This document shows positions 1 through 64,000 of a stretch of DNA of 64,000 bases, in pieces. The DNA is taken from the NCBI RefSeq assembly GCF_024494355.1, contig NZ_JAKNQY010000015.1:1-64000 (forward strand), written 5' to 3'. This DNA is from Pseudomonas sp. Q11 (lineage in GTDB: Bacteria > Pseudomonadota > Gammaproteobacteria > Pseudomonadales > Pseudomonadaceae). Below the pieces are notes generated by a model, which was not told where the DNA came from, did not search any database, and saw only the letters and a list, made by a program, of their open reading frames with translations. The translations under genes were made by a program, and so were the position numbers. The stretch's first letter is position 1. The number at the start of each line of letters is the position of its first letter.

Positions 1-370
1 CTCGCGATGGCGCCGGGTCAGCTTGCATCAATGCTGAATGTCAGACCGCTATCGCCAGCAAGCTTGGCTCCCTCAGGGGGAGCTGCGAACTGCGGCCGGG
101 CACAAGTTTTATGCCCGCTGAAGATCCACTGTGGGAGCGAGCCTGCTCGCGATGGCGCCGGGTCAGCTTGCATCAATGCTGAATGTCAGACCGCTTTCGC
201 GAGCAAGCTTGGCTCCCACAGGAGAAGCTGCGAACTGCGGCCGGGCACAAGTTTTATGCCCGCTGAAGATCCACTGTGGGAGCAAAGCTTGCTCGCGATA
301 GCGTTGGATCAGCTACATCAATGCTGAATGTCAGACCGCTATCGCGAGCAAGCCCGCTCCCACAGGGTTC
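1..370. repeat. Tandem array of ~145-bp units containing REP arms
   Basis: Three successive copies of one unit begin near 1, 146 and 292, a period of 145-146 bp; the third is partial. Each holds the shared phrase CATCAATGCTGAATGTCAGA and is bounded by REP-type arms (GTGGGAGC...GCTCGCG and CGCGAGCAAGC...GCTCCCAC). The array probably continues left of the window. Short reading frames here translate repeat sequence and look non-coding. Confidence 0.85.
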
Positions 371-381
371 TGCGTCGTCTG

Positions 382-972
382 TTATTTGAAGGCCAGGGCC
401 TCTGGCACATCGACATCCCACGTCACGCCAGGATCGTCCACCGCCACCTCAACCACTCGTGCCCCGGCAAACAACACCTTGGCGCCGCGATCTGCGGTCA
501 ATGCCATCAATTTCGCACCAAACGCACGGCCAAATCCGACAGGATGCCCATATTCACCCCCAAGGACCGGCACACTGATGCCATCCTCGCTGATCTGCGC
601 CACCACCTGCTCGATGCTCGACGGCAGGATGAACGGCATGTCACCCAGCACGATCAACCAGCCATCAAGGTCCGGGCAAGCCTGGACACCCGCGGCGATA
701 CTGTCACCCAGGCCGGGCGAGTCCAGCTCGACAAAATCACACCCATAAGCCTGCGCCATGCGAATCGCCTGTGGACGATCCTCGCGGGTCACCAGCACAC
801 GCTTTTCCAAGGAGGCAGGCAAGTTCACCAACACCTGCTCAATGACCGATCGGACGGCGCCATCACGGCCCGTGCAATCGGCCAGCAACTTATCTTTGTC
901 CTGGCCTGCCACCTCACGGAAACGACTGCCCGATCCTGCCGCGAGAATGATCACGCCAATCGATCCAGACAT
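382..972 (-). CDS. MobA/MocA-like molybdenum cofactor nucleotidyltransferase
   Basis: A 196-residue protein of the NTP-transferase fold. The N-terminal nucleotide-binding signature LAAGSGSRF is at residues 10-18, followed by a conserved lysine region and a central LGDMPF metal-binding segment. The family transfers CMP or GMP to molybdopterin, maturing the cofactor of molybdenum hydroxylases. It is the last gene of the minus-strand operon, 20 bp after xdhC and downstream of iorAB, so its likely client is that oxidoreductase. MocA-type (cytidylyl) is more likely than MobA-type (guanylyl) because the operon encodes a xanthine-oxidase-family enzyme; this is inference. Confidence 0.85.
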   Translation of the reverse strand: MSGSIGVIILAAGSGSRFREVAGQDKDKLLADCTGRDGAVRSVIEQVLVNLPASLEKRVLVTREDRPQAIRMAQAYGCDFVELDSPGLGDSIAAGVQACPDLDGWLIVLGDMPFILPSSIEQVVAQISEDGISVPVLGGEYGHPVGFGRAFGAKLMALTADRGAKVLFAGARVVEVAVDDPGVTWDVDVPEALAFK

Positions 973-992
973 CCCTCCTCCTCGCCGGCTGA

Positions 993-1964
993 TTACAGCG
1001 GCTTCTTCTGGCGCAACTCGACGCCATTCTTGATCGCCACGATTTCAGCCAGCAACGACAAGGCAATTTCCGCCGGCGTATGACTGCCGATGTGCAAACC
1101 GATCGGCCCGTGCAGCCGCTCGATAGCCTGTGCTGACAAGCCTAGCTGAGCCAGGTTGTCCCGGCGCTTCTGGCTGTTGACCCGGGAGCCCAAGGCCCCG
1201 ACATAAAAAGCCTTGGAGTCCAGGGCCGTGAGCAACGCCATGTCGTCCAATCGTGGATCATGGGTCAGGGCGACAATGGCCGTGCGCTCGTCAGTCTGGA
1301 TGCTCAACACCGCTTCGTCAGGCATGCCGGAAACGAAGCGGCCATGCTGCTCTTCCCACCCGTAGACAAATTCCTTGCGCGGATCGCAGATCAACACCTC
1401 GAAATCCAGCAACCGGGCCATTTCTGCCACATAACGCGACAGTTGTCCTGCACCGATCAACAGCAGCCGCCAGCGCGGGCCGTAGAGGGTCCGCAAGACT
1501 TGACCGTCGAATACCAAGGCGTCGGTTTTGCTCGCTGGCGTCAGCACCACCTCGCCTGTGGCGACGGTCAGCTCTCGGGCGACAATCTCATGGTCTTCGC
1601 AGCGCTCCAGCAGCTCTGCGACCCACTGCCAATCGCCGACCCGTTCTTCGGTCAAGCGCAAGGTGCCGCCGCACGGCAGGCCGAAACGCGCCGCCTCCTC
1701 ACGAGTCACGCCATAGGTGATGAACTGCACCGGCGGACCGTCCGCCGGAATACGCCCGTCGTGCAGCCGGGCGATCAGGTCATCCTCGACACAGCCACCC
1801 GACACCGAGCCAATCACCACGCCGTCCTCGCGCAGGGCCAACATCGCCCCCGGCGGCCTCGGCGCGGTGCCCCAGGTCTGGACCACCGTAAACAACACCA
1901 CCCGCTGCCCGGCGCGGCGCCATTGAAGCACGCTACGCAGGACGTTCAGATCAACGCTGTCCAT
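993..1964 (-). CDS. xdhC: XdhC-family molybdenum cofactor insertion/sulfuration chaperone
   Basis: A 323-residue XdhC/CoxI-type protein. The N-terminal XdhC domain carries GTAPRPPGA and the SVSGGCVEDD cysteine motif. A C-terminal Rossmann domain has LLIGAGQLSRYVA and then GALGSR. Family members bind molybdenum cofactor, promote its sulfuration and load it into xanthine-dehydrogenase-type enzymes. The ATG at 1964 is chosen because it overlaps the iorB stop by one base (TGATG), indicating translational coupling; a start seven codons upstream is possible but would lie inside iorB. Confidence 0.9.
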   Translation of the reverse strand: MDSVDLNVLRSVLQWRRAGQRVVLFTVVQTWGTAPRPPGAMLALREDGVVIGSVSGGCVEDDLIARLHDGRIPADGPPVQFITYGVTREEAARFGLPCGGTLRLTEERVGDWQWVAELLERCEDHEIVARELTVATGEVVLTPASKTDALVFDGQVLRTLYGPRWRLLLIGAGQLSRYVAEMARLLDFEVLICDPRKEFVYGWEEQHGRFVSGMPDEAVLSIQTDERTAIVALTHDPRLDDMALLTALDSKAFYVGALGSRVNSQKRRDNLAQLGLSAQAIERLHGPIGLHIGSHTPAEIALSLLAEIVAIKNGVELRQKKPL

Positions 1965-4279
1965 CAGGCCTTGGCCTGCTGCCAACCTTGCAACTGGTAA
2001 CGCACGGGCAACTCACGGATGCGCTTGCCGGTGGCGGCAAAAATCGCGTTGCACAGCGCCGGCGCAATCGGCGGTACACCCGGCTCACCTACCCCGCCCA
2101 ACGGCACCTCGCCCGGCGGCGTGACCAGATGCACGGCCACTTCCTTGGGTGCCAGGGACATGCGCGCCACTTCGTACATGTGGAAGTTGTCTTGCTGGAC
2201 CTTGCCGTCCTTGAAGCTGATCTCCCCCACCACCGCATTGCCCAAGCCCATGACACAGGCGCCTTCGAACTGGGAGCGGATGCGCTCGGGGTTGATCTGC
2301 GGGCCGCAGTCCACGGCAATATCGGCCTTGTGCACGATCAACGTACCATCGTCCTTGACCTCCACCTCAAGCGCTGCCGCCACGTAGGTGACGAAGCTGT
2401 AATGCACCGCCAGCCCCAGGCCACGGCCCTTGGGCAGTTTACGGCCCCAACCGGCGGCCTTGGCGGCGGTTTCCAGCACCGTGCGGATTCGCGCCGTATC
2501 GATGGGATAACGCTCAGGGGATTCGCCGTAATTCCATTCTTCATTCAAGGTACGCGGATCGATCTTACGGTCCGGGCCAAGCAATTTGACGTGATACGCC
2601 AGTGGATCCTGGCCGGCCTTGTGGGCCAATTCGTCGATGAAACTCTGAATCGCAAAACCGTGGGGAATGTTCGACACCGAGCGGTACCAGCCGACCCTCG
2701 TATGGGCCACCGCTTCGGGATTCTCCAGGCGCATGTTGGCAATCGCATAGGCCATGTTGGTCACGCCCATGCCCACTTCGAACGGCGCTTCGTGGGTCAT
2801 GCCCGGTGCAAACAGTGCGGTGATGCTCGGGGCTACGGTGCGATGCAGCCAGCCGGACGGCATCCCGTCCTGGTTCAGGCCAGCCTTGAGGTATTCGGCC
2901 GATACGGTGTGGAAATACGAATGATGGATGTCATCTTCGCGGGTCCACTGCACCCGTACCGCCTGGCCTGGAAACTCCTTGGCCAACACGGCCGCTTCGA
3001 GGACAAAATCGGGCTTGGACTTACGCCCGAAACCACCACCCAGCAGCGTGATGTGCACCGTGACCTTGTCGAAAGGGATCCCCAATCGCTCGGCGACGCG
3101 TTCACGGGTGACCTGCGGCGCCTGGCTCGGTGCCCAGGCTTCGCACTGGCCATCCTTGAACCGGGCGACAGCGACCATCGGCTCCATCGGCGACTGAGAC
3201 AGGTGCGGCAGGTAATAGGACGCCTCCAGGGTCGAGCCGGCCTTGGCCAGCGCCTCGTCGAGGTCGCCCGTGTTGCGCAAGACTTTGCCAGGCTTGAGGG
3301 CGGCGGCTTCCAGCTCCTTGCGATAGGCGACGGAGTCATAGCCGGCATTCGGACCGTCGTCCCATTCGATTTTCAGCGCCTCGCGGCCCTTGATCGCCGC
3401 CCAGGTGTTTTTCGCCACCACCGCCACGCCGCCCAAAGGCTGGAACTCCGAGGGCAGCGGACGTCCTTCGATCTGCAGCACCTTGACCACGCCCGGTACT
3501 TTCAGCGCCGCGCTGCTGTCCACGCTCTTGACCTTGCCGCCATAGACTGGCGGGCGAGCCACGACGGCATAGAGCATGCCATCGAAATGCACATCGGCGC
3601 CGAACACGGCACGACCGTTGACGACGTCTTCGCCATCGATGGCCCGGCTCGACTCCTTACCGATGTAGCGAAACTCCGAAGGCTGCTTGAGGCGCAGGCT
3701 GTCACGGGCTGGAACTGGCAAGGCACTGGCCGCGGCGGCCAACGCGCCATACCCCAGTTCCCGACCGGAAGGCTGGTGCACGACGTTGTGCAATTGAGCA
3801 CGACACTCGCTTACCGGGACGTTCCACTGGGCAGCAGCGGCCAGTTCCAGCATGGTCCGGGCCGCGGCCCCGCAACGACGCATCGGCTCGTACCAGTGGC
3901 GCATGCTGCGCGAACCGTCGGTGTCCTGGTTGCCGAAGCGGACCTCATCAGCCGGTGCCTGCAGCACCTTGACCCGCGCCCAATCAGCGTCCAGTTCATC
4001 GGCTACCACCATGGTCAGGCTGGTACGCACGCCCTGGCCCATCTCCGAACGGTTGCAGATCACCGTCACACTGCCATCGGCGGCGATGCTCACGTACACC
4101 TTCGGGTCGTCGATCACACCATTGGGCATGCCCTCGCCACCGAACTTCTTGTCCTCGGCAAAGGCGTCCGGCAGGCCCCAACTGGCGGCCAGCACCAACA
4201 CGCCAGTGGCGCTCGCGCCTTTGAGGAAACCACGCCGGCTGAGGTTGCTCAGCACAAAATCATTAGGTAAGCGGCTCAT
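1964..4279 (-). CDS. iorB: Molybdopterin-binding large subunit, isoquinoline 1-oxidoreductase beta-like
   Basis: A 771-residue protein of the xanthine oxidase large-subunit family, IorB/aldehyde oxidoreductase type. The N-terminus has a twin-arginine motif SRRGFLK (residues 14-20) followed by a hydrophobic stretch ending near ADAFA, so the folded holoenzyme is probably exported to the periplasm by Tat. Cofactor-binding segments include GGGFGRK and, near the C-terminus, [12 protein letters not shown]. It overlaps iorA by four bases (ATGA) and xdhC by one. The family hydroxylates N-heteroaromatics or aldehydes; the real substrate cannot be read from sequence. No cytochrome c subunit gene is adjacent. 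Confidence 0.9.
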
Positions 4280-4746
4280 GCCTTGGCCTCCTTCAGGTGG
4301 GTGGAAGCCTGACGGATCGCAGTCTTGATCCGGTTATAGGTACCGCAGCGGCAGATGTTGCCGACCATGGCCTCTTCGATCTGCTCATCGCTCGGGTTGG
4401 GATTGGTCTTGAGCAAAGCGGTCGCGGACATGATTTGCCCGCCCTGACAGTAACCACACTGGGCCACTGCCGTATCGAGCCAGGCCTTCTGGACAATTTG
4501 CCCGACCGGGTCGACGTGAAGCGCATCGATGGTGGTGACATTCTGGCCTTTCACCGAGCCAATCGGGGTGATGCAACTACGCACCGGGGCACCGTCGACG
4601 TGGATGGTGCAGGCGCCGCACAGGCCCATGCCGCAGCCAAATTTGGTGCCGTTGTAACCGGCTACATCGCGGATAGCCCATAACAGCGGCATGTCCTCGG
4701 TCACATCCAGTTGGTGATCTTTTCCATTGAGCTTCAGGGTAATCAT
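4276..4746 (-). CDS. iorA: [2Fe-2S] small subunit, isoquinoline 1-oxidoreductase alpha-like
   Basis: A 156-residue ferredoxin-like subunit with two iron-sulfur clusters. The N-terminal plant-type cluster motif is GCGMGLCGAC with a further Cys in VRSC. The C-terminal cluster motif is CGYCQGG, followed by GNICRCGTY. It passes electrons from the molybdenum site of IorB. I use the ATG at 4746; a GTG two codons upstream (4752) is in frame but is a poorer choice. It is the first gene of the operon iorA-iorB-xdhC-mocA. It has no Tat signal and probably rides out with IorB, as is known for this family. Confidence 0.92.
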   Translation of the reverse strand: MITLKLNGKDHQLDVTEDMPLLWAIRDVAGYNGTKFGCGMGLCGACTIHVDGAPVRSCITPIGSVKGQNVTTIDALHVDPVGQIVQKAWLDTAVAQCGYCQGGQIMSATALLKTNPNPSDEQIEEAMVGNICRCGTYNRIKTAIRQASTHLKEAKA

Positions 4747-4929
4747 GAGCACGCCCGCATAGTGATCGAGTTATGGGGTCGAGCAATCTGCCGTTTGGGC
4801 AACGGTTCGGTTGGCGCAGACTGACTCAGGCTAATCGGGCTCTCTTGTGCAAACACGCAAGCGCCTGCACCGGGCCTTCAATAATGCGATGGTCGCATCG
4901 TTAGCCCATTAAATTAACCCAGGATTAAG

Positions 4930-4986
4930 CAAAAAGCCCTGCACAATCCTGCACAAATGATCCTTGTGCGAGGTTTGTGCAGGGCC
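4930..4986 (-). terminator. Nested-hairpin rho-independent terminator of murB
   Basis: GCCCTGCACAA (4936-4946) pairs with TTGTGCAGGGC (4975-4985), and an inner GCACAA/TTGTGC pair lies within the loop. On the minus strand the stem is followed by a T run (4931-4935), as expected downstream of the murB stop. The rest of the gap up to iorA (4753-4929) shows no gene; the iorA promoter should lie there, but I could not pick convincing -35/-10 boxes. Confidence 0.75.
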
Positions 4987-5003
4987 GTTGGTGAAAGCCA
5001 GAT

Positions 5004-6023
5004 TCAGTACCGATTGGGTTCCATTTCCAGATCGACCTGAAAACGTTCGGCAATGTCTTTCTGGATGCGCAGGGCCAGATCCAGCAGCTGCGGACCGGTG
5101 GCGCAGCCGTAGTTGACCAGCACCAGCGCCTGCAACTTATGCACCCCGGCGTCGCCTTCGCGAACCCCCTTCCAGCCGGCCCGCTCGATCAACCAACCGG
5201 CGGCGATTTTCATCTGCCCTTCGGGCTGTGGATAAGCCACCAGGTCCGGGTATTGCAGCTTGAGTTGCGCGACGTGCGAAGCCGGCACCAACGGGTTCTT
5301 GAAGAAACTGCCGGCATTGCCCAGCACGGCCGGGTCAGGGAGCTTTTCGCTGCGAATGCTGCAAATGGCCCGACTGACATCCAAGGGGGTCGCCTGTTCA
5401 ATGCCCAGTTCGGTCAACCGCTGGCGGACCGGACCGTACTCCAAGTGTAAAAGCGCGGCGCGACTGAGGGCAAAGCGCACCCGCAGGATCAGCCAGCGAC
5501 CCGTTTGCTGCTTGAACAGACTGTCGCGGTAGGCGAAACGGCATTCTTCGAGGGTGAAATCGTGCTGTTCACCGGTTTGGCGATCCAGGGCGGTGAGGCC
5601 CGCGAAGACATCCTTGATCTCCACGCCGTAGGCACCGATGTTTTGCATCGGCGCGGCCCCCACCGTACCGGGGATCAGGCTGAGGTTCTCCAGTCCCGAC
5701 CAGCCTTGCGCCAGCGTGTACTGGACGAAGGGGTGCCACGGTTCTCCTGCTTCGGCTTCGATCAGCACCCGCTCGCCATCATCGCTGAGCAGGCGAATGC
5801 CTTGGCTGGCCATGCGCAGCACCAGCGCGTCAATATCGCCAGTCAGCAGCAGGTTGCTGCCGCCACCGATCACCAGCAACGGCACATCATTGGCACTGGC
5901 ATAGGCCAGCGCCTCGCGAACATCGGCATCGCTGTGAGCTTCGGCGAACAACCGGGCGGTAACGTCCACGCCAAAGCTGTTGAATGGTTTGAGGCTGACG
6001 TCGGCCCGCACCTGCAAGGTCAT
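5004..6023 (-). CDS. murB: UDP-N-acetylenolpyruvoylglucosamine reductase
   Basis: A 339-residue FAD-dependent reductase of peptidoglycan precursor synthesis, converting UDP-GlcNAc-enolpyruvate to UDP-MurNAc in the cytoplasm. It has the FAD-binding signatures NSFGVDVTA, LVIGGGSNLLL and GLENLSLIPGTVGAAP. The catalytic segment NAGSFFKNP supplies the conserved serine, and LEMEPNRY closes the protein. The length fits the type I (E. coli-like) family. It is the last gene of the envelope operon; its ATG overlaps the upstream phosphatase stop by four bases (6020-6023), and a terminator follows. Confidence 0.97.
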   Translation of the reverse strand: MTLQVRADVSLKPFNSFGVDVTARLFAEAHSDADVREALAYASANDVPLLVIGGGSNLLLTGDIDALVLRMASQGIRLLSDDGERVLIEAEAGEPWHPFVQYTLAQGWSGLENLSLIPGTVGAAPMQNIGAYGVEIKDVFAGLTALDRQTGEQHDFTLEECRFAYRDSLFKQQTGRWLILRVRFALSRAALLHLEYGPVRQRLTELGIEQATPLDVSRAICSIRSEKLPDPAVLGNAGSFFKNPLVPASHVAQLKLQYPDLVAYPQPEGQMKIAAGWLIERAGWKGVREGDAGVHKLQALVLVNYGCATGPQLLDLALRIQKDIAERFQVDLEMEPNRY

Positions 6024-6484
6024 AACCGCCCCTTCAATTCGAGCACCAGGCGATCCGTGGCACGCTCGATCAGGTCCAGCACTTGCTCGAAACCCTGCTC
6101 GCCGTCGTAGTACGGATCCGGCACGTCATCGAGCTCAGCCTCGTAGCGGCGCAGGAACAGATCCAGTTCGGCCCTGCCATTGCTCGGTTGCAGGGCTTTT
6201 AAATTGCGCAGGTTGCTGCCGTCCATCGCCAGAATCAGGTCATAAGCGGCAAAATCGGCCCGGCTGACTTGGCGGGCACGCTGGGCCGACAGGTCATAGC
6301 CGCGTCGCAGGGCCGCAGCCTGGCTGCGTTTGTCCGGAGCCTTGCCGACATGCCAGTCACCGGTGCCGGCGGAAGCGACTTCCACCTGTTCGGCCAGCCC
6401 GGCCTCGCGCAGCTTGTGCCGCAGGATGCCTTCAGCGGTGGGTGATCGGCAGATGTTGCCGAGGCAGACAAACAAAACCCGCAT
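6020..6484 (-). CDS. Low-molecular-weight protein-tyrosine phosphatase
   Basis: A 154-residue LMW phosphatase. The P-loop CLGNICRS (Cys7 to Arg13, CX5R) begins right after MRVLFV, and the general-acid segment DPYYDG is near the C-terminus. I choose the ATG at 6484 because it directly precedes the P-loop strand and overlaps the kdsB stop by one base; the open frame continues upstream only as a shadow of kdsB. Bacterial homologues often dephosphorylate tyrosine kinases of exopolysaccharide systems, but no kinase is nearby, so the partner is unknown. The equivalent PAO1 position is PA2978. Confidence 0.93.
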   Translation of the reverse strand: MRVLFVCLGNICRSPTAEGILRHKLREAGLAEQVEVASAGTGDWHVGKAPDKRSQAAALRRGYDLSAQRARQVSRADFAAYDLILAMDGSNLRNLKALQPSNGRAELDLFLRRYEAELDDVPDPYYDGEQGFEQVLDLIERATDRLVLELKGRL

Positions 6485-7248
6485 CAGGCCTCCAGCAGGC
6501 GACGAACGCGCTCGAGGTCTTCTACGGTGTCGACGCCGGTCGGCGGGGCAATCAGCGCATCGGCGACGTGGATTCGCACGCCGTGCCACAGGGCACGCAG
6601 TTGCTCCAGGGATTCGGTGTTTTCCAGCCAGCACGGGCCCCAGGCGACGAAGTCCTGAAGGAAACCGGCGCGGTAAGCGTAGATGCCGATGTGGCGGCGG
6701 TACGGCACGCCGTCAGGCATGACGTCCCGGTTGTGCGCGAATGCATCCCGGGCCCAGGGCAAGGTGGCGCGGCTGAAGGTCAGCGCCAGGCCATTGAGAT
6801 CGCTGACGACCTTGACCACGTTGGGGTTGAACAGGGTTTGCAGATCCTCGATCGGCTCGGCCAGGGTGGCCATACGCGCTTCGGGGTGGGCGGCCAGATT
6901 GTTTGCAACCTGATCGATCACGCTGGGCGGGATCAACGGTTCATCGCCCTGCACATTGACCACAATGGCGTCGGGCTCCAGGCCCAGCTTGGCGGCGACT
7001 TCCGCCAGGCGATCAGTCCCGGAGTTGTGATCCTCGCGAGTCAGCACCACTTCGGCGCCAAAGCCCTTGCAGGCCTCCACGATGCGCGCATTGTCGGTCG
7101 CCACTACCACGCGCTGGGCGCTGCTTTTGCAAGCCTGTTCCCACACGTGCTGGATCATCGGCTTGCCGGCGATCAACAGCAACGGTTTGCCGGGCAGGCG
7201 CGTCGAGGCAAAGCGCGACGGAATGACAACGGTAAAGGCTGCGGTCAT
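6484..7248 (-). CDS. kdsB: 3-deoxy-manno-octulosonate (KDO) cytidylyltransferase
   Basis: A 254-residue cytoplasmic enzyme that activates KDO with CTP for lipopolysaccharide inner-core synthesis. Family signatures visible are [17 protein letters not shown] at the N-terminus, [22 protein letters not shown] and RHIGIYAYR. Length and motifs match KdsB throughout. It overlaps the Trm112-family gene by four bases upstream and the phosphatase by one base downstream, in the same operon as lpxK, so LPS and peptidoglycan precursor genes are cotranscribed here. Confidence 0.97.
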
Positions 7249-7430
7249 TTATCCAGGCGCTCGTCGGTGGTCAGGGTACGGGCTTCGCTTTCGAGCATCA
7301 CCGGGATGCCATCGCGAATCGGATAGGCCAGGCCGGCGCCCTTGCTGATCAGCTCGGTCTTGTCAGCGCTGAGCTTGAGCGGACCTTTGCAGACCGGGCA
7401 GGCCAGAATGTCGAGCAATTTGGTGTCCAT
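7245..7430 (-). CDS. Trm112/YcaR-family small protein
   Basis: A 61-residue protein of the Trm112p-like family. A CPVC pair sits near residues 11-14 but no second cysteine pair is present, so zinc binding is doubtful; the family core [20 protein letters not shown] is intact. Members are small partners of methyltransferases or are encoded with KDO/lipid A genes (YcaR lies between lpxK and kdsB in E. coli). It sits in the same slot here, 24 bp after lpxK and overlapping kdsB by four bases. Its specific role in bacteria is not settled. Confidence 0.9.
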
Positions 7431-7454
7431 GAATATTTCCCTGGATAAATGGTT

Positions 7455-8465
7455 TTAAGGCAAAAGCCGGTCCGGCAGCAGGCGCATCAACTGGGTATCG
7501 AACCAGTCCGCGAAGGCCGGCGACGGCGCGGCGTCCACCGCCAGGTACCACCAGTGGGGTTCGGCGAAGGCACGGCATTTGACCGCGTCCTTTTCCGTCA
7601 TGACCACCGGCAACGACGGCGTGAAATTCAATGCCTGGGCGCTGTATTGGGCGTGGTCGGCAAACCCGTGCGGTATAGGTCGCCAGTGTAGCGTTTCGAG
7701 GGTATTGAAGAAACGTCGGGGATTGCCGATTCCGGCCACCGCATGCAGGGCCTGGCCAGGCGGAAAATGGTCCAGTGGCCGCCGTTCGCCGCTGGCCAGA
7801 TTCACCAGGGCAGTGGGGCGCAGCTCGAAGGCAAAGCCGTCTTCGCGGTCGGCGCTGGCGCCGTTATACAGCACGGCATCGACCGATTGCAGACGCTCAA
7901 CGGGTTCACGCAACGGACCGGCAGGCAGACAACGTCGATTGCCCAGGCCGCGAGCGTTGTCGATCAGCACCAACTCAAGGTCCCGGGCCAGGCGGTAATG
8001 TTGCATGCCGTCGTCGGACAGGATCAGGTCCAGCGGTTGAGCCTCCAGCAGCGCCCGGACCGCCCGACTGCGATCCGGATCGATCACCAACGGCACGCCG
8101 GTACGCTGGACAATCAGCAGAGGCTCGTCGCCCGCGACGTCGGCGCCCTGCCCGGCCTCGACTCGCCACGGCAGATGGGGTGGTTTAGCGCCATAACCCC
8201 GGCTCACCACGCCGACCCGCAGGCCACTGCGCTGGCAATGCTGGATCATCCACAGGATCAACGGCGTCTTGCCGGTGCCGCCTACGGTGATGTTACCCAC
8301 TACCACCAACGGCACGGGCGGTTGGTAAATCTCACCCTCGCCCGCCAGGAAACGCTCGCGCTTGCCCACGACCACCCGCCGGTACAACCACTCCAACGGC
8401 CGCAACAGCGTCAGGGCCGGGTGACCGTCGTACCAGGCGGCAAGCAATCGATCAGACATGGCCAT
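7455..8465 (-). CDS. lpxK: Tetraacyldisaccharide 4'-kinase
   Basis: A 336-residue kinase that phosphorylates the 4' position of the lipid A disaccharide at the inner membrane. The P-loop [13 protein letters not shown] is at residues 57-69, with VVSRGYG and DDGMQH (catalytic Asp) following. The start at 8465 overlaps the exbD stop (TGATG); the second ATG two codons later (8459) is equally possible. Downstream genes are the Trm112-family gene and kdsB, giving a lipid A/KDO block. Confidence 0.96.
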
Positions 8466-8893
8466 CAGGGCGCCGGCGCCGCCTCGACGGTGGTCATGCG
8501 CAGATGGCTGAAGCCGAGCTTGCCGGCCGCGTCCATGGCGGTGATGACGGATTGATGGGGGGTCTTGCCGTCGGCGCTGATGGACAGCGGCAGGCTGGTA
8601 TCGCCGCCGGACTCTTTCTGCAGCGCATCGATCAGGCTCGCCAGGTCGCTCTTGGGCAGCAACTGATTGTTCACCGAAAACGTCCCTTCTGCGCTGATGG
8701 TGACTTCCAGGTTCTTGAGCTGCTGGTCTTCGGCCGGCGAGCCGCTGACCGCTTCCGGCAATTCCACCTTGAGCTGGGTTTCCCGGGTGAAGGTGGTGGT
8801 CACGACGAAAAACAGCAGCAGGATGAACACCACGTCAATCAGCGACGCAAGGTTGATCTCGACCGTTTCCCGTGGTTTGCGGCGGAATTTCAC
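8465..8893 (-). CDS. exbD: ExbD/TolR-family proton-motive energy transducer
   Basis: A 142-residue single-span inner-membrane protein. The N-terminus is cytoplasmic ([18 protein letters not shown]), followed by one transmembrane helix ([18 protein letters not shown]) with the conserved Asp that carries protons, then a periplasmic domain. It pairs with the ExbB-like protein encoded immediately upstream (4-bp overlap). Position before lpxK matches PA2982 of PAO1, so this is the lpxK-linked ExbBD pair, distinct from the TolQR and siderophore ExbBD operons. The TonB or Tol partner it drives is not visible here. Confidence 0.9.
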
Positions 8894-9525
8894 TTCTTGC
8901 CCTCGGCCAGGTCCACGTCACGGTCGCCTTGCACCACCTCGACCAGCTTGATGGCTTCCTGCTCCATGCCCACCACCAGTTCATCGATGCGCCGTTGCAG
9001 GAAGCGATGGAAAAACACGGAAGGTATCCCCACCATCAACCCGGCGGCCGTGGTGATCAAGGCCTTGGAAATCCCCCCTGCCAGCACCGAGGCATTGGCG
9101 GTCATGCCGGCGCCGGTGAACGAACTGAAAATGTCGATCATGCCCAGCACCGTGCCCAGCAGGCCCAGCAACGGGGCCATGGCGGCGATGGTGCCCAGGG
9201 CATTGATGTAGCGTTCCAGCTCATGGATGACCCGGGCGGCGGCTTCTTCGATGCACTCCTTCATGATCTCGCGACCATGCTTGGAATTTGCCAGGCCCGC
9301 AGCGAGGATTTCACCCAGAGGTGAACTGGCCCGCAGCTCCTTGAGCCGGTCCTTGTTCAGCTTCTTGTCCTTGATCCAGACCCAGACCTGGCCAAGCAAA
9401 TGCTCCGGGGTCACGCGACTGGCCCGCAGGGTCCACAGCCGTTCGGCAACAATCCCCAGCGCCACGATGGAACTCAGAATGATCGGCAACATCATCCAGC
9501 CGCCGGATTTGACCAATTCCCACAC
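8890..9525 (-). CDS. exbB: MotA/TolQ/ExbB-family proton channel
   Basis: A 211-residue ExbB/TolQ-like channel subunit with three predicted membrane helices: near residues 8-30, then a pair in the C-terminal half (INALGTIAAMAPLLGLLGTV and ISKALITTAAGLMVGIP). The GLLGTVLGMI motif is typical. I place the start at GTG 9525, with GAGGGGG eight bases upstream and an N-terminus WELVKSGGWMMLP; an in-frame ATG at 9555 has no good ribosome binding site. It is the first gene of the exbB-exbD-lpxK-trm112-kdsB-ptp-murB series. Confidence 0.9.
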   Translation of the reverse strand: MWELVKSGGWMMLPIILSSIVALGIVAERLWTLRASRVTPEHLLGQVWVWIKDKKLNKDRLKELRASSPLGEILAAGLANSKHGREIMKECIEEAAARVIHELERYINALGTIAAMAPLLGLLGTVLGMIDIFSSFTGAGMTANASVLAGGISKALITTAAGLMVGIPSVFFHRFLQRRIDELVVGMEQEAIKLVEVVQGDRDVDLAEGKK

Positions 9526-9621
9526 AGTGACAGCCCCCTCGAAAAAGTGCGCCACTTTATCATACAGACTCGCCTTGCAGGCCCGCTCCAGCGATAACCC
9601 CGTCGCGGCAGCTGACCCGGA

Positions 9622-11868
9622 TCAATGTGGCGTCTGCGGTCCCGCCGTCGGTGGGTCGCGCCAGTATCGTCGTTGGTCGGCCTGGAGGCGCGGCGGTTCG
9701 AAGGCTCCCAGTTGCAGACGAATGGCACCCTGTTCGGCGCTGTCGTAGATCGCCATGCCCAAGCGGCGATAGCGAGCCATCACCCGAGGATGAGGATGTC
9801 CGAATGCATTGCCTTGACCTCGGGAGATCAGCACCGAATGGGGTTTGAGGCGTGACAGCAGCACCATCGACGATGAACTGCGGCTACCGTGATGAGGCGC
9901 CGCCAGCCACTGGATCGGCACCGCCAGAGGCCCGTCAAGCAAGGCGCGCTCGGCATGGCTATCGATGTCTCCGGTGAGTAACAACCGCTCACCGCCGGCC
10001 TCGATCAGCAGAACGCAGGACCTCTGGTTGCTTTCAAGGGCCGATGACCATTGCCACAGCTCGAACCAGACCCCGTCCCATTCCCAGCGCGCGCCACTGT
10101 CACACGCCTCTGCCCGCAGATCGGCAGGCAACGCGGCAGGGTCTCCGCTGGCGACCCGAGTCGTTGGTAACCCGTTGCGCACCGCGCCGGCGCCACCGGC
10201 GTGATCGGCGTCGGCATGGCTGAGCAGCATCAGGTCCAATCCGACGACGCCCAGCTTGCGCAAGGTGGGCAGCACCACGCGCTCACCTGCGTCGGCCTCG
10301 CCAAAGCGCGGCCCCGCGTCGTAAAGCAGTGTATGACGACGGGTGCGCACCAATACCGCCAGCCCTTGGCCTACGTCCAGTTGCCAGATTTCGGCTTGGC
10401 CTGGGGGTACTTCCTCCCGAGGAGGAAAAACCACCAGCAGCAACATCGGCCATCCCAGGACCCGCATCGGTACGCCTTTCGGTAGCAACAGCAACAGAGC
10501 CCCAAGAGCCGCCACGCTCCATGCCCAGCCGGAGATAGCCGTCGGGACCCATGCCGGCATTCGTCCGGCCACCAGTGCCAGCCCCTTGAATAGCAGATCG
10601 AGCAACCCGCCAGCGATCCAAAGCAGTCCCTCACCCACGAACGGCAACGGCAGTAACGCCGTACCGAGCAGCGCTGGCGGCAACACCAACAGGCTGACCC
10701 AGGGCACCGCCACCAGGTTCACCAAGGGCCCGCTGAGGCTGACCGGCAAACCCAATACCAACAATATCGGGCACAGCCCGACCGCAACCAGCCACTGGGC
10801 ACGGGTCCAGGTTTGCCACCAGCGCCAGGGTCCCAGCCGAGCGCCGAAAGTAAACATCAGGATCGCCACCGCGGCGAACGACAGCCAGAATCCCGGCCGC
10901 AGGCTGGCCAGCGGGTCGAACACCAGCACCCCATTAAAAGCCAGCAGCCACGCCCACCACGGGTCCGGATGCCGGTAACGCAAGCGCCACAGCAGCACCA
11001 GGGCGATCATGGCGCAGGCTCGCCGCACCGGCACCTCGAAGCCGGCGAGCAAGCCATAACCCAGGGCCGCGATAAAGGCCAGCGCGCAGGCCCAAGGTAG
11101 CCACGGCAGACGCACCGGCCACACACCATAGCGCGCCGCACCGGCCACCAGCAGATACACCAGCCCGGCGAGCAGCCCGATATGTTGCCCGGAAATCACC
11201 AACAGATGGACCGTGCCGGTGTCTTGCAGCACCTGCCAGTCATCGCGGCTCAATCCGCCGCCGTCCCCCAGGACCAATGCCGCCAGCGCCCCGGAGCGAC
11301 CCTGGGCATCAACTTGCGCCAGCGCCTGACGCACGCCGTCGCGCCAGGCGCCTTGGGCAGGTTGCTGGAGATGACCGTCCTTTACCGTACCGGTCGCGCC
11401 GATGCCCCGACTCAACAGCCAGGCTTGGTAATCGAAGCCATGGGGGTTCAGGAGACCGACGGGGCGCTTGAGCTTCACCGCCAATCGCCATTGCTCGCCG
11501 CTGCTCACAGGCGGTCCACCGAACCAGGCCAGGCGCATCGACGACGGCAGCCGTGTGCGGCGGGAATGGGCATCGGCCAGTTCGAAACGCACCACACCCT
11601 CACTGTATTGCGGTAAACCGACGACGCGCCCTTCGACCCAGCGGGTTTCTCCGTCCAGCGCGACAGGCAACCGCTCGTCCAAGGCCAACTGCGCTGACAG
11701 ACACGCCCAGGCCAATCCAAGCAGGAAAAAGCCCAATGAATGAGTTCGAAACGGTAAAAACATCAGCGCAAGCACTGGCATGACCGCAATCAGCCACAAC
11801 GGCGGCAGCGCCGGAAAAAAAACCGGGGTCAATAGCCCCAGTGCAAGCGCGACCATCCCTGTGCGCAT
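9622..11868 (-). CDS. comEC: ComEC/Rec2-family DNA internalization protein
   Basis: A 748-residue polytopic membrane protein. It has an N-terminal DUF4131/OB-like region, a central competence domain with the motif HLLVISGQHIGLLAGL and many helices, and a C-terminal metallo-beta-lactamase-like domain with DVGQGLAVLV, LLSHADADHAGG and PHHGS. The family forms the inner-membrane channel for single-stranded DNA uptake. The ATG at 11868 has AAGGA eight bases upstream; an ATG at 11901 lacks one. No other competence gene is present in the window. The gene is intact, unlike a decayed remnant. Confidence 0.93.
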   Translation of the reverse strand: MRTGMVALALGLLTPVFFPALPPLWLIAVMPVLALMFLPFRTHSLGFFLLGLAWACLSAQLALDERLPVALDGETRWVEGRVVGLPQYSEGVVRFELADAHSRRTRLPSSMRLAWFGGPPVSSGEQWRLAVKLKRPVGLLNPHGFDYQAWLLSRGIGATGTVKDGHLQQPAQGAWRDGVRQALAQVDAQGRSGALAALVLGDGGGLSRDDWQVLQDTGTVHLLVISGQHIGLLAGLVYLLVAGAARYGVWPVRLPWLPWACALAFIAALGYGLLAGFEVPVRRACAMIALVLLWRLRYRHPDPWWAWLLAFNGVLVFDPLASLRPGFWLSFAAVAILMFTFGARLGPWRWWQTWTRAQWLVAVGLCPILLVLGLPVSLSGPLVNLVAVPWVSLLVLPPALLGTALLPLPFVGEGLLWIAGGLLDLLFKGLALVAGRMPAWVPTAISGWAWSVAALGALLLLLPKGVPMRVLGWPMLLLVVFPPREEVPPGQAEIWQLDVGQGLAVLVRTRRHTLLYDAGPRFGEADAGERVVLPTLRKLGVVGLDLMLLSHADADHAGGAGAVRNGLPTTRVASGDPAALPADLRAEACDSGARWEWDGVWFELWQWSSALESNQRSCVLLIEAGGERLLLTGDIDSHAERALLDGPLAVPIQWLAAPHHGSRSSSSMVLLSRLKPHSVLISRGQGNAFGHPHPRVMARYRRLGMAIYDSAEQGAIRLQLGAFEPPRLQADQRRYWRDPPTAGPQTPH

Positions 11869-12013
11869 AAGCCTGTCCTTGAGAGTCTTCTCTTCAGGCA
11901 TAGTCGGTCTACGGCACGGTGCGCGTTAACAATTGTCACAAAGTCTGAATCAGTCAGCCGTAGAATGCGGACATACTTGCGGCCTTACCGCTTTGAACCG
12001 ACCGAGAAGCCTT

Positions 12014-12529
12014 ATGCCCCGGCGCCTTTTCAAACGTTACATGCCTGACCCAGCGAGTATTCGGGAACATAAATCCTTACGCTTTCTCGGTTCATTGCTC
12101 CACGACCCCAACCTTTGGCACCTCAACCGACACTCGGTGGCTCGGGCGATGGCTGTCGGCCTGTTTGCCGCCTTTTTGCCGATCCCCTTGCAGATGCTGC
12201 TGGCCGCCGCACTGGCCATCACGGTACGCGGCAACATACCAATTGCGGTGAGCCTGGTCTGGCTGACCAACCCTCTCACCATGCCCGCTGTATTTTTCTG
12301 CACCTACCAGACCGGCGCCTGGTTGATGGACGTGCCTGCCCGCACGTTACCGGAAGAACTGACCTGGGAATGGATCACCAACCAGCTGTCCACCTTGTGG
12401 CAGCCGTTTCTGTTGGGGTCGGTGGTGACCGGCCTGGTGCTGGGCGCCCTGGCCTATTTCATGACCATGATCTATTGGCGCTGGTGGGTGGCGCGGCAGT
12501 GGAGACGGCGCAAGAAAAGCCGGATGTGA
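12014..12529 (+). CDS. DUF2062 domain membrane protein
   Basis: A 171-residue protein with an N-terminal basic segment (MPRRLFKRYMPDP) and helices formed by LFAAFLPIPLQMLLAAALAI, a Pro/Thr-rich segment near LTNPLTMPAVFF and a C-terminal span followed by a basic tail (WRRRKKS). DUF2062 proteins are small inner-membrane proteins of unknown biochemical role. It is divergent from comEC, as PA2985 is in PAO1. The ATG at 12014 starts at the conserved N-terminus; the frame upstream is open but overlaps the divergent promoter region. Confidence 0.88.
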   Translation: MPRRLFKRYMPDPASIREHKSLRFLGSLLHDPNLWHLNRHSVARAMAVGLFAAFLPIPLQMLLAAALAITVRGNIPIAVSLVWLTNPLTMPAVFFCTYQTGAWLMDVPARTLPEELTWEWITNQLSTLWQPFLLGSVVTGLVLGALAYFMTMIYWRWWVARQWRRRKKSRM

Positions 12530-12530
12530 A

Positions 12531-12570
12531 ATGCAAAAAGGCCTCCAGTGAATGGAGGCCTTTTTTGCAT
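12531..12570. terminator. Strong bidirectional terminator
   Basis: TGCAAAAAGGCCTCCA (12532-12547) is perfectly complementary to TGGAGGCCTTTTTTGCA apart from one extra T, with loop GTGAA. A/T runs flank both sides, so it can serve the DUF2062 gene and the convergent ABC permease. Confidence 0.9.
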
Positions 12571-12575
12571 TTCCA

Positions 12576-12605
12576 TGTGGGAGCGAGCCTGCTCGCGATA
12601 GCGGT
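12576..12605. repeat. Solitary REP arm
   Basis: A single copy of the GTGGGAGCGAGCCTGCTCGC-type REP sequence. No inverted partner is found in the 26 bp before the permease stop codon, unlike the paired copies elsewhere. Confidence 0.7.
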
Positions 12606-12631
12606 ATGTCAGTCAGCACACCTGCCGGGTT

Positions 12632-13411
12632 CTAAGTACGCATCCCCCGCCCACTGACCAACAGCCGCGCACAACCGACATAGAGCACCACGGTTGCCAC
12701 CAGCATGAAGGTGATCGCAACGCTGATCCGGATGTCCGACACCCCTAGGATGCCGTAGCGGAACGCGTTGACCATGTGCAGCACCGGGTTGGCCAGGGAC
12801 ACGGTCTGCCAGAACGGTGGCAGCAGGGAGATCGAGTAGAACACTCCGCCCAGGTAAGTCAGTGGCGTGAGCACGAACGTCGGGATGATGGAAATATCAT
12901 CGAAGTTGCGCGCGAACACCGCATTGATGAACCCCAGCAGCGAAAAGATCGTGGCGGTGAACACCACCACCAATATCGTCACGCCCAAATGATGCACTTG
13001 CAGATCGGTGAAGAACAGTGACAGCAAGGTCACGATCAAGCCCACCGCCAACCCACGCAATACACCGCCCAAGGTGTAGCCGATCAGGATCGTATGGGGC
13101 GAAACCGGCGAGACCATCAGTTCCTCGATCGAGCGCTGGAACTTGCTGCCGAAGAAACTGGAGACCACATTACCGTAGGAGTTGGTGATCACCGACATCA
13201 TGATCAGCCCCGGCACGATGTAGTCCATGTACGTGAAGCCACCCATGTCGCCGATCTGCCGGCCGATCAGGTTGCCGAAAATCACGAAGTACAAAACCAT
13301 GGTGATTGCCGGCGGCAGCAGGGTCTGCGGCCAGATCCGCATGAAGCGTCGGACTTCGCGATAAACGATCGTGTTGAGGGCAATGAGGTTGGGTCGCAGT
13401 TCGGAACTCAT
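12632..13411 (-). CDS. ABC-2 type exporter permease
   Basis: A 259-residue permease with six predicted helices and the ABC-2 signature region SPVSPHTILIGYTLGGVLRG. It resembles YadH of E. coli, which works with the YadG ATPase. The ATG overlaps the stop of the ATP-binding gene by four bases, making a two-gene operon. The transported substrate is unknown; the family includes drug, polysaccharide and lipid exporters. It ends about 60 bp from a strong terminator. Confidence 0.92.
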   Translation of the reverse strand: MSSELRPNLIALNTIVYREVRRFMRIWPQTLLPPAITMVLYFVIFGNLIGRQIGDMGGFTYMDYIVPGLIMMSVITNSYGNVVSSFFGSKFQRSIEELMVSPVSPHTILIGYTLGGVLRGLAVGLIVTLLSLFFTDLQVHHLGVTILVVVFTATIFSLLGFINAVFARNFDDISIIPTFVLTPLTYLGGVFYSISLLPPFWQTVSLANPVLHMVNAFRYGILGVSDIRISVAITFMLVATVVLYVGCARLLVSGRGMRT

Positions 13412-14340
13412 ACAGCCACCTTCGCCAGATTTTTTTCCACCAGAGACACGAACAACTCCTCGAGGCGATTGGTTTTGTTGCGCAGGCTCTGCACTTCAAT
13501 GTTTTGCAGCGCCAGTTGCGAGAACAAGCCGGTAATGCCGACGGCTTTATCCACCTGGACTTCCAGTGTGTGATGGTCCACCAGGCGGGCCGGATAACCG
13601 ATAAGTTGCGGCACGGTCTTCAGATCGCTCTTCAGGTCCAGCAGGAACGTCTCAACATGCAATTGGCTGAGCAACTGTCGCATGCTGGTGTTCTCGACGA
13701 TGGTGCCATGGTCGATGATGCCGATGTTGCGGCACAGCTGCTCGGCCTCTTCCAGATAATGGGTGGTGAGGATGATGGTGATGCCTTTCTGGTTCAGCTC
13801 GGTCAGGAAGGTCCACATCGAACGACGCAGCTCGATGTCGACCCCCGCGGTGGGTTCGTCGAGGATCAGCAGGCGTGGCTCATGCACCAGGGCACGAGCA
13901 ATCATCAGGCGTCGCTTCATGCCGCCGGACAAGGAACGGGACGGCACATCACGCTTGTCCCACAACCCCAATTGAGTCAGATACTTCTCGGCGCGCTCAT
14001 TGGCGATCTTCGGCGGAATACCGTAGTAACCGGCCTGGGTCACAACGATGTCGAAGGTCTTTTCGAACTGGTTGAAATTGAACTCCTGGGGCACCACGCC
14101 GATGCAGCGCTTGAGAGCGGCGGGTTCACGGTCCAGATCATGACCGAAGATATTCACCGTACCGCTGGTTTTATTCACCAGGGTGGAAAGAATGCCGATG
14201 GTGGTGGATTTGCCAGCACCGTTGGGGCCGAGCAAGGCGAAAAAATCACCTTCGGCGACGTCCAGATCGATACCACTCAAGGCCTGGAAACCGTTGCCGT
14301 AGGTTTTGGTTAGCTGCCGGATGGACAGAGCGGAACTCAT
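13408..14340 (-). CDS. ABC transporter ATP-binding subunit (YadG-like)
   Basis: A 310-residue ATPase. Walker A GPNGAGKST is near residues 39-47, the Q-loop lies in VVPQEFNFN, the signature is LSGGMKRRLMIARAL, Walker B is LLILDEPTAGVD and the switch histidine is in TTHYLEEAE. A C-terminal extension of about 90 residues is typical of DrrA/YadG-type exporters. It is the first gene of the operon with the ABC-2 permease. The gap upstream (14341-14473) shows no gene. Confidence 0.94.
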   Translation of the reverse strand: MSSALSIRQLTKTYGNGFQALSGIDLDVAEGDFFALLGPNGAGKSTTIGILSTLVNKTSGTVNIFGHDLDREPAALKRCIGVVPQEFNFNQFEKTFDIVVTQAGYYGIPPKIANERAEKYLTQLGLWDKRDVPSRSLSGGMKRRLMIARALVHEPRLLILDEPTAGVDIELRRSMWTFLTELNQKGITIILTTHYLEEAEQLCRNIGIIDHGTIVENTSMRQLLSQLHVETFLLDLKSDLKTVPQLIGYPARLVDHHTLEVQVDKAVGITGLFSQLALQNIEVQSLRNKTNRLEELFVSLVEKNLAKVAV

Positions 14341-14473
14341 ATCGGATTACGCACCAAGAAGGGGAAGAAAGAATTAGATAAGGGCGCACGGCGAGCAATA
14401 CAACCACGGCGCACGAAGGCAATGGTGCGTGGCGTCGCCGCACAAGTACAGTCAAGCGTGTCGATAGTAAGTA

Positions 14474-15097
14474 TTAAGTCAACGCGGTCATCACCGCCTT
14501 GCGATACGCCGGACGCTGCTGCAGCCGGGCGTACCAGGCTTGTAGATGAGGCAGCGCAGCACGTTCGATGGGCATCTCGAACCAGGCATAAATGAAACTG
14601 CCCAAGGGAATATCGCCCATGCCGATTTCATCCCCGCTGAGGTAGGGTTGCTCGCTCAACGTCTGGTCCGCCATCGCTAGCAAGCCGTCGCAGACCTTGA
14701 TGGCCGCATGGATCGCCGCCCAGTCCTGCTGCTCGGCAGGGGTGCGCAACACACCCCAGAACACGGTGCGAAACGGATCGGCAAACGAGGAGGTGGTCCA
14801 GTCCATCCACTTATCAGCCATGGCCCGAGCCTGGGGGTCTGCCGGATACCAGGCCGAACCCGGAGCGTGGCGAGACACCAGATAACGCACGATGGTGTTG
14901 GACTCCCAAAGCACGAAACCGTCGTCTTCGATCATCGGGACGCGGCCATTGGGGTTCTTTGCACGATACTCAGGCGTGTCCACCACACCGAACGCACCAC
15001 CCGCATCGATGGCCTCGTAGGCCAGCCCCAGTTCTTCGGCGCACCACAGCGCCTTGCGCACATTCGATGAATTTTTCCGACCCCAGATCTTCAGCAT
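14474..15097 (-). CDS. Glutathione S-transferase family protein
   Basis: A 207-residue GST. The N-terminal thioredoxin-like domain (MLKIWGRKNSSNVRKALWC) has the glutathione-binding segment NGRVPMIEDDGFVLWESNTI, and an all-helical C-terminal domain follows. NSSNVRK provides the catalytic Ser/Asn region as in several bacterial classes. ATG 15097 is used; the in-frame GTG one codon upstream is less likely. The physiological substrate is unknown. The gene lies between the ABC exporter and a transglutaminase-like gene, on the same strand. Confidence 0.92.
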   Translation of the reverse strand: MLKIWGRKNSSNVRKALWCAEELGLAYEAIDAGGAFGVVDTPEYRAKNPNGRVPMIEDDGFVLWESNTIVRYLVSRHAPGSAWYPADPQARAMADKWMDWTTSSFADPFRTVFWGVLRTPAEQQDWAAIHAAIKVCDGLLAMADQTLSEQPYLSGDEIGMGDIPLGSFIYAWFEMPIERAALPHLQAWYARLQQRPAYRKAVMTALT

Positions 15098-15142
15098 CAC
15101 GGCTTGCTCCGATGAATAAATGCCGCAGCAGCATACGCCGGA

Positions 15143-15802
15143 TCAGCCGCGGCTCAAATCGCTCTGCATGTCGCCAAGCAGGGGCGGCATTTGCTCGTCG
15201 AACAAGTGCGGGTAGCATTTTTCCAGGTGTTCGAAGAAGAACGCTTCGGGCACATCGGCGAATTGGCCGTGGTCGGTGACGTACTCCATCAGCTTGGCGC
15301 CCTGGCGATTGAACGGGTGGAAAACGCTGTCTTGGAGGCCGTCGAATTCCAGGGGGGCTATGTCGAACAACTCACACAAACCTTGATTGAAGGCCGGCGT
15401 GGCCTTGACCCAGCGCTCGTTCAGGTAGAGCTCGGTATAACCGTGCATGGCGAACACGTCACTCTTGAGCAACTCCAGCAGGCGCGCAGTGGACAAGTGA
15501 TTACGCACATCCGCCAGACCGATGCGCGCCGGGATACCACAATGGCGGGCGCAGGCGGCCAGCAAGGTCGCCTTGGGCACGCAATAGCTTTCACCGCAGG
15601 CCAGTGCGTAACTGCCACGCAGGGTCTGCGGATCGCGACTGAAGGTATAGGGGTTGTAACGCACGGCCTCGCGCACCGCGTAATACAGGCTGATTGCCTG
15701 TGCCCGTGGGTCGCGATCAGTGCCGCGATGGGTTTCGGCGAACTCGATGACGGCGGGGTGATCACTGTCGATGAAGCGGCTGGGGTTCAGGTATTGCTGC
15801 AT
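15143..15802 (-). CDS. Transglutaminase-like (papain-fold) family protein
   Basis: A 219-residue protein with a transglutaminase core: ACGESYCVPKATLLAACARH with the candidate nucleophile Cys, MHGYTELYLNERWVKATPA giving the His, and a following Asp. The start at 15802 (MQQYLNPSRF) is chosen because the upstream frame runs into a repeat. Homologues may act as peptidases or amidases; no substrate is suggested by the neighbours, and the PAO1 equivalent beside fadE (PA2814) is uncharacterised. Confidence 0.82.
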   Translation of the reverse strand: MQQYLNPSRFIDSDHPAVIEFAETHRGTDRDPRAQAISLYYAVREAVRYNPYTFSRDPQTLRGSYALACGESYCVPKATLLAACARHCGIPARIGLADVRNHLSTARLLELLKSDVFAMHGYTELYLNERWVKATPAFNQGLCELFDIAPLEFDGLQDSVFHPFNRQGAKLMEYVTDHGQFADVPEAFFFEHLEKCYPHLFDEQMPPLLGDMQSDLSRG

Positions 15803-15833
15803 GGTAAAGACCTCTGGGAAAACGCCAGCGTCC

Positions 15834-15935
15834 GTAGGAGCTGCCGAGTGCAACGAGGCTGCGATCTTTTCCCAGTCAATTGAATCCTGAGCGAAAGATC
15901 AAGATCAAAAGATCGCAGCCTTCGGCAGCTCCTGC
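15834..15935. repeat. Inverted GTAGGAGCTGCCG / GATCGCAGCC repeat pair
   Basis: Outer arms GTAGGAGCTGCCG and CGGCAGCTCCTGC, with inner arms GGCTGCGATCTTTT and AAAAGATCGCAGCC, form a long imperfect hairpin. The same family recurs at 46339-46434 and 50332-50442. Confidence 0.8.
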
Positions 15936-16169
15936 GCGGCTTGCCACGAGTCTATCCACAGCCACAGCCCAGCGATAACGGCGTTTACGCCAAACAATGG
16001 CGCTTTCTCACTTTGTTAACGAACGATTTCCCACGGCTGTTGCCAACCAGACTGGCGCAATGCATCCAGGGTTTCCCACGAAATCAATCACATCGCGCCG
16101 ACCGCCGGTTTTGCAGATGCCGTCTAAGCTCTGAGGGTCGGTTTTGCCCTGGTTCACGGAGGATTACAT
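15936..16169. other. Leader region of fadE, no gene seen
   Basis: No convincing reading frame or RNA is present. A good ribosome binding site (GGAGG) precedes the fadE ATG at 16170, so the fadE promoter should lie here; I could not assign its boxes. Confidence 0.5.
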
Positions 16170-18617
16170 ATGCTGTTGTTGTGGATACTGGTTCTGGTCG
16201 TCGGTAAAGCCTGGCTGGCGCACCGGCGCACCGCCCCGTTGCCTGCGCTGGGTATCATCGCGGTCTACCTGTTGGCCATGAGCCTCTTCAGTCCCGCTCC
16301 CGGTTGGCTGATGTTTATTCTCTGGGTGGCGCTCGCCGCTGTCGCGGCCCCACTGCTGCTGCCGGACCTGCGCCGCAAGTATTTCAGCGCGCCGATGTTC
16401 AACTGGTTCCAGAAGACCCTGCCTCCCATGTCAGAAACCGATCGCGACGCCATCGACGCCGGTACGGTGTGGTGGGACGGTGAACTGTTCAGTGGCCGGC
16501 CGGACTGGGACACGTTGCTGGCCTATCCCAAGGTGCAACTGAGCGAGGAGGAACAGGCTTTCCTCAACGGCCCCACCGAAGAACTCTGCGCCATGGTCAG
16601 CGACTGGCAGATCGGCCAGGCCATGGACCTGCCGCCCGCCGCCTGGGCACACATCAAGGAGCACGGGTTCTTCGCGCTCATCATCCCCAAGGAATACGGC
16701 GGCAAGGGCTTCTCCGCCTATGCCCATTCCCAGGTGGCGATGAAACTGGCCACCCGTAGCGGCGACCTGGCTTCCACGGTGATGGTCCCCAACTCCCTCG
16801 GCCCAGCCGAATTGCTGTTGCACTACGGCACCGACGAACAACGCAACCATTACCTGCCACGGTTGGCCCGCGGCGACGACATCCCCTGCTTCGCCCTGAC
16901 CGGGCCGCTGGCGGGCTCAGACGCCGGGGCGATGCCCGACACCGGCATCATCTGCAAGGGCGAATGGGAAGGCCAGGAGACCCTGGGCCTGCGCCTGAAC
17001 TGGGAAAAGCGCTACATCACCCTGGGACCGGTGGCCACCCTCCTCGGCCTGGCCTTCAAGGCCTATGACCCCGATCACCTGCTGGGCGATGAAGAAGACC
17101 TGGGCATCAGCCTCGCCCTGATTCCCACCGACACCCCTGGCGTCAATATCGGCCGTCGTCACCTGCCCCTTGGCGCCGCTTTCATGAACGGACCGAACTG
17201 GGGCAAGGACGTGTTCATCCCGCTGGACTTTCTCATCGGCGGCCAGCCCATGCTCGGCAAGGGCTGGATGATGCTGATGAACTGCCTGTCGGTCGGTCGG
17301 TCGATTTCCCTCCCGGCAGTGGGCACCGGGGCGGCGAAGTTCACCAGCCTGGTGACCGGCCAGTACACCCAGGTACGCGAGCAGTTCAACGTGCCATTGT
17401 CGGCCTTCGAAGGTATTCAGGAAGCCATGGCCCGTATCGGCGGCAACGCCTGGATGATGGACGCCGCCCGGATGCTGACCGCCAACGCGGTGGACCTGGG
17501 AGAAAAACCTTCGGTGCTGTCGGCGATCCTCAAGTACCACCTGACCGAACGGGGCCGTGAATGCATCAGCCACGCCATGGACGTCCACGGCGGCAAGGGC
17601 ATCATCATGGGGCCAAACAACTACCTGGGGCGCAGTTGGCAAGGCGCACCGATCTTCATCACGGTCGAAGGCGCGAACATCCTGTCACGCAACCTGATGA
17701 TCTTCGGCCAGGGTGCGATTCGCTGCCATCCGTTCGTGCTCAAGGAAATGGCCTTGGCCACGCGAGAAGATAAAGACCAGGCGCTGATCGAATTCGACGG
17801 GTTGCTGCTCAAACACATCGGTTTTGCCATCAGCAACGCCGCCAGCACCGTGGTGCTGAACCTGGGCCTGGGGCGTTTCGAAAGAGCCCCCGGCAACGCC
17901 TTGAGCCAGGGTTATTTCCGCGCCCTCAATCGGCAAGCGGCGGCATTCGCCCTGCTGGCGGACCTGAGCATGATGTTGCTGGGCGGCGAACTCAAACGTC
18001 GCGAACGCTTGTCGGCGCGCCTTGGGGATGTATTGAGCAACCTCTATCTTGCCTCCGCAGCGCTCAAGCGCTACCACGACCTGGACTCGCCGGACCATAT
18101 GGAACCGCTGTTCACCTGGGCCATGGAAGAAAGCCTGGGCCAGGCGGAGCGTGCGCTGGACGAACTGCTGGCTAACTTCCCGAACCGCGTGCTCGGCTGT
18201 CTGTTACGCGTGGTGGTGTTCCCCTTCGGCCGCCGCCACAAAGGTCCGAGCGACAGGCTGGACGCTGAAGTGGCCGCGGTGATCGGTCGGGCCAAGGGTG
18301 ACCCGACCCTTGAGGAGCTGCTGCAGGGTTGCTATCGCCCGCAATCGGTCGACGATCCGGTGGGGGCGCTGCAGCACGCTTGCGACCTGCTGGCCGCTGC
18401 TCATCCGCTGCACAAGAAACTGCACGGTGCGCTCAAACAGGGTCAGCTCAACCCCGCCCCTGGCGAACAGGTCATCGACGCGGCCCTCGAAGCCGGCGTG
18501 CTACAGGCCGGCGAAGCCCAAACCCTGCGCGAGGCCGAAGCGGCCCGACGTAAAGTGATCGACGTGGATGATTTCGACAAGGAGGCGCTCACGCTCGCCG
18601 AGGACAAGGTCCGCTGA
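16170..18617 (+). CDS. fadE: Acyl-CoA dehydrogenase, FadE type
   Basis: An 815-residue enzyme with two N-terminal membrane helices (residues 1-55), a central acyl-CoA dehydrogenase domain (around 100-500) and a C-terminal DUF1974 domain, as in E. coli FadE. Motifs include FFALIIPKEYGGKGFSAYAH, FALTGPLAGSDAG and MDVHGGKGIIMGPNNY. It catalyses the first oxidation step of fatty acid beta-oxidation with FAD. The position beside a PA2817-family gene matches PA2815 in PAO1. A terminator follows at 18646. Confidence 0.95.
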   Translation: MLLLWILVLVVGKAWLAHRRTAPLPALGIIAVYLLAMSLFSPAPGWLMFILWVALAAVAAPLLLPDLRRKYFSAPMFNWFQKTLPPMSETDRDAIDAGTVWWDGELFSGRPDWDTLLAYPKVQLSEEEQAFLNGPTEELCAMVSDWQIGQAMDLPPAAWAHIKEHGFFALIIPKEYGGKGFSAYAHSQVAMKLATRSGDLASTVMVPNSLGPAELLLHYGTDEQRNHYLPRLARGDDIPCFALTGPLAGSDAGAMPDTGIICKGEWEGQETLGLRLNWEKRYITLGPVATLLGLAFKAYDPDHLLGDEEDLGISLALIPTDTPGVNIGRRHLPLGAAFMNGPNWGKDVFIPLDFLIGGQPMLGKGWMMLMNCLSVGRSISLPAVGTGAAKFTSLVTGQYTQVREQFNVPLSAFEGIQEAMARIGGNAWMMDAARMLTANAVDLGEKPSVLSAILKYHLTERGRECISHAMDVHGGKGIIMGPNNYLGRSWQGAPIFITVEGANILSRNLMIFGQGAIRCHPFVLKEMALATREDKDQALIEFDGLLLKHIGFAISNAASTVVLNLGLGRFERAPGNALSQGYFRALNRQAAAFALLADLSMMLLGGELKRRERLSARLGDVLSNLYLASAALKRYHDLDSPDHMEPLFTWAMEESLGQAERALDELLANFPNRVLGCLLRVVVFPFGRRHKGPSDRLDAEVAAVIGRAKGDPTLEELLQGCYRPQSVDDPVGALQHACDLLAAAHPLHKKLHGALKQGQLNPAPGEQVIDAALEAGVLQAGEAQTLREAEAARRKVIDVDDFDKEALTLAEDKVR

Positions 18618-18645
18618 TTCTGGCGACCCTGTGCTCTGTGCCATG

Positions 18646-18687
18646 TAAAAACGGGCGCAAGCGCTTTATACTCTTGCGCCCGTTTTG
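18646..18687 (+). terminator. fadE terminator
   Basis: AAAAACGGGCGCAAG (18647-18661) pairs with CTTGCGCCCGTTTT (18673-18686), followed by a T-rich end. It lies between fadE and the next gene, so the two are probably partly uncoupled. Confidence 0.85.
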
Positions 18688-18705
18688 CTCTTGAGGACTT
18701 ATCTC

Positions 18706-19113
18706 GTGTCCAACGTCGTTGCCGATCACCTTGTCTTGCTTGACCACTTGCGCAGCATCTTGGTCGCCGTGGGTGAGGCAGAACAGGTTCCCGAAGAAAG
18801 CCATGCCCTGTTTCTGGAGCGCTTCGACGAATTGCGCGCGCAGTTGCCCGTTGATCCGATCGAAAGCCAGTACCTGGGCCAGGACCTGATGTGTCAGGTC
18901 ATTGTCCGTTATCCACAGATCGCCCACCTGGTGCCTCGTGACCTGCTGTGGTACTTCGCTGGTGACTGCCTGCATTATATGCCCGACGAAGAAATCGCCT
19001 TGTACCAGGCTCTGGAAGAACGTCGTTTCGAAGCGGAGCAAAACGACGAACCCTTCGACTGGAACCAGGAAAAACAATTACTGGCGATGTCCGATCAGGA
19101 CAGCAAGCACTGA
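18706..19113 (+). CDS. PA2817-family conserved hypothetical protein
   Basis: A 135-residue acidic, soluble, probably all-alpha protein that I recognise as the PA2817 family of Pseudomonas. There is no signal peptide or known catalytic motif. The GTG at 18706 is preferred because GAGGA lies about eight bases upstream and MSNVVADH is the natural N-terminus; the frame opens earlier at TTG 18685, inside the fadE terminator. Conserved linkage to fadE hints at a fatty-acid-related role, but no function is known to me. Confidence 0.82.
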   Translation: MSNVVADHLVLLDHLRSILVAVGEAEQVPEESHALFLERFDELRAQLPVDPIESQYLGQDLMCQVIVRYPQIAHLVPRDLLWYFAGDCLHYMPDEEIALYQALEERRFEAEQNDEPFDWNQEKQLLAMSDQDSKH

Positions 19114-19129
19114 TTGCGATCAGTCATGC

Positions 19130-19164
19130 AAAGGCCCGCACGGTTAATCCGGCGGGCCTTTTTT
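19130..19164. terminator. Bidirectional terminator
   Basis: AAAGGCCCGC and GCGGGCCTTTTTT form a stem (19131-19139 with 19152-19160). It serves the PA2817-family gene and overlaps the stop codon of the convergent LysR gene. Confidence 0.85.
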
Positions 19165-20100
19165 GTGGGGCGCGGTATTCAAGGTGGGCTCCTTCTCCAG
19201 GCACTCCACCAGATAATCAATGAACACCCGTAACTTGGGCGGCAGGTAGCGGGTTGGCGAATGCAGCAGCCACAAACCACCCTGGTAGGAGGCCAGAAAC
19301 GTCCAATCCGCCAGCACCTGTACGATCAACCCTTGCTCCAGCGCATGGCGGGCCGTGAAGTACGGCAAGCTGCCGATGCCAATGTCCTGCAAAACAGCCT
19401 CCAGCCGCACGCCCGTATGATTGGCGGCATAGCGCCCACGCACGCCGACGGTGACGGACCGGGTGCCTTTCCTGAGTTTCCAGCGAGCGTCGTGTGGGGT
19501 TTCTCCCAAGTAGATGCAGCTGTGCTCCAGCAGATCGTGGGGATGCTCGGGGATGCCGTGCTCGGCCAGGTAGCGCGGCGTGGCGCAGAGCAGGTGGTCA
19601 ATGGTCAATAGTTGACGTCCCACCAGCCCGACCGGCGGCTGGTCGGTGATCCGCAAAGCCAGGTCAACGTGATCGTCGATCAGATCGACCTGCCGATCTT
19701 CCAGCAGTAACTCCACATCGACCTTGGGATAGCGACGCAAAAACTCGGACATGTGGGGATGAATGACAAAGCGTCCTACCGCCTTGGGCACGCTGACCCG
19801 GATCCGCCCCTCGGCTTCATCGGTGAACTGGCCGCTGACTTCCATCACCGACCGAGCGGCGGCGACCATTTCCCGACAGCGCTTGAACACTTCTTCGCCA
19901 CCATCGCTCAAGCGCAGCTTGCGAGTGGTGCGTTGCAGCAATCGGGTCGCCAAGGCCTTTTCCAGACGAGAGATGCTGCGGCTGACAGCCGACGGTGACA
20001 AGCCTGACTGCCTGGCCGCTTCGGAGAAACTGCCGGTCTCCACGACCTTGACGAAAATGGCCATTTCGGCGAGCAAGGCCAGTGATTGATTTGTGCTCAT
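19144..20100 (-). CDS. LysR-family transcriptional regulator
   Basis: A 318-residue LysR regulator. The N-terminal winged helix-turn-helix (residues about 10-70) includes SFSEAARQSGLSPSAVSRSISRLEKAL, and the C-terminal part is a periplasmic-binding-protein-like effector domain of the CrgA subgroup type. It is divergent from the LysE-family exporter, the usual arrangement when a LysR protein controls its neighbour. The effector is unknown; an amino acid would fit a LysE target. Confidence 0.93.
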   Translation of the reverse strand: MSTNQSLALLAEMAIFVKVVETGSFSEAARQSGLSPSAVSRSISRLEKALATRLLQRTTRKLRLSDGGEEVFKRCREMVAAARSVMEVSGQFTDEAEGRIRVSVPKAVGRFVIHPHMSEFLRRYPKVDVELLLEDRQVDLIDDHVDLALRITDQPPVGLVGRQLLTIDHLLCATPRYLAEHGIPEHPHDLLEHSCIYLGETPHDARWKLRKGTRSVTVGVRGRYAANHTGVRLEAVLQDIGIGSLPYFTARHALEQGLIVQVLADWTFLASYQGGLWLLHSPTRYLPPKLRVFIDYLVECLEKEPTLNTAPHKKGPPD

Positions 20101-20130
20101 GAAGCAAAAGCCCTGTGTAATTTGAACGGA

Positions 20131-20181
20131 TTATCACCCGTTTTCACACAACTTATAATCCCGCACACATTCCGATGCGGG
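20131..20181 (+). promoter_or_regulatory. Putative sigma-70 promoter and dyad for the LysE gene
   Basis: TTATCA (20131-20136), a 17-bp spacer and a perfect TATAAT (20154-20159) form a promoter pointing at the LysE gene. CCCGCA (20160-20165) and TGCGGG (20176-20181) make a dyad exactly at the expected start site, a plausible operator. Binding by the divergent LysR protein is inference. Confidence 0.5.
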
Positions 20182-20262
20182 TATGAAATATCCGCGCCTG
20201 AGCCTTTTCTCTTTTTAATCGGTTATCGCCGCGATGCCTCGCCCTGACCGTTCGGAGTTGAA

Positions 20263-21183
20263 ATGCTATCCAGCTACGTTGGCGAATTCCTGGCCCTGGC
20301 CACCGTTCATTTTCTTGCGGTGGTCGCACCCGGTCCTGATTTCGCCGTGACGATCCGCCAAAGCGTTCGTTTTGGCCGCTGGGTCGGGATCTGCACAGCG
20401 TTGGGCATAGGCGCCGGCATCTCGGTGCATGTGATCTACACCTTACTTGGCGTGGGTGCGCTGATGCACACCTTCCCCTGGTTGCTGATGGTCGCCAAGG
20501 TGGTGGGCGGTGCCTACATTCTTTACCTGGGTGTCAGCCTGCTGCGCAGCCAACCCAAATCCACCCTTGAAGGCGAGCAAACCAACAATCAAACCACTGC
20601 CCGGCAAACGCCATTCAAAGCGTTTGTCACCGGGTTTCTGACCAACGCGACCAACCCGAAAGCCACGCTGTTTTTCCTGGCCATCTTCACCACGCTGATC
20701 AGCACCACCACACCGCTGCAGATCCAGGCCTTGTACGGGGTCTGGATGTGCCTGGTGAATGCACTGTGGTTTATCGTCGTCGCGTTGTTTTTTTCCAGCG
20801 CCCGGGTGCGGGAAGTGTTCATGCGCTTGGGACATTGGTTCGAACGGACCATGGGCGTGATCCTGATTCTGTTTGCTGGGCGGCTGATCCTTTCCCTGCG
20901 AATACGCCCACGAAACCGAACAAAAGACAAATTATTGACGGCTACTTTGCCGAGTTTTCCCCTCCCGTCACTTTTTAGTCGTTTTTTTCGTTTATGGCGT
21001 GGCGCTTTGCCATGCATGAACTACCTTCAGAAAGAAGCGGGCACGGCGGTGAATAAATCACCCCTCGGGCGACCTGATCAACCGGTCACCCTACTCGCCA
21101 CCCCGGTATCGCGGGGCTCAAAAGGTTTTTCGAAAGCTGCCTGCCATTCAGTCAGGCCGGTGGGATGCGCCCGCTCGCTTTAG
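20263..21183 (+). CDS. LysE/RhtB-family amino acid exporter with unusual C-terminal tail
   Basis: A 306-residue frame whose first ~212 residues are a normal LysE-family exporter with about six helices and the signatures VAPGPDFAVTIRQS and GFLTNATNPKATLFFLAIFTT. Family members end near residue 205-215, here around GRLILSL. The remaining ~94 residues, from about base 20899, are Ser/Arg/Pro-rich with no membrane helix or recognisable domain, and the DNA there contains hairpins that look intergenic. The normal stop codon seems to be lost, or the tail is an annotation artefact of an open frame. It is divergent from the LysR gene. Confidence 0.8.
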   Translation: MLSSYVGEFLALATVHFLAVVAPGPDFAVTIRQSVRFGRWVGICTALGIGAGISVHVIYTLLGVGALMHTFPWLLMVAKVVGGAYILYLGVSLLRSQPKSTLEGEQTNNQTTARQTPFKAFVTGFLTNATNPKATLFFLAIFTTLISTTTPLQIQALYGVWMCLVNALWFIVVALFFSSARVREVFMRLGHWFERTMGVILILFAGRLILSLRIRPRNRTKDKLLTATLPSFPLPSLFSRFFRLWRGALPCMNYLQKEAGTAVNKSPLGRPDQPVTLLATPVSRGSKGFSKAACHSVRPVGCARSL

Positions 21184-21248
21184 CGACGAGGCGCTCACCG
21201 CAGCCGCTCGATGAACGGGTGAAATACAAGGGGCAGCCCGGGCCCCTT

Positions 21249-21305
21249 AAGTGATCCGAGGCATCTGGTAAGCCTAGGACGGCCTCTCTGTCGAGGATCA
21301 CTTCA
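21249..21305 (+). promoter_or_regulatory. Leader hairpin covering the rcpA ribosome binding site
   Basis: AAGTGATCC (21249-21257) is a perfect complement of GGATCACTT (21295-21303), and inside it GAGGC (21258-21262) can pair with GCCTC (21282-21286). The 3' arm contains the Shine-Dalgarno sequence GAGGA and ends one base before the rcpA ATG. Folding would hide the ribosome binding site, so translational control is plausible. This is read from sequence; function is inference. Confidence 0.5.
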
Positions 21306-22528
21306 TGAGCTATCGTACCCTGCCCGCGTTAAAGCAATTGATTCATGGTCTGTTCTGGATGGGCCTAGGCCTGGAAGCGGCCCAGGCCGCCACGGCAAAT
21401 TGTGCTCAGTTGGACAATTTGCCAGCGACCTTCGAGGTTGGCCAAGGGCTCCAGAACGAACTGCGTATCCTGGCCCCCGTAACGAAGCTGGCGGTGGGCG
21501 ACCCGAAGATTGCCGACGTACAGCCCAGCGGCAGCGATGCCTTCATTCTCACGGGCCTGGCGCCCGGTGCCACCAGCCTGATGGTCTGGACGGCATGTTC
21601 AAAAATCCCCCGCCAGAGCATGATCTTCGTCAAAGGCAGGGCCACTACAGCACTGACCAGCGCAGCGAACGTCCCCTCCGAAGACCCTATGCTGCTCGCC
21701 CAGGTGCAGACCGACATCCGTTTCGTCGAAGTCAGCCGGACCAAGCTCAAGGAAGCCTCAACCTCTATTTTCGGTAGCCGTGGCAACTTCCTGTTCGGCG
21801 CGCCGAGAACCCTGCCCACCATCGGTGGCGTGGTCCGGCCGTCATTGCCGGTCAATAACGACATGTTCAACCTGTCCTTCGCCACCGGACAAACCCTGCT
21901 GATGATCAATGCGCTGGAAGGCAGCGGCTTCGCCTACACCCTGGCGCGGCCGAGTCTGGTGGCCCTGAGCGGGCAAAGCGCGAGCTTCCTGGCCGGCGGC
22001 GAAGTGCCAATCCCGGTGCCCAGCGCCGGCAGCGACAACGTGTCCATCGAGTACAAGGAATTCGGGATTCGTCTGACCTTGACGCCCACCGTCATCGGAA
22101 CAAACCGCATCATGCTCAAGGTGGCACCGGAAGTCAGTGAACTGGACTTCACCAACGCGGTGAACATCGCCGGCACGCTGGTTCCGGCGCTCACCGTACG
22201 CCGTACCGATACCAGTATCGCCCTGGCCGATGGCGAAAGCTTCGTCATCAGCGGCCTGATCAGTACGCGTAACGCCTCCCAGGTGAACAAATTGCCAGGG
22301 TTAGGTGATATTCCGATTCTCGGCGCGTTCTTTCGCGATAACTCCATCAATCGTGAAGAACGCGAGCTGCTGATGATCGTCACGCCGCACCTGGTCCAAC
22401 CCCTGGCCGCCGACGCACAACTGCCCACGTTGCCGGGCGAACAGCTGCGCAATTACGACCCCAGTTTCTACCGCATGTACTTCCTCGAAAACGGCGAGTT
22501 CGACAACCGTAACGGGCTGTCCCAATGA
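21305..22528 (+). CDS. rcpA: Tad secretin RcpA/CpaC
   Basis: A 407-residue outer-membrane secretin for Flp pilus export. A signal peptide ends near AAQA (about residue 28). A pilus-assembly N-terminal domain follows with LRILAPVTKLAVGDPKIADV, and a C-terminal secretin domain (about 170-380) includes ARPSLVALSGQSASFLAGGEVPIP-type sequence and GLGDIPILGAFFR. It is the first gene of the plus-strand half of the Tad locus, with tadD and a DUF3613 gene behind it. In the PAO1 locus as I recall it, rcpA sits in the same operon as rcpC and tadZ, so its position here is unusual. An RBS-masking hairpin precedes it. Confidence 0.93.
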   Translation: MSYRTLPALKQLIHGLFWMGLGLEAAQAATANCAQLDNLPATFEVGQGLQNELRILAPVTKLAVGDPKIADVQPSGSDAFILTGLAPGATSLMVWTACSKIPRQSMIFVKGRATTALTSAANVPSEDPMLLAQVQTDIRFVEVSRTKLKEASTSIFGSRGNFLFGAPRTLPTIGGVVRPSLPVNNDMFNLSFATGQTLLMINALEGSGFAYTLARPSLVALSGQSASFLAGGEVPIPVPSAGSDNVSIEYKEFGIRLTLTPTVIGTNRIMLKVAPEVSELDFTNAVNIAGTLVPALTVRRTDTSIALADGESFVISGLISTRNASQVNKLPGLGDIPILGAFFRDNSINREERELLMIVTPHLVQPLAADAQLPTLPGEQLRNYDPSFYRMYFLENGEFDNRNGLSQ

Positions 22529-22584
22529 GCCGGCGCCTGAAGTGCAAGCATCCACGTGTTCAACCTGATACGAGGGGACATTCA

Positions 22585-23295
22585 ATGAAAGCGGTGATCG
22601 CGATAGCCGCAACGGTGCTGCTGGTCGGCTGCGCCAGCAATGGCGTGGCTTCACGCCCGGCCAGTTGTGCCAAGCCCGGATCCGATCAGGAACTGGCGCT
22701 GAACCTGGCCGATGACATGGCCAATGATGGTCGTTTGTACGCCAGCCTGGCGAACCTTGAAGGTCTGCCGGAGGATCTGGTCCAGGTCCGCCTGCGCAAG
22801 GCGCGCGTGCTGCGCCTGATGGGACGTAACGAAGCAGAGCCGTTGTACCAGAGCCTGCTCGGCACTTGCCTGGCCGCCGATGGCGAGCATGGCCTCGGCC
22901 AGTTGGCTGCCGCCAGACATGATCATGCTGGCGCCACCGAACACCTTGAGCGCGCGGTGAAAATGTCCCCCACCGAAGGGAAAATCCGCAATGACCTGGG
23001 GGTTGTCTATCTCAATCAGCGACGGATCCCTGAAGCCCGCTTCGAGTTCATGACCGCCATGGAGCTCAGACAGTCAGACTCACTGGCCGCCTTCAACATG
23101 GTGACGCTGCTGATTTACCAGGACAACTGGAAGCAGGCAGCCGAACTCGCAAATATGGCCAACCTGAGCCCTAAACAAGTGGCCGATGCTCAAGCCCGGG
23201 CGGAAAAAATCAGAGGCTCGACCCCTACCGGGGTGACGTCACCCGCGAACCGTTTGACCGATATGGCCGACGCTTCATCCGATGCGGTCAAGTAG
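22585..23295 (+). CDS. tadD: TadD-like TPR lipoprotein
   Basis: A 236-residue lipoprotein. The ATG at 22585 starts a signal sequence with lipobox LVGC (Cys near residue 16). Tetratricopeptide-like helices follow, including AARHDHAGATEHLERAVKM and IRNDLGVVYLNQRRIPEARFEF. TadD is the pilotin-like TPR lipoprotein that helps the RcpA secretin assemble in the outer membrane. It follows rcpA by 56 bp. The open frame extends upstream to overlap rcpA, but the lipoprotein signal fixes the start. Confidence 0.9.
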   Translation: MKAVIAIAATVLLVGCASNGVASRPASCAKPGSDQELALNLADDMANDGRLYASLANLEGLPEDLVQVRLRKARVLRLMGRNEAEPLYQSLLGTCLAADGEHGLGQLAAARHDHAGATEHLERAVKMSPTEGKIRNDLGVVYLNQRRIPEARFEFMTAMELRQSDSLAAFNMVTLLIYQDNWKQAAELANMANLSPKQVADAQARAEKIRGSTPTGVTSPANRLTDMADASSDAVK

Positions 23296-23317
23296 AGCCT
23301 TACGAGGAGTCCAAGAG

Positions 23318-23587
23318 ATGAAAACCAGACAACTGTTGATCGTGTGCATGACTTGCCTGTCCACCACCGCCTGGGCCATTGAACCTGGCCCCTCTTCGGC
23401 CGCGCAACAGGGCACGGAGAGCTGGATGCAGTTGCAGATTCGCGGGGTGGTGGCCTCAACTCACCTGCAAACCGCCTCGGCCAGCGAACGCGAACTGGCC
23501 ATGCAGCGCTGGCTCAATAGTTTCAATTACCCGATCCCGGAATTCTTCGAACAGGACTCGGGAGGGGAAATCACCAGCAGCAACTGA
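23318..23587 (+). CDS. DUF3613 small exported protein of the Tad locus
   Basis: An 89-residue protein with a cleavable signal (MKTRQLLIVCMTCLSTTAWA, cut near residue 20) and a short periplasmic part containing ESWMQLQIRG and MQRWLNSFNYPIPEFF, which matches the DUF3613 family as I recall it. These genes are commonly linked to tad genes in Pseudomonas and relatives; no function is established. The ATG is 22 bp after the tadD stop with AGGAG just upstream, so the three plus-strand genes form one operon. Confidence 0.8.
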   Translation: MKTRQLLIVCMTCLSTTAWAIEPGPSSAAQQGTESWMQLQIRGVVASTHLQTASASERELAMQRWLNSFNYPIPEFFEQDSGGEITSSN

Positions 23588-23606
23588 CACACAGTGGAAA
23601 ACCAAT

Positions 23607-23674
23607 AGATCGCAGCCTTCGACAATCCCTACATCCGATCCGGGGTAGGCATTGTCGAAGGCTGCGATCTTTTG
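23607..23674. terminator. Long hairpin ending the rcpA-tadD-DUF3613 operon
   Basis: AGATCGCAGCCTTCGACAAT (23607-23626) is perfectly complementary to the 20 bases at 23651-23670, with an inner CCTAC/GTAGG pair and a following TTTT. It belongs by sequence to the GATCGCAGCC repeat family and is placed as a terminator. Confidence 0.7.
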
Positions 23675-23923
23675 GTTTGCCTTGCATCAGGTCGAGCGCC
23701 CCTGTTTGTGGCGAGGGATCTATCCCCGTTGGGTTGCCCCACCCAGGAAGCACATCCCCATTCAAACTGAGTCTTGCGCGGGGCCGGCCAGTGGGTGACA
23801 TACCGTATCCTGGTTTTCAGGACCGCTACGCGGCCCAACGGGGTAGTGTTCGGTTGGGTATGGACTTTGAGAGGGTGACCTTTGTGTGCCCGGCTGGGTG
23901 TTGGCTTTCAGGCAGTCATCATC
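23675..23923. other. Gap between the two convergent Tad halves, no gene seen
   Basis: The sequence contains degenerate GGCGAGGG...TCCC repeat fragments and the imperfect pair CCCGTTGGG / CCCAACGGG. Short frames here have no start context or recognisable product. I see nothing else. Confidence 0.5.
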
Positions 23924-24013
23924 GTGGCGAGGGAGCTTGCTCCCGCTCGGCTGCGTAGCAGCCGCAAAACGGGGCCGCTGCGCTGCTCGAGCGGGAGCAG
24001 GCTCCCTCGCCAC
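23924..24013. repeat. Inverted GTGGCGAGGGAGC repeat pair
   Basis: GTGGCGAGGGAGCTTGCTCC and GGAGCAGGCTCCCTCGCCAC form the outer arms, enclosing a short GC-rich loop. A single or degenerate copy of this family also occurs around 46460-46492 and 37127-37152. Confidence 0.8.
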
Positions 24014-24043
24014 AGGCTTGTCCAGATGGGGTCGTACGCGCCT

Positions 24044-25009
24044 CTACATATTTCCAAAGGCCCTGAACACACCAATCATGGCGGGGCCGATGGCGACCAG
24101 GAAGAAGCTTGGCCAGAGGCAGAAAATCAGCGGAAAGATCAGCTTGGTGCCGATTTTGGCGCCCATTTCCTCCGCCGCCTGGGTGCGCCGGTCACGAAAC
24201 TCATCGGCGTAGATGCGCAGGGTGTCGGCCACGCTGGTGCCGAAGCGGATGCTCTGGGCCAACAGGCTGACCAGGCCCTGGATATCGTCCAGGCCGGTGC
24301 GCAGGGCCAGTTGCTTGAGAGCATCGGTGCTGGTGATACCGGCGCGGATCTGCGCGTTCACCAGAGCCAGCTCTTCGGCCAGCTCAACCTGGCTGACCGA
24401 CATCTCTTCAGCCACCCGTTCTATGGTGGTGGGCAGGGCCAGGCCTGACTCGACGCACACCACCATCAGGTCCAGCGCATCGGGAAATGCCGCCCGCAGC
24501 CGGGCTTGTCGCGCCTGTTTGCGCTTGCCGACGTAAAGCGCCGGCAGCAGCCATCCAATACCCGCCATCAGCGTCGCCACCAGCAAACCGACAATCAGGG
24601 ACACCTTGATCAGCGGCAGTAGCAGCAACGTAACGCCAAGCAGCAGCAACGGCAGCATCAGGCGCACGGCCCAGTACATCTGCACCGCCGAGGCGGAACG
24701 GTAGCCGGCGTGTGTGAGCAGGGTCAGGGTGGCGCTGGCCTGGGTCGGGTCAGTCGCTGCGAAACGCTGGCCGACCCGTTCCAGCAAGAGTTGCAGGTTA
24801 CCTGGCGCCTCCTGCCCTTGCGTGCTGCCGGAATACCCCCGTTTGATCAACGCCAGGCGCCGTTGCACCGGGTCCTGCAGGCCCAGCATCAGCAGGATCA
24901 TGGCGACGACCGCCAGTACCGTACTGAGGCCGATCACGGCGATGAACAACAGCCGTGCCGCCTCCTCGTTTCCCGTAAACCGACTGAACAACCCGAGCAG
25001 AAAATCCAT
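24044..25009 (-). CDS. tadC: Tad inner-membrane platform protein TadC
   Basis: A 321-residue type II secretion F-domain protein with membrane helices near both ends and the conserved central segment ALDLMVVCVESGLALPTTIERVAEEM. TadB and TadC form the inner-membrane platform on which TadA drives pilin assembly. The ATG at 25009 (MDFLLGLFSRF) is preferred over an upstream in-frame start at 25030. It is the last gene of the minus-strand Tad operon, 27 bp after tadB. Confidence 0.92.
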   Translation of the reverse strand: MDFLLGLFSRFTGNEEAARLLFIAVIGLSTVLAVVAMILLMLGLQDPVQRRLALIKRGYSGSTQGQEAPGNLQLLLERVGQRFAATDPTQASATLTLLTHAGYRSASAVQMYWAVRLMLPLLLLGVTLLLLPLIKVSLIVGLLVATLMAGIGWLLPALYVGKRKQARQARLRAAFPDALDLMVVCVESGLALPTTIERVAEEMSVSQVELAEELALVNAQIRAGITSTDALKQLALRTGLDDIQGLVSLLAQSIRFGTSVADTLRIYADEFRDRRTQAAEEMGAKIGTKLIFPLIFCLWPSFFLVAIGPAMIGVFRAFGNM

Positions 25010-25036
25010 GACTGATACCTCTCGCCGCAAGGGCGC

Positions 25037-26023
25037 TTAAACCTGGATCCGGATGATTTTTCGTATCCAGAGAATCCCGAGCAACATGGCGCAGAACGCG
25101 CCGATGATCAGCTTGTGACCTATAGGGTCATTGATCAGCACCGGCATATAGCTGGGGCTGGTGAGCACAATGGCGATCGCCAGCACGAAGGGGATCGCCA
25201 CCAGTACCCAGGCCGACATGCGCCCTTCCGCCGACAGGGTCCGGATCTTGCGCTGGAAGCGGAAGCGCCCGCGGATCAAGCGGCTCAGGCGCTCCAGTAC
25301 TTCGGTCAGATTGCCACCGGTTTCGCGGTGGATAAGTATGGAGGTCACCAGCATCATCACCGTCATGCTCGGCATGCGTTCCAGGAGGCCGAGCATGGCC
25401 CGGCGCACATCGTTGCCATAGTTGATGTCGGCGAAGGTCATGCCGAACTCCTGGGCGACCGGGCCCTTATGCTCCTCGGCGACCAGACGCAGGGTTTCGT
25501 TGAACGGGTGCCCGGCGCGCAAGGCCCGGCACATGGCGTCCAGTGCATCCGGCAAACCTTCCTCGAAGGCGGCGAAACGCTTGTTACGGTCACGCATGAT
25601 TTTCAGCACCGGCAGCCAGGTCACCGCAAAGGCCACCAGCAGCGCCATCCACCATACCGGCCAGAACATCAGCACCACGGCACCGGCCGCCACGCCCAGG
25701 GCCAGCCCGAGCACCATCACCCGATAAGCCCGGTATTCGTGGCCGGCCTGCTCGATCAACTGAGTCAGGTTGGCCATGAACGGCAACTGTTCAAGCCGGG
25801 CTTCCAGGGGTGACAGGCGCGTCAGGTACTTCTGCCGCAATACGGTCTGCATGTTGGGCAGATGGTTGGCTTTCTCCAGCACATGCAGGCGCCCACGGAT
25901 GCGCTTGCGCATTTTGCCGGCCTCGCCGAACACCGGCACCACCACGCCTTGGGACAGAAGGAAGACGGCGATGAACACCATGGCGAGAAAAATCAGGATG
26001 AACTCACTGGGGATGTTGTTCAT
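25037..26023 (-). CDS. tadB: Tad inner-membrane platform protein TadB
   Basis: A 328-residue F-domain protein with an N-terminal helix ([20 protein letters not shown]), two central helices and C-terminal helices. The conserved segment [25 protein letters not shown] and [19 protein letters not shown] are typical of TadB. The ATG at 26023 overlaps the tadA stop by four bases. Works with TadC and the TadA ATPase at the inner membrane. Confidence 0.93.
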
Positions 26024-27453
26024 GACGACCGGGCCTCCATCCACTCAGGGCGGAACAGGGTCAGCGGCAACTCGATGCCGCGCCTGGCCAACACATCGCG
26101 AAAGGCCGGGATCATGCCGCTGGGCCGATAATCCCCCAGCACCTCGCCGTTTTCACCGATGCCTTGGCGCGAAAAGGAGAAAATTTCGGTCATGGTGATG
26201 ATCTCTCCTTCCATGCCATTGATCTCCTGCATGCTCACCACCCGTCGTTTGCCGTCTTCTTGACGCTCCAGTTGGATCACCACATCGATGGCGGAGGCAA
26301 TTTGTTGACGCATGGCCTTGATCGGAAAAGTTGCGCCGGTCATCGACACCATGTTCTCGATTCGCCCCAACGCATCACGCGCTGTATTGGCGTGGATCGT
26401 GGTCAGGGAGCCGTCGTGACCGGTGTTCATGGCGGTGAGCATGTCCAGCGCTTCAGCGCCGCGCACTTCGCCGATGACAATGCGGTCCGGTCGCATCCGC
26501 AGGCTGTTGCGCACCAGCTCCCGCTGACTCACCTCGCCGCGCCCCTCGATGTTCGAAGGACGGGTTTCCAGGCGTACCACGTGAGGTTGCTGCAGCTGCA
26601 GTTCGGCCGAATCCTCGATGGTGACGATGCGTTCGTTGTGGGGGATGAAACTGGACAGCACGTTGAGCATGGTGGTCTTGCCGCTGCCGGTGCCGCCGGA
26701 AATCAGCACGTTCAAGCGCCCACGGACAATCGCCTTGAGCAACAAGGCAATGGCCGGGGTCATGGTGCCAACCTGGATCAGGCTGTCGGTATTGAGCAGG
26801 TCGATCGCAAAGCGACGGATCGACATGCTCGGACCGTCGATGGCCAGTGGCGGGATGATTGCGTTGACCCGTGAGCCGTCCTTGAGACGGGCATCCACCA
26901 GAGGTGACGACTCATCGATACGCCGCCCCAGGCTGGAGACGATGCGATCAATGATGTTCAGCAAATGCTGGTCGTCGCGAAAGCGCACGTCGGTTCTTTG
27001 CAGCTTGCCGAAGCGTTCGACATAGACCGAGGCAAAACCGTTGACCAGGATATCGGACACGCTATGGTCGGCCAGCAATGGTTCCAAAGGCCCCAGACCG
27101 AGCACTTCGTCGGTGATCTGCTTGATGATCAACTGACGGCTGGCAGAGCTTACCGGCGCCGAATGCTCATCGAGCAAACGCAGGCAGATATCACGTATCT
27201 GCCTCGTGGCTTCGGCCTGCTCGAGAGAGTCGAGCAAGGACAGGTCCATGACCTTGAGCAGCTGCTGGTAGATTTTTTCTCGCCACTGGGCCTCCACCGG
27301 GGTCACCTGGCTTCGGGTTTCGTAGAGCACGTCGGGGATGGCATGCTCCCAGGCCATCAATTGCTGGGTGGGATCCGGCAGGCTGTCGCCAGCCAGCTCA
27401 ATGGCAGGTTTACCGGACTGTTTACGCAAGCGGTTGCGGAAGTCGCTGATCAT
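26020..27453 (-). CDS. tadA: TadA/CpaF-family secretion ATPase
   Basis: A 477-residue cytoplasmic hexameric ATPase powering Flp pilus assembly. An N-terminal domain leads to Walker A GGTGSGKT (residues 253-260), Asp box region around [16 protein letters not shown], Walker [10 protein letters not shown] (324-332) and His box [12 protein letters not shown] (345-356). All catalytic boxes are intact. It follows tadZ by three bases and overlaps tadB by four. Confidence 0.96.
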
Positions 27454-27456
27454 GGG

Positions 27457-28677
27457 TCACCCCCCGAAAAAACGGTTGAAGGCACGTTTGAGCAGGCCTT
27501 TGTCTGCGGCCATCTGGTGACCGACCAGGTCTTCGGTCAAATCGCGCAGGGCAACGGTGATGGCCGCCCTCGGCGCATGCAGCCCCAACGGCACGCCAGT
27601 GTTCTGACTCTGGCTGACCAGGTTGAAGTCATTGGGTAATTTCGACAGGTTGGTGCACCGCAGGGCTTCTGCGACATCCTTGAGGCTGACCGCGGCCGCC
27701 TTGTCATAGCGGTTGACCACTATCTGCAACTGGTCCCCGCGCACGCCCAGGTCCTCGCGAAGGATCCGCACCAGCGCGCTGGCATCGCGCAGATGGCTGA
27801 CGCTTTGTTGAACCACCACGTAGACCCGGTCGACCTGCTCCAGCACGGAACCGGTGAGGTGGTCGATCTGGCGCGGCAGGTCCACTACCACCCAGTCATA
27901 GCTGGCACGGGCCAGTTGCAACAGGGCGTCGAGTTGTTCCGGCTGAGCGTCCTGTGGCAGGCACAACTCACCGCTGCGGCCACCCAGCACGTGCAGGGTC
28001 GGACTGAAGTGACTGCAAAAACCCCGCAGGGCAATGCTGTCCAGGTCCTCGACCTGTTGCAGCACTTGCAGATGGCTATGGGACTGGGCGACATCCAGGT
28101 AATGGGTCACGCTGCCAAATTGCAGGTCCATATCCAGCAACAGGGTGGTACCTGCCTGGGCGCTGAGTTGCTGGGCCAGGTTGCAGGCCACCAGGGTTGC
28201 GCCGGAACCACCCTTGGCGCTGATCACGGCGACCAGTTTGCCCTCGGCGCCTTGACCGACGCGGACCTCCGCAACCAGACGATTCAAGGCGGCCACCAGT
28301 TCCGTCTCGGCGAAAGGTTCAGGCAGCACGTCCCGGGCGCCGGCCTGCATCGCCAAGCGCATGCCTTCCTGCTCGCCCATCAGACCGCACACCAGCATCG
28401 GTGGACGCTCATGGGCCGGACGCTGCAGCAACGCCGCCAACTCTTCGCGCCACAAGTGACTAACCCGCAACAGCAGCAGGTCGGGCATCCGCTCCAGGCC
28501 GTAGAGCGGATCGACATGGCCGTTGCTCACCAGACGTGTGCTCACTTCCAGGCAAGGCATGCGCTGGCAGACACATTGCAAATCACGCAGGGACGAAGCG
28601 TCACGACTGCTGATCAGTAGCCGCAGCCCGGGTTTGCCGGTGATGGTGGAGAGTGGAGTTTCCCTGGTATTCAGCAT
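27457..28677 (-). CDS. tadZ: TadZ/CpaE-family localisation ATPase
   Basis: A 406-residue protein: residues about 18-135 form an atypical receiver-like domain, and residues 148-400 a ParA/MinD-type ATPase with the deviant Walker A ISAKGGSGAT (152-161) and LLLDMDLQFGSV. TadZ positions the Tad machinery at the pole in other bacteria. The ATG at 28677 overlaps the preceding TadE-like gene by seven bases; the frame upstream of it is a shadow of that gene. Confidence 0.92.
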   Translation of the reverse strand: MLNTRETPLSTITGKPGLRLLISSRDASSLRDLQCVCQRMPCLEVSTRLVSNGHVDPLYGLERMPDLLLLRVSHLWREELAALLQRPAHERPPMLVCGLMGEQEGMRLAMQAGARDVLPEPFAETELVAALNRLVAEVRVGQGAEGKLVAVISAKGGSGATLVACNLAQQLSAQAGTTLLLDMDLQFGSVTHYLDVAQSHSHLQVLQQVEDLDSIALRGFCSHFSPTLHVLGGRSGELCLPQDAQPEQLDALLQLARASYDWVVVDLPRQIDHLTGSVLEQVDRVYVVVQQSVSHLRDASALVRILREDLGVRGDQLQIVVNRYDKAAAVSLKDVAEALRCTNLSKLPNDFNLVSQSQNTGVPLGLHAPRAAITVALRDLTEDLVGHQMAADKGLLKRAFNRFFGG

Positions 28678-29165
28678 GGTGTGATCTCCCCGGAATCGGA
28701 ATGACGCCCAAGGCTTTCGCGTGGCAACGTCGCCCGGAACGCGGGCAAGGTAATGGGCACGCCAAACCCGGGAATGAACAGATTGAAAACGAAGTTCTGC
28801 ACGCTCAACTGGACGTAGCGGATCGCGCGAAATCCGTTGGCGCTGACCGTGTCGGCGGGGTTCGCCACCACCGCGCCGTTCACATCCAGATAGGTCAGCG
28901 CCAGGTTCGAGGTGGCGAGGCTGCTGATCAGTTGACTGGTGCCTGCGTCCGTCGCGGCGTTGAAGATGGCCCGGCGCAACACCACCGGATCGTTGATATT
29001 GCACACCGCCGCCAGGCGCGCGCCGCGCCGCGCCGCTTCATCCAAGGCGCTGGCAGTGAAGTACAGCCGGCCCATCTCCACCACACCAAACAGCAGGATG
29101 AACACCAGCAGGCCAACGAAGGCGAACTCCACGATATAGGTGCCTTGCATGTGCTTGTTGTTCAT
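28671..29165 (-). CDS. TadE-family minor pseudopilin (TadF position)
   Basis: A 164-residue TadE-like protein. A short N-terminus MNNKHMQGTYIVEF leads into a hydrophobic helix (FAFVGLLVFILLFGVVEMGRL), the class that TadV-type peptidases process at G-TYIVE-like sites. Its ATG overlaps the upstream TadE gene stop by one base. Minor pseudopilins are thought to initiate or cap the pilus. I do not assign tadF firmly because TadE and TadF look alike. Confidence 0.85.
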   Translation of the reverse strand: MNNKHMQGTYIVEFAFVGLLVFILLFGVVEMGRLYFTASALDEAARRGARLAAVCNINDPVVLRRAIFNAATDAGTSQLISSLATSNLALTYLDVNGAVVANPADTVSANGFRAIRYVQLSVQNFVFNLFIPGFGVPITLPAFRATLPRESLGRHSDSGEITPC

Positions 29166-29644
29166 CACAACGCCCTCATGACGGTGGTCGCGACCAGCGG
29201 GATACCCAGCGCAATGGCACTGCCGAAAAAACCGGGAATTGTTCCGCCGCAATTGCCCGCTCCAATCACCGGGCAAAAGGTGTAGGTGATGGTGACACGC
29301 ACATGGTCAACACCCACCGCCGCGACCTCCACGTTAGCCGTGGTCAAGCCGGCCACCACAGCGGCGCCGGCCTGGCTCGGGGTGCCATACACCGCGACGT
29401 TTTTCGTCTGGGTCTGCAGCGTGTTGTTCAGGGTGATGCTGCCCAGGGTGGTATTCCAGGCCTGGCCGGCGACGAATCGATTGGCATCACGACTGGCCTG
29501 TAGCAGCACGTTGTATTGGAAGAGCATGCGGCCGAACTCGCCAAAAGCCAGCAACAGCAGCAACAACAACGGCAATACCAGGGTGAATTCCACCAGCGCC
29601 ACGCCTTTCTGGGCCTGCGCTGGTTTGAAATGGGCAAGTCTCAT
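29165..29644 (-). CDS. tadE: TadE-family minor pseudopilin
   Basis: A 159-residue protein with the TadE signature: KGVALVEFTLVLPLLLLLLL near residues 13-32, with the processing site before VALVEF and the conserved Glu. A Cys pair is in the C-terminal FCPVIGAGNCGG. It lies eight bases after tadG and just before a second TadE-like gene, so the pair may act together as pilus initiators. Confidence 0.88.
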   Translation of the reverse strand: MRLAHFKPAQAQKGVALVEFTLVLPLLLLLLLAFGEFGRMLFQYNVLLQASRDANRFVAGQAWNTTLGSITLNNTLQTQTKNVAVYGTPSQAGAAVVAGLTTANVEVAAVGVDHVRVTITYTFCPVIGAGNCGGTIPGFFGSAIALGIPLVATTVMRAL

Positions 29645-29652
29645 GACGCCTC

Positions 29653-30990
29653 CTACGAGTCGGTGCTCGGAGTGCCGCTGCCGTTGAGATAGGTTTTGTA
29701 GAGCTGAATGATCTGCGGGCCGGTATCGCTGACCGGCGTGGGGCCGGGCACATTATCGCCTTCGCATTCCTGGACGAACTGGCCAAAGATGATGGAGTCC
29801 GAACCTCCGCCATTAACCGGCTGCACAACGAAATAGCAGCCAAAACCCAGGACGGGAATCGAGGTAGAACCGCTCAGTTTGCCGGTGCAGTCACCGATCA
29901 CGATCTTGAGCATCCGCCGTTCGAAAACCCCGTTGCCCTCGCAGCCATTGCCAGCTCCGGCCACACAGGCGGCGACCGTTGTTCGCCAGTCGTTGTAGTC
30001 CAGAATTGCCTCGCCGCCGGCCGTGAGATCGCCGTTGCTCGAAGTAATGGGCTGTCCTTTGTATTGCGCCTGGGAGAGCGAATCGTCATAGGTCATCGCC
30101 GGGTTGCTCGAAGTGGTGACCAGGTCGGGTGGATAGTCCGAAGAACTGACCGGGCCGTTATAGATACCGAATCGCGTGTTCAAGCCCTGGGACGTCGGGC
30201 CGGCTTTGTTGCCCGGCGCGGTCTGGACGTTGTCCCCGACACTGCGGCAGACCGAACCCCCGCCCGCCAGGTCTTCGCGCACTGCGCTGCCGCCGGAGCC
30301 GAAATCGAGCAGTTGGAAATTGCCCGGGCCGATGGGCGAAGTGTTGCCCGCCGCCGTCTTCAGCACCGTCAGGTCGCCAAAGCGGTAACTCCAGAAATTC
30401 CCGGCAGCGGGGTCGTATTGGCTGGTGTCGCCGCAGACCATCAAGGGCGCAAGATCACACGGAGCCGTCGGGCTGGGGCCTGCGGTGGCGAGCGCCGCCA
30501 CGGCCTTATTGCCCAGACCGGCACTGCCCATCGCTTGCACGAAACTCCAGAAAAAACCGCTCAAGCGATAACTGGACACCGACACTCGCACGTATTTGGC
30601 ATCCGCAGGCCCAGGATAGGAGAACGGGCCATAAACGCTGCTGGCCAGCTCCACCACGGCGAACGCACCCGGGTTGCCGGCGACAGCGGTTGCCAATTCA
30701 GCGTTGCCTGCCGCGTCGGCATTTCGTGTCAGCGTGTCCAGGGCGGCGGCCCGAGTCGTGCTGGCCATGTTGAGACCGCCCGTCACCTGGCTCAGGGTCT
30801 TGGCGCCGCTCAGGGCGGCGGCATCCACGGCATTCTGCAGGCGGGTCTTGTTCAGTAGCATGTGTCCGCCATCCAGGGCCAATGCCGCCATCATGGAAAT
30901 CGCCATTAACGCGATCACCATCAATACACTCACTGCTCCTTCCTGGCGCCGAAACGTCGCAGTGACAGGCTGCCGGATACTGGGATTCAT
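29653..30990 (-). CDS. tadG: TadG-like pilus assembly protein
   Basis: A 445-residue protein with one N-terminal helix preceded by basic residues (RRQEGAVSVLMVIALMAISM) and the TadG-type segment LDGGHMLLNKTRLQNAVDAA, then a large periplasmic domain rich in Gly, Ser and Asn, with several Cys residues. TadG is a membrane-anchored, often surface-linked, part of the Tad apparatus. The ATG at 30990 is preferred; the frame runs upstream to 31053 without a good start. Confidence 0.88.
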   Translation of the reverse strand: MNPSIRQPVTATFRRQEGAVSVLMVIALMAISMMAALALDGGHMLLNKTRLQNAVDAAALSGAKTLSQVTGGLNMASTTRAAALDTLTRNADAAGNAELATAVAGNPGAFAVVELASSVYGPFSYPGPADAKYVRVSVSSYRLSGFFWSFVQAMGSAGLGNKAVAALATAGPSPTAPCDLAPLMVCGDTSQYDPAAGNFWSYRFGDLTVLKTAAGNTSPIGPGNFQLLDFGSGGSAVREDLAGGGSVCRSVGDNVQTAPGNKAGPTSQGLNTRFGIYNGPVSSSDYPPDLVTTSSNPAMTYDDSLSQAQYKGQPITSSNGDLTAGGEAILDYNDWRTTVAACVAGAGNGCEGNGVFERRMLKIVIGDCTGKLSGSTSIPVLGFGCYFVVQPVNGGGSDSIIFGQFVQECEGDNVPGPTPVSDTGPQIIQLYKTYLNGSGTPSTDS

Positions 30991-31067
30991 GATCGAGCCC
31001 TCGTTTGCCGACGCGTGAGGATCGGCATCGCCATGGCCGAAGGGGCCAGGCATTTTTCTACGCGTTT

Positions 31068-31880
31068 TCAGCGAACGTTGACGACACTGCTTTCGATTCC
31101 ACGGATCACCGTGATCCCGCTGCCCTGCGCTTTGGGGCTGCGCTGCACCACGGGCCTGGGCATCGCTGCGGGTGCCACCGCCATCACCGGAGCAGGAGGG
31201 GGCGCCACGACCACGGTTTTTTTCTCCAGGTTCAGCGGGTTACGCAAGGCCAGTTGTAACTTGCCTTCAGTCTGCGCAGTCACCAGCGCCTCGGCTTCAG
31301 TGGCCGACATTTCCAGCGTCACGGCCCGTACCACCACCGGCTGGGTCTTGTCGGTGCCCGCCGTCTGATCCACCGCCAGCACCCGCAGGTTTTCAAGGAT
31401 GGTCCGGGACACGGCGTTGTTACTGCCGGCGCTGGTGGTCTTGGTTGCCAGCACGTCGACCCGGTTCCCGGGCAACAGGAACCCACCCACACCGACCACA
31501 TCATCGACCCGTACCGATATGGCGCGTTTGTCAGGATCGATCAGAGACGCCAGGGTGCTGCCACCCAGGTGCTCACTCAGACGCGCACCCCGGACGATGT
31601 CTCCGCGCAGAATGTCGAACGTCGCGATCTTGCCCACCGCCTGTTCGCTGGAATCAAAGGCATCGTCCGGGATCGTATCCATGGGCATGCGCACGGTCGT
31701 GACCTGTTGGGCCTCGACCATCTGCCCGAAAGGAATTGGCACGGTGGCTACCACCACGCTTCGCAAGTGGTCATCGGGTTTGGCGTTAAGTCGTGCGCTC
31801 AGCCAGGAGTCAGCCATCCATGCGGCCCCCAGGCCCATTACCAGGGAAACGCCAATCAGCGAAAGCGTACGAGAGCTCAT
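31068..31880 (-). CDS. rcpC: Flp pilus assembly protein RcpC/CpaB
   Basis: A 270-residue periplasmic protein anchored by an N-terminal helix. A SAF domain (about residues 40-105) contains VPIPFGQMVEAQQVTTVRMP, and the RcpC/CpaB domain follows with VGVGGFLLPGNRVDVLAT. CpaB associates with the secretin and links inner and outer membrane parts. In many loci it sits directly before rcpA; here the next gene is tadG and rcpA is on the other strand. It starts 15 bp after the AAA+ ATPase gene. Confidence 0.92.
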   Translation of the reverse strand: MSSRTLSLIGVSLVMGLGAAWMADSWLSARLNAKPDDHLRSVVVATVPIPFGQMVEAQQVTTVRMPMDTIPDDAFDSSEQAVGKIATFDILRGDIVRGARLSEHLGGSTLASLIDPDKRAISVRVDDVVGVGGFLLPGNRVDVLATKTTSAGSNNAVSRTILENLRVLAVDQTAGTDKTQPVVVRAVTLEMSATEAEALVTAQTEGKLQLALRNPLNLEKKTVVVAPPPAPVMAVAPAAMPRPVVQRSPKAQGSGITVIRGIESSVVNVR

Positions 31881-31895
31881 GTCGGTATCTCCGAT

Positions 31896-33224
31896 TCAAA
31901 GGAAGTCGAGCTGAACGAAGTAGTTGTGCCAGGCCCATTCCAACTCTTGCGGCAACAAAGGGCCTGATCCGCCCAGGTAACGCTGGCGGTCGAGCGCCAT
32001 GTTCAACAAGTCACGGGGATGGCAAGGCACCAGCGGCATGCCTTCGCCTGCATAAAGCTGCTGCAGCACATAGCGCACCAGCGACGGATCATGGGGAATG
32101 CCCAGGCGTTCGCACTCCTGGCGCCAGATGCGTTCGTATTCTTCGGGCTTGAGATAACCGAATTGCACCTTGTAGCCAATGCGGCGCAGAAAGGCCTCGT
32201 CAGCCAGTTCCAGGGGGTTGAGGTTGGTGGAAAACACCAGGACCAGATCGAACGGCAACTCGCAATGGCGACCACCGCCCAGGTTGATGAAGTCGCGCTT
32301 TTCTTCCATTGGTACGATCCAGCGGTTGAGCAGCTCGGCCGGGGCCATGCGCTGGCGGCCCATGTCATCGATGATGAACAGGCCGTTGCTGGCCTTGAGT
32401 TGCAATGCGGCCTGGTACTGGCGGGTAAAGGGGTCGTAGCGAACATCCAGCTGTTCCATGTTCAACTCCCCGCCCGTGATGACGATCGGGCGTTTGCAGC
32501 ACAACAACCGACGGTCGATGCCTTCATTGAGCATCAGATTGTTCGATTGGCTCTTGTCATCCAGGCGCTGATGCACCTGTGGGTCGTAGATCTCGATCAC
32601 CGACTCGTTGATGACGATCGCATGGGGCACCCAGATGGCCTCGGCGAACAGCCGGATAAGACGACTGCTGACGTATGTCTTACCAGTGCCCGCCGGGCCG
32701 TAAATCATGATCGCCCGCCCGGAATTCAACGCCACGCCCAACTGATCGAGCATGCCTTGCGACAGCACCATGCCGGCTAGGGCACGTTGCATGTCGGTGG
32801 CGGTAATACGCCCATGGTGAATGGTCTGGATCTTGATCAGGGATCGATAGCTACTCACCGGAAAAGGTGCCGCACCGATATAACCACTGCGAGCCAGGGC
32901 ATCGCGGGCGGCACTGCGGCCACGTTCGGTCAAGCTGTAACGCAAGGCCTGTACGCTCGTCTGCCCGAGCTGGCCGAGTACTTCGACCCGACCGTCCTTG
33001 CGCAGGAACGCCAGGACTTCTTCCAGTACCGCACCGGTCAGCGCCATGCGCTCCACCAGCCGTGGCAGGTCCAACACCCCGGCGTCGTGCAGATGCTTGC
33101 AGACCAGCTCGCCGAGAAAACTGTCGCTCAGGCCAGTGTCTTGAATCGTGCATGGCTGAGGTGCCAGGCGTTGCACCGCTTCCCGTTCACTGGGGTAGGC
33201 ATCACTATCGTTGATGACGTGCAT
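31896..33224 (-). CDS. AAA+ ATPase with N-terminal winged-helix-like region, in the Tad operon
   Basis: A 442-residue protein not among the core Tad genes. Residues ~30-110 look like a winged-helix/effector-type domain (VCKHLHDAGVLDLPRLVERM, LRYSLTERGR). Residues ~165-440 form an AAA+ module with Walker A GPAGTGKT (176-183), Walker B LFIIDD (282-287), sensor 1 FSTN (331-334), a candidate arginine finger FLRRIG and sensor 2 HPRDLL. This resembles MoxR-like ATPases. It lies two bases after tadV and 15 before rcpC. It may remodel a Tad component or regulate expression; neither is shown. Confidence 0.85.
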   Translation of the reverse strand: MHVINDSDAYPSEREAVQRLAPQPCTIQDTGLSDSFLGELVCKHLHDAGVLDLPRLVERMALTGAVLEEVLAFLRKDGRVEVLGQLGQTSVQALRYSLTERGRSAARDALARSGYIGAAPFPVSSYRSLIKIQTIHHGRITATDMQRALAGMVLSQGMLDQLGVALNSGRAIMIYGPAGTGKTYVSSRLIRLFAEAIWVPHAIVINESVIEIYDPQVHQRLDDKSQSNNLMLNEGIDRRLLCCKRPIVITGGELNMEQLDVRYDPFTRQYQAALQLKASNGLFIIDDMGRQRMAPAELLNRWIVPMEEKRDFINLGGGRHCELPFDLVLVFSTNLNPLELADEAFLRRIGYKVQFGYLKPEEYERIWRQECERLGIPHDPSLVRYVLQQLYAGEGMPLVPCHPRDLLNMALDRQRYLGGSGPLLPQELEWAWHNYFVQLDFL

Positions 33225-33226
33225 GA

Positions 33227-33757
33227 CTAGACTCCCCAGCCGTCGGCAACCAGCTGCCAGTAGACGCTGTTCAAGGTGCCGATCAGGATCGCGATCGAAT
33301 AAGGAAAAGGTTTGCCGGCCACTTCATCCGCAGTAGGCGCCAGGTAAGCCTGGGCCCGCACGATCAACCAGTAACGCTGGAGGGTCTGGAGCAACTGACC
33401 GCGGGCCAGCACGATCAGGAAACCGCACACGCCACCGGCAATCAGGCTGAACAGCGCAGCCCACAAGGCGTAATGAACCGGCAGGAAACTGCCCACCATG
33501 GCCATCAACTTGACGTCACCGGCCGCCATGCCGCCCACCGCATACATGGGTAAAAACAGCGCGAAACAGATCAGCATCCCCAGCAGGCTGTCACCCGTTC
33601 CGCTGATCCCGCCTATATAAGTCTGACCGGCCAAGCCCAAGGCCAGGCCTAACAGGACCAGCGTGTTGGGGATGCGGTGGCGAAGCAAATCGCTCACCAC
33701 CGCCACGCCTAGCAGTCCCAGCAGCAGTACCGTCGACACCAGCAATTCCATGGACAT
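33227..33757 (-). CDS. tadV: Prepilin peptidase of the Tad system (TadV/FppA type)
   Basis: A 176-residue A24-family aspartic protease with about six helices. The two catalytic aspartates lie in VVSDLLRHRIPN and MAAGDVKLMAMVG; the second motif reads AAGD rather than GxGD. The short length without the N-methylating domain matches TadV/FppA. It would cleave the Flp leaders and TadE-like pseudopilins. The ATG at 33757 has GGGAG seven bases upstream. It directly follows the two flp genes. Confidence 0.92.
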   Translation of the reverse strand: MSMELLVSTVLLLGLLGVAVVSDLLRHRIPNTLVLLGLALGLAGQTYIGGISGTGDSLLGMLICFALFLPMYAVGGMAAGDVKLMAMVGSFLPVHYALWAALFSLIAGGVCGFLIVLARGQLLQTLQRYWLIVRAQAYLAPTADEVAGKPFPYSIAILIGTLNSVYWQLVADGWGV

Positions 33758-33783
33758 GGCGCGTCTCCCTGTTGCAGTTATCG

Positions 33784-33978
33784 TTAGCAGGCCACGTTAC
33801 CGTTGACGGCCTGGCACAGCGCACGGATCTTGGTGTCCACCGCGCCGCCGAGAAGGACGAAGGCTGCCGCCACCAACACGGTGATCAAACCACCCGCTAC
33901 GGCGTATTCAACAATGGTCAGGCCGTCTTCATCTTTGGCGAACCGGCTGATCGCAGTTCTTATTGTGTGCAGAGTCAT
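33784..33978 (-). CDS. flp: Flp-family type IVb pilin, copy 1
   Basis: A 64-residue prepilin. A basic leader ending in KDEDG (cleavage after Gly19) is followed by LTIVEY, the conserved Flp Glu-Tyr pair, and a long hydrophobic helix. Cys55 and Cys64 could form a C-terminal disulfide. The ATG at 33978 has GAGGTGA upstream; a GTG three codons earlier is in frame. The mature part differs from copy 2 only at residue 48 (Asp here, Asn there), while the leaders differ at seven of 19 positions. Confidence 0.95.
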   Translation of the reverse strand: MTLHTIRTAISRFAKDEDGLTIVEYAVAGGLITVLVAAAFVLLGGAVDTKIRALCQAVNGNVAC

Positions 33979-34133
33979 TTTCTTCACCTCAACGTTGAGA
34001 AAGGCTGTACCGCCATGAACTTAGTTGTCGGGGACAACGCCAAGTCCATTTGAATTATTCGTTGTACTCACAGCAAAAGAGTCGCAAGCGACGATTCCGT
34101 AAACATTGCCGTGTCCCCGCGCAGTTGTTGCTA

Positions 34134-34328
34134 TCAGCAGGCGACGTTGCCGTTGACGGCCTGGCACAGCGCGCGGATTTTGGTATTCACGGCACCGCCC
34201 AGAAGAACGAAGGCGGCGGCCACCAACACCGTAATCAACCCACCGGCCACGGCGTATTCCACAATGGTCAGGCCGTCTTCATCTTTGGCGAACTTCAGCA
34301 CCGAAGCCTTGATTGTTTGAAGAGTCAT
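34134..34328 (-). CDS. flp: Flp-family type IVb pilin, copy 2
   Basis: A 64-residue prepilin almost identical to copy 1 in its mature part (LTIVEY start, Cys55 and Cys64). The leader is MTLQTIKASVLKFAKDEDG. The ATG at 34328 has GAGGTGC upstream, and the frame before it is only a shadow. It is the first gene of the minus-strand Tad operon, 155 bp before copy 1, and is divergent from the AraC-type regulator, so the operon promoter should lie within 34329-34620. Confidence 0.95.
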   Translation of the reverse strand: MTLQTIKASVLKFAKDEDGLTIVEYAVAGGLITVLVAAAFVLLGGAVNTKIRALCQAVNGNVAC

Positions 34329-34577
34329 TTTGCGCACCTCATCAGGGTTGTTTTCAGGGGCAGTACTTTTGCAACTGCCTGATGCAACCCTAGTCAGCGG
34401 GTGGGGATAGCCGTTAGGAGGATTTTGCGTATCGCTAGGATTATTTTGCGCGGGGGGCCAGGCATATATTGCAATTGCAACTCGCAATGATTTGCGCTCT
34501 GCCGTTTTTGAACTTGCGGCGCTTTAAAAAAAGCTTTTTATAAAAAATTATTCGGCGAAGTGATGGCACATTGGCAA
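34329..34577. other. Divergent control region between flp and the regulator, AT-rich
   Basis: A markedly AT-rich stretch (A and T runs around 34525-34550) lies among GC-rich genes, as expected for a pilus promoter region or a site for nucleoid proteins such as MvaT. I could not identify convincing promoter boxes. No gene is seen. Confidence 0.5.
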
Positions 34578-34599
34578 TACTGCTAGCTTAAGAGCAGTA
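34578..34599. promoter_or_regulatory. Perfect 7-bp dyad upstream of the atypical regulator
   Basis: TACTGCT (34578-34584) and AGCAGTA (34593-34599) are perfect inverted repeats around an 8-bp centre that itself contains the palindrome CTTAAG. The site is 21 bp before the regulator ATG, well placed for autoregulation or control of the divergent flp operon. Function is inference. Confidence 0.45.
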
Positions 34600-34620
34600 G
34601 TACCGCTGAGTGGTAGGCAC

Positions 34621-35490
34621 ATGACGCCGAATCTGACCAGAAAGCCAAAGCTGTTGTGGTTCGATCTGACTCACGATCGGTCCACCCCGGAACTTGTCAG
34701 CCAGTTCGAGGACTCTTGCGACTGTACCCAGGCAAAAGACGCCCTGCTGCCCGGCGGGGAACAGGCAGACATGATCTGCATCCACTTCGATCGCCCGGAC
34801 ACGCCGGGCCTGAGGCGGTTACTGGAGATCAAGCACACCGTTCCCGCCACACCCATTACCATGTTCACCGTGCAGCACTCTGAGGAACTGGCGGTATGGG
34901 CCATGCGCTCTAGCGTTTGGGAATACATGGTATTGCCCCTGTCGGCCACGGAGAGGAAGCGCTACCTGACGGCCCTGGTGCAATTATGCGAGCTACGTCG
35001 CCACACCAGTGGCCCGCGCAAGACTTCGCTGATCGACCACGCGCCAACCCTGCCGGACAGCATTCGTCTGACCTCCGGACACCAGAAACACCAGGCCCTG
35101 AGCCACATCATGCTGTACATCGACCAGCATTTTCGCGACAGCATCGATCAGCGGGACCTGGCCAAGCGATGCGGCATGACCACGTTTCGCTTCAGCCGTG
35201 TGTTCAAGGAAGCCAACGGGCTTGGCTTCACCGATTACGTGCTGAACAAACGCATGAGCTTTGCCAAGGAACTGCTCGACAATAGCCAGATGCCTATCAC
35301 CAGCATCGGCTATGAGGCCGGTTTCAAGGATCCCTCCTACTTCGCCCGCGCCTTCAAGCAATACGCCAACTGCACACCCAGCGAATACCGCTTGGCTCGG
35401 CAGAAGCGGACAATGACTCCCGCGCCCGAGTCGCCGGAAGACGAGAGTGCAGACGTACTAGAGAGTCTGGTGGATAGCCTCGAAGGTTGA
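34621..35490 (+). CDS. Atypical response regulator: receiver-like domain plus AraC-type DNA-binding domain
   Basis: A 289-residue protein. Residues about 10-125 have a receiver-like pattern (LLWFDL, MICIHFD, ITMFTVQ, YMVLPL), but the fifth strand has Leu-Pro in place of the invariant Lys-Pro, so canonical phosphorylation is doubtful. Residues about 158-262 are an AraC-type double helix-turn-helix (DLAKRCGMTTFRFSRVFKEA, ITSIGYEAGFKDPSYFARAF). It is divergent from the flp-tad operon and is the likely local regulator. In P. aeruginosa the Tad locus is instead linked to PprAB, where PprB has a LuxR-type domain. Confidence 0.88.
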   Translation: MTPNLTRKPKLLWFDLTHDRSTPELVSQFEDSCDCTQAKDALLPGGEQADMICIHFDRPDTPGLRRLLEIKHTVPATPITMFTVQHSEELAVWAMRSSVWEYMVLPLSATERKRYLTALVQLCELRRHTSGPRKTSLIDHAPTLPDSIRLTSGHQKHQALSHIMLYIDQHFRDSIDQRDLAKRCGMTTFRFSRVFKEANGLGFTDYVLNKRMSFAKELLDNSQMPITSIGYEAGFKDPSYFARAFKQYANCTPSEYRLARQKRTMTPAPESPEDESADVLESLVDSLEG

Positions 35491-35509
35491 GATCGCTTTT
35501 TCACGGACG

Positions 35510-35543
35510 AAAAAAAACGCCGCTCAATGAGCGGCGTTTTTTT
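35510..35543. terminator. Bidirectional terminator shared by the regulator and the tRNA operon
   Basis: ACGCCGCTC (35517-35525) pairs with GAGCGGCGT (35529-35537) around loop AAT, flanked by an A run and a T run. It ends the regulator on the plus strand and the tRNA cluster on the minus strand. Confidence 0.9.
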
Positions 35544-35548
35544 GAATT

Positions 35549-35624
<76 letters not shown>

Positions 35625-35627
35625 AAA

Positions 35628-35703
35628 TGGCGTCCCCTAGGGGACTCGAACCCCTGTTACCGCCGTGAAAGGGCGGTGTCCTAGGCCACTAGACGAAGGG
35701 GAC
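35628..35703 (-). tRNA. tRNA-Glu (TTC), copy 1
   Basis: A 76-base cloverleaf on the minus strand, acceptor stem GTCCCCT/AGGGGAC, anticodon loop CCTTTCAC with TTC, T-arm GGTTCGAGTCC and encoded CCA. It lies three bases from the neighbouring tRNA-Gly. Confidence 0.97.
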
Positions 35704-35808
35704 ACGCTGCCCGGAACACATGGTGTGTGTTCCAGTGCCCAGATCCGTACCCGAAGATATCGGTTCTGGTTTCACTCAGCCCTGCCCGAAGGCAACGCTG
35801 TTTAAAAT

Positions 35809-35884
<76 letters not shown>

Positions 35885-35886
35885 AT

Positions 35887-35962
35887 TGGCGTCCCCTAGG
35901 GGACTCGAACCCCTGTTACCGCCGTGAAAGGGCGGTGTCCTAGGCCACTAGACGAAGGGGAC
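35887..35962 (-). tRNA. tRNA-Glu (TTC), copy 2
   Basis: Identical in sequence to the copy at 35628-35703 and the first tRNA after the promoter. The Glu-Gly spacing here is two bases. Confidence 0.97.
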
Positions 35963-36017
35963 ACACGTACAACATTCACTGCTTATCGCGTTTGGCTAAG
36001 TGCTTTACGCTGTAAGT

Positions 36018-36053
36018 GGCGCGCATTCTATGGATGGATTGCTGGGTCGTCAA
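36018..36053 (-). promoter_or_regulatory. Sigma-70 promoter of the tRNA operon
   Basis: On the minus strand, TTGACG (36053-36048), a 17-bp spacer and TAGAAT (36030-36025) are followed by a GC-rich discriminator GCGCGCC, the pattern of growth-rate and stringent-controlled stable RNA promoters. Transcription would start near 36018, about 55 bp before the first tRNA. Confidence 0.75.
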
Positions 36054-36115
36054 CCCCCAGATATAAATTTATTTAAATCAATGACTTCGCCCGGTTTGAG
36101 GCCTGTTCGCACATT

Positions 36116-36144
36116 TTGCCCGCCTGGCCTCTGGCGCCTATATT
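36116..36144 (+). promoter_or_regulatory. Candidate sigma-70 promoter for the membrane-anchored hypothetical
   Basis: TTGCCC (36116-36121), a 17-bp spacer and TATATT (36139-36144) point toward the gene at 36322. The leader would be about 170 bp, which is long, so this is tentative. The rest of 36054-36321 shows no gene. Confidence 0.35.
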
Positions 36145-36321
36145 CTGTCGTCCGCCAAGACGTTATAGTCGTGTCCGACAAATAGTGGCAATGTGCACCC
36201 ACATTCGCCGCACGTTCATACACAGCGCAACGCCTGTCTAATCGCATCGCGCGGGCCTATGCGCTTAAAAGCCAAGCCACTACACTCTTGATATGCGAAC
36301 CCCAATAAAGAGGTCTTACCG

Positions 36322-37092
36322 GTGACACCACTCATGATCACCCTGCTCGTCGTAGCCGGGATCGCACTGTTGATCGCCATTGGCTACATGAACCATGTGG
36401 TGGAAAACAACAAGCTGGAAAAGGCCCGTACCAAGGTTGAACTCAACGACCGTTTACGTCGTTGTGGCGAGCTCACCGAGACCTTCCCCGGACAACTGAT
36501 GACCCCGGCCCTGAAGCTGTTGATCACGCGTCTTGAGATCAACGTCTGCCAACGCCTGCTGAACCTGGAGAAAACCAATACAGCGGTCAAGGCGCGCCTG
36601 GACGAACTGAATGCGCTGGCCGCCCAGGGCGAATCAATCCCGGTGAACAATCCACCGGCACCGATCCAGACTGAAGCCAAGGCCAAGGATGTGCGGTTTC
36701 TGCTCGAAGCCCTGCACGGTCAGATCACCCGCGCTGCCCAGGACGGTTTCCTGCCGCCCAACGAAGCCAAGCGCTGGATCCGCGAAGTGCGGCACATCCT
36801 GGTGCTGTTGCACATCGAGTTTTTCAACAACCTCGGCCAGCAAGCCTTGCAGCAGGAACAACCGGGACAGGCCCGCCTGGCGTTCGAACGTGGCGTGCAG
36901 TACCTGCGCAAGCAACAGGAACCACAGGTCTATGCCGAGCAACTGGCCTACCTGGAAAAACTCCTGGCCCGCGCCAACGCCATGGTTCTGGCCAGCACCC
37001 AACCCGTCGAAGGCGAAGTCAACCAGTTGACCGAAGGGCTGAAGGACGCCGAAGTAAACGACGAGTGGAAGAAGAAGAAGGTTTACGACTGA
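36322..37092 (+). CDS. Membrane-anchored coiled-coil protein of unknown function
   Basis: A 256-residue protein with one N-terminal helix (MITLLVVAGIALLIAIGYM, about residues 5-23) followed by a long soluble alpha-helical domain, acidic and Gln/Leu-rich, with TPR-like character around QQALQQEQPGQARLAFERGV. I do not recognise a named domain. GTG 36322 is the start, with AGAGGT 13-18 bases upstream, farther than usual. It is convergent with the chemoreceptor gene. A similar hypothetical lies beside a chemoreceptor in PAO1 (PA2868/PA2867), as I recall. Confidence 0.8.
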   Translation: MTPLMITLLVVAGIALLIAIGYMNHVVENNKLEKARTKVELNDRLRRCGELTETFPGQLMTPALKLLITRLEINVCQRLLNLEKTNTAVKARLDELNALAAQGESIPVNNPPAPIQTEAKAKDVRFLLEALHGQITRAAQDGFLPPNEAKRWIREVRHILVLLHIEFFNNLGQQALQQEQPGQARLAFERGVQYLRKQQEPQVYAEQLAYLEKLLARANAMVLASTQPVEGEVNQLTEGLKDAEVNDEWKKKKVYD

Positions 37093-37126
37093 TATTAGGG
37101 TTGGGCTCTCAAGCCTGACTCATCTG

Positions 37127-37152
37127 TGGCGAGGGGACTTATCCCCTCGCCC
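37127..37152. terminator. Hairpin between convergent genes
   Basis: GCGAGGGGA (37129-37137) and TCCCCTCGC (37142-37150) form a tight stem with loop CTTA. It lacks a clear T run, so termination is uncertain; the sequence resembles the GGCGAGGG repeat family. Confidence 0.5.
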
Positions 37153-37171
37153 CAAGTGCTCCGTCGTCAGC

Positions 37172-39139
37172 TCACAACCTGAAATGCCCCACCATTCCCT
37201 TGAGCTCAACCCCCAGCTGCGCCAGCTCAATGCTCGACGCGGCATTGCCCTGCATCGCCAGGGAAGATTGATCGGCACTGGCGCGGATGCTGGTGACACT
37301 GCGGTTAATCTCTTCAGCTACCGAACTTTGTTGCTCGGCCGCCGCCGCGATCTGCTGGTTCATCTGCTGGATCAGCGACACCGCCGCCGCAATGCTCCCC
37401 AAGGCGCTTTCGGTTTGCAGTGCGTCACTGACCGCCATTTTCACCAGCTCGCCACTGCTCTGGATCTGCTGCACGGAGGTCTGGGCGGCTGAGCGCAAGG
37501 CGCTCACCAGTCGTTCGATTTCCTCGGTGGACTGTTGCGTGCGCTTGGCCAGGGCCCGCACTTCATCGGCCACCACCGCAAAGCCCCTGCCCTGCTCACC
37601 GGCCCTGGCGGCTTCGATGGCCGCATTGAGCGCCAGCAAGTTGGTCTGTTCAGCCACGCTCTTGATCACGCTCAACACTGTGCCAATGTTCTGGATCTCA
37701 GCGCTGAGGCTTTCAATACTGCTGCTGGCTGACGTGGCCGAATCGGCTAATTGTTCAATGCGCACCATGCTCTGGCGCACCACCTGCTGACCGCTTTCAA
37801 CCTTATCGTCGGCGGTCTGGGCCGCCTGGGCCGCTTCCTCGGCATTACGTGCCACGTCGTGCACGGTGGCGGTCATCTGGTTCATGGCCGTGGCGACCTG
37901 CTCGGTCTCCTCCTTCTGGCTGCTGACTTCCAGGTTGGTCTGCTCGGTCACAGCCGACAGCGATTGGGCAGAGTTGGCCAACTGTTCGATACCGGCCTGC
38001 AAACCGCTGACGATACCGCTCAGGCCCGCCCCCATCTGTTGCATGGCGAGCATCAGTTGACCGATTTCATCCTGGCGCGTCACCTGCACCGTTGCGCTCA
38101 AGTCGCCCGAGGCAATCTTCTGTGCAACGCGGATGACACTGCGCAAAGGCCCGACGATCAGCCGCGTGATAACCCAGGCCGCAATCAGTCCCACCAGCAG
38201 CGCCAGGGCCGACGAGCCAATGATCAGCAGCGAATTCTTCTTCAATTCCGCCTGCATGGCACCGTCCTCGGCTGTGTAAGCCTGGTCAACCCGCTCCACT
38301 ACCTGGGAGGCACGCTCATGCAGTTGCTGGTAAACGATTTTCTCCTGGGCCAGCAGACCGGTGTATTCAGCGAGTTTTTCGTTGAAACCGGCGATGTGCC
38401 CGGCCACTTCGTTAAGCACGGTCTGGTATCCCGGGTCCTTGACGGTGGTCTTGAGCACCTCGGCCTGCTTCATGGCTTGCTCGGCCTGTTCAATAGTGCC
38501 CTGCCCGGCGCCCTCGTCAGAGCCTTTACGGCTTTGGTCCAGGCGGACCCGCGCTTCGTTCATGGCCTGCAACATCAACCGTGACACTTCGCTGACCTGA
38601 TTGGCCTGCTCAATGAATTCGGCGCCCTCCTTGCCTTCGGACTCTTTCAATGTATAGGCGCCATCATCCGCCAGCCCCGCTTGCAGCACATCCAGGTTGT
38701 TGGCAACGCTGGAGACTGACCAACTGGCCATTTCCAGTGCCAGGTCTTTGCTCTGGCTCAACTCGACGAATTCGTCGAACGCCTTGCGGTAAGCCGCCAG
38801 GGCCTGCTCCACGTCATTCATCACCGGCACATTGGCCGCCGATTGCGCCTTGAGTTCGTTGGCCTGGGCAATCAACCCGTCCACACCCAGCCGCAAGGCA
38901 TCGACCGTTTTGGGGTCCGAGCGCAAGGCGTACTCCTGCTCAAGCAGCCGGACCTTGAGCAACCCGCTGTTGAGGGACGACATCTGCTTCAAACCATTGA
39001 AGCGATGGCTGATGGTTTGCAGGGACCAGACACCAATGGCCGCCACCACTGCGGTAAGCAGCAGCACCAGGAGAAACCCCAGACCCAGTTTTTTTGCCAT
39101 ACCCAAGTTGGCAAAACGTCTTTGCACGGCCGAAATCAT
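37172..39139 (-). CDS. Methyl-accepting chemotaxis protein, probable HBM sensor type
   Basis: A 655-residue chemoreceptor. First helix residues about 17-40, an all-helical periplasmic domain of about 250 residues (to ~300), second helix ~305-328, HAMP domain ([22 protein letters not shown]) and a C-terminal signalling domain with the tip sequence [32 protein letters not shown]-type hairpin. The size of the periplasmic part suggests a helical bimodular (HBM) ligand domain as in McpS; the ligand is unknown. No che genes are nearby. Confidence 0.92.
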
Positions 39140-39249
39140 TGCGCCCAGTCCCCTGCCAGTGTGTGTTGATTGCAGATTCGCAACGAGACGCCCTGTAGCA
39201 CAAGATGCTGGCGTCGGAATAATGGCAAAAAGCTACAGCGCCGTCGCTT

Positions 39250-40647
39250 TCAGGACACTTGAGGTCGATCCAGAGCCGCGGCCCGGAAGAATGCCAGGGC
39301 CCTCGAATCGCTGGCGTGGGCCACGTTGATCCGTAGCCAGTCACTGTTAGCGCCCGAAGGGCTGAACGCTGTACGGGAAGAAAGCACTATGCCGAACCGC
39401 TTGGCCAGGCGCTGCAATGCAGCGTAGTCGCATAACGGTGGACGCGCCCAGATGAACAGCCCGCCAGCCGGTTTACCAAAAACCTCCCAATCCGCATCCT
39501 CCAGCACCTGCAACACCGCTGCCATATCGCCGCTCAAACGTTGCCGCTGACGCTGGACCAGTTTGCGATAGGCGCCATTGGCCAAGAGATTGGCCAGCAC
39601 CGACTCACAGAACCGCGAACTGCCCATACTGGTGATGCCCTTGACCTCCCTCAGGCGGGCGATGACAGAAGAACCGGCCACCACGAAGCCGACCCGCAAC
39701 GAGCTGCTCAGGGTTTTCGAGAAACTGCCCACGTACACCACGTCAGCATCCAGCGCTGCCAGCCGGGTCCGCGTCGAGCCCTGGAAGTCGGCATAGACAT
39801 CATCTTCGACCACCAGAACGGCGTGTTTTTTCGCCACTTGCAGCAGTTGCTGAGCCACGACCGGGGCCAGGCTACTACCGGTCGGGTTGTGGCAGGCACT
39901 GTTGACGAACAGGGCACAGGGCCGGTGCGTCGCCAAGAGGTACTGAAGTGCCTCAACGTCCGGGCCGCGTGGGGTCCTGGGTAGTTCGATCATGTTGATT
40001 TTATGAAGTCTGAGCAGGTCAAACAGATTCGAGTAACCGGGGCTCTCCACCACCACGCAACAGCCAGGTTGAAGCAGTGTGCGCACAATCAGGTCCAGGC
40101 CGTGGGTCGCGCCCGTGGTGGTCAGAATCAGGTTTTTATCGGCTTCGATATTGAATTGTTTCAGACGCCTGGACAGTTGTTCGCGCAAAGCGGGCAGTCC
40201 CATCGGCGTGCTGTAATTGAACAACCCCGCCATATCGGTGCGGGTAACCTGGCGGATCGCATAGCCCAAGTCATCGCTTTCGCGCCAGCTTTCGGGCAGC
40301 CCCCCACCACCCAGTTTCAGCTCCCATTGCCAACTGTCGGTCAAATTATCCTGGTCCCCCCGCGCCTCTTCCTGCCAGCCTTGGTCGGTGGGTTCCTGCC
40401 CGGACGAAGGGAGCGGCGCGACAAAAAAACTCGAGCCATGGCGAGACGCCAATACGCCTTGCGCCACCAGGCGTTCACACGCTTCACTGACACTGGACTG
40501 GCTGAGCAGATTTTCCCGCGCCAGTTGGCGGATGGATGGCAGGCGAGTCCCCGGTTGAACCGCATCCTGTCGAATCCAGCCGGCCAGCGCATCGACAATT
40601 TGCTGTACGACAGGCACCAGGGCCTGCCGGTCGATTCTCAACTCCAT
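39250..40647 (-). CDS. MocR-type regulator (GntR DNA-binding plus aminotransferase domain)
   Basis: A 465-residue fusion. The N-terminal GntR winged helix (about 10-75, LPSIRQLARENLLSQSSVSEACERLV) is joined to a fold-I aminotransferase domain, with YVGSFSKTLSSSLRVGFVV carrying the PLP lysine. MocR proteins usually use PLP as a sensing cofactor and control B6, GABA or amino-acid genes near them. No obvious metabolic target is adjacent; the next gene downstream on the strand is unrelated to PLP. Confidence 0.93.
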   Translation of the reverse strand: MELRIDRQALVPVVQQIVDALAGWIRQDAVQPGTRLPSIRQLARENLLSQSSVSEACERLVAQGVLASRHGSSFFVAPLPSSGQEPTDQGWQEEARGDQDNLTDSWQWELKLGGGGLPESWRESDDLGYAIRQVTRTDMAGLFNYSTPMGLPALREQLSRRLKQFNIEADKNLILTTTGATHGLDLIVRTLLQPGCCVVVESPGYSNLFDLLRLHKINMIELPRTPRGPDVEALQYLLATHRPCALFVNSACHNPTGSSLAPVVAQQLLQVAKKHAVLVVEDDVYADFQGSTRTRLAALDADVVYVGSFSKTLSSSLRVGFVVAGSSVIARLREVKGITSMGSSRFCESVLANLLANGAYRKLVQRQRQRLSGDMAAVLQVLEDADWEVFGKPAGGLFIWARPPLCDYAALQRLAKRFGIVLSSRTAFSPSGANSDWLRINVAHASDSRALAFFRAAALDRPQVS

Positions 40648-40853
40648 GAGTAACCAAGCTCCTAAGCAACTGTTTTATCTCTGGAAACAGTTAAGCACAG
40701 GCTGCCTCCAGACGATGTACGACAACATCACCAAAACCGCCGATTCTCACCCTTTGAAACACATTGAGGGGCTTATACTGGGACTTTTTGACCTCCAAAG
40801 AAAAAGCCCACAACTAGTGCGGGCCTCGTCCTACGAGCTGATCGCAGCTTCCT

Positions 40854-41615
40854 TCAGAAAGCCGTGACACCGCCATCCACCGCCAGCGAATGACCGGTGG
40901 TGAAGGCCGCGCCATCGCTGCACAGGTACAGCACTGCGCTGGCGATTTCCTCGACCTTGCCGATCCGTCCTACCGGATGCATGGCGTTGGCGAACTCAGC
41001 TTTTTTTGGATCCGCTTCATAGGCACGGCGGAACATGTCGGTGTCGATCACCGCCGGGCAAACCGCGTTGACGCGGATTTTTTTCTTGGCGTATTCGATG
41101 GCCGCCGACTTGGTCAAGCCGATCACCGCGTGCTTGGACGCCGCATAGATACTCATCTTCGGCGCCGCCCCCAGGCCTGCCACCGAGGCGGTATTGACGA
41201 TGGCACCACCCCCTTGGGCCAGCAGCAACGGCAACTGATATTTCATGCACAGCCAGACGCCCTTCACATTGACGCCCATGATTGCGTCGAATTCATCGAG
41301 GGTGCCATCAGCCAACTTGCCCTTTTCGATCTCGATCCCAGCGTTGTTGAAGGCGTAGTCAAGGCGGCCATAGGCATTGATCACTTCGTTCATCAGGTTC
41401 TGCACGTCGCTTTCCAGCGTTACGTCGCAGCGCACGAACACCGCTTCACCGCCCGCCTCGCGAATCGACTGCACGGTGCCTTCACCACCCGCTACGTCCA
41501 GGTCGGCCGCCACCACTTTCAGGCCTTCTGCCGCGAACGCCTGGGCCGTCGCACGGCCAATGCCCGCAGCTGCACCCGTGACCACGGCGACCTGTCCGGA
41601 AAACGTCATGCTCAT
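40854..41615 (-). CDS. SDR-family NAD(P)-dependent oxidoreductase
   Basis: A 253-residue classical short-chain dehydrogenase. It has the cofactor motif TGAAAGIGRA (residues about 14-23), NNAG, and the catalytic tetrad residues Ser (NTASVAGLG), Tyr and Lys (YAASK). The ATG at 41615 (MSMTFSGQVAVVTG) is preferred over an upstream in-frame start at 41690. Divergent from an MDR-family reductase with a shared dyad between them. Substrate unknown. Confidence 0.92.
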   Translation of the reverse strand: MSMTFSGQVAVVTGAAAGIGRATAQAFAAEGLKVVAADLDVAGGEGTVQSIREAGGEAVFVRCDVTLESDVQNLMNEVINAYGRLDYAFNNAGIEIEKGKLADGTLDEFDAIMGVNVKGVWLCMKYQLPLLLAQGGGAIVNTASVAGLGAAPKMSIYAASKHAVIGLTKSAAIEYAKKKIRVNAVCPAVIDTDMFRRAYEADPKKAEFANAMHPVGRIGKVEEIASAVLYLCSDGAAFTTGHSLAVDGGVTAF

Positions 41616-41714
41616 TATCAATTCCTCGAAGAATGCGGGAGATGACGCCAGTCTAGTCACAGGTCCGAAGGACACGGCAGCACTATCCAATTGCCGTTTG
41701 GGTACTTATGGGCG

Positions 41715-41748
41715 CCAGTGATAACGGGGCCGAGGCCATTATCACTGG
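41715..41748. promoter_or_regulatory. Perfect 10-bp dyad between divergent oxidoreductase genes
   Basis: CCAGTGATAA (41715-41724) and TTATCACTGG (41739-41748) are perfect inverted repeats with a 14-bp spacer, placed midway in the 226-bp divergent gap. It may be an operator for both genes or a transcript hairpin. No regulator gene is adjacent. Confidence 0.4.
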
Positions 41749-41841
41749 GTTCGATCGAACTGCATTCGCTGCATCAGCAAACCTTGCGGCAAACGCTTCG
41801 AAGGTCTATCAACAAGGCTTCATTCATCTTGAGTGCCAGCC

Positions 41842-42846
41842 ATGACTGCCCAGACCAATCGCCAGTTCCTGCTCGCCAAACGCCCGGTGGGCGCGGCGAC
41901 CCGTGAGACTTTCACCTATCAGCAAGTACCGGTCGGCGAACCGGCAGCCGGTCAGATTCTGGTGAAGAACGAATATCTGTCCCTGGATCCGGCCATGCGC
42001 GGCTGGATGAACGAAGGCAAGTCTTACATCCCGCCGGTAGGCATTGGTGAAGTGATGCGCGCCTTGGGCGTAGGCCAGGTGGTTGCTTCGAACAACCCGG
42101 GCTTCGCGGTCGGGGACTACGTTAACGGTGCACTGGGTGTGCAAGATTATTTCCTCGGCGAGCCGCGAGGTTTCTACAAGGTTGATCCGAAACTTGCGCC
42201 ATTGCCGCGTTATTTGTCAGCGTTGGGCATGACCGGCATGACTGCCTATTTCGCCCTGCTGGACGTTGGTGCGCCCAAGGCCGGCGAGACGGTAGTGCTC
42301 TCGGGTGCCGCCGGTGCGGTGGGTAGCATCGCCGGGCAAATCGCCAAGATCAAAGGTTGCCGAGTGGTGGGCATCGCCGGCGGGGCCGACAAATGCAAAT
42401 TCCTGATCGATGAGCTGGGCTTCGACGGTGCCATCGACTACAAGAACGAAGACGTCCATGCCGGCCTCAAGCGCGAATGCCCCAAAGGCGTGGATGTGTA
42501 TTTCGATAACGTCGGCGGCGACATCCTCGATACGGTGCTCAGCCGCTTGAACCTCAAGGCCCGCGTAGTGATCTGCGGTGCCATCAGCCAGTACAACAAC
42601 AAAGAAGCGGTCAAAGGCCCGGCCAACTACCTGTCGCTGCTGGTCAACCGGGCGCGCATGGAAGGTTTCGTGGTCATGGACTACGCCTCGCAATTCGCCG
42701 CCGCCGGGCAGGAAATGGCCGGCTGGATGGCCAAGGGGCAGCTCAAGAGCAAGGAAGACATCGTGGAAGGGCTGGAGACATTCCCCGAGACTCTGACCAA
42801 ATTGTTCAGCGGGGAAAATTTCGGGAAGCTTGTATTGAAGGTCTAA
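41842..42846 (+). CDS. NADPH-dependent MDR-family oxidoreductase (CurA/YncB-like)
   Basis: A 334-residue zinc-independent medium-chain reductase. The cofactor motif VLSGAAGAVGSIAGQIAK lies in the Rossmann half, with GMTGMTAYFALLDVG before it and DVYFDNVGGDILDTVL after it, as in leukotriene B4 dehydrogenase and curcumin reductase homologues. It would reduce alkenals or enones with NADPH. ATG 41842 (MTAQTNRQFL) is preferred; GTG 41833 is in frame. Confidence 0.92.
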   Translation: MTAQTNRQFLLAKRPVGAATRETFTYQQVPVGEPAAGQILVKNEYLSLDPAMRGWMNEGKSYIPPVGIGEVMRALGVGQVVASNNPGFAVGDYVNGALGVQDYFLGEPRGFYKVDPKLAPLPRYLSALGMTGMTAYFALLDVGAPKAGETVVLSGAAGAVGSIAGQIAKIKGCRVVGIAGGADKCKFLIDELGFDGAIDYKNEDVHAGLKRECPKGVDVYFDNVGGDILDTVLSRLNLKARVVICGAISQYNNKEAVKGPANYLSLLVNRARMEGFVVMDYASQFAAAGQEMAGWMAKGQLKSKEDIVEGLETFPETLTKLFSGENFGKLVLKV

Positions 42847-42859
42847 CTCAAAACAACCA

Positions 42860-42947
42860 GTGGGAGCGGGCTTGCTCGCGAAGGCGGTGGGTCAGACAGC
42901 ACAACTGGCGCCTGACACTCCGCTTTCGCGAGCAAGCCCGCTCCCAC
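42860..42947. repeat. Paired REP element
   Basis: GTGGGAGCGGGCTTGCTCGC and its inverted partner CGCGAGCAAGCCCGCTCCCAC enclose a variable centre; placed between two convergent genes. Confidence 0.85.
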
Positions 42948-42969
42948 AAGGGGAAACCTCGGCGTTTGA

Positions 42970-43668
42970 TCAGGCCAGTTCGGCCACCACCGCCGCCAGC
43001 GCCTTGGCCGGATCCGCCGCCTGGCTGATCGGTCGGCCGATCACCAGGTAGTCGGAACCGGCGTCCAGTGCCTGACGCGGGGTCAGGATGCGGCGTTGAT
43101 CGTCTTGGGCGCTGCCCGCCGGACGAATCCCGGGGGTCACCAGTTGCAAGGTCGGGTGTGCCGTTTTCAGCGCACCGGCTTCCAGCGCCGAACATACCAG
43201 ACCGTCCATGCCGGCCTTCTGCGCCAGCGCCGCCAGGCGCAGCACCTGTTCCTGAGGCTCGATATCCAGACCGATGCCGGCCAAGTCCTCGCGCTCCATG
43301 CTGGTCAGCACGGTCACGCCGATCAGCAACGGTTTTGGACCGCTGCGCTGATCCAGCACCTCACGACAGGCCGCCATCATGCGCAGGCCGCCGGAACAAT
43401 GCACGTTGACCATCCACACCCCCATCTCGGCGGCAGCCTTGACGGCCATGGCGGTGGTATTGGGAATATCGTGGAATTTCAAATCCAGGAATACTTCAAA
43501 ACCCTTGTCACGCAGGGTCCCGACGATTTCCGAAGCGCAACTGGTGAACAGCTCCTTGCCGACTTTAACCCGGCACAGCTTGGGGTCCAACTGGTCGGCC
43601 AGCTTCAGGGCGGCGTCACGGGTAGGGAAATCCAAGGCAACGATGATGGGCGTCTGGCAGGCGGACAT
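42970..43668 (-). CDS. pyrF: Orotidine 5'-phosphate decarboxylase
   Basis: A 232-residue TIM-barrel enzyme making UMP in de novo pyrimidine synthesis. The catalytic segment [10 protein letters not shown] is intact, as are IIVALDFP at the N-terminus and TPGIRP and YLVIGRPI for phosphate binding near the C-terminus. The ATG at 43668 starts at [10 protein letters not shown]; the upstream open frame is unlikely to be translated. Transcribed alone on the minus strand. Confidence 0.97.
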
Positions 43669-43959
43669 GAGCGGGCTCTCAGGCAAGTCGAAATCGGCGC
43701 GCATTGTAGCGGAACCAGCGCCCGTGCGGGACCCGATGATCGGTAAATCCTCATCGCGCCCGGACAGCATGGACGATGCCGGCCTTTGTGTCGAAGTCGA
43801 TACACTCATGACACGCGCACAACACGCCGGCACGCTACCGTCTGGCGCCGCACCCCCGTCCTTTCAGCGCTTCACGCCTCACGGCACGAAGCCTATGCTG
43901 AAGCCTCAACCTCGCCGCCTTCTTTGCGGTTGGCAGCCTACCTGGCAGATGATGCATCC

Positions 43960-44718
43960 ATGCAGAACACCCCTGTTGCAAATTCTGACGATCAAAAAAC
44001 GCCCGACGATGACAAGCGCTGGAGCACCCGGGCGTTGATCGTCGATGACGATGTGCCGATCCGCGAGCTGCTGATCGATTATCTGGCCCGTTTCAGCATA
44101 CGCGCCAGCGGCGTGACCGATGGCGCGGCCATGCGCCTGGCGATGCAGGCCGAGCATTTCGACGTGGTCGTGCTCGACCTGATGCTGCCGGGCGAAGACG
44201 GCTTGCAACTGTGTCGCTGGTTACGCGCCGAATCGGACATTCCGATCCTGATGCTCACCGCCCGGTGCGAGCCCACCGACCGCATCATCGGCCTGGAGCT
44301 GGGCGCCGACGATTACATGGCCAAACCTTTCGAACCCAGGGAACTGGTGGCGCGGATCCAGACTATCCTGCGTCGGGTACGCGACGACCGTACCGAACAA
44401 CGGGCCAATATTCGCTTCGATAACTGGCGGCTCAACAGTGTGCTGCGCCAGCTGATCTCCGCTGACGGACTCGTGGTGCCGTTGTCCAACGCCGAGTTCC
44501 GGCTGTTGTGGGTGTTCATCGAACGACCGCGCCGGGTACTGAGCCGCGAACAGTTGCTGGACGCCGCCCGTGGGCGCTCCATCGAGGCGTTCGACCGCAG
44601 CATCGATCTGCTGGTCTCACGCCTGCGCCAAAAGCTGGGTGACGACCCCAAGGCGCCGCAACTGATCAAGACCGTACGCGGTGAAGGCTACCTGTTTGAT
44701 GCCAGGGACATCGGCTGA
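43960..44718 (+). CDS. OmpR-family response regulator
   Basis: A 252-residue regulator. Receiver domain about residues 24-140 with ALIVDDD, phosphoacceptor Asp73 (VVLDLMLPGEDG) and the conserved Lys in YMAKPFEPRELV. Winged-helix DNA-binding domain about 155-245 with SRLRQKLGDDPKAPQLIKTVRGEGY-type sequence. The ATG at 43960 is chosen from the usual N-terminal length. It overlaps the kinase start by one base. Similar position relative to pyrF as PA2881/PA2882 in PAO1, by memory. Confidence 0.93.
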   Translation: MQNTPVANSDDQKTPDDDKRWSTRALIVDDDVPIRELLIDYLARFSIRASGVTDGAAMRLAMQAEHFDVVVLDLMLPGEDGLQLCRWLRAESDIPILMLTARCEPTDRIIGLELGADDYMAKPFEPRELVARIQTILRRVRDDRTEQRANIRFDNWRLNSVLRQLISADGLVVPLSNAEFRLLWVFIERPRRVLSREQLLDAARGRSIEAFDRSIDLLVSRLRQKLGDDPKAPQLIKTVRGEGYLFDARDIG

Positions 44719-45764
44719 TGCGCTTGCGCCTCGACACCTTGTTCGGCCGCCTGTTTGGCGTGCTGTTGTTGGCGATCATCCTGGCGCACCTGTTGGCCTT
44801 TGCCTGGTTTTTTTATTACGGCCCACCACCGCCCCCCGGGCCACCGCCAGAATTTTCCCGGCAAGGCGAAGGTCCAGCGCGCTTTAACCCGCCCCCTCAA
44901 CACACTCAACGTCCCTGGTTCGGAGGCCCGGTGGTACCGCTGACCTTTCAGTTCGTGTGTCTGATCATCGCCGCCTGGTACGGTGCAAAACTGCTGACCC
45001 GGCCTATCCAGCGCCTGAGCGATGCCGCCGAACGCCTGAGCGAAAACCTCGACAGCCCACCGCTGGACGAAACCGGCCCCCGGGAAGCCCGCCAGGCTGC
45101 CCATACGTTCAACCTCATGCAACAGCGAATTCGCGAGCAGGTGCAGCAGCGTTCGCGCATGCTCGGTGCGGTGTCCCACGACCTGCGCACTCCGCTTTCA
45201 CGGCTCAAGCTGCGCCTGGAACAGATCGGTGACATCAAGCTGCAGGGCCAGATGCGTCAGGACCTGGACGATATGATTGGCATGCTCGATGCCACCCTGA
45301 CCTATTTGCACGAACAGCGCACCAGTGAAGCGCTGCAATGGATGGACGTGCAGGCCCTGGTGGAATCATTGAGCGAAAACGCCCAGGACCAGGGCGCCGA
45401 TGTGCAGGTCAGCGGCGCCTGCGCCCCACTGCAGGTGCAACCCATGGCACTGCGCTCGTGCCTTAACAACCTCATCGACAACGCGCTGCGCTATGCCGGC
45501 CATGCCTTGGTAACCCTGCAAGACCAGCAACATCAGGTACTGATCCGGGTCATCGACCACGGCCCCGGTATCGCGGCAGATAAACGCGAAGCGGTGTTCG
45601 AACCCTTCTATCGCCTGGAAGGCTCACGCAACCGCAACTCCGGCGGTGTCGGCCTGGGCATGACCATCGCCCGTGAAGCCACCGAACGCCTGGGCGGGCA
45701 GTTGAGCCTGGAAGAGACGCCGGGGGGTGGGTTGACGGCAGTGATCCGCTTACCGCGCACCTGA
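44718..45764 (+). CDS. Sensor histidine kinase with proline-rich periplasmic loop
   Basis: A 348-residue kinase. Helix 1 is at about 11-33, a short periplasmic loop at 34-72 is rich in Pro and Gly (YYGPPPPPGPPPEF), helix 2 is at about 73-92, then HAMP, HisKA with AVSHDLRTPL (His154), and HATPase with NLIDNALRYA, DHGPGI and GGVGLGMTIA. Partner of the regulator immediately upstream. Such a small loop seldom binds a ligand; sensing through the membrane, metal, or a partner protein is more likely, as inference. Confidence 0.92.
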   Translation: MRLRLDTLFGRLFGVLLLAIILAHLLAFAWFFYYGPPPPPGPPPEFSRQGEGPARFNPPPQHTQRPWFGGPVVPLTFQFVCLIIAAWYGAKLLTRPIQRLSDAAERLSENLDSPPLDETGPREARQAAHTFNLMQQRIREQVQQRSRMLGAVSHDLRTPLSRLKLRLEQIGDIKLQGQMRQDLDDMIGMLDATLTYLHEQRTSEALQWMDVQALVESLSENAQDQGADVQVSGACAPLQVQPMALRSCLNNLIDNALRYAGHALVTLQDQQHQVLIRVIDHGPGIAADKREAVFEPFYRLEGSRNRNSGGVGLGMTIAREATERLGGQLSLEETPGGGLTAVIRLPRT

Positions 45765-45787
45765 CCTCCTGCGAAACACCTTCCCCG

Positions 45788-45874
45788 GTGGGAGCGAGCC
45801 TGCTCGCGATTATGCCGGCACATCCAGCACAAATGTTACAGCCAGACCGCTATCGCGAGCAGGCTCGCTCCCAC
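45788..45874. repeat. Paired REP element
   Basis: GTGGGAGCGAGCCTGCTCGC and GCGAGCAGGCTCGCTCCCAC form inverted arms just downstream of the kinase gene. Confidence 0.85.
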
Positions 45875-46004
45875 AAGGTCCGGGACAGGTCCGAATGCTT
45901 ATGTATGTACACCGGTACAAACCCCACACACCCACGACAACTGCGCCATCGAGGCTGCATAAGCCGGTACACCCACCGGTTACCCCAGTCCAAGGAGAGC
46001 GCAC

Positions 46005-46310
46005 ATGATCGGTAGCGTCAGCAGTTACCCGAGCTATACCAGCACCAGCAGTGCCCGCAATCAGCAGTTTCAAAAGGAGCTGCTCAGCAAGCTCGACGCC
46101 GATGGTGATGGTGATGGTGATGGTGATGGTGATGGCAGTATCGTCGCCAGTGAACTGACCAGCGCCTTGCAAATTAGCAGCAACAGCGACAGCTCCACCG
46201 ACCAGACCAATGTCAGTGAAGCGCTGAGCAAGATGATCGCCAACCTCAGCCGGCAATACTCGCTGGATGACGTTGCCACCGTGGGGAAATACCTGAACGT
46301 AGCGACTTGA
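46005..46310 (+). CDS. Small EF-hand protein with variable Asp-Gly repeat
   Basis: A 101-residue protein with an N-terminal Ser/Tyr-rich region (MIGSVSSYPSYTSTSSARN), then a calcium-loop motif. Residues DGDGDGSIVASE fit a canonical 12-residue EF-hand loop, preceded by additional Asp-Gly pairs encoded by an in-frame hexanucleotide repeat. No signal peptide is visible. AAGGAGAG precedes the ATG. Longer Pseudomonas proteins of the XopAW-like EF-hand type start in the same way; this one is short and has one loop. Function unknown. Confidence 0.8.
   Translation: MIGSVSSYPSYTSTSSARNQQFQKELLSKLDADGDGDGDGDGDGSIVASELTSALQISSNSDSSTDQTNVSEALSKMIANLSRQYSLDDVATVGKYLNVAT
46101..46136 (+). repeat. Hexanucleotide microsatellite inside the EF-hand gene
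   Basis: Five GATGGT units followed by GATGGC, in frame, encoding six Asp-Gly pairs. Copy-number change would lengthen or shorten the calcium loop without a frameshift. Confidence 0.95.
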
Positions 46311-46338
46311 TTCATCAAGGCTGCACTTGTATGCACTT

Positions 46339-46434
46339 GTAGGAGCTGCCGAAGGTTGCAATCTTTTGATCTTTCGCTTGAGATTCAAGTGTCAGGGAAA
46401 AGATCGCAGCCTCGTTGCACTCGACAGCTCCTAC
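46339..46434. repeat. Inverted GTAGGAGCTGCCG / GATCGCAGCC repeat pair
   Basis: Arms GTAGGAGCTGCCGAAGG and GACAGCTCCTAC with inner GATCGCAGCC sequence; followed by a single AGCGGGAGCAAGCTCCCTCGCC copy of a third family at about 46463-46484, between converging genes. Confidence 0.75.
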
Positions 46435-46503
46435 ACAGCTCCTACACCGCTCCTGCGCCCTAGCGGGAGCAAGCTCCCTCGCCACAGATGCTCGGCAATC
46501 GAA

Positions 46504-47541
46504 CTATCGCGCCTGGCTTTTGCTCCAGTCCGTCAACAGGCTGTAGGCCACCGCCAGCAGGGTCGGGCCAATGAACAGTCCGATGAAACCGAAGGCGATC
46601 AACCCACCGAACACCCCCAGTAACACGATCACCAGCGGCAAGTTTCCGCCACGGCTGATCAGGTAGGGTTTGAGCACGTTGTCTACGCCGCTGATGATGA
46701 ACGTGCCCCAGATGCCCAGGAACACCGCCATCCCGTATTCGCCCTTCCACGCCAGCCACGCCGTGGCGGGAATCCAGACCAGGGGCGGCCCCATGGGAAT
46801 CAGGCTGAGCAGGAAGGTGACGATGCCCAGCACCAATGCCCCCGGTACGCCAGCGATCAGGAAACCAATCAGCGCCAGCACCGCCTGGGCTGCCGCGGTA
46901 CCGATCACACCGTTGACCACACGCTGCACAGTACCGGCCACCAGTTCGATGTAGTAACCGGCACGGTCACCGATCAGACGCTCCAGCAACCCGTGCACGA
47001 ACACCGCCAGGCGCGGGCCGTCACGGTAGAAGAAGAACACGAACACGATGCTCAGGGTCAGTTCGAGGATGCCGCCGCCGATCTGCGCACTGCGGGCCAG
47101 CAGCCAGTTGCCGACCTGTCCCAGGTACGGCCTGACGGACACCATCATCGCCGCACCCTGCTGATCGATGCTGTTCCAGATACCCACCAACCGGCCACCC
47201 ACCAGCGGTACGCCCGCCAGCCATACCGGGGGATCGGGCAGACCATCGACCTGCACATTCTTGACGAATGCCGTGGCATCGCGCACATGATCGGCCAGGT
47301 TGAAGCCCAGCCACACCAGTGGCACCGCCACCAGCACCATCCAGCCCACCGTCAGCAAAGCCGCAGCCAGGGACTCGCGACCGTTGACCCAGCGGGTCAG
47401 CAGGCGCATCAGCGGCCAACTGGCAAACGCCAGGACCGCGCCCCAGAACAGCGCCGACCAGAACGGAGCCATCACCCAGAAACTTGCACCGAACAACACC
47501 AGGAGCAGGATCTGCACCAACAGCCGATCGTTATTGAGCAT
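46504..47541 (-). CDS. AI-2E family transporter (PerM-like)
   Basis: A 345-residue inner-membrane protein with seven or eight helices, including LVVIVLLGVFGGLIAFGFIGLF at the C-terminus and GVPGALVLGIVTFLLSLIPMGPPLVW in the central part, typical of the UPF0118/AI-2E exporter family. Some members export autoinducer-2, others are Na+/H+ antiporters; the substrate here is unknown. Alone on the strand, 62 bp after a DUF4892 gene. Confidence 0.9.
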   Translation of the reverse strand: MLNNDRLLVQILLLVLFGASFWVMAPFWSALFWGAVLAFASWPLMRLLTRWVNGRESLAAALLTVGWMVLVAVPLVWLGFNLADHVRDATAFVKNVQVDGLPDPPVWLAGVPLVGGRLVGIWNSIDQQGAAMMVSVRPYLGQVGNWLLARSAQIGGGILELTLSIVFVFFFYRDGPRLAVFVHGLLERLIGDRAGYYIELVAGTVQRVVNGVIGTAAAQAVLALIGFLIAGVPGALVLGIVTFLLSLIPMGPPLVWIPATAWLAWKGEYGMAVFLGIWGTFIISGVDNVLKPYLISRGGNLPLVIVLLGVFGGLIAFGFIGLFIGPTLLAVAYSLLTDWSKSQAR

Positions 47542-47603
47542 GTCAGGTCTCGAAATATGAACAAGGCCGGGGTGACGGCGTGAAGCACGTCACCCGAAAC
47601 AGC

Positions 47604-48422
47604 TTATCGCAGCAGCTCAAGATGCAGGCCCGCCGCATCGCCCCTGGCAGCCTCCATTCGCGCCGCCCGGACACCCTGGTCAATCAACGCTTGCCGCCAG
47701 GCCTCGGCCTGGGGACCGGCGACAGTGACCCGAAGGCCCGTATCCAGGTTCAGCGCCCGGGATAGCAGACGCAACCAGGTTTCGTCTGGTTCGCCGACCA
47801 GGCGCGGCAAGTCCAGCACGCCGGTATCCTTGAGTTGGCGCAACAGCGTGGCCGATGTGGGCAGCAGGTTCCCCAGCGAGGCGTTTGCCTCGAACTGTTC
47901 GACGTGCAGGTAAGCCTTGCGATTGCCGCGAGTAATGCCATACAGCGCAATCAGCGTGTTGTCCGCGGGTGGCGCCAGGCGCAACAGCAGGTAAGCCTGA
48001 CCGTTATCGGCGCCGTAGAGCTTGGCATTGCCAAACACTTCGTTGGCCCACAGGCTGCTTTCGCCGCAATCACGGGCCTGGCACCAGAACAACAGTTGCG
48101 CGTCCTGTTTCTGCAAGGCTTCACGGGCGGCGGTAAAGGCCTGGGTGGCGGAGTGTTCCGGCGGCAGTTCGTAGGTCACCGACGTGGTGTTGCCACGGGC
48201 ATCGACCTGGCCGTCGAAACGCAACTGGCCGCTGATCTTGCGGATCGAACCCAGGGGATAAATCCGCTCCAGGTCAGTGGTTTGCCGGTAATCGACAATT
48301 TGCGCGTCGGGCATGCGGGGCACCCCCTCCAGGTCCCGACTGCCAGGAACATCGGCGGCAAACGATGCCGGGCTGAAGCAGGCCAGCGTAAGCAAGGCGA
48401 ATGAATGAATGGATAATTTCAT
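47604..48422 (-). CDS. DUF4892 periplasmic protein
   Basis: A 272-residue exported protein with a signal peptide (MKLSIHSFALLTLACFSPASFA, cut near residue 22) and a DUF4892-type body with WCQARDCGESSLWANEVFG and ITRGNRKAYLHVEQF. Cysteines in CQARDC could form a disulfide. Family function is not known to me; members of this family often occur in Pseudomonas near membrane transporters. The gap upstream (48423-48553) shows no gene. Confidence 0.85.
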   Translation of the reverse strand: MKLSIHSFALLTLACFSPASFAADVPGSRDLEGVPRMPDAQIVDYRQTTDLERIYPLGSIRKISGQLRFDGQVDARGNTTSVTYELPPEHSATQAFTAAREALQKQDAQLLFWCQARDCGESSLWANEVFGNAKLYGADNGQAYLLLRLAPPADNTLIALYGITRGNRKAYLHVEQFEANASLGNLLPTSATLLRQLKDTGVLDLPRLVGEPDETWLRLLSRALNLDTGLRVTVAGPQAEAWRQALIDQGVRAARMEAARGDAAGLHLELLR

Positions 48423-48553
48423 CGGATCGGCATGGCCTGGGTCTCTGGGGTGGGGCCGGTGTCATCAATGCGCTGCGAGGCCGCTAAACAGAGATCTGTC
48501 ATGGTTGTCTCCCTTTTTCAACCCGCCCAGCCTCGACAGTTGCCGGGCGCAAG

Positions 48554-49405
48554 TCAAGAAACGGTGAAGAACCGATTGAAACAGTCTGCTACAAGCGCGG
48601 CGCCGTCCTCGTCGTTCAGGTGCAAATGATGACCGCCGGGCAACCGTTCATGACTGAAGGGTAGACGCTCCAGCAACTCGGGGTGTCGGGCGAGCATGCC
48701 GTCGGCAGCCACCACCAGATGCGCCGGACAAGCGACCCGCGCCACGAAGGCCATGGCCTGTTCGTCGGTCAGGCGTAGCGGCGATGGCAAGGTCAGGCGA
48801 TTGTCGGTGCGCCAGGTGTAGCCTCCCGGCACCGGCATCAGGCCGCGCTGGGCCAGCAACTCGGCGGCTTCGCGGCTGACCGCAACCAACCCTTTCATGC
48901 GCGCCTCAATGGCCCGGTCGAGGGTTTTGTAGACCGGTTTTCGTTTTTGTTGCAAATCCAGCTGCGCCTGCAAAGCCATGCCCATGCGTTCGGCGGCATT
49001 GTCACCTTTGTCCGTGGGAGGGATCACCCCGTCGATCAGCCCCAGGTGCGTGACCCGTTCGGGCAAGGCTGCGGCGAGCACCAGCGAAACGATGGCGCCC
49101 ATGGAATGCCCCAGCAGAGCGAAACGCGCCAGGCCCAGTTGTTCGGCGACTTGCAGCACATCATGGGCATAGTCCCACAGGGCATAGCCGGCACCGGGCG
49201 GGCGATGCCCGGAGTGACCGTGACCGGCCATGTCCAAGGCAATGACCCGCAAGCCCTCAAGCCGGGGGGCCAGCCGGGCGAAGCTGTTGGCGTTGTCCAG
49301 CCAACCGTGCAAGGCGATCACCGGCCGGCCATCCTCCGGCCCGAACAGGTGGGCCGCCAGTTCAATGTGGGGCAGGCTCAGACGGACTTCTTCGACCACA
49401 CTCAT
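48554..49405 (-). CDS. Alpha/beta hydrolase
   Basis: A 283-residue alpha/beta hydrolase fold enzyme. HGWLDNANSF supplies the oxyanion region, GHSMGAIV the nucleophile Ser, and GGHHLHL the catalytic His near the C-terminus. The ATG at 49405 (MSVVEEVRLSL) is chosen because it overlaps the upstream hydrolase stop by four bases. It forms an operon of two paralogous hydrolases; the substrate is unknown. Confidence 0.9.
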   Translation of the reverse strand: MSVVEEVRLSLPHIELAAHLFGPEDGRPVIALHGWLDNANSFARLAPRLEGLRVIALDMAGHGHSGHRPPGAGYALWDYAHDVLQVAEQLGLARFALLGHSMGAIVSLVLAAALPERVTHLGLIDGVIPPTDKGDNAAERMGMALQAQLDLQQKRKPVYKTLDRAIEARMKGLVAVSREAAELLAQRGLMPVPGGYTWRTDNRLTLPSPLRLTDEQAMAFVARVACPAHLVVAADGMLARHPELLERLPFSHERLPGGHHLHLNDEDGAALVADCFNRFFTVS

Positions 49406-50196
49406 AAGCTGCGCCCTTCCCAGCGCTGAAAGAGGTCCTTGAGCAGTTTGGCCGTGTCCTGCGGACGTTCCAGGGGAAACATGTGGCCGCCGGGCATGCT
49501 CAGGGATTCGCCATGGGGCATTCGCCCCACCGAACGGGTGTGATGACGCATCACCACGCGACTCTGCCGGCCGCGCACCACCGCCAGCGGCACTTTGAGC
49601 ATGCGGGCCCGCCCAGGACTGGTGTGTGGCACGCCGCGGTAAATGCTGATCTCCGTGGCCGGATCGAAGCGCAGCCGCAAGCGGTCGCCGACTTGCTGCA
49701 AGCCATGTTGCAGGTAGGCGTCGAAGCATTCCGGGTCAAACCCACGGAACAGTGTCTTGGCGGAAAAATACTGCCGGGCCGACTCCAGGTCAGTGAACTC
49801 TTCACGCCGACCCAACGTCCGTCCCGCCGGAGTCAGGCGATCGATGAACCCCAGGCGCTTGGCAGCCAGGATCACCCATTGATCGGCGCGGGTCAGCACC
49901 GGCGAATCGAGCATCACCACGCCACGATATAGCTGCGGGCAGCGCAATGCGGCATGCAGATGCAGAACGCCACCCAGGGAATGGCCGACGCCCCACACCG
50001 GTTCAGGTTGTTGCTCCAGGTGATGGATAAGTTCGTCCACCAGGTTGTGCCAATTATCGTCCGCCGGAAAACGCGGGTCATGGCCGTGCAACTCCAGATG
50101 CGCGACCTCGTACTGCGGCGCCAGCGCGGCGAACAGCTTGCCGTAAGTGGCCGAGGGAAAACCATTGGCGTGGGCGAAAAACACCTGTTGCGACAT
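49402..50196 (-). CDS. Alpha/beta hydrolase (lipase-like)
   Basis: A 264-residue alpha/beta hydrolase with HANGFPSATY near the N-terminus (oxyanion region), GHSLGGVL nucleophile elbow, and MPGGHMFPLERP carrying the catalytic His. The ATG at 50196 (MSQQVFFAHANG) is clear; the frame upstream is non-coding. The neighbourhood (thioesterase, sixA, DUF4389, gpsA) resembles PA1614-PA1622 of PAO1, so these are chromosomal core genes. Confidence 0.9.
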   Translation of the reverse strand: MSQQVFFAHANGFPSATYGKLFAALAPQYEVAHLELHGHDPRFPADDNWHNLVDELIHHLEQQPEPVWGVGHSLGGVLHLHAALRCPQLYRGVVMLDSPVLTRADQWVILAAKRLGFIDRLTPAGRTLGRREEFTDLESARQYFSAKTLFRGFDPECFDAYLQHGLQQVGDRLRLRFDPATEISIYRGVPHTSPGRARMLKVPLAVVRGRQSRVVMRHHTRSVGRMPHGESLSMPGGHMFPLERPQDTAKLLKDLFQRWEGRSL

Positions 50197-50331
50197 GACA
50201 GTGGATCCATGGGGAAACTGGAACCGATTGTCCGCACAACCCGGTGGCGCGGCAATGACCGTAACTGACAGCAATGGTGACAGGCACGGCTGGGTTATGA
50301 ACCCGGCCCCATGCAAGAAGACGCTGCCCCC

Positions 50332-50442
50332 TGTAGGAGCTGTCGAGTGCAGCGAGGCTGCGATCTTTTCCCAGGCAACTGAGGCGAGAGTGAACGCTCA
50401 TGGATCAGGATCAAAAGATCGCAGCCTGCGGCAGCTCCTACA
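50332..50442. repeat. Inverted GTAGGAGCTG / GATCGCAGCC repeat pair
   Basis: TGTAGGAGCTGTCGAGTGCA and CGGCAGCTCCTACA arms with inner GGCTGCGATCTTTT and AAAAGATCGCAGCC. It fills the gap between the hydrolase and thioesterase genes. Confidence 0.8.
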
Positions 50443-50471
50443 GGGAAGGCGCCGCATGGTCCAACCAGGCT

Positions 50472-50915
50472 TCAGCGCGTCGGCGGCTGCTCGCCCAGCG
50501 GCACCACGGCCATGGTCAGGCGCGACACGCAGTTGACCTTGCCCTCGTCGTTGGTCAGGCGGATGTCCCAGACCTGGGTGGTACGGCCCAGATGGATCAT
50601 CCGGGCCGTGGCCGTCACCCGACCGCTGCGCACACCGCGCAAGTGGTTGGCGTTGATCTCCAGGCCCACGCAATAGAACTTGCTGGTGTCCACGCACAGA
50701 TAGGCGGCCATGGACCCGACCGTTTCAGCCAGCACCACCGACGCACCGCCATGCAACAGGCCGAATGGCTGATGGGTGCGGTGATCGACCACCATGCTGG
50801 CGGTCAGGGATTCGTCGTCGAAAGATTCGAAACGAATGTCCAGCACTTCGCTGATGGTGTTTTTACTTTTGAGGTTCAGTTGCTCGATGTTGGGGGTGGT
50901 GCGCCACAGACTCAT
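50472..50915 (-). CDS. Hotdog-fold acyl-CoA thioesterase (PaaI/YdiI-like)
   Basis: A 147-residue PaaI-type thioesterase. The active-site region HQPFGLLHGGASVVLAETVGS contains the conserved Gly-Gly and the catalytic acidic Glu that polarises water. The ATG at 50915 (MSLWRTTPNI) is chosen; the longer frame has no start with a good RBS. Homologues hydrolyse hydroxyaryl- or acyl-CoA thioesters. Corresponds in position to PA1618, by memory. Confidence 0.9.
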   Translation of the reverse strand: MSLWRTTPNIEQLNLKSKNTISEVLDIRFESFDDESLTASMVVDHRTHQPFGLLHGGASVVLAETVGSMAAYLCVDTSKFYCVGLEINANHLRGVRSGRVTATARMIHLGRTTQVWDIRLTNDEGKVNCVSRLTMAVVPLGEQPPTR

Positions 50916-50952
50916 CGTTGCCCTTCCTTTGTGATTTTCACGGTGCTCAATC

Positions 50953-51405
50953 TTATGGGTGCTTGATGCTCTTGAGCGCCATAGCCCCAGCCAAGGGCAG
51001 ATCGCCCGCAAGCTCCGCCAGCCCGGCCGTTTGCACCTGCTCCGGTTGCTGCAAGTGCCCATGTTGGAGAAAACCCAGCAAGCTGCCCACCAGCGGGTTA
51101 TGACTGACCAGCAGTACATCATCCTGATCCTTGAGGTGTTCCAGGACGGTTTGCGGACGGGTCTCCGGCGTGAGCCAGTCCACGGTGATCAGCGCCGGTT
51201 CAAAACCCAGTGCTTCACGCACCAGTTGGGCGGTCTGCTGGGCGCGTACATAAGGGCTGGCGTAGATGGCCCGCAACGGCTCGCCCATCAACCGGCCAGC
51301 GCTGCGCAGCACCTCTTCACGACCATGGAGGGTCAGGGTTCGCTCGGGATCGGGACGGGCACCATGGGGCTCGGCCTCACCATGACGCAATACCCAAAGC
51401 TTCAT
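50953..51405 (-). CDS. sixA: SixA-type phosphohistidine phosphatase
   Basis: A 150-residue histidine-phosphatase superfamily protein with the RHG signature at residues 7-9 (MKLWVLRHGEAEP) and a second catalytic His in VLLVSHNPLVG. SixA removes phosphate from HPt-domain histidines (ArcB in E. coli) or from the nitrogen PTS. An interesting neighbour for the hybrid kinase at 56059, which requires an HPt partner, but no functional link is shown. Overlaps the DUF4389 gene by four bases. Confidence 0.9.
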   Translation of the reverse strand: MKLWVLRHGEAEPHGARPDPERTLTLHGREEVLRSAGRLMGEPLRAIYASPYVRAQQTAQLVREALGFEPALITVDWLTPETRPQTVLEHLKDQDDVLLVSHNPLVGSLLGFLQHGHLQQPEQVQTAGLAELAGDLPLAGAMALKSIKHP

Positions 51406-51749
51406 AGTTTCGGCTCCTCGTCCCGAACGGGATGCGGGGCCGGAGCCACGGCGTGAGGTGCTTCACCTTCCGGCGTGCGCGGGGTTGGCCAGTCCGCGAA
51501 TGGCCAGGGCTTCTGGTCGCTGTGGAAGGTGCCGAAACGGCCAATCTGCGCCAGGAACTGGCTCAGGCTGTCACCAAAGTTCATCAGGCTGGCACTGGGC
51601 GCGCCATAGATCAGCCGGTAGATCAGTTGCACCAGCACCACCGCGCCCAGGATGAACTGCGCCACCTGCCAGACCAGCAGGTAAATCACCATCCACAACA
51701 CACGCAGCAGGATGGACTCGTATCGGGCCTGCCCTTTTGGATCGTTCAT
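51402..51749 (-). CDS. DUF4389 membrane protein
   Basis: A 115-residue inner-membrane protein with two helices in ILLRVLWMVIYLLVWQVAQF and ILGAVVLVQLIYRL, then a C-terminal soluble tail rich in Pro and charged residues. It belongs to DUF4389, of unknown function. It is encoded between gpsA and sixA, overlapping sixA by four bases and 30 bp after gpsA, so gpsA-DUF4389-sixA are likely cotranscribed. Confidence 0.85.
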   Translation of the reverse strand: MNDPKGQARYESILLRVLWMVIYLLVWQVAQFILGAVVLVQLIYRLIYGAPSASLMNFGDSLSQFLAQIGRFGTFHSDQKPWPFADWPTPRTPEGEAPHAVAPAPHPVRDEEPKL

Positions 51750-51779
51750 GGTTCGCTCCTGCTTCTGATCAATTGAGGC

Positions 51780-52805
51780 TCAGTTGAAGCCACTGGTGGA
51801 AATAAAATCGACGTCGGTCTTGGGTTCGCCACGCATCAACAGTTCGATCACCTGTTCCAGCGTGCGCCCTTCGAACAGAATCGCATGCAACCCCGCGACC
51901 AGTGGCATGTAGACCCCAGACTCCTGAGACTTGGCCTTGAGTACCTTGAGCGTATTCACCCCTTCGGCCACTTCGCCCAGGCGCGACACGGCCTCTTCCA
52001 GGCTCAAACCCTGACCGAGGGCGAAGCCGACCTGGTAGTTGCGGCTCTTGGGGGAGGAACAGGTGACGATCAAGTCGCCGACCCCGGCCAGCCCCAGGAA
52101 GGTCATGGGATTGGCGCCCTGGTTGACGGCAAAACGGGTCATTTCCGCCAGCGCCCGAGTAATCAGCATGCTCTTGGTGTTCTCCCCCATACCCAGCGCC
52201 ACCGCCATGCCGGCGATGATTGCATAGACGTTCTTCAGCGCCCCGCCCAGTTCCACACCGAAACGGTCGGCACTGGCGTAGACCCGAAAGGTGCGGCCAT
52301 GCAGCGCGGCCTGGACCTGCTGACACAGCTCTTCGTCTTCACTGGCGACCACGGTGGCCGTCAGGGCATGCTCGGCGATCTCGCGCGCCAGGTTCGGCCC
52401 GGAAATCACGCCGATTCGAGCCTTCGGTGCAATTTCTTCGAGAATCTCGCTCATCAGCTTGAAGGTCTGGGCTTCGATCCCCTTGGTCAGGCTCACCAGC
52501 AATTTGCCGCTCAAGCGTTCGGCATGGGGCGCCAGGACCGAACGCAGGGCGCTGGACGGCAAGGCGACAAAAAACAGGTCGCAGTCCTGCAAAGTCGCCT
52601 GCAAGTCAGTCACCGGCTCAACTTCAGGGCGGATCTTGATGCCCTTGAGGTAACGCGGGTTCTCGCGATTGATCCGGATGGCCTCGGCCTGCTCCGGGTC
52701 ACGCATCCATTGGCGTACCGGATGGCCGTTCTCGGCCAGCAGATTGGCCACGGCGGTACCGAAACTCCCGCCCCCCAGGACCGCAATCGGGCGCTGTTCA
52801 GTCAT
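51780..52805 (-). CDS. gpsA: Glycerol-3-phosphate dehydrogenase [NAD(P)+]
   Basis: A 341-residue enzyme that reduces dihydroxyacetone phosphate to sn-glycerol 3-phosphate for phospholipid synthesis. It has the cofactor motif [10 protein letters not shown] (residues about 9-18), [17 protein letters not shown], and the substrate-binding [12 protein letters not shown] with catalytic Lys. The ATG at 52805 (MTEQRPIAV) is chosen; the frame upstream enters the divergent TonB-receptor promoter region. Confidence 0.97.
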
Positions 52806-52942
52806 ATGCAATCCGTTCATCCATACCAAGTGGCAATGTCGGGCATTATACGGAGCAGCCGGATCGCGACCAGCCCCGGCTACAATTACCGGCAGTTGTA
52901 GGAAGCTGACCATCAATTCCTAGGAAAATGCTGTCAACGTGA

Positions 52943-55129
52943 ATGGAAAAGTCACTCACCTCGGTTAACATGCCCGCCATCCTCTCCGTAATCAAAGGCT
53001 GTGTCGTGTCCGTTGGCCCTTCCCGTTCAGGCTCGTCGCTATTATTGGCGCTGTTCATCAGCCAGCCAGTGCTGGCCGACGACTTGTTTGTCGACAGCCA
53101 ACCCCTGCCCCAAGTGTTGACGGCCACGCGCCTGAAGCAATCGCCGGCGGCGGTGCCCGGCAGCATGACCGTGCTGGACAGCGAATTAATCAAGGCCAGC
53201 GGCGCCCGGGATATCAGCGAACTGCTGCGTCTGGTGCCGGGCATGATGGTCGGCAATATCAGCGGCAACCAGGCCGCCGTGAACTACCACGGCACCAACG
53301 CCACCGAAGCCCGGCGCATGCAGGTGCTGATCGACGGCCGCTCGGTGTATCGCGCCGGCCTGGCCACGGTGGACTGGAGCGATATTCCGGTGGCCATGGA
53401 GGACATCGAGCGGATCGAAGTCTTCCGCGGCCCCAACACCGTCAGCTACGGCGCCAATGCGCTGATGGCGGTGGTCAATATCATCACCCGCGCTCCGGCC
53501 GACAGCCATGGCACCCGCCTGAAAATCACCCGTGGCGAGCGTGGCATCAGCGACTGGTACGCCAGCCAGGGCAGCGGTTGGGAGGGCGGTGACCTGCGGC
53601 TCTCACTGTCCGGCCAGGAGGACGACGGCTTTGACAGTAACCGTAACGGCGCCGATTACCGCGACAGTCGACGCTTGAACCGTTTCAACCTGTCCGTCAG
53701 CCAGACCCTGAACGAACAGCAGAGCATCGACTGGCAACTGAACGCCAAGGACGGGACCAATCAGCGGCCTTATACCTACCATCCAGTGTTCGCCGGGATT
53801 ACAGCCGCCGGGGATAATTCCGATGTTGTCGCCAAGGACTACGCCGGTTCGCTGCGCTGGAACCTGGACCTGAACCCCAACCACAGCCTTTATGTACAAG
53901 GCTCGATCCAGCACTGGGATCGTCAGCAGACCTGGCGTGCGTGCGATGCCGAGGTATCCTTCAGCCCGCAGTTGACCGATCTGTGGTTGCTCAATCCTAA
54001 CTACGCCGAGAAGCTGGCGCGTAATATTCCCAGCTTCACCGGCACCGGTGCGCCACCCGGCACCCCACAGGAACAGGCGCTGGCCAATCAGGTGCTCGAT
54101 CAATGGCGCAACGGCGCCTCGCAAACCCTGTGCGGCGATATCGATCAGAGCGCCCGTGAGTCGCGCTACGACCTGGAAATCCAGGACACCCTGAGCCTGT
54201 CCGACAGCTTGCGACTGGTTACCGGAGCAAACTATCGCTACGACCGGGCCGACTCAGAGACGTACTTCAACGGCACGCTGGACGACACCACCTGGCGCTT
54301 GTTCGGTCAACTGGAGTGGCGGGCCAGCGAGCATTGGCTGGTACAGGGCGGCGCGATGTTCGAAGACACTCACCTGACCGGCAGCTCGCTGACGCCGCGG
54401 GTGGCAGTCAACTACCTGATCACCCCGCGTCATGGCCTGCGGGCGGTGTACTCCGAGGCGGTGCGCTCGCCGGACATGTTCGAGAACAATGTCAATTGGA
54501 GTTATCAGGTCACCAACCTCAAGCCCACCGCCTTCGGCCAGAGCAGCGCCCGTTACTTTGTCCAGACCCGAGGCCCAGGGAACCTGGACCAGGAGCACAT
54601 GCGCTCCCGGGAACTGGGCTACAACGGTTATTTCATGAACCTGGGGCTGGCGGTCGATGTGAAGCTGTTCCATGACGAAATCACCGGCATGATCAGCGAA
54701 CCCCTGCGCAACAATCAGTACATTGCCAGCAACGCCAATGAATCACAGTTTTCCGGGGCCGAAACCCAGTTCGACTGGCGCGTCAGCAGCGCCGACCGCC
54801 TGCGCCTGACCTATGCCTACGTCGATGCCCTGGCCAGTAACGCCCTCGACGAACAGCCGACCGCTCGCAACAGTGGTTCGGCCGGCTGGCTGCGGGACTG
54901 GGGCCAAGGCTGGAACAGTGCGGTGTTCTATTATGGCGCCGACGCTCTCAACGGCTATCGCTTTGAACGAATCGACACCCGCCTCGCCAAACGCATTCCT
55001 TTGGGCAAGGCCAATCTGGAACTGGCGGGCGTCCTGCAACAGCGCCTCGACAACCAGCCCACCACGTTTGTCGACAACCACTACGACTCCCGTCACGTCC
55101 TGTACTTCACCGCGGAGTTGTCGTTCTAG
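52943..55129 (+). CDS. TonB-dependent outer-membrane receptor
   Basis: A 728-residue receptor. After a signal peptide, a TonB-box-like LPQVLTATR and a plug domain (about residues 75-195, including LLRLVPGMMVGNISGNQ and IERIEVFRGPNTVSYGANA) precede a C-terminal barrel ending in Phe (LYFTAELSF). Start uncertain: ATG 52943 has no good RBS, while GTG 53006 has AAAGG upstream and gives a short signal peptide (MSVGPSRSGSSLLLALF). First gene of an operon with a binding protein and a hybrid kinase. Ligand unknown; no Fur box is obvious upstream. Confidence 0.92.
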   Translation: MEKSLTSVNMPAILSVIKGCVVSVGPSRSGSSLLLALFISQPVLADDLFVDSQPLPQVLTATRLKQSPAAVPGSMTVLDSELIKASGARDISELLRLVPGMMVGNISGNQAAVNYHGTNATEARRMQVLIDGRSVYRAGLATVDWSDIPVAMEDIERIEVFRGPNTVSYGANALMAVVNIITRAPADSHGTRLKITRGERGISDWYASQGSGWEGGDLRLSLSGQEDDGFDSNRNGADYRDSRRLNRFNLSVSQTLNEQQSIDWQLNAKDGTNQRPYTYHPVFAGITAAGDNSDVVAKDYAGSLRWNLDLNPNHSLYVQGSIQHWDRQQTWRACDAEVSFSPQLTDLWLLNPNYAEKLARNIPSFTGTGAPPGTPQEQALANQVLDQWRNGASQTLCGDIDQSARESRYDLEIQDTLSLSDSLRLVTGANYRYDRADSETYFNGTLDDTTWRLFGQLEWRASEHWLVQGGAMFEDTHLTGSSLTPRVAVNYLITPRHGLRAVYSEAVRSPDMFENNVNWSYQVTNLKPTAFGQSSARYFVQTRGPGNLDQEHMRSRELGYNGYFMNLGLAVDVKLFHDEITGMISEPLRNNQYIASNANESQFSGAETQFDWRVSSADRLRLTYAYVDALASNALDEQPTARNSGSAGWLRDWGQGWNSAVFYYGADALNGYRFERIDTRLAKRIPLGKANLELAGVLQQRLDNQPTTFVDNHYDSRHVLYFTAELSF

Positions 55130-56062
55130 ATGTCCCGGGGTCGATCGCGCAAGACGCCCTTTCGTGGCCGCCTGCCGCTGGCGCTGTGCCTGGTGTTTGC
55201 AGGTTGGCTGGCAACGATCGAGGCCCGGGCTGCCGAGATTGTACTGACCGGCGTGCATAACAGTCCTGGTGTGCAGTCTTTCACCCAGGCCCTGAAGGCC
55301 TTGCGCCCCGAGGACGAAGTCAGGTTTACGCCACTGGCCAGCCTGCCGGCGCCCGGCAAACTGCCACGCAATGTCCGCCTGATCTTGCTTGACCAGCCCA
55401 GCCTCGACTGGCGCCTGCAGGAAACCCACGGACCGGCCACCCTGGTATTGCGGATCAGCCGCCAACAAGCCCGGGACCGCCTGGGCGAGACAACGCCCGA
55501 TCACCTGAGCCTGTTGTGGAGCGATCCGCCGCTGGCGCGGCAATTGCGCCTGATTCGCGCGATCCTTCCGCAAATGCGTAGGGTTGGCGTGCTGTTCGAC
55601 GGGCACAGCGAATTCCTCCTCAAGGAAATCCGCCAGGCTGCGACGCCGCTGGGCCTGGAGATCGTGAGTGAACGCTGGGACGACACCAGTGACAGCCGCC
55701 CCCTGCAAAAATTACTGGGCCGCAGTGATGTGCTGCTGGGGCTCGACGACCCCGATCTGTACAACCCCAAGACGGTAAAGAATCTGTTGCTCAGCAGCTA
55801 TGCCCGGCAACGTGCGCTGATCGGGCCCAACGCCGCTTTCGTCAAGGCTGGCAGCTTGGCCAGTACCTACAGCGACCAGGAAGACTGGCTGGCAATTCTC
55901 GACGACTTGCTTGACCGCCCCGCCACCACCTGGCCCCGCAGCCTGTATCCGTCCCGCTTCAAAGTCCTGAGCAACCAGCAGGTCGCCCGTTCACTGGGAA
56001 TCGAACCGATTGACGCCGAATCCGTCGCTGCACAGTTGGCCGAAGGAGAACAACGCCCATGA
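55130..56062 (+). CDS. Periplasmic substrate-binding protein, ABC_sub_bind type
   Basis: A 310-residue exported protein with an N-terminal signal (LPLALCLVFAGWLATIEARAA, cut near residue 35) and two lobes; LRLIRAILPQMRRVGVLFDG is the hinge-like segment of the ABC-type binding-protein family (PF04392-like). No permease or ATPase gene accompanies it, which suggests a sensing rather than transport role. The ATG immediately follows the receptor stop and its end overlaps the hybrid kinase by four bases (56059-56062), so the three are strictly coupled. Confidence 0.85.
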   Translation: MSRGRSRKTPFRGRLPLALCLVFAGWLATIEARAAEIVLTGVHNSPGVQSFTQALKALRPEDEVRFTPLASLPAPGKLPRNVRLILLDQPSLDWRLQETHGPATLVLRISRQQARDRLGETTPDHLSLLWSDPPLARQLRLIRAILPQMRRVGVLFDGHSEFLLKEIRQAATPLGLEIVSERWDDTSDSRPLQKLLGRSDVLLGLDDPDLYNPKTVKNLLLSSYARQRALIGPNAAFVKAGSLASTYSDQEDWLAILDDLLDRPATTWPRSLYPSRFKVLSNQQVARSLGIEPIDAESVAAQLAEGEQRP

Positions 56063-57966
56063 CCTTGCGTCGCCGCTGGGACATCAATACCCGCACCCAG
56101 CTTATCGCCCTCGGCCCGGCGTTGCTGCTGACGGTGCTGTTGATCAGCTTCTTTACCTTCGTACGAATCCAGGACCTGCGCCAGGAACTCAACCACACCG
56201 GGCAGTTGATCGCCAACCAACTGGCCCCCGCCACGGAATATGGAGTGATCTCGGGCAATAACGAGGTGCTGGAAAGCCTGCTCACCGCCACGCTGGCCAC
56301 GCCTCATGTGCGTTTTCTCGAGGTGCAAGACAGCACGGATCGGGTTGTGGTGTATGTCGAGCAACCCGCGCAAAGCCGCAATCATTCCCAACAGATCGAG
56401 GTTTTCCAGGCGCCGGTTCGCCTGCAGCGCATTGCCTTGAACAATGATTTTCTGCAAGGCAACAGCACGACCATCGAGGCGCCCGGTGAGGATTACCTGG
56501 GCCGGGTGATCGTCGGCATGTCCAGTGACGCTTTCAGCCAGCGACAGCAGGAAATCCTGCTCAAAGCCGCGATCCTGGCGCTGTTCGCCCTGCTGTTCAC
56601 CTTCCTGGTGGCACGTCGCCTGGCGTCCAACCTGTCCCGACCAATACGCGACATCGGCAACGCAGTCATGGCAATCCAGCAAGGCGACTACAGCACGCCG
56701 CTGCCCATCGTCGACGATGCCGAACTGGGGGCCTTGTCGCGGCATATCAACAATCTGGCCGACGGTCTCGAGCAAGCCAGCCGTGAACAGCACCAGGCCA
56801 TGGCGCAATTGATCAAAACCCGGGAAGAAGCGGAAAAGGCCAACAGCGCCAAGTCCGAATTCCTGGCGATGATGAGCCATGAACTGCGCACCCCCATGAA
56901 CGGTGTACTGGGCATGCTGCAACTGCTGGAAACCACCGAGATGACGGAGGAGCAGTTCGAATACACAGCGCTGGCCAGCGAATCCACCGAGCACCTGTTG
57001 AAGGTCATCAACGACATCCTCGACTTCTCGCGCATCGAACGCTCGGCCCTGGAACTGGAGCACATCCCGTTCAGTCTGGCGGAGCTGGTTGCCAGTTGCG
57101 CCCAGGCGTTCCAGCACAGCGCCGCGCAACGCAAGCTGGGCCTGGACCTGCTGATCCCTGACGACATGCGGGCTTTACAGGTGCAAGGCGATCCAACGCG
57201 GATCCGGCAGATCCTGGTCAACCTGATCGGCAATGCCCTGAAATTTACCGAACAGGGCCGCGTCACCGTGCAATGCCAATGGCAGGCGCTGGATCACGAA
57301 CTCCTGTGGTTTACCTGCACGGTGCGCGACAGTGGCATCGGGATTGCGACCGAAAGCCTGGAACGCATGTTCGATGCCTTCCAGCAAGCCGACAGTTCGA
57401 TTTCCCGGCGCTACGGTGGCACCGGCCTGGGGCTGCCGATTGCCCGTACCCTGGCTGAGCGCATGGGGGGGACATTGCGCGCCCAGAGCGAAGAAGGCCG
57501 GGGCTCGGTGTTTACCCTGGAGATCCCTCTGGCCCTGTCGCAAAAGACACCGATGGCCCTGGCGCCAAGGCTCCCCGACGGCAACGGCAGCGGTCATGGC
57601 GAGGGCCGTAATGTGCTGCTGGTGGAAGACAATCCGGTGAACCAGACCGTGATCGAAGCCATGTTGCGCAGTCTGGGGTTCACCGTCAGCATTGCCGCCG
57701 ACGGCGCCCAGGCCATCCGTAGCGCCGAAAGCCTGATGTTCGAGGCCATCCTGATGGATTGCCGGCTGCCCATCATCGATGGCTACGAAGCCACGCGACA
57801 GATCCGCCAGTTACCCGGCTGCGGCGAGGTGCCAATCATCGCCCTGACCGCCAATGCGCTGCAGGGCGACCGCGAAGCCTGCCTCGCGGCGGGCATGAAC
57901 GATTACCTGGCCAAACCGTTCAAAAGAGTTGACCTGCAGCAGATTCTGCAGCGCTGGGTGCGTTAG
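56059..57966 (+). CDS. Hybrid sensor kinase, PA1611-like
   Basis: A 635-residue inner-membrane hybrid kinase. Helix 1 ~15-36, a CHASE8-like periplasmic domain (~37-165), helix 2 ~168-188, HAMP, HisKA with SHELRTP (His274), HATPase with N-box GNALKFT (391-397), G1 DSGIG and G2 GGTGLGL, then a C-terminal receiver with acidic Asp524, phosphoacceptor Asp567 and Lys619. It has no HPt domain, so needs an external one. PAO1 PA1611, next to fabA, regulates the Gac/Rsm switch by binding RetS and uses HptB, according to published work; the ortholog claim rests on position, length and domains. Confidence 0.9.
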   Translation: MTLRRRWDINTRTQLIALGPALLLTVLLISFFTFVRIQDLRQELNHTGQLIANQLAPATEYGVISGNNEVLESLLTATLATPHVRFLEVQDSTDRVVVYVEQPAQSRNHSQQIEVFQAPVRLQRIALNNDFLQGNSTTIEAPGEDYLGRVIVGMSSDAFSQRQQEILLKAAILALFALLFTFLVARRLASNLSRPIRDIGNAVMAIQQGDYSTPLPIVDDAELGALSRHINNLADGLEQASREQHQAMAQLIKTREEAEKANSAKSEFLAMMSHELRTPMNGVLGMLQLLETTEMTEEQFEYTALASESTEHLLKVINDILDFSRIERSALELEHIPFSLAELVASCAQAFQHSAAQRKLGLDLLIPDDMRALQVQGDPTRIRQILVNLIGNALKFTEQGRVTVQCQWQALDHELLWFTCTVRDSGIGIATESLERMFDAFQQADSSISRRYGGTGLGLPIARTLAERMGGTLRAQSEEGRGSVFTLEIPLALSQKTPMALAPRLPDGNGSGHGEGRNVLLVEDNPVNQTVIEAMLRSLGFTVSIAADGAQAIRSAESLMFEAILMDCRLPIIDGYEATRQIRQLPGCGEVPIIALTANALQGDREACLAAGMNDYLAKPFKRVDLQQILQRWVR

Positions 57967-58066
57967 TGCAGGCGTTTAGACCATCTGCGACTGGCGTGAA
58001 AGGCGAAAGTGCGGCAGTCTTAACCACCCGAACAAGTCCCGATTGGGGCTTGAATAAAAATTTCAG

Positions 58067-58080
58067 TGCACAGGTGTACA
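58067..58080. promoter_or_regulatory. Imperfect palindrome upstream of fabA, candidate FabR/DesT-type site
   Basis: TGCACAGGTGTACA reads almost the same on both strands (TGYACA-NN-TGTRCA) and lies about 135 bp before the fabA ATG. In P. aeruginosa the fabAB operon is under DesT control, so a TetR-type operator is expected here; the assignment to DesT or FabR is inference. Confidence 0.35.
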
Positions 58081-58214
58081 TTCATTTCCCGTGTGCTGTG
58101 ACTTTCACTACAACGCAATAGTCTATGAGTAGGCTGTCGATTCGAGGCATGAACGCTTCGATCGGCCGGGAAGATTTGCCCCACCCTGCCGCATGGGACT
58201 ATTGAGGAGCTCGC

Positions 58215-58730
58215 ATGACCAAACAAAACGCCTTTACTCGGGAAGACCTGCTGCGCTGCAGTCGCGGTGAGCTGTTCGGCCCAGGTAACGCGCAACTGCC
58301 CGCCCCGAACATGCTGATGGTGGATCGCATCACCCATATCAGCGAAGAGGGTGGCAAGTACGGCAAAGGTGAATTGGTCGCCGAGCTGGATATCACTCCT
58401 GACCTGTGGTTCTTCGCCTGCCACTTCGAAGGTGATCCGGTGATGCCGGGCTGCCTGGGCCTGGATGCCATGTGGCAATTGGTCGGTTTCTTCCTCGGCT
58501 GGCAAGGCCTGCCGGGCCGCGGTCGCGCCCTGGGTTCGGGCGAAGTGAAGTTCTTCGGTCAGGTTCTGCCGACCGCCAAGAAGATTACCTATAACATTCA
58601 TATCAAACGCGTCCTCAAGGGCAAGCTGAACATGGCCATTGCCGATGGTTCAGTGGCTGTGGACGGTCGCGAGATCTACACCGCCGAAGGCCTTCGGGTC
58701 GGCGTTTTCACCTCCACTGACAACTTCTAA
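58215..58730 (+). CDS. fabA: 3-hydroxydecanoyl-ACP dehydratase/isomerase
   Basis: A 171-residue bifunctional enzyme that starts unsaturated fatty acid synthesis by dehydrating 3-hydroxydecanoyl-ACP and isomerising the product. Catalytic His70 and Asp84 are seen in [20 protein letters not shown]. Length and motifs match throughout. It is 11 bp before fabB. GAGGAG precedes the ATG. Upstream lies a candidate regulatory palindrome. Confidence 0.98.
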
Positions 58731-58741
58731 GGGTTATCCGC

Positions 58742-59962
58742 ATGCGCCGCGTCGTTATCACTGGTCTGGGCATCGTTTCGTGCCTGGGCAATGACAAAGA
58801 GACCGTCTCCGCTAACCTGCGTGCAAGTCGCCCTGGCATCCGGTTCAATCCGGAATATGCCGAAATGGGTCTGCGTAGCCAGGTTTCCGGCTCCATTGAC
58901 CTTCCCCTCGAAGAGCTGATTGATCGCAAGATCTACCGTTTCGTCGGCCATGCGGCGGCTTACGCCTACCTGGCCATGAAGGACGCCATCGCTGACTCCG
59001 GCTTGACCGAAGAGCAGGTGTCCAACCCGCGCACTGGCCTGATCGCCGGTTCTGGTGGTGCCTCCACCTTGAACCAGATGGAAGCGCTGGACATCCTGCG
59101 CGAAAAAGGCGTCAAGCGCGTCGGCCCGTACCGCGTCACGCGGACCATGAGCAGCACCGTTTCCGCCTGCCTGGCCACGCCATTCAAGATCAAGGGCCTG
59201 AACTACTCCATCGCCTCTGCCTGCGCCACCAGTGCTCACTGCATCGGTACCGCCATGGAACAGATCCAGATGGGCAAGCAGGACATCGTGTTCGCCGGCG
59301 GCGGAGAAGAAGAACACTGGAGCCAGTCGTTCCTGTTCGACGCCATGGGCGCCCTGTCCAGCAAGCGCAACGACACCCCGGAAAAAGCTTCCCGCGCCTA
59401 CGATGCCGACCGTGACGGCTTCGTCATTGCTGGCGGCGGCGGCATGGTGGTGGTCGAGGAGCTGGAACACGCTCTGGCCCGTGGCGCGAAAATCTACGCG
59501 GAAATCGTTGGCTACGGCGCCACTTCCGATGGCTATGACATGGTCGCTCCTAGCGGCGAAGGCGCCATCCGCTGCATGCAGATGGCCATGTCCACCGTTG
59601 ACACGCCCATTGACTACCTGAACACCCACGGCACTTCGACCCCGGTCGGTGACGTCGCGGAAATGAAAGGCGTGCGTGAAGTGTTCGGTGCCAACGCCCC
59701 GGCCATCAGTTCCACCAAGAGCCTGTCGGGTCACTCCCTGGGCGCCGCCGGCGTTCACGAAGCGATCTACTGCATGTTGATGATGGAAGGCAACTTCATC
59801 GCCGGTTCGGCCAACATCGAGGAACTGGACCCGGAAGTGGCCGACCTGCCAATTCTGACCAAGACTCGCGAAGACGCCAAAATCGACACCGTAATGAGCA
59901 ACAGCTTTGGCTTCGGCGGCACCAACGCCACCCTGGTACTGAAGCGCTGGCAGGGCAAGTAA
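58742..59962 (+). CDS. fabB: 3-oxoacyl-ACP synthase I
   Basis: A 406-residue condensing enzyme that elongates the unsaturated FabA product. The catalytic triad is intact: Cys161 ([12 protein letters not shown]), His296 ([11 protein letters not shown]) and His331 ([11 protein letters not shown]). It is translated directly after fabA and followed by a strong terminator, giving the standard fabAB operon of Pseudomonas. Confidence 0.98.
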
Positions 59963-59982
59963 GCCCCGCCGCAACGCCACAC

Positions 59983-60018
59983 AAAAAAACGCCCCGACCG
60001 GTTCGGGGCTTTTTTTTG
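59983..60018 (+). terminator. fabAB terminator
   Basis: GCCCCGA and TCGGGGC form the stem (59991-59997 and 60003-60009) around loop CCGGT, preceded by an A run and followed by eight T. Confidence 0.92.
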
Positions 60019-60040
60019 CCTGGCAAATATGCCTGTTCAA

Positions 60041-60130
60041 TGTGGGAGCGGGCTTGCTCGCGAATGCGGTGTGTCAGCTGACAAATATGCCGCCTGACAC
60101 ACCGTATTCGCGAGCAAGCCCGCTCCCACA
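60041..60130. repeat. Paired REP element
   Basis: TGTGGGAGCGGGCTTGCTCG and CGAGCAAGCCCGCTCCCACA are inverted arms around a variable centre, just after the fabAB terminator. Confidence 0.88.
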
Positions 60131-60152
60131 TGAGGCCTATAGTGGATGGAGT

Positions 60153-60617
60153 TCAGCGCACGACAAACCGTTGCTGCGCCAGCAATCGATCGCCCTGGAA
60201 CACCATGAACCGCCACTCCCCCGGCACCACTTCGTGGCTTTCGGTGAATTCGTAGGCCATCACATCCTGAGGCGCGCCGGGCACCAGTTTCTGGGTGACT
60301 TCGAATTTATCGTGGCGCACGCCATCGGGGGTGCGAATGCCTGGGGTGAAATACAACAAGGTCAATGGCTGGTCGTCAGCCACCTTGTCCGCCAAGCGGT
60401 AGCGCAGACCGAACTTGGTGCCCAGCTTGGCCGGTACACTTTCAGTCTGCCGGATCTGCTCGTTGCTGCGACGCAGAACCCGCTCCCCCGATTGCAGTTC
60501 GGCTTGAGACCCTTCGAAGATGCCGTACTCCACCGGGCCTTCCACACGGACTTCTGCCTGGGCCAGGCCGCAGACCGACAACAACGCGACCAGTGCGCTT
60601 GAACGGGTGAGATGCAT
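60153..60617 (-). CDS. DUF3859 exported protein
   Basis: A 154-residue protein with a signal peptide (MHLTRSSALVALLSVCGLAQA, cut after residue 21) and a beta-rich DUF3859-type body with VEGPVEYGIFEGSQAE, FGLRYRLADK and GEWRFMVFQGDRLL. The fold is probably immunoglobulin-like. No function is known. The ATG at 60617 fits the signal; the frame upstream runs through a REP. Confidence 0.85.
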   Translation of the reverse strand: MHLTRSSALVALLSVCGLAQAEVRVEGPVEYGIFEGSQAELQSGERVLRRSNEQIRQTESVPAKLGTKFGLRYRLADKVADDQPLTLLYFTPGIRTPDGVRHDKFEVTQKLVPGAPQDVMAYEFTESHEVVPGEWRFMVFQGDRLLAQQRFVVR

Positions 60618-60710
60618 AGTGCGCTCCTTGATTGAGATGAGCGCGAGGGTATGACGCGGGGGTGACAGGCTGATGACAAGGCGATGGTCACCTTGTGCAC
60701 TGAGAGCTTC

Positions 60711-60772
60711 TGTGGGAGCAAAGCTTGCTCGCGATTGCAATACCTTCATCGCGGGCAAACCTTGCTCCCACA
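60711..60772. repeat. REP pair overlapping the amidohydrolase stop codon
   Basis: TGTGGGAGCAAAGCTTGCTC and the inverted arm CGCGGGCAAACCTTGCTCCCACA-type sequence. The right arm (60751-60772) lies inside the coding sequence of the amidohydrolase and supplies its last codons. Confidence 0.85.
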
Positions 60773-61762
60773 TAACACCGCCAGGAAATTATCCCGAGCC
60801 ACTTTCCTCGCCACGCTTTCCGGTAGCGCATCCAGGAACGGATCGAAGCTGCGTAACTCCTTACCGACCTTGTCGAAACGTCCCACTACATCCGACCCCA
60901 ACATGAAGCGCTCCGGAAAGCGCTCCACCAGCTTGGTCCACGCCTCGCGGGGCTTGCCCGCCTCGTCCAGCAAGTACGGCGTGAGCACGCTCCAGGACAG
61001 GTCTATGTACAGGTTCGGATAGGTCTCCAGCATCCGGGTCAGCGTCGGCAATAGAAAATCCAGCCGCGTCTGATGACGATGGATCTCCATGCTGGTGCCG
61101 GCATGGGCCCAAATGAACCGCGTGTGAGGATGGTTGCGCAGCGGCTCTTCAATTTCCGGCAAGTACAGCGCATTTTTCTCCCGCTTGGAGGTGATGTTGG
61201 AATGCAGCAGCACCGGCAGATCGTTCTCTGCCGCCAGATGATAGATCCGCGTCATGGCCTCGTTGTTGGCCCGCGGGGTATCGCCCGAAGTCAGCGCCGT
61301 CAGGTCGTCATGGCGGGTGAACACCTCACCGATGCCTTGCCACAACCCCGGATAGAGATCGAGCATGCGCTGGATATGCATGGCGGAGTTCTTGTCGTTG
61401 GGGTTGAAGCCGGACAAAAAAGGATGAAAGTGCTGGCGTTGTTCAGCGGTCAACTTGCTCACCGCCGCCGCGACAATCACATCGGTGGCGCTGTACCAAT
61501 AGGCATCCGCATCGTCACCGGCGTAGTAACGCGGGCGTTTTGGCTCGTCCTCATGCCATTTTTTTGCCACCGGTATGCCGGAAATCATCACATGCTCGAT
61601 GCGATTGTCGGCCATGGCCTTCAGTAGCTTGGGCATGCCGGCGGTTTCCTGAAAAAAATCAACGTAATGCAGGTGCGCATCACTGTAGGCATATTCACGG
61701 GCCATGACGCCGCTGCTCGAAACGGCCAGCAGCCAGGCGAAGATCAGACGGGTCAAGGGCAC
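60746..61762 (-). CDS. Amidohydrolase family protein, exported
   Basis: A 338-residue TIM-barrel amidohydrolase with a signal peptide (MPLTRLIFAWLLAVSSSGVMA). Metal-binding residues are in SDAHLHY, HSNIT, FIWAHAGTS and LDLSW-type strands with Asp in GSDVVG. The family includes decarboxylases and lactonases; the substrate is unknown. The last nine codons (LCGSKVCPR region) and the TGA derive from a REP arm, so the ancestral C-terminus was probably a little different. Confidence 0.85.
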   Translation of the reverse strand: MPLTRLIFAWLLAVSSSGVMAREYAYSDAHLHYVDFFQETAGMPKLLKAMADNRIEHVMISGIPVAKKWHEDEPKRPRYYAGDDADAYWYSATDVIVAAAVSKLTAEQRQHFHPFLSGFNPNDKNSAMHIQRMLDLYPGLWQGIGEVFTRHDDLTALTSGDTPRANNEAMTRIYHLAAENDLPVLLHSNITSKREKNALYLPEIEEPLRNHPHTRFIWAHAGTSMEIHRHQTRLDFLLPTLTRMLETYPNLYIDLSWSVLTPYLLDEAGKPREAWTKLVERFPERFMLGSDVVGRFDKVGKELRSFDPFLDALPESVARKVARDNFLAVLCGSKVCPR

Positions 61763-61889
61763 GGGGGGACTCCAGAAGGCTATGAACAGGATAGACCCCG
61801 ACCGTCCCGTCCGGGTTCACGGCCCATGTGCCGCAAGATGTCACAGCGGGTTATGCTTTGCCCATCCGTTATTCAACCTGGAAGACATC

Positions 61890-62750
61890 ATGATCACGCC
61901 CCTGACCATTCGCCCACGCGCAGAAGATGTGGAAGGCCAGCCGATTCTTCGCCCGCTGCCATCCGCTAAGTGTCGCAGCGTCGGACCGTTCGTATTTTTC
62001 GACCACATGCTGAAAACTTCCTACAAGGCCGGTCAAGGCATGAACATTCGCCAGCACCCCCATATCGGTCTGTCCACACTCACCTACCTGTTCGAAGGGA
62101 AACTCCAGCACAAGGACAGCCTTGGCTCCGATCAAGTGGTAGACGCAGGGGACGTCAGCTGGATGACCGCGGGCAGCGCCATTGCCCATGTCGAGCGCAC
62201 GCCCGAGACACTGCTGGGCAGCGATTTCGTCATGCACGGTTTGCAAGTCTGGCTGGCCTCGCCCCAATCCCACGAACAGGGACCTGGACACTACAGCCAT
62301 CATCCGGCACACACCCTGCCGGTCAGCGATAACCTGGGGGTAAAAATCCGGATGATCGCCGGGTCGGGTTTTTGCCTGGAATCGCCAGTCCCGACACTGT
62401 CCCCTACCCTGTACGCCGAGCTGCACCTGCAGACCGCGACGACATTGCTGGTTCCCACCGAGCATGAAGAGCGGGCACTGTATGTACTGAGCGGTGAGGC
62501 GCTATTGGATGGCGAGCCGGTAGAAGCCCATTCCCTGGTGATATTGCCAACAGGGGAAGAGATGACACTGTTCGCCGACAGCGACTGCCATGCGGTGCTG
62601 TTCGGCGGCGCGCCGCTGGATGGGCCACGTCGGATCAACTGGAATTTCGTCTCCAGCGATCCTGCGCGAATAGACGAAGCCCGCCGGCGTTGGGCGGCCG
62701 GGGACTGGCCGACCGTGCCGGGGGAAAGTGAGCGGATCGAATTGCCCTAG
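61890..62750 (+). CDS. Pirin-family bicupin
   Basis: A 286-residue bicupin. The N-terminal cupin has the metal-binding His cluster in NIRQHPHIGLSTLTYLFEG and HVERTPE with the conserved His and Glu; a Pirin C-terminal cupin follows with ALYVLSGEALLDG. Members act as quercetinases or redox-linked regulators. ATG 61890 (MITPLTIRPR) is used; the frame opens further upstream at 61704 but overlaps the divergent amidohydrolase start. Confidence 0.92.
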   Translation: MITPLTIRPRAEDVEGQPILRPLPSAKCRSVGPFVFFDHMLKTSYKAGQGMNIRQHPHIGLSTLTYLFEGKLQHKDSLGSDQVVDAGDVSWMTAGSAIAHVERTPETLLGSDFVMHGLQVWLASPQSHEQGPGHYSHHPAHTLPVSDNLGVKIRMIAGSGFCLESPVPTLSPTLYAELHLQTATTLLVPTEHEERALYVLSGEALLDGEPVEAHSLVILPTGEEMTLFADSDCHAVLFGGAPLDGPRRINWNFVSSDPARIDEARRRWAAGDWPTVPGESERIELP

Positions 62751-62768
62751 ATTGGATGCCATTGAACC

Positions 62769-62859
62769 TGTGGGAGCCGAGCTTGCTCGCGATGCGGTGT
62801 GTCAGTCGGTATTAATGCTAATTGATACACCGCTATCGCGAGCAAGCTCGGCTCCCACA
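62769..62859. repeat. Paired REP element
   Basis: TGTGGGAGCCGAGCTTGCTC and GAGCAAGCTCGGCTCCCACA are perfect inverted arms between the converging pirin and dienelactone hydrolase genes. Confidence 0.88.
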
Positions 62860-62880
62860 GGGTTCTGCTTCAACCCAACC

Positions 62881-63609
62881 TCAGCCCCTGAGCACTTCAT
62901 CCAGCAAATTATGCATCGACCTGAACGCCCGTGCGGCAACCTTGGCGTCGTACATCATCTTGCCCGGGACATTAGCCTGTGGATCGGTGAACGAATGCAC
63001 CGCGCCACCGTAGCTCAGCAGTTGCCAATCCACCCCGGCGGCGTTCATTTCGTCTTCGAAGGCCGGCAGTTGCTCCTTGGGCACCAATGGGTCCGAGGCA
63101 CCATGCATGACCAGCACCGCCCCCTTGATGTTCTGCGCATCCGCCGGATCGGGTGTGTCCAGGGTGCCATGGAACGAGATGGCGGCCTTCAACTGTGCGC
63201 CTGTGCGCGCCAGCTCCAGGGAGCAGCAACCACCGAAGCAGAAGCCGAACGTGGCAAGTCTGGACGCATCGACCTGCGCCTCACCCTGACTTTGCAGCTG
63301 CTCGAATGCCGCCTGCATGCGCTTGCGCAACAAGGCACGGTCATTCTTGAGCGGCATCATCGCGGCCCCGGCTTCATCGGCATTGGTCGGGCGCACGTCC
63401 TGGCCGTAAAGATCGGCGATCAACACAACATAGCCGTTGGCCGCCACCGACTTGGCGATTTCCTCGGCCCCCGCCCCTACGCCCATCCAATTGGGCGCCA
63501 TCAACAAACCCGGGCGCGAGCCCTGCTGGCTTACGTCGAAGGCCAGGCGGCCTTCATAAGTTTGACCATCGATCTGATACACCAACGAACGAACCATAAC
63601 CTGACTCAT
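62881..63609 (-). CDS. Dienelactone hydrolase family protein
   Basis: A 242-residue alpha/beta hydrolase with Cys nucleophile at residue 124 in TFGFCFGGCC, an Asp in VLVMHGASDPLVP and a His in GAVHSFTDPQ. These are the Cys-Asp-His triad positions of dienelactone hydrolases. The substrate is uncertain; no chlorocatechol pathway genes are nearby, so a general hydrolase role is likely. Transcribed away from htpG, with the htpG terminator just upstream. Confidence 0.9.
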   Translation of the reverse strand: MSQVMVRSLVYQIDGQTYEGRLAFDVSQQGSRPGLLMAPNWMGVGAGAEEIAKSVAANGYVVLIADLYGQDVRPTNADEAGAAMMPLKNDRALLRKRMQAAFEQLQSQGEAQVDASRLATFGFCFGGCCSLELARTGAQLKAAISFHGTLDTPDPADAQNIKGAVLVMHGASDPLVPKEQLPAFEDEMNAAGVDWQLLSYGGAVHSFTDPQANVPGKMMYDAKVAARAFRSMHNLLDEVLRG

Positions 63610-63639
63610 GACGGACTCCTCTTGAAACGGAACACCAGA

Positions 63640-63670
63640 AATGAAAAAACCCGCCGAAGCGGGTTTTCCT
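63640..63670 (-). terminator. htpG terminator
   Basis: ACCCGC (63649-63654) pairs with GCGGGT (63659-63664), flanked by A and T runs. It lies just downstream of the htpG stop on the minus strand. Confidence 0.85.
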
Positions 63671-63678
63671 GCACTTGA

Positions 63679-64000
63679 TTAAGCTGACAGTTCAACCAAC
63701 AGCTTGTTCAGGCGGCGTACGTAGGCCGCCGGGTCCTTCAGGCTGTCACCCGCCGCCAGGGCGGCCTGATCGAACAGGATGTGCGACAGATCGCCGAAAC
63801 GCTCTTCGCTCTGCTCGTTGTCGAGCTTATCCACCAGCGGGTGGGCCGGGTTGAATTCAAAGATCGGCTTGGAGTCCGGGACTTTCTGGCCGCTGGCTTC
63901 AAGGATCTGCCGCATCTGCAGGCCAAGGTCCTGTTCACCGATGGCCAGGATCGCCGGGGAGTCCGTCAGGCGGTGAGAAACCCGCACTTCGCTGACGGCA
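63679..64000 (-). CDS. htpG: Chaperone protein HtpG, C-terminal part (cut by window end)
   Basis: About 107 C-terminal codons of an Hsp90-family chaperone. The sequence [20 protein letters not shown] and [18 protein letters not shown] matches the HtpG C-terminal dimerisation domain, and the protein ends with [10 protein letters not shown]. The start lies beyond the window. Only the fragment's frame can be assessed; it is intact. Confidence 0.93.

Follow-up and report, generated by a model that had tools for sequence, protein, structure and literature searches.

A pseudo-receiver/AraC-type regulator and a likely direct-repeat operator at the flp promoter of type-B Tad pilus loci in Pseudomonas

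Introduction

Which protein acts at the flp promoter of a type-B Flp/Tad pilus locus, through which DNA site, and does its signal arrive by phosphorylation? The question is raised by the window analyzed here, a stretch of 64,000 nucleotides from Pseudomonas sp. Q11 (contig NZ_JAKNQY010000015.1), in which the gene for a receiver-like regulator, hereafter REG, lies next to the flp pilin genes. The type-B Flp/Tad pilus has been described for strain F113, formerly P. fluorescens and now P. ogarae, in a paper whose main text does not contain the word AraC (PMC7716237), and the accessible part of PMC10850567 reports that an flp-1 mutant of this strain is poor in attachment, biofilm formation and root colonization. 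The accessible text of PMC9279365 names AmrZ, FleQ and c-di-GMP as requirements for flp-1 expression in F113 and reports FleQ sites at tadB and rcpA as well as an AmrZ site at flp-1; that text mentions neither REG nor the DNA repeat described below among the flp-1 inputs. The original prediction for this locus held that REG joins a receiver-like domain to an AraC DNA-binding domain, that it may work without phosphorylation, and that a dyad before its start codon faces the flp promoter region, in an arrangement different from that of PprAB.

The type-B Tad locus and its regulator gene

The window contains two flp genes, a prepilin peptidase gene, an extra AAA ATPase gene, rcpC, tadG, tadE, tadZ, tadA, tadB, tadC, rcpA and tadD, and was classified as a type-B Flp/Tad locus from Pfam, NCBIfam and gene order, set against the description in the accessible part of PMC7716237 and not against the F113 record itself. 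The flp gene closest to REG is located at 34134-34328 on the minus strand, while the second one, whose start codon is inferred, is located at 33784-33978 on the same strand; both are open reading frames with Flp_Fap matches below the curated cut-off (E 1.1e-4 and 2.6e-4, respectively). The rest of the flp-side cluster (24044-33757, minus strand) encodes the prepilin peptidase (33227-33757), the AAA ATPase (31896-33224), RcpC (31068-31880), TadG (29653-31053), TadE (29165-29644), a TadZ-like protein (27457-29004), TadA (26020-27453), TadB (25037-26044) and TadC (24044-25030). Facing this cluster are the genes for the secretin RcpA and a TadD-like TPR protein (21305-23295, plus strand). The tad genes of 21305-33757 are therefore arranged in two facing groups, and the operator proposed below stands only on the flp side.

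REG is encoded on the plus strand at 34621-35487 (35490 with the stop codon) as an open reading frame of 289 amino acids with an ATG start, supported by Pfam and an alignment of 82 proteins; its closest named relative, in P. tehranensis, has a protein that is 95% identical. A tRNA-Gly(gcc)/tRNA-Glu(ttc) pair occurs twice in tandem (35549-35962) directly 3′ of the gene, on the opposite strand.

The C-terminal part of REG, residues 155-260 (35083-35400, plus strand), is an AraC double helix-turn-helix domain, which matches HTH_18 (PF12833, E 9.5e-22) and HTH_AraC (PF00165, E 4.6e-14), both above the cut-off, and whose fold matches AdpA (Z 16.1), YesN (Z 15.4), AraT (Z 15.3) and AraC (Z 13.3), as well as the MarA fold. 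The N-terminal domain, residues 1-128 (34621-35004, plus strand), is weak in Pfam as a single sequence (Response_reg, 16.1 bits vs a cut-off of 30.2); a profile of 15 REG relatives matches the solved receivers 6oap (E 7.6e-11), PorX (8p6f, E 2.4e-9) and NtrC (E 7.6e-8). The AlphaFold2 model, with a mean pLDDT of 78 and a pTM of 0.48, does not fix the mutual arrangement of the two domains; its receiver part has β1 at residues 10-16, β3 at 51-56 and β5 at 101-104, and is devoid of helix 2. The fusion claimed by the original prediction is thus borne out, by Pfam for the AraC part and by profile and fold matches for the receiver part, and the structural prediction that it had suggested as a check yielded a receiver fold similar to KdpE (Z 13.4, rmsd of 2.3 over 110 residues). 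Across six pairs, dN/dS was 0.13-0.19 for the receiver domain and 0.03-0.13 for the DNA-binding domain. As judged from these sequence comparisons, the pseudo-receiver is degenerate in its chemistry and is under purifying selection, with no decay.

Loss of the phosphotransfer residues

The 82-protein set consisted of the window and 81 loci, one of which (L019) belongs to another family. At the phospho-Asp position, the codon at 34783-34785 (plus strand) encodes His55, which takes the place of the acceptor Asp that closes β3 in alignments with PorX, 3jte and 6oap; the position is His in 81 of the 82 homologues and Gln in the other (L019). The loss of this acceptor was absent from the original prediction, which had pointed to the Lys missing before the Pro of strand five. 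That observation was correct: Leu105 (34933-34935, plus strand) precedes Pro106 in β5 and aligns with the active-site Lys of PorX and 3jte, and the position is occupied by Leu in 80 homologues, by Val in one and by His in one. Of the acidic pair after β1, the alignment with PorX shows just Asp15, the first of the two, to be kept; Asp15 is present in 81/82 homologues and is followed by Leu, Arg, Gln or Thr. Thr83 (end of β4) is kept in all 82 proteins, Cys53 in 81 and Asp57 in 80.

By sequence, REG is a pseudo-receiver, i.e., a protein with a receiver fold that lacks the residues of phosphotransfer (the acceptor Asp, the Lys and one of the acids). Because these losses are conserved and under purifying selection, the phosphorylation-independence of REG in Pseudomonas appears to be well supported, in line with the earlier suggestion, and Asp phosphorylation is very unlikely to be its switch there. 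An HATPase_c scan of the window revealed no histidine-kinase domain encoded within 9 kb of REG, the only two matches being at 45441-45761 and 57187-57534, approximately 10 and 22 kb away; the whole genome has 85 HATPase_c matches, and a distant partner is possible.

The fate of the phosphorylation site was followed in a 34-row family alignment, in which 12 rows were selected from the 81 of Pseudomonas and another 22 were added. It leaves out L132 (shortened frame) and L105; of the 80 Pseudomonas loci, 11 entered the alignment and 69 did not. At residue 55, 14 rows have His, 10 have Asp, six have Glu and four have Gln. The His55 rows are the 12 from Pseudomonas plus L104 and L106 (51-54% identical, same genus), and all 14 have Leu or Val at residue 105; among the other rows, this residue is Lys in 15, His in three and Gln in two. 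Within a single genus, residue 55 is Asp in G704, Glu in G779 and Gln in G089. The promoter layout is retained in the order despite the changes among Asp, Glu, Gln and His at this position, and in a FastTree tree the tad-linked members do not all fall in one clade.

Immediately N-terminal to the predicted β2, REG has the motif Cys33-Asp34-Cys35 (34717-34725, plus strand). Each cysteine is found in 80/82 homologues, with L019 among those without Cys33; among the 81 homologues with His55, Cys33 occurs in 80 and Cys35 in 79. Cys33 is present in 14/14 His55 rows and in none of the 20 other rows of the family alignment, while Cys35 is absent from two His55 rows (L104 and L106). According to the accessible part of a 2025 minireview, how pseudo-receivers are switched is still a mystery, and their inputs include covalent change, multimer state (including redox Cys) and ligand binding; the redox Cys of HP1021-type proteins is at position DD+19, in the α1-β2 loop (PMC12632262). 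Counted from Asp15 or Leu16 of REG, DD+19 is residue 34 or 35, which adjoins or equals Cys35. A rather speculative scenario would have the promoter and the operator persist while phospho-control was lost stepwise, Asp55 giving way to Glu, Gln or His and Lys105 giving way to Gln, His or Leu, with a Cys33/Cys35 thiol switch taking over in Pseudomonas. If true, pilus expression would track the redox state rather than a kinase. The REG family offers a natural series, with Asp, Glu, Gln or His at the phospho-site and one operator, in which the passage from phospho-switch to pseudo-receiver can be addressed.

The dyad before the regulator gene

The regulatory site put forward originally was a perfect 7-bp dyad, TACTGCT-N8-AGCAGTA (34578-34599), located 21 bp before the REG ATG. 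The dyad exists as described; its role as a regulatory site did not stand. Both exact arms occur together in one of 81 upstream regions, that of the window itself, shuffling the 130 bp before the gene base by base gave an arm of at least 7 in 11 of 500 cases, and the dyad is already broken in the nearest relative (L020, protein 95% identical). Because it is intact in only that one upstream region, the dyad is probably due to chance, and we rejected it as an operator; its perfection and its closeness to the start codon are what would speak for an autoregulatory operator facing flp, an interpretation that the comparison of upstream regions makes extremely improbable.

The alignment of the 81 upstream regions revealed a different block, TTGRCAATACT (34571-34581, plus strand), which is conserved, though not in all of them, and is possibly the -10 region of REG itself. 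A FleQ box before REG was also considered and dropped, since the candidate block, GTGATRGCACATTGRCAATACT, has approximately five mismatches, counted by eye, to the published FleQ consensus; according to the accessible text of PMC6120874, a robust FleQ consensus could not be defined.

A direct repeat at the flp promoter

The conserved site is not the dyad by the REG ATG but a tandem direct repeat at the flp promoter, GCAAAANNNTCCTA-N7-GCAAAANNNTCCTA, located at 34415-34449 with a period of 21 bp (repeat stretch, 34412-34450). Read in the flp sense, from 34449 down to 34415, it is GCAAAATAATCCTA-GCGATAC-GCAAAATCCTCCTA, with the upstream half-site 1 at 34436-34449 and the promoter-proximal half-site 2 at 34415-34428, both on the minus strand and both defined from pattern scans, the comparison of loci and the 21-bp period. 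The original prediction did not name this repeat, yet the stretch it proposed for a gel shift (34329-34620) includes it. With up to three mismatches allowed, the full pattern matches the window once and none of 100 shuffles, and a slightly shorter pattern matches the whole genome once. Before rcpA, before the second flp gene and elsewhere in the genome, no operator was found at up to three mismatches.

We compared 81 Pseudomonas loci, i.e., the window and L020-L099 (80 of 92 relatives kept), using the best-matching site in the 2.5 kb before REG. The repeat is present in all of them, with no mismatches in 72 and with one mismatch to the fixed letters in nine. Its edge is 85-97 bp from the flp ATG in 80 loci, where the ATG nearest to 90 bp was taken if several were possible; in L090, the nearer of two sites is 90 bp from flp and the farther one was not placed. 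Between the repeat and the REG ATG, the spacing ranges from 169 to 565 bp; in L078 and L090, which have two sites each, counting the farther one extends this range to 1222 bp. Two spaced flp genes, each with its own site at 86-89 bp, occur in L078 and L103.

Downstream of half-site 2, all 81 loci have a TANNRT box at 21 nt (16 loci) or 22 nt (65 loci), which in the window is the -10-like TAGGGT at 34387-34392 (minus strand), at 22 nt. If TANNRT is the -10 box, this spacing places the end of half-site 2 at about -35. A scan of 34320-34640 detected no sigma-70 promoter, which is weak evidence, as shuffles average just 0.4. We take the TTGRCAATACT block before REG and the CTANNRT of flp to resemble stationary-phase -10 elements, which would parallel the relation of PprB to RpoS. 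On the strength of its conservation and position, the direct repeat is likely an operator tied to the flp promoter.

Co-occurrence within Pseudomonas

Among 249 genomes of the genus, REG (E 1e-40) and the type-B Tad ATPase (E 1e-60) were each found in 49, the same 49 in both cases, and the repeat (up to two mismatches) in 52, namely, these 49 plus G004, G220 and G241 with two mismatches each; the genomes are related, so that these counts are not independent and some co-inheritance of neighbours and promoter is to be expected. As a control, the repeat pattern read backwards gave two matches in the same 249 genomes. The proposed link of REG to flp is thus supported, at the level of sequence, by the conserved direct repeat at the flp promoter and by co-occurrence.

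Some copies of the site lie away from the pilus locus. G181 has a site with two mismatches and a -10-like box before an orphan tadG-like gene (L108, 2556-4033), which is likely a second target of REG; the gene is 63% identical to the TadG of the window and, by eye, adjoins phage-like genes. G227 (L100, 3091-3160) has an exact operator and a -10-like box with neither tadG nor flp behind, located, by eye, between transposase-like genes; this copy is perhaps a leftover of an orphan tadG. A second member of the REG family, 33-35% identical, occurs in each of G182 and G286 (L101 and L102, respectively), with no tad matches in 8 kb; in L101, its neighbours appear by eye to be a transposase-like gene and one whose protein looks secreted.

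Relatives outside the genus

Of 244 genomes of the order, 10 matched the receiver-domain profile (E 1e-20) and 10 the ATPase (E 1e-40), nine being common to both; two of the ten are Pseudomonas. The genome with the ATPase and no profile match at this threshold (G753) has REG next to flp by tblastn (E 3.7e-33, 30% identity), and the one with a relative of REG and no ATPase (G101) has this relative on a 7.9-kb contig without tad matches. We scanned 18-20 kb per locus, with 100 shuffles each, using a weight matrix built from Pseudomonas half-sites only. In all eight order-level tad loci, which belong to four other families and have REG relatives 30-39% identical, the best dimer precedes flp, at 92-128 bp before its open reading frame and in the flp sense; in G713, flp was found as an open reading frame with a pilin motif and not by tblastn. 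The dimer scores were 20.5 (G089), 13.2 (G713), 25.8 (G779), 15.8 (G806), 21.8 (G704), 20.2 (G106), 29.0 (G807) and 7.1 (G753), and were reached by 0/100 shuffles in seven loci and by 1/100 in G753. The period is 21 in G089, G713, G806 and G753 and 22 in G779, G704, G106 and G807, and one half-site is often weak. In G089, G713 and G806, REG sits at the opposite end of the locus and the site is still before flp, indicating that the site follows flp and not the REG gene.

Beyond the order, no clear operator precedes flp in G334, where the best score, 5.0 to 5.3, is before the second regulator; at this locus (L125, 2146-4515), flp is preceded by a tandem of two different REG-family regulators, each of which has Asp55 and Lys105. 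G446, also from another order, has its best site approximately 350 bp from flp and reversed. A class-level search found receiver-domain relatives in 14/369 genomes. The matches other than the four weakest (L120-L123) were followed up, and in seven class genomes, one of them that of L132, no tad matches were found in the 9-17.5 kb read around each relative, indicating that the family at large is not confined to tad.

Discussion

Taken together, the comparisons make it quite probable that REG is a dedicated class-II activator of the type-B flp promoter that acts through the direct repeat and is not gated by Asp phosphorylation. AraC/XylS proteins recognize asymmetric half-sites, often as direct repeats approximately 21 bp apart, and tandem half-sites just upstream of -35 are a usual activator layout among them; AraC on its I1-I2 site is the class II model for REG at flp. 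We infer from the sequences that REG binds the repeat, that the sign is activating and that the pseudo-receiver serves as a non-phosphorylated input or dimer domain. Two REG DNA-binding domains would occupy the tandem repeat, with the promoter-proximal half ending at about -35, and REG would recruit RNA polymerase to an flp promoter without a recognizable -35 box. The output would be set by the level of REG together with a ligand, a partner or the thiol state, and REG may represent a missing step between the AmrZ, FleQ and c-di-GMP inputs and flp.

Several observations count against this interpretation: the lack of a site at the second flp gene of the window, the weak matches in three genomes without REG, the absence of the site in G334 and its reversal in G446, and the period of 22, with one half-site often weak, in four of the eight loci from the order. 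The sequence alone does not reveal the sign of the effect. Occupying a site that reaches to about -35 would also be a way of shutting RNA polymerase out, so that REG might instead repress flp from the repeat until a signal releases it. We consider repression unlikely, given that no recognizable sigma-70 box pair was found (0, with a shuffle average of 0.4), that a poor -10-like box, typical of activated promoters, is kept in 81 loci, and that the half-sites have the activator layout mentioned above. Still less probable is that another regulator binds the repeat and REG merely travels with the locus. The 21-bp direct repeat suits AraC proteins, and it also follows REG into other families. One candidate would be AmrZ, for which the binding site at flp-1 of F113 was reported in the accessible part of PMC9279365; AmrZ, however, is conserved across pseudomonads according to the accessible text of PMC10146422, whereas the repeat follows REG, with 49/49 genomes with REG and three weak matches in the 200 without it.

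The proposed independence from phosphorylation also has to be weighed against an orphan kinase that would still phosphorylate REG, at Asp57 or via a phosphorelay. Such a kinase could be among the 85 HATPase_c matches of the genome, Asp57 is present in 34/34 family rows as well as in 80/82 close homologues, and several relatives of REG retain Asp55 and Lys105. Both of these residues are gone from REG in Pseudomonas, though, and Asp57 can hardly be a substitute for Asp55, as it is conserved even in proteins that still have the latter; moreover, residue 57 is Asn in two homologues (L091 and L093), and the two HATPase_c matches of the window (45441 and 57187) are both more than 9 kb from REG. Phosphorylation by such a kinase therefore seems highly unlikely.

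A conserved W93/R96/W100 stretch in the pseudo-receiver is suggestive of c-di-GMP as a possible ligand. Structures of the receiver-like N-terminus of TadZ (4lda, 4dn6 and 4dad) are among the fold matches of REG, with Z scores tied with those of ordinary receivers; that the pseudo-receiver might pair with this part of TadZ is, on these fold matches, only an idea.

Comparison with known systems

A dedicated activator of type-B Flp/Tad pili was not found in the literature searched, and neither an AraC-type pseudo-receiver nor REG appeared among the matches listed, in a search whose coverage excludes most subscription papers. Nor are we aware that the conserved operator has been described before. 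The control of type-B Flp/Tad pili can be put to a direct test, since the protein is named, the site spans 35 bp and the geometry of the promoter is shared across families.

The accessible part of PMC6821963 describes PprB as controlling flp of the type-A Tad pilus in P. aeruginosa, with RpoS in turn governing PprB during carbon starvation; as with REG, the regulator is encoded in the tad locus. The two systems differ in that PprA-PprB is a two-component pair and in that PprB has a different putative site, GGCTAATAC (PMC6821963, accessible part), whereas the output domain of REG is AraC. The Pfam matches of REG include no LuxR-type family, and no HATPase_c match lies within 9 kb. Proteins of the PprB type join a receiver to a LuxR/NarL-type output. 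The difference from PprAB noted in the original prediction therefore holds, and PprAB belongs to the other, type-A Tad cluster according to the accessible text of PMC7716237. The AmrZ-FleQ-c-di-GMP control of F113, as in the case of REG, concerns a type-B flp pilus operon.

In its architecture, REG resembles the AraC-output response regulators of the YesN/AraT type, which also have a receiver fold and an AraC DNA-binding domain. Unlike these, REG lacks the acceptor Asp and the Lys, has no kinase domain within 9 kb and is located at a Tad-pilus promoter. With the pseudo-receivers FleQ, VpsT, HP1021 and RitR, as covered in the accessible part of PMC12632262, REG shares a receiver-like domain without the phosphotransfer residues and its orphan status, and the DD+19 Cys of HP1021-type proteins is close in position to Cys33/Cys35. 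The output domain sets REG apart, as it is of the AraC type, a word absent from the main text of that minireview. AraC-output response regulators and pseudo-receivers are thus already known; the novelty lies in joining the two in a probable dedicated regulator of Tad pili that comes with a conserved operator, for which no precedent was found in the literature searched.
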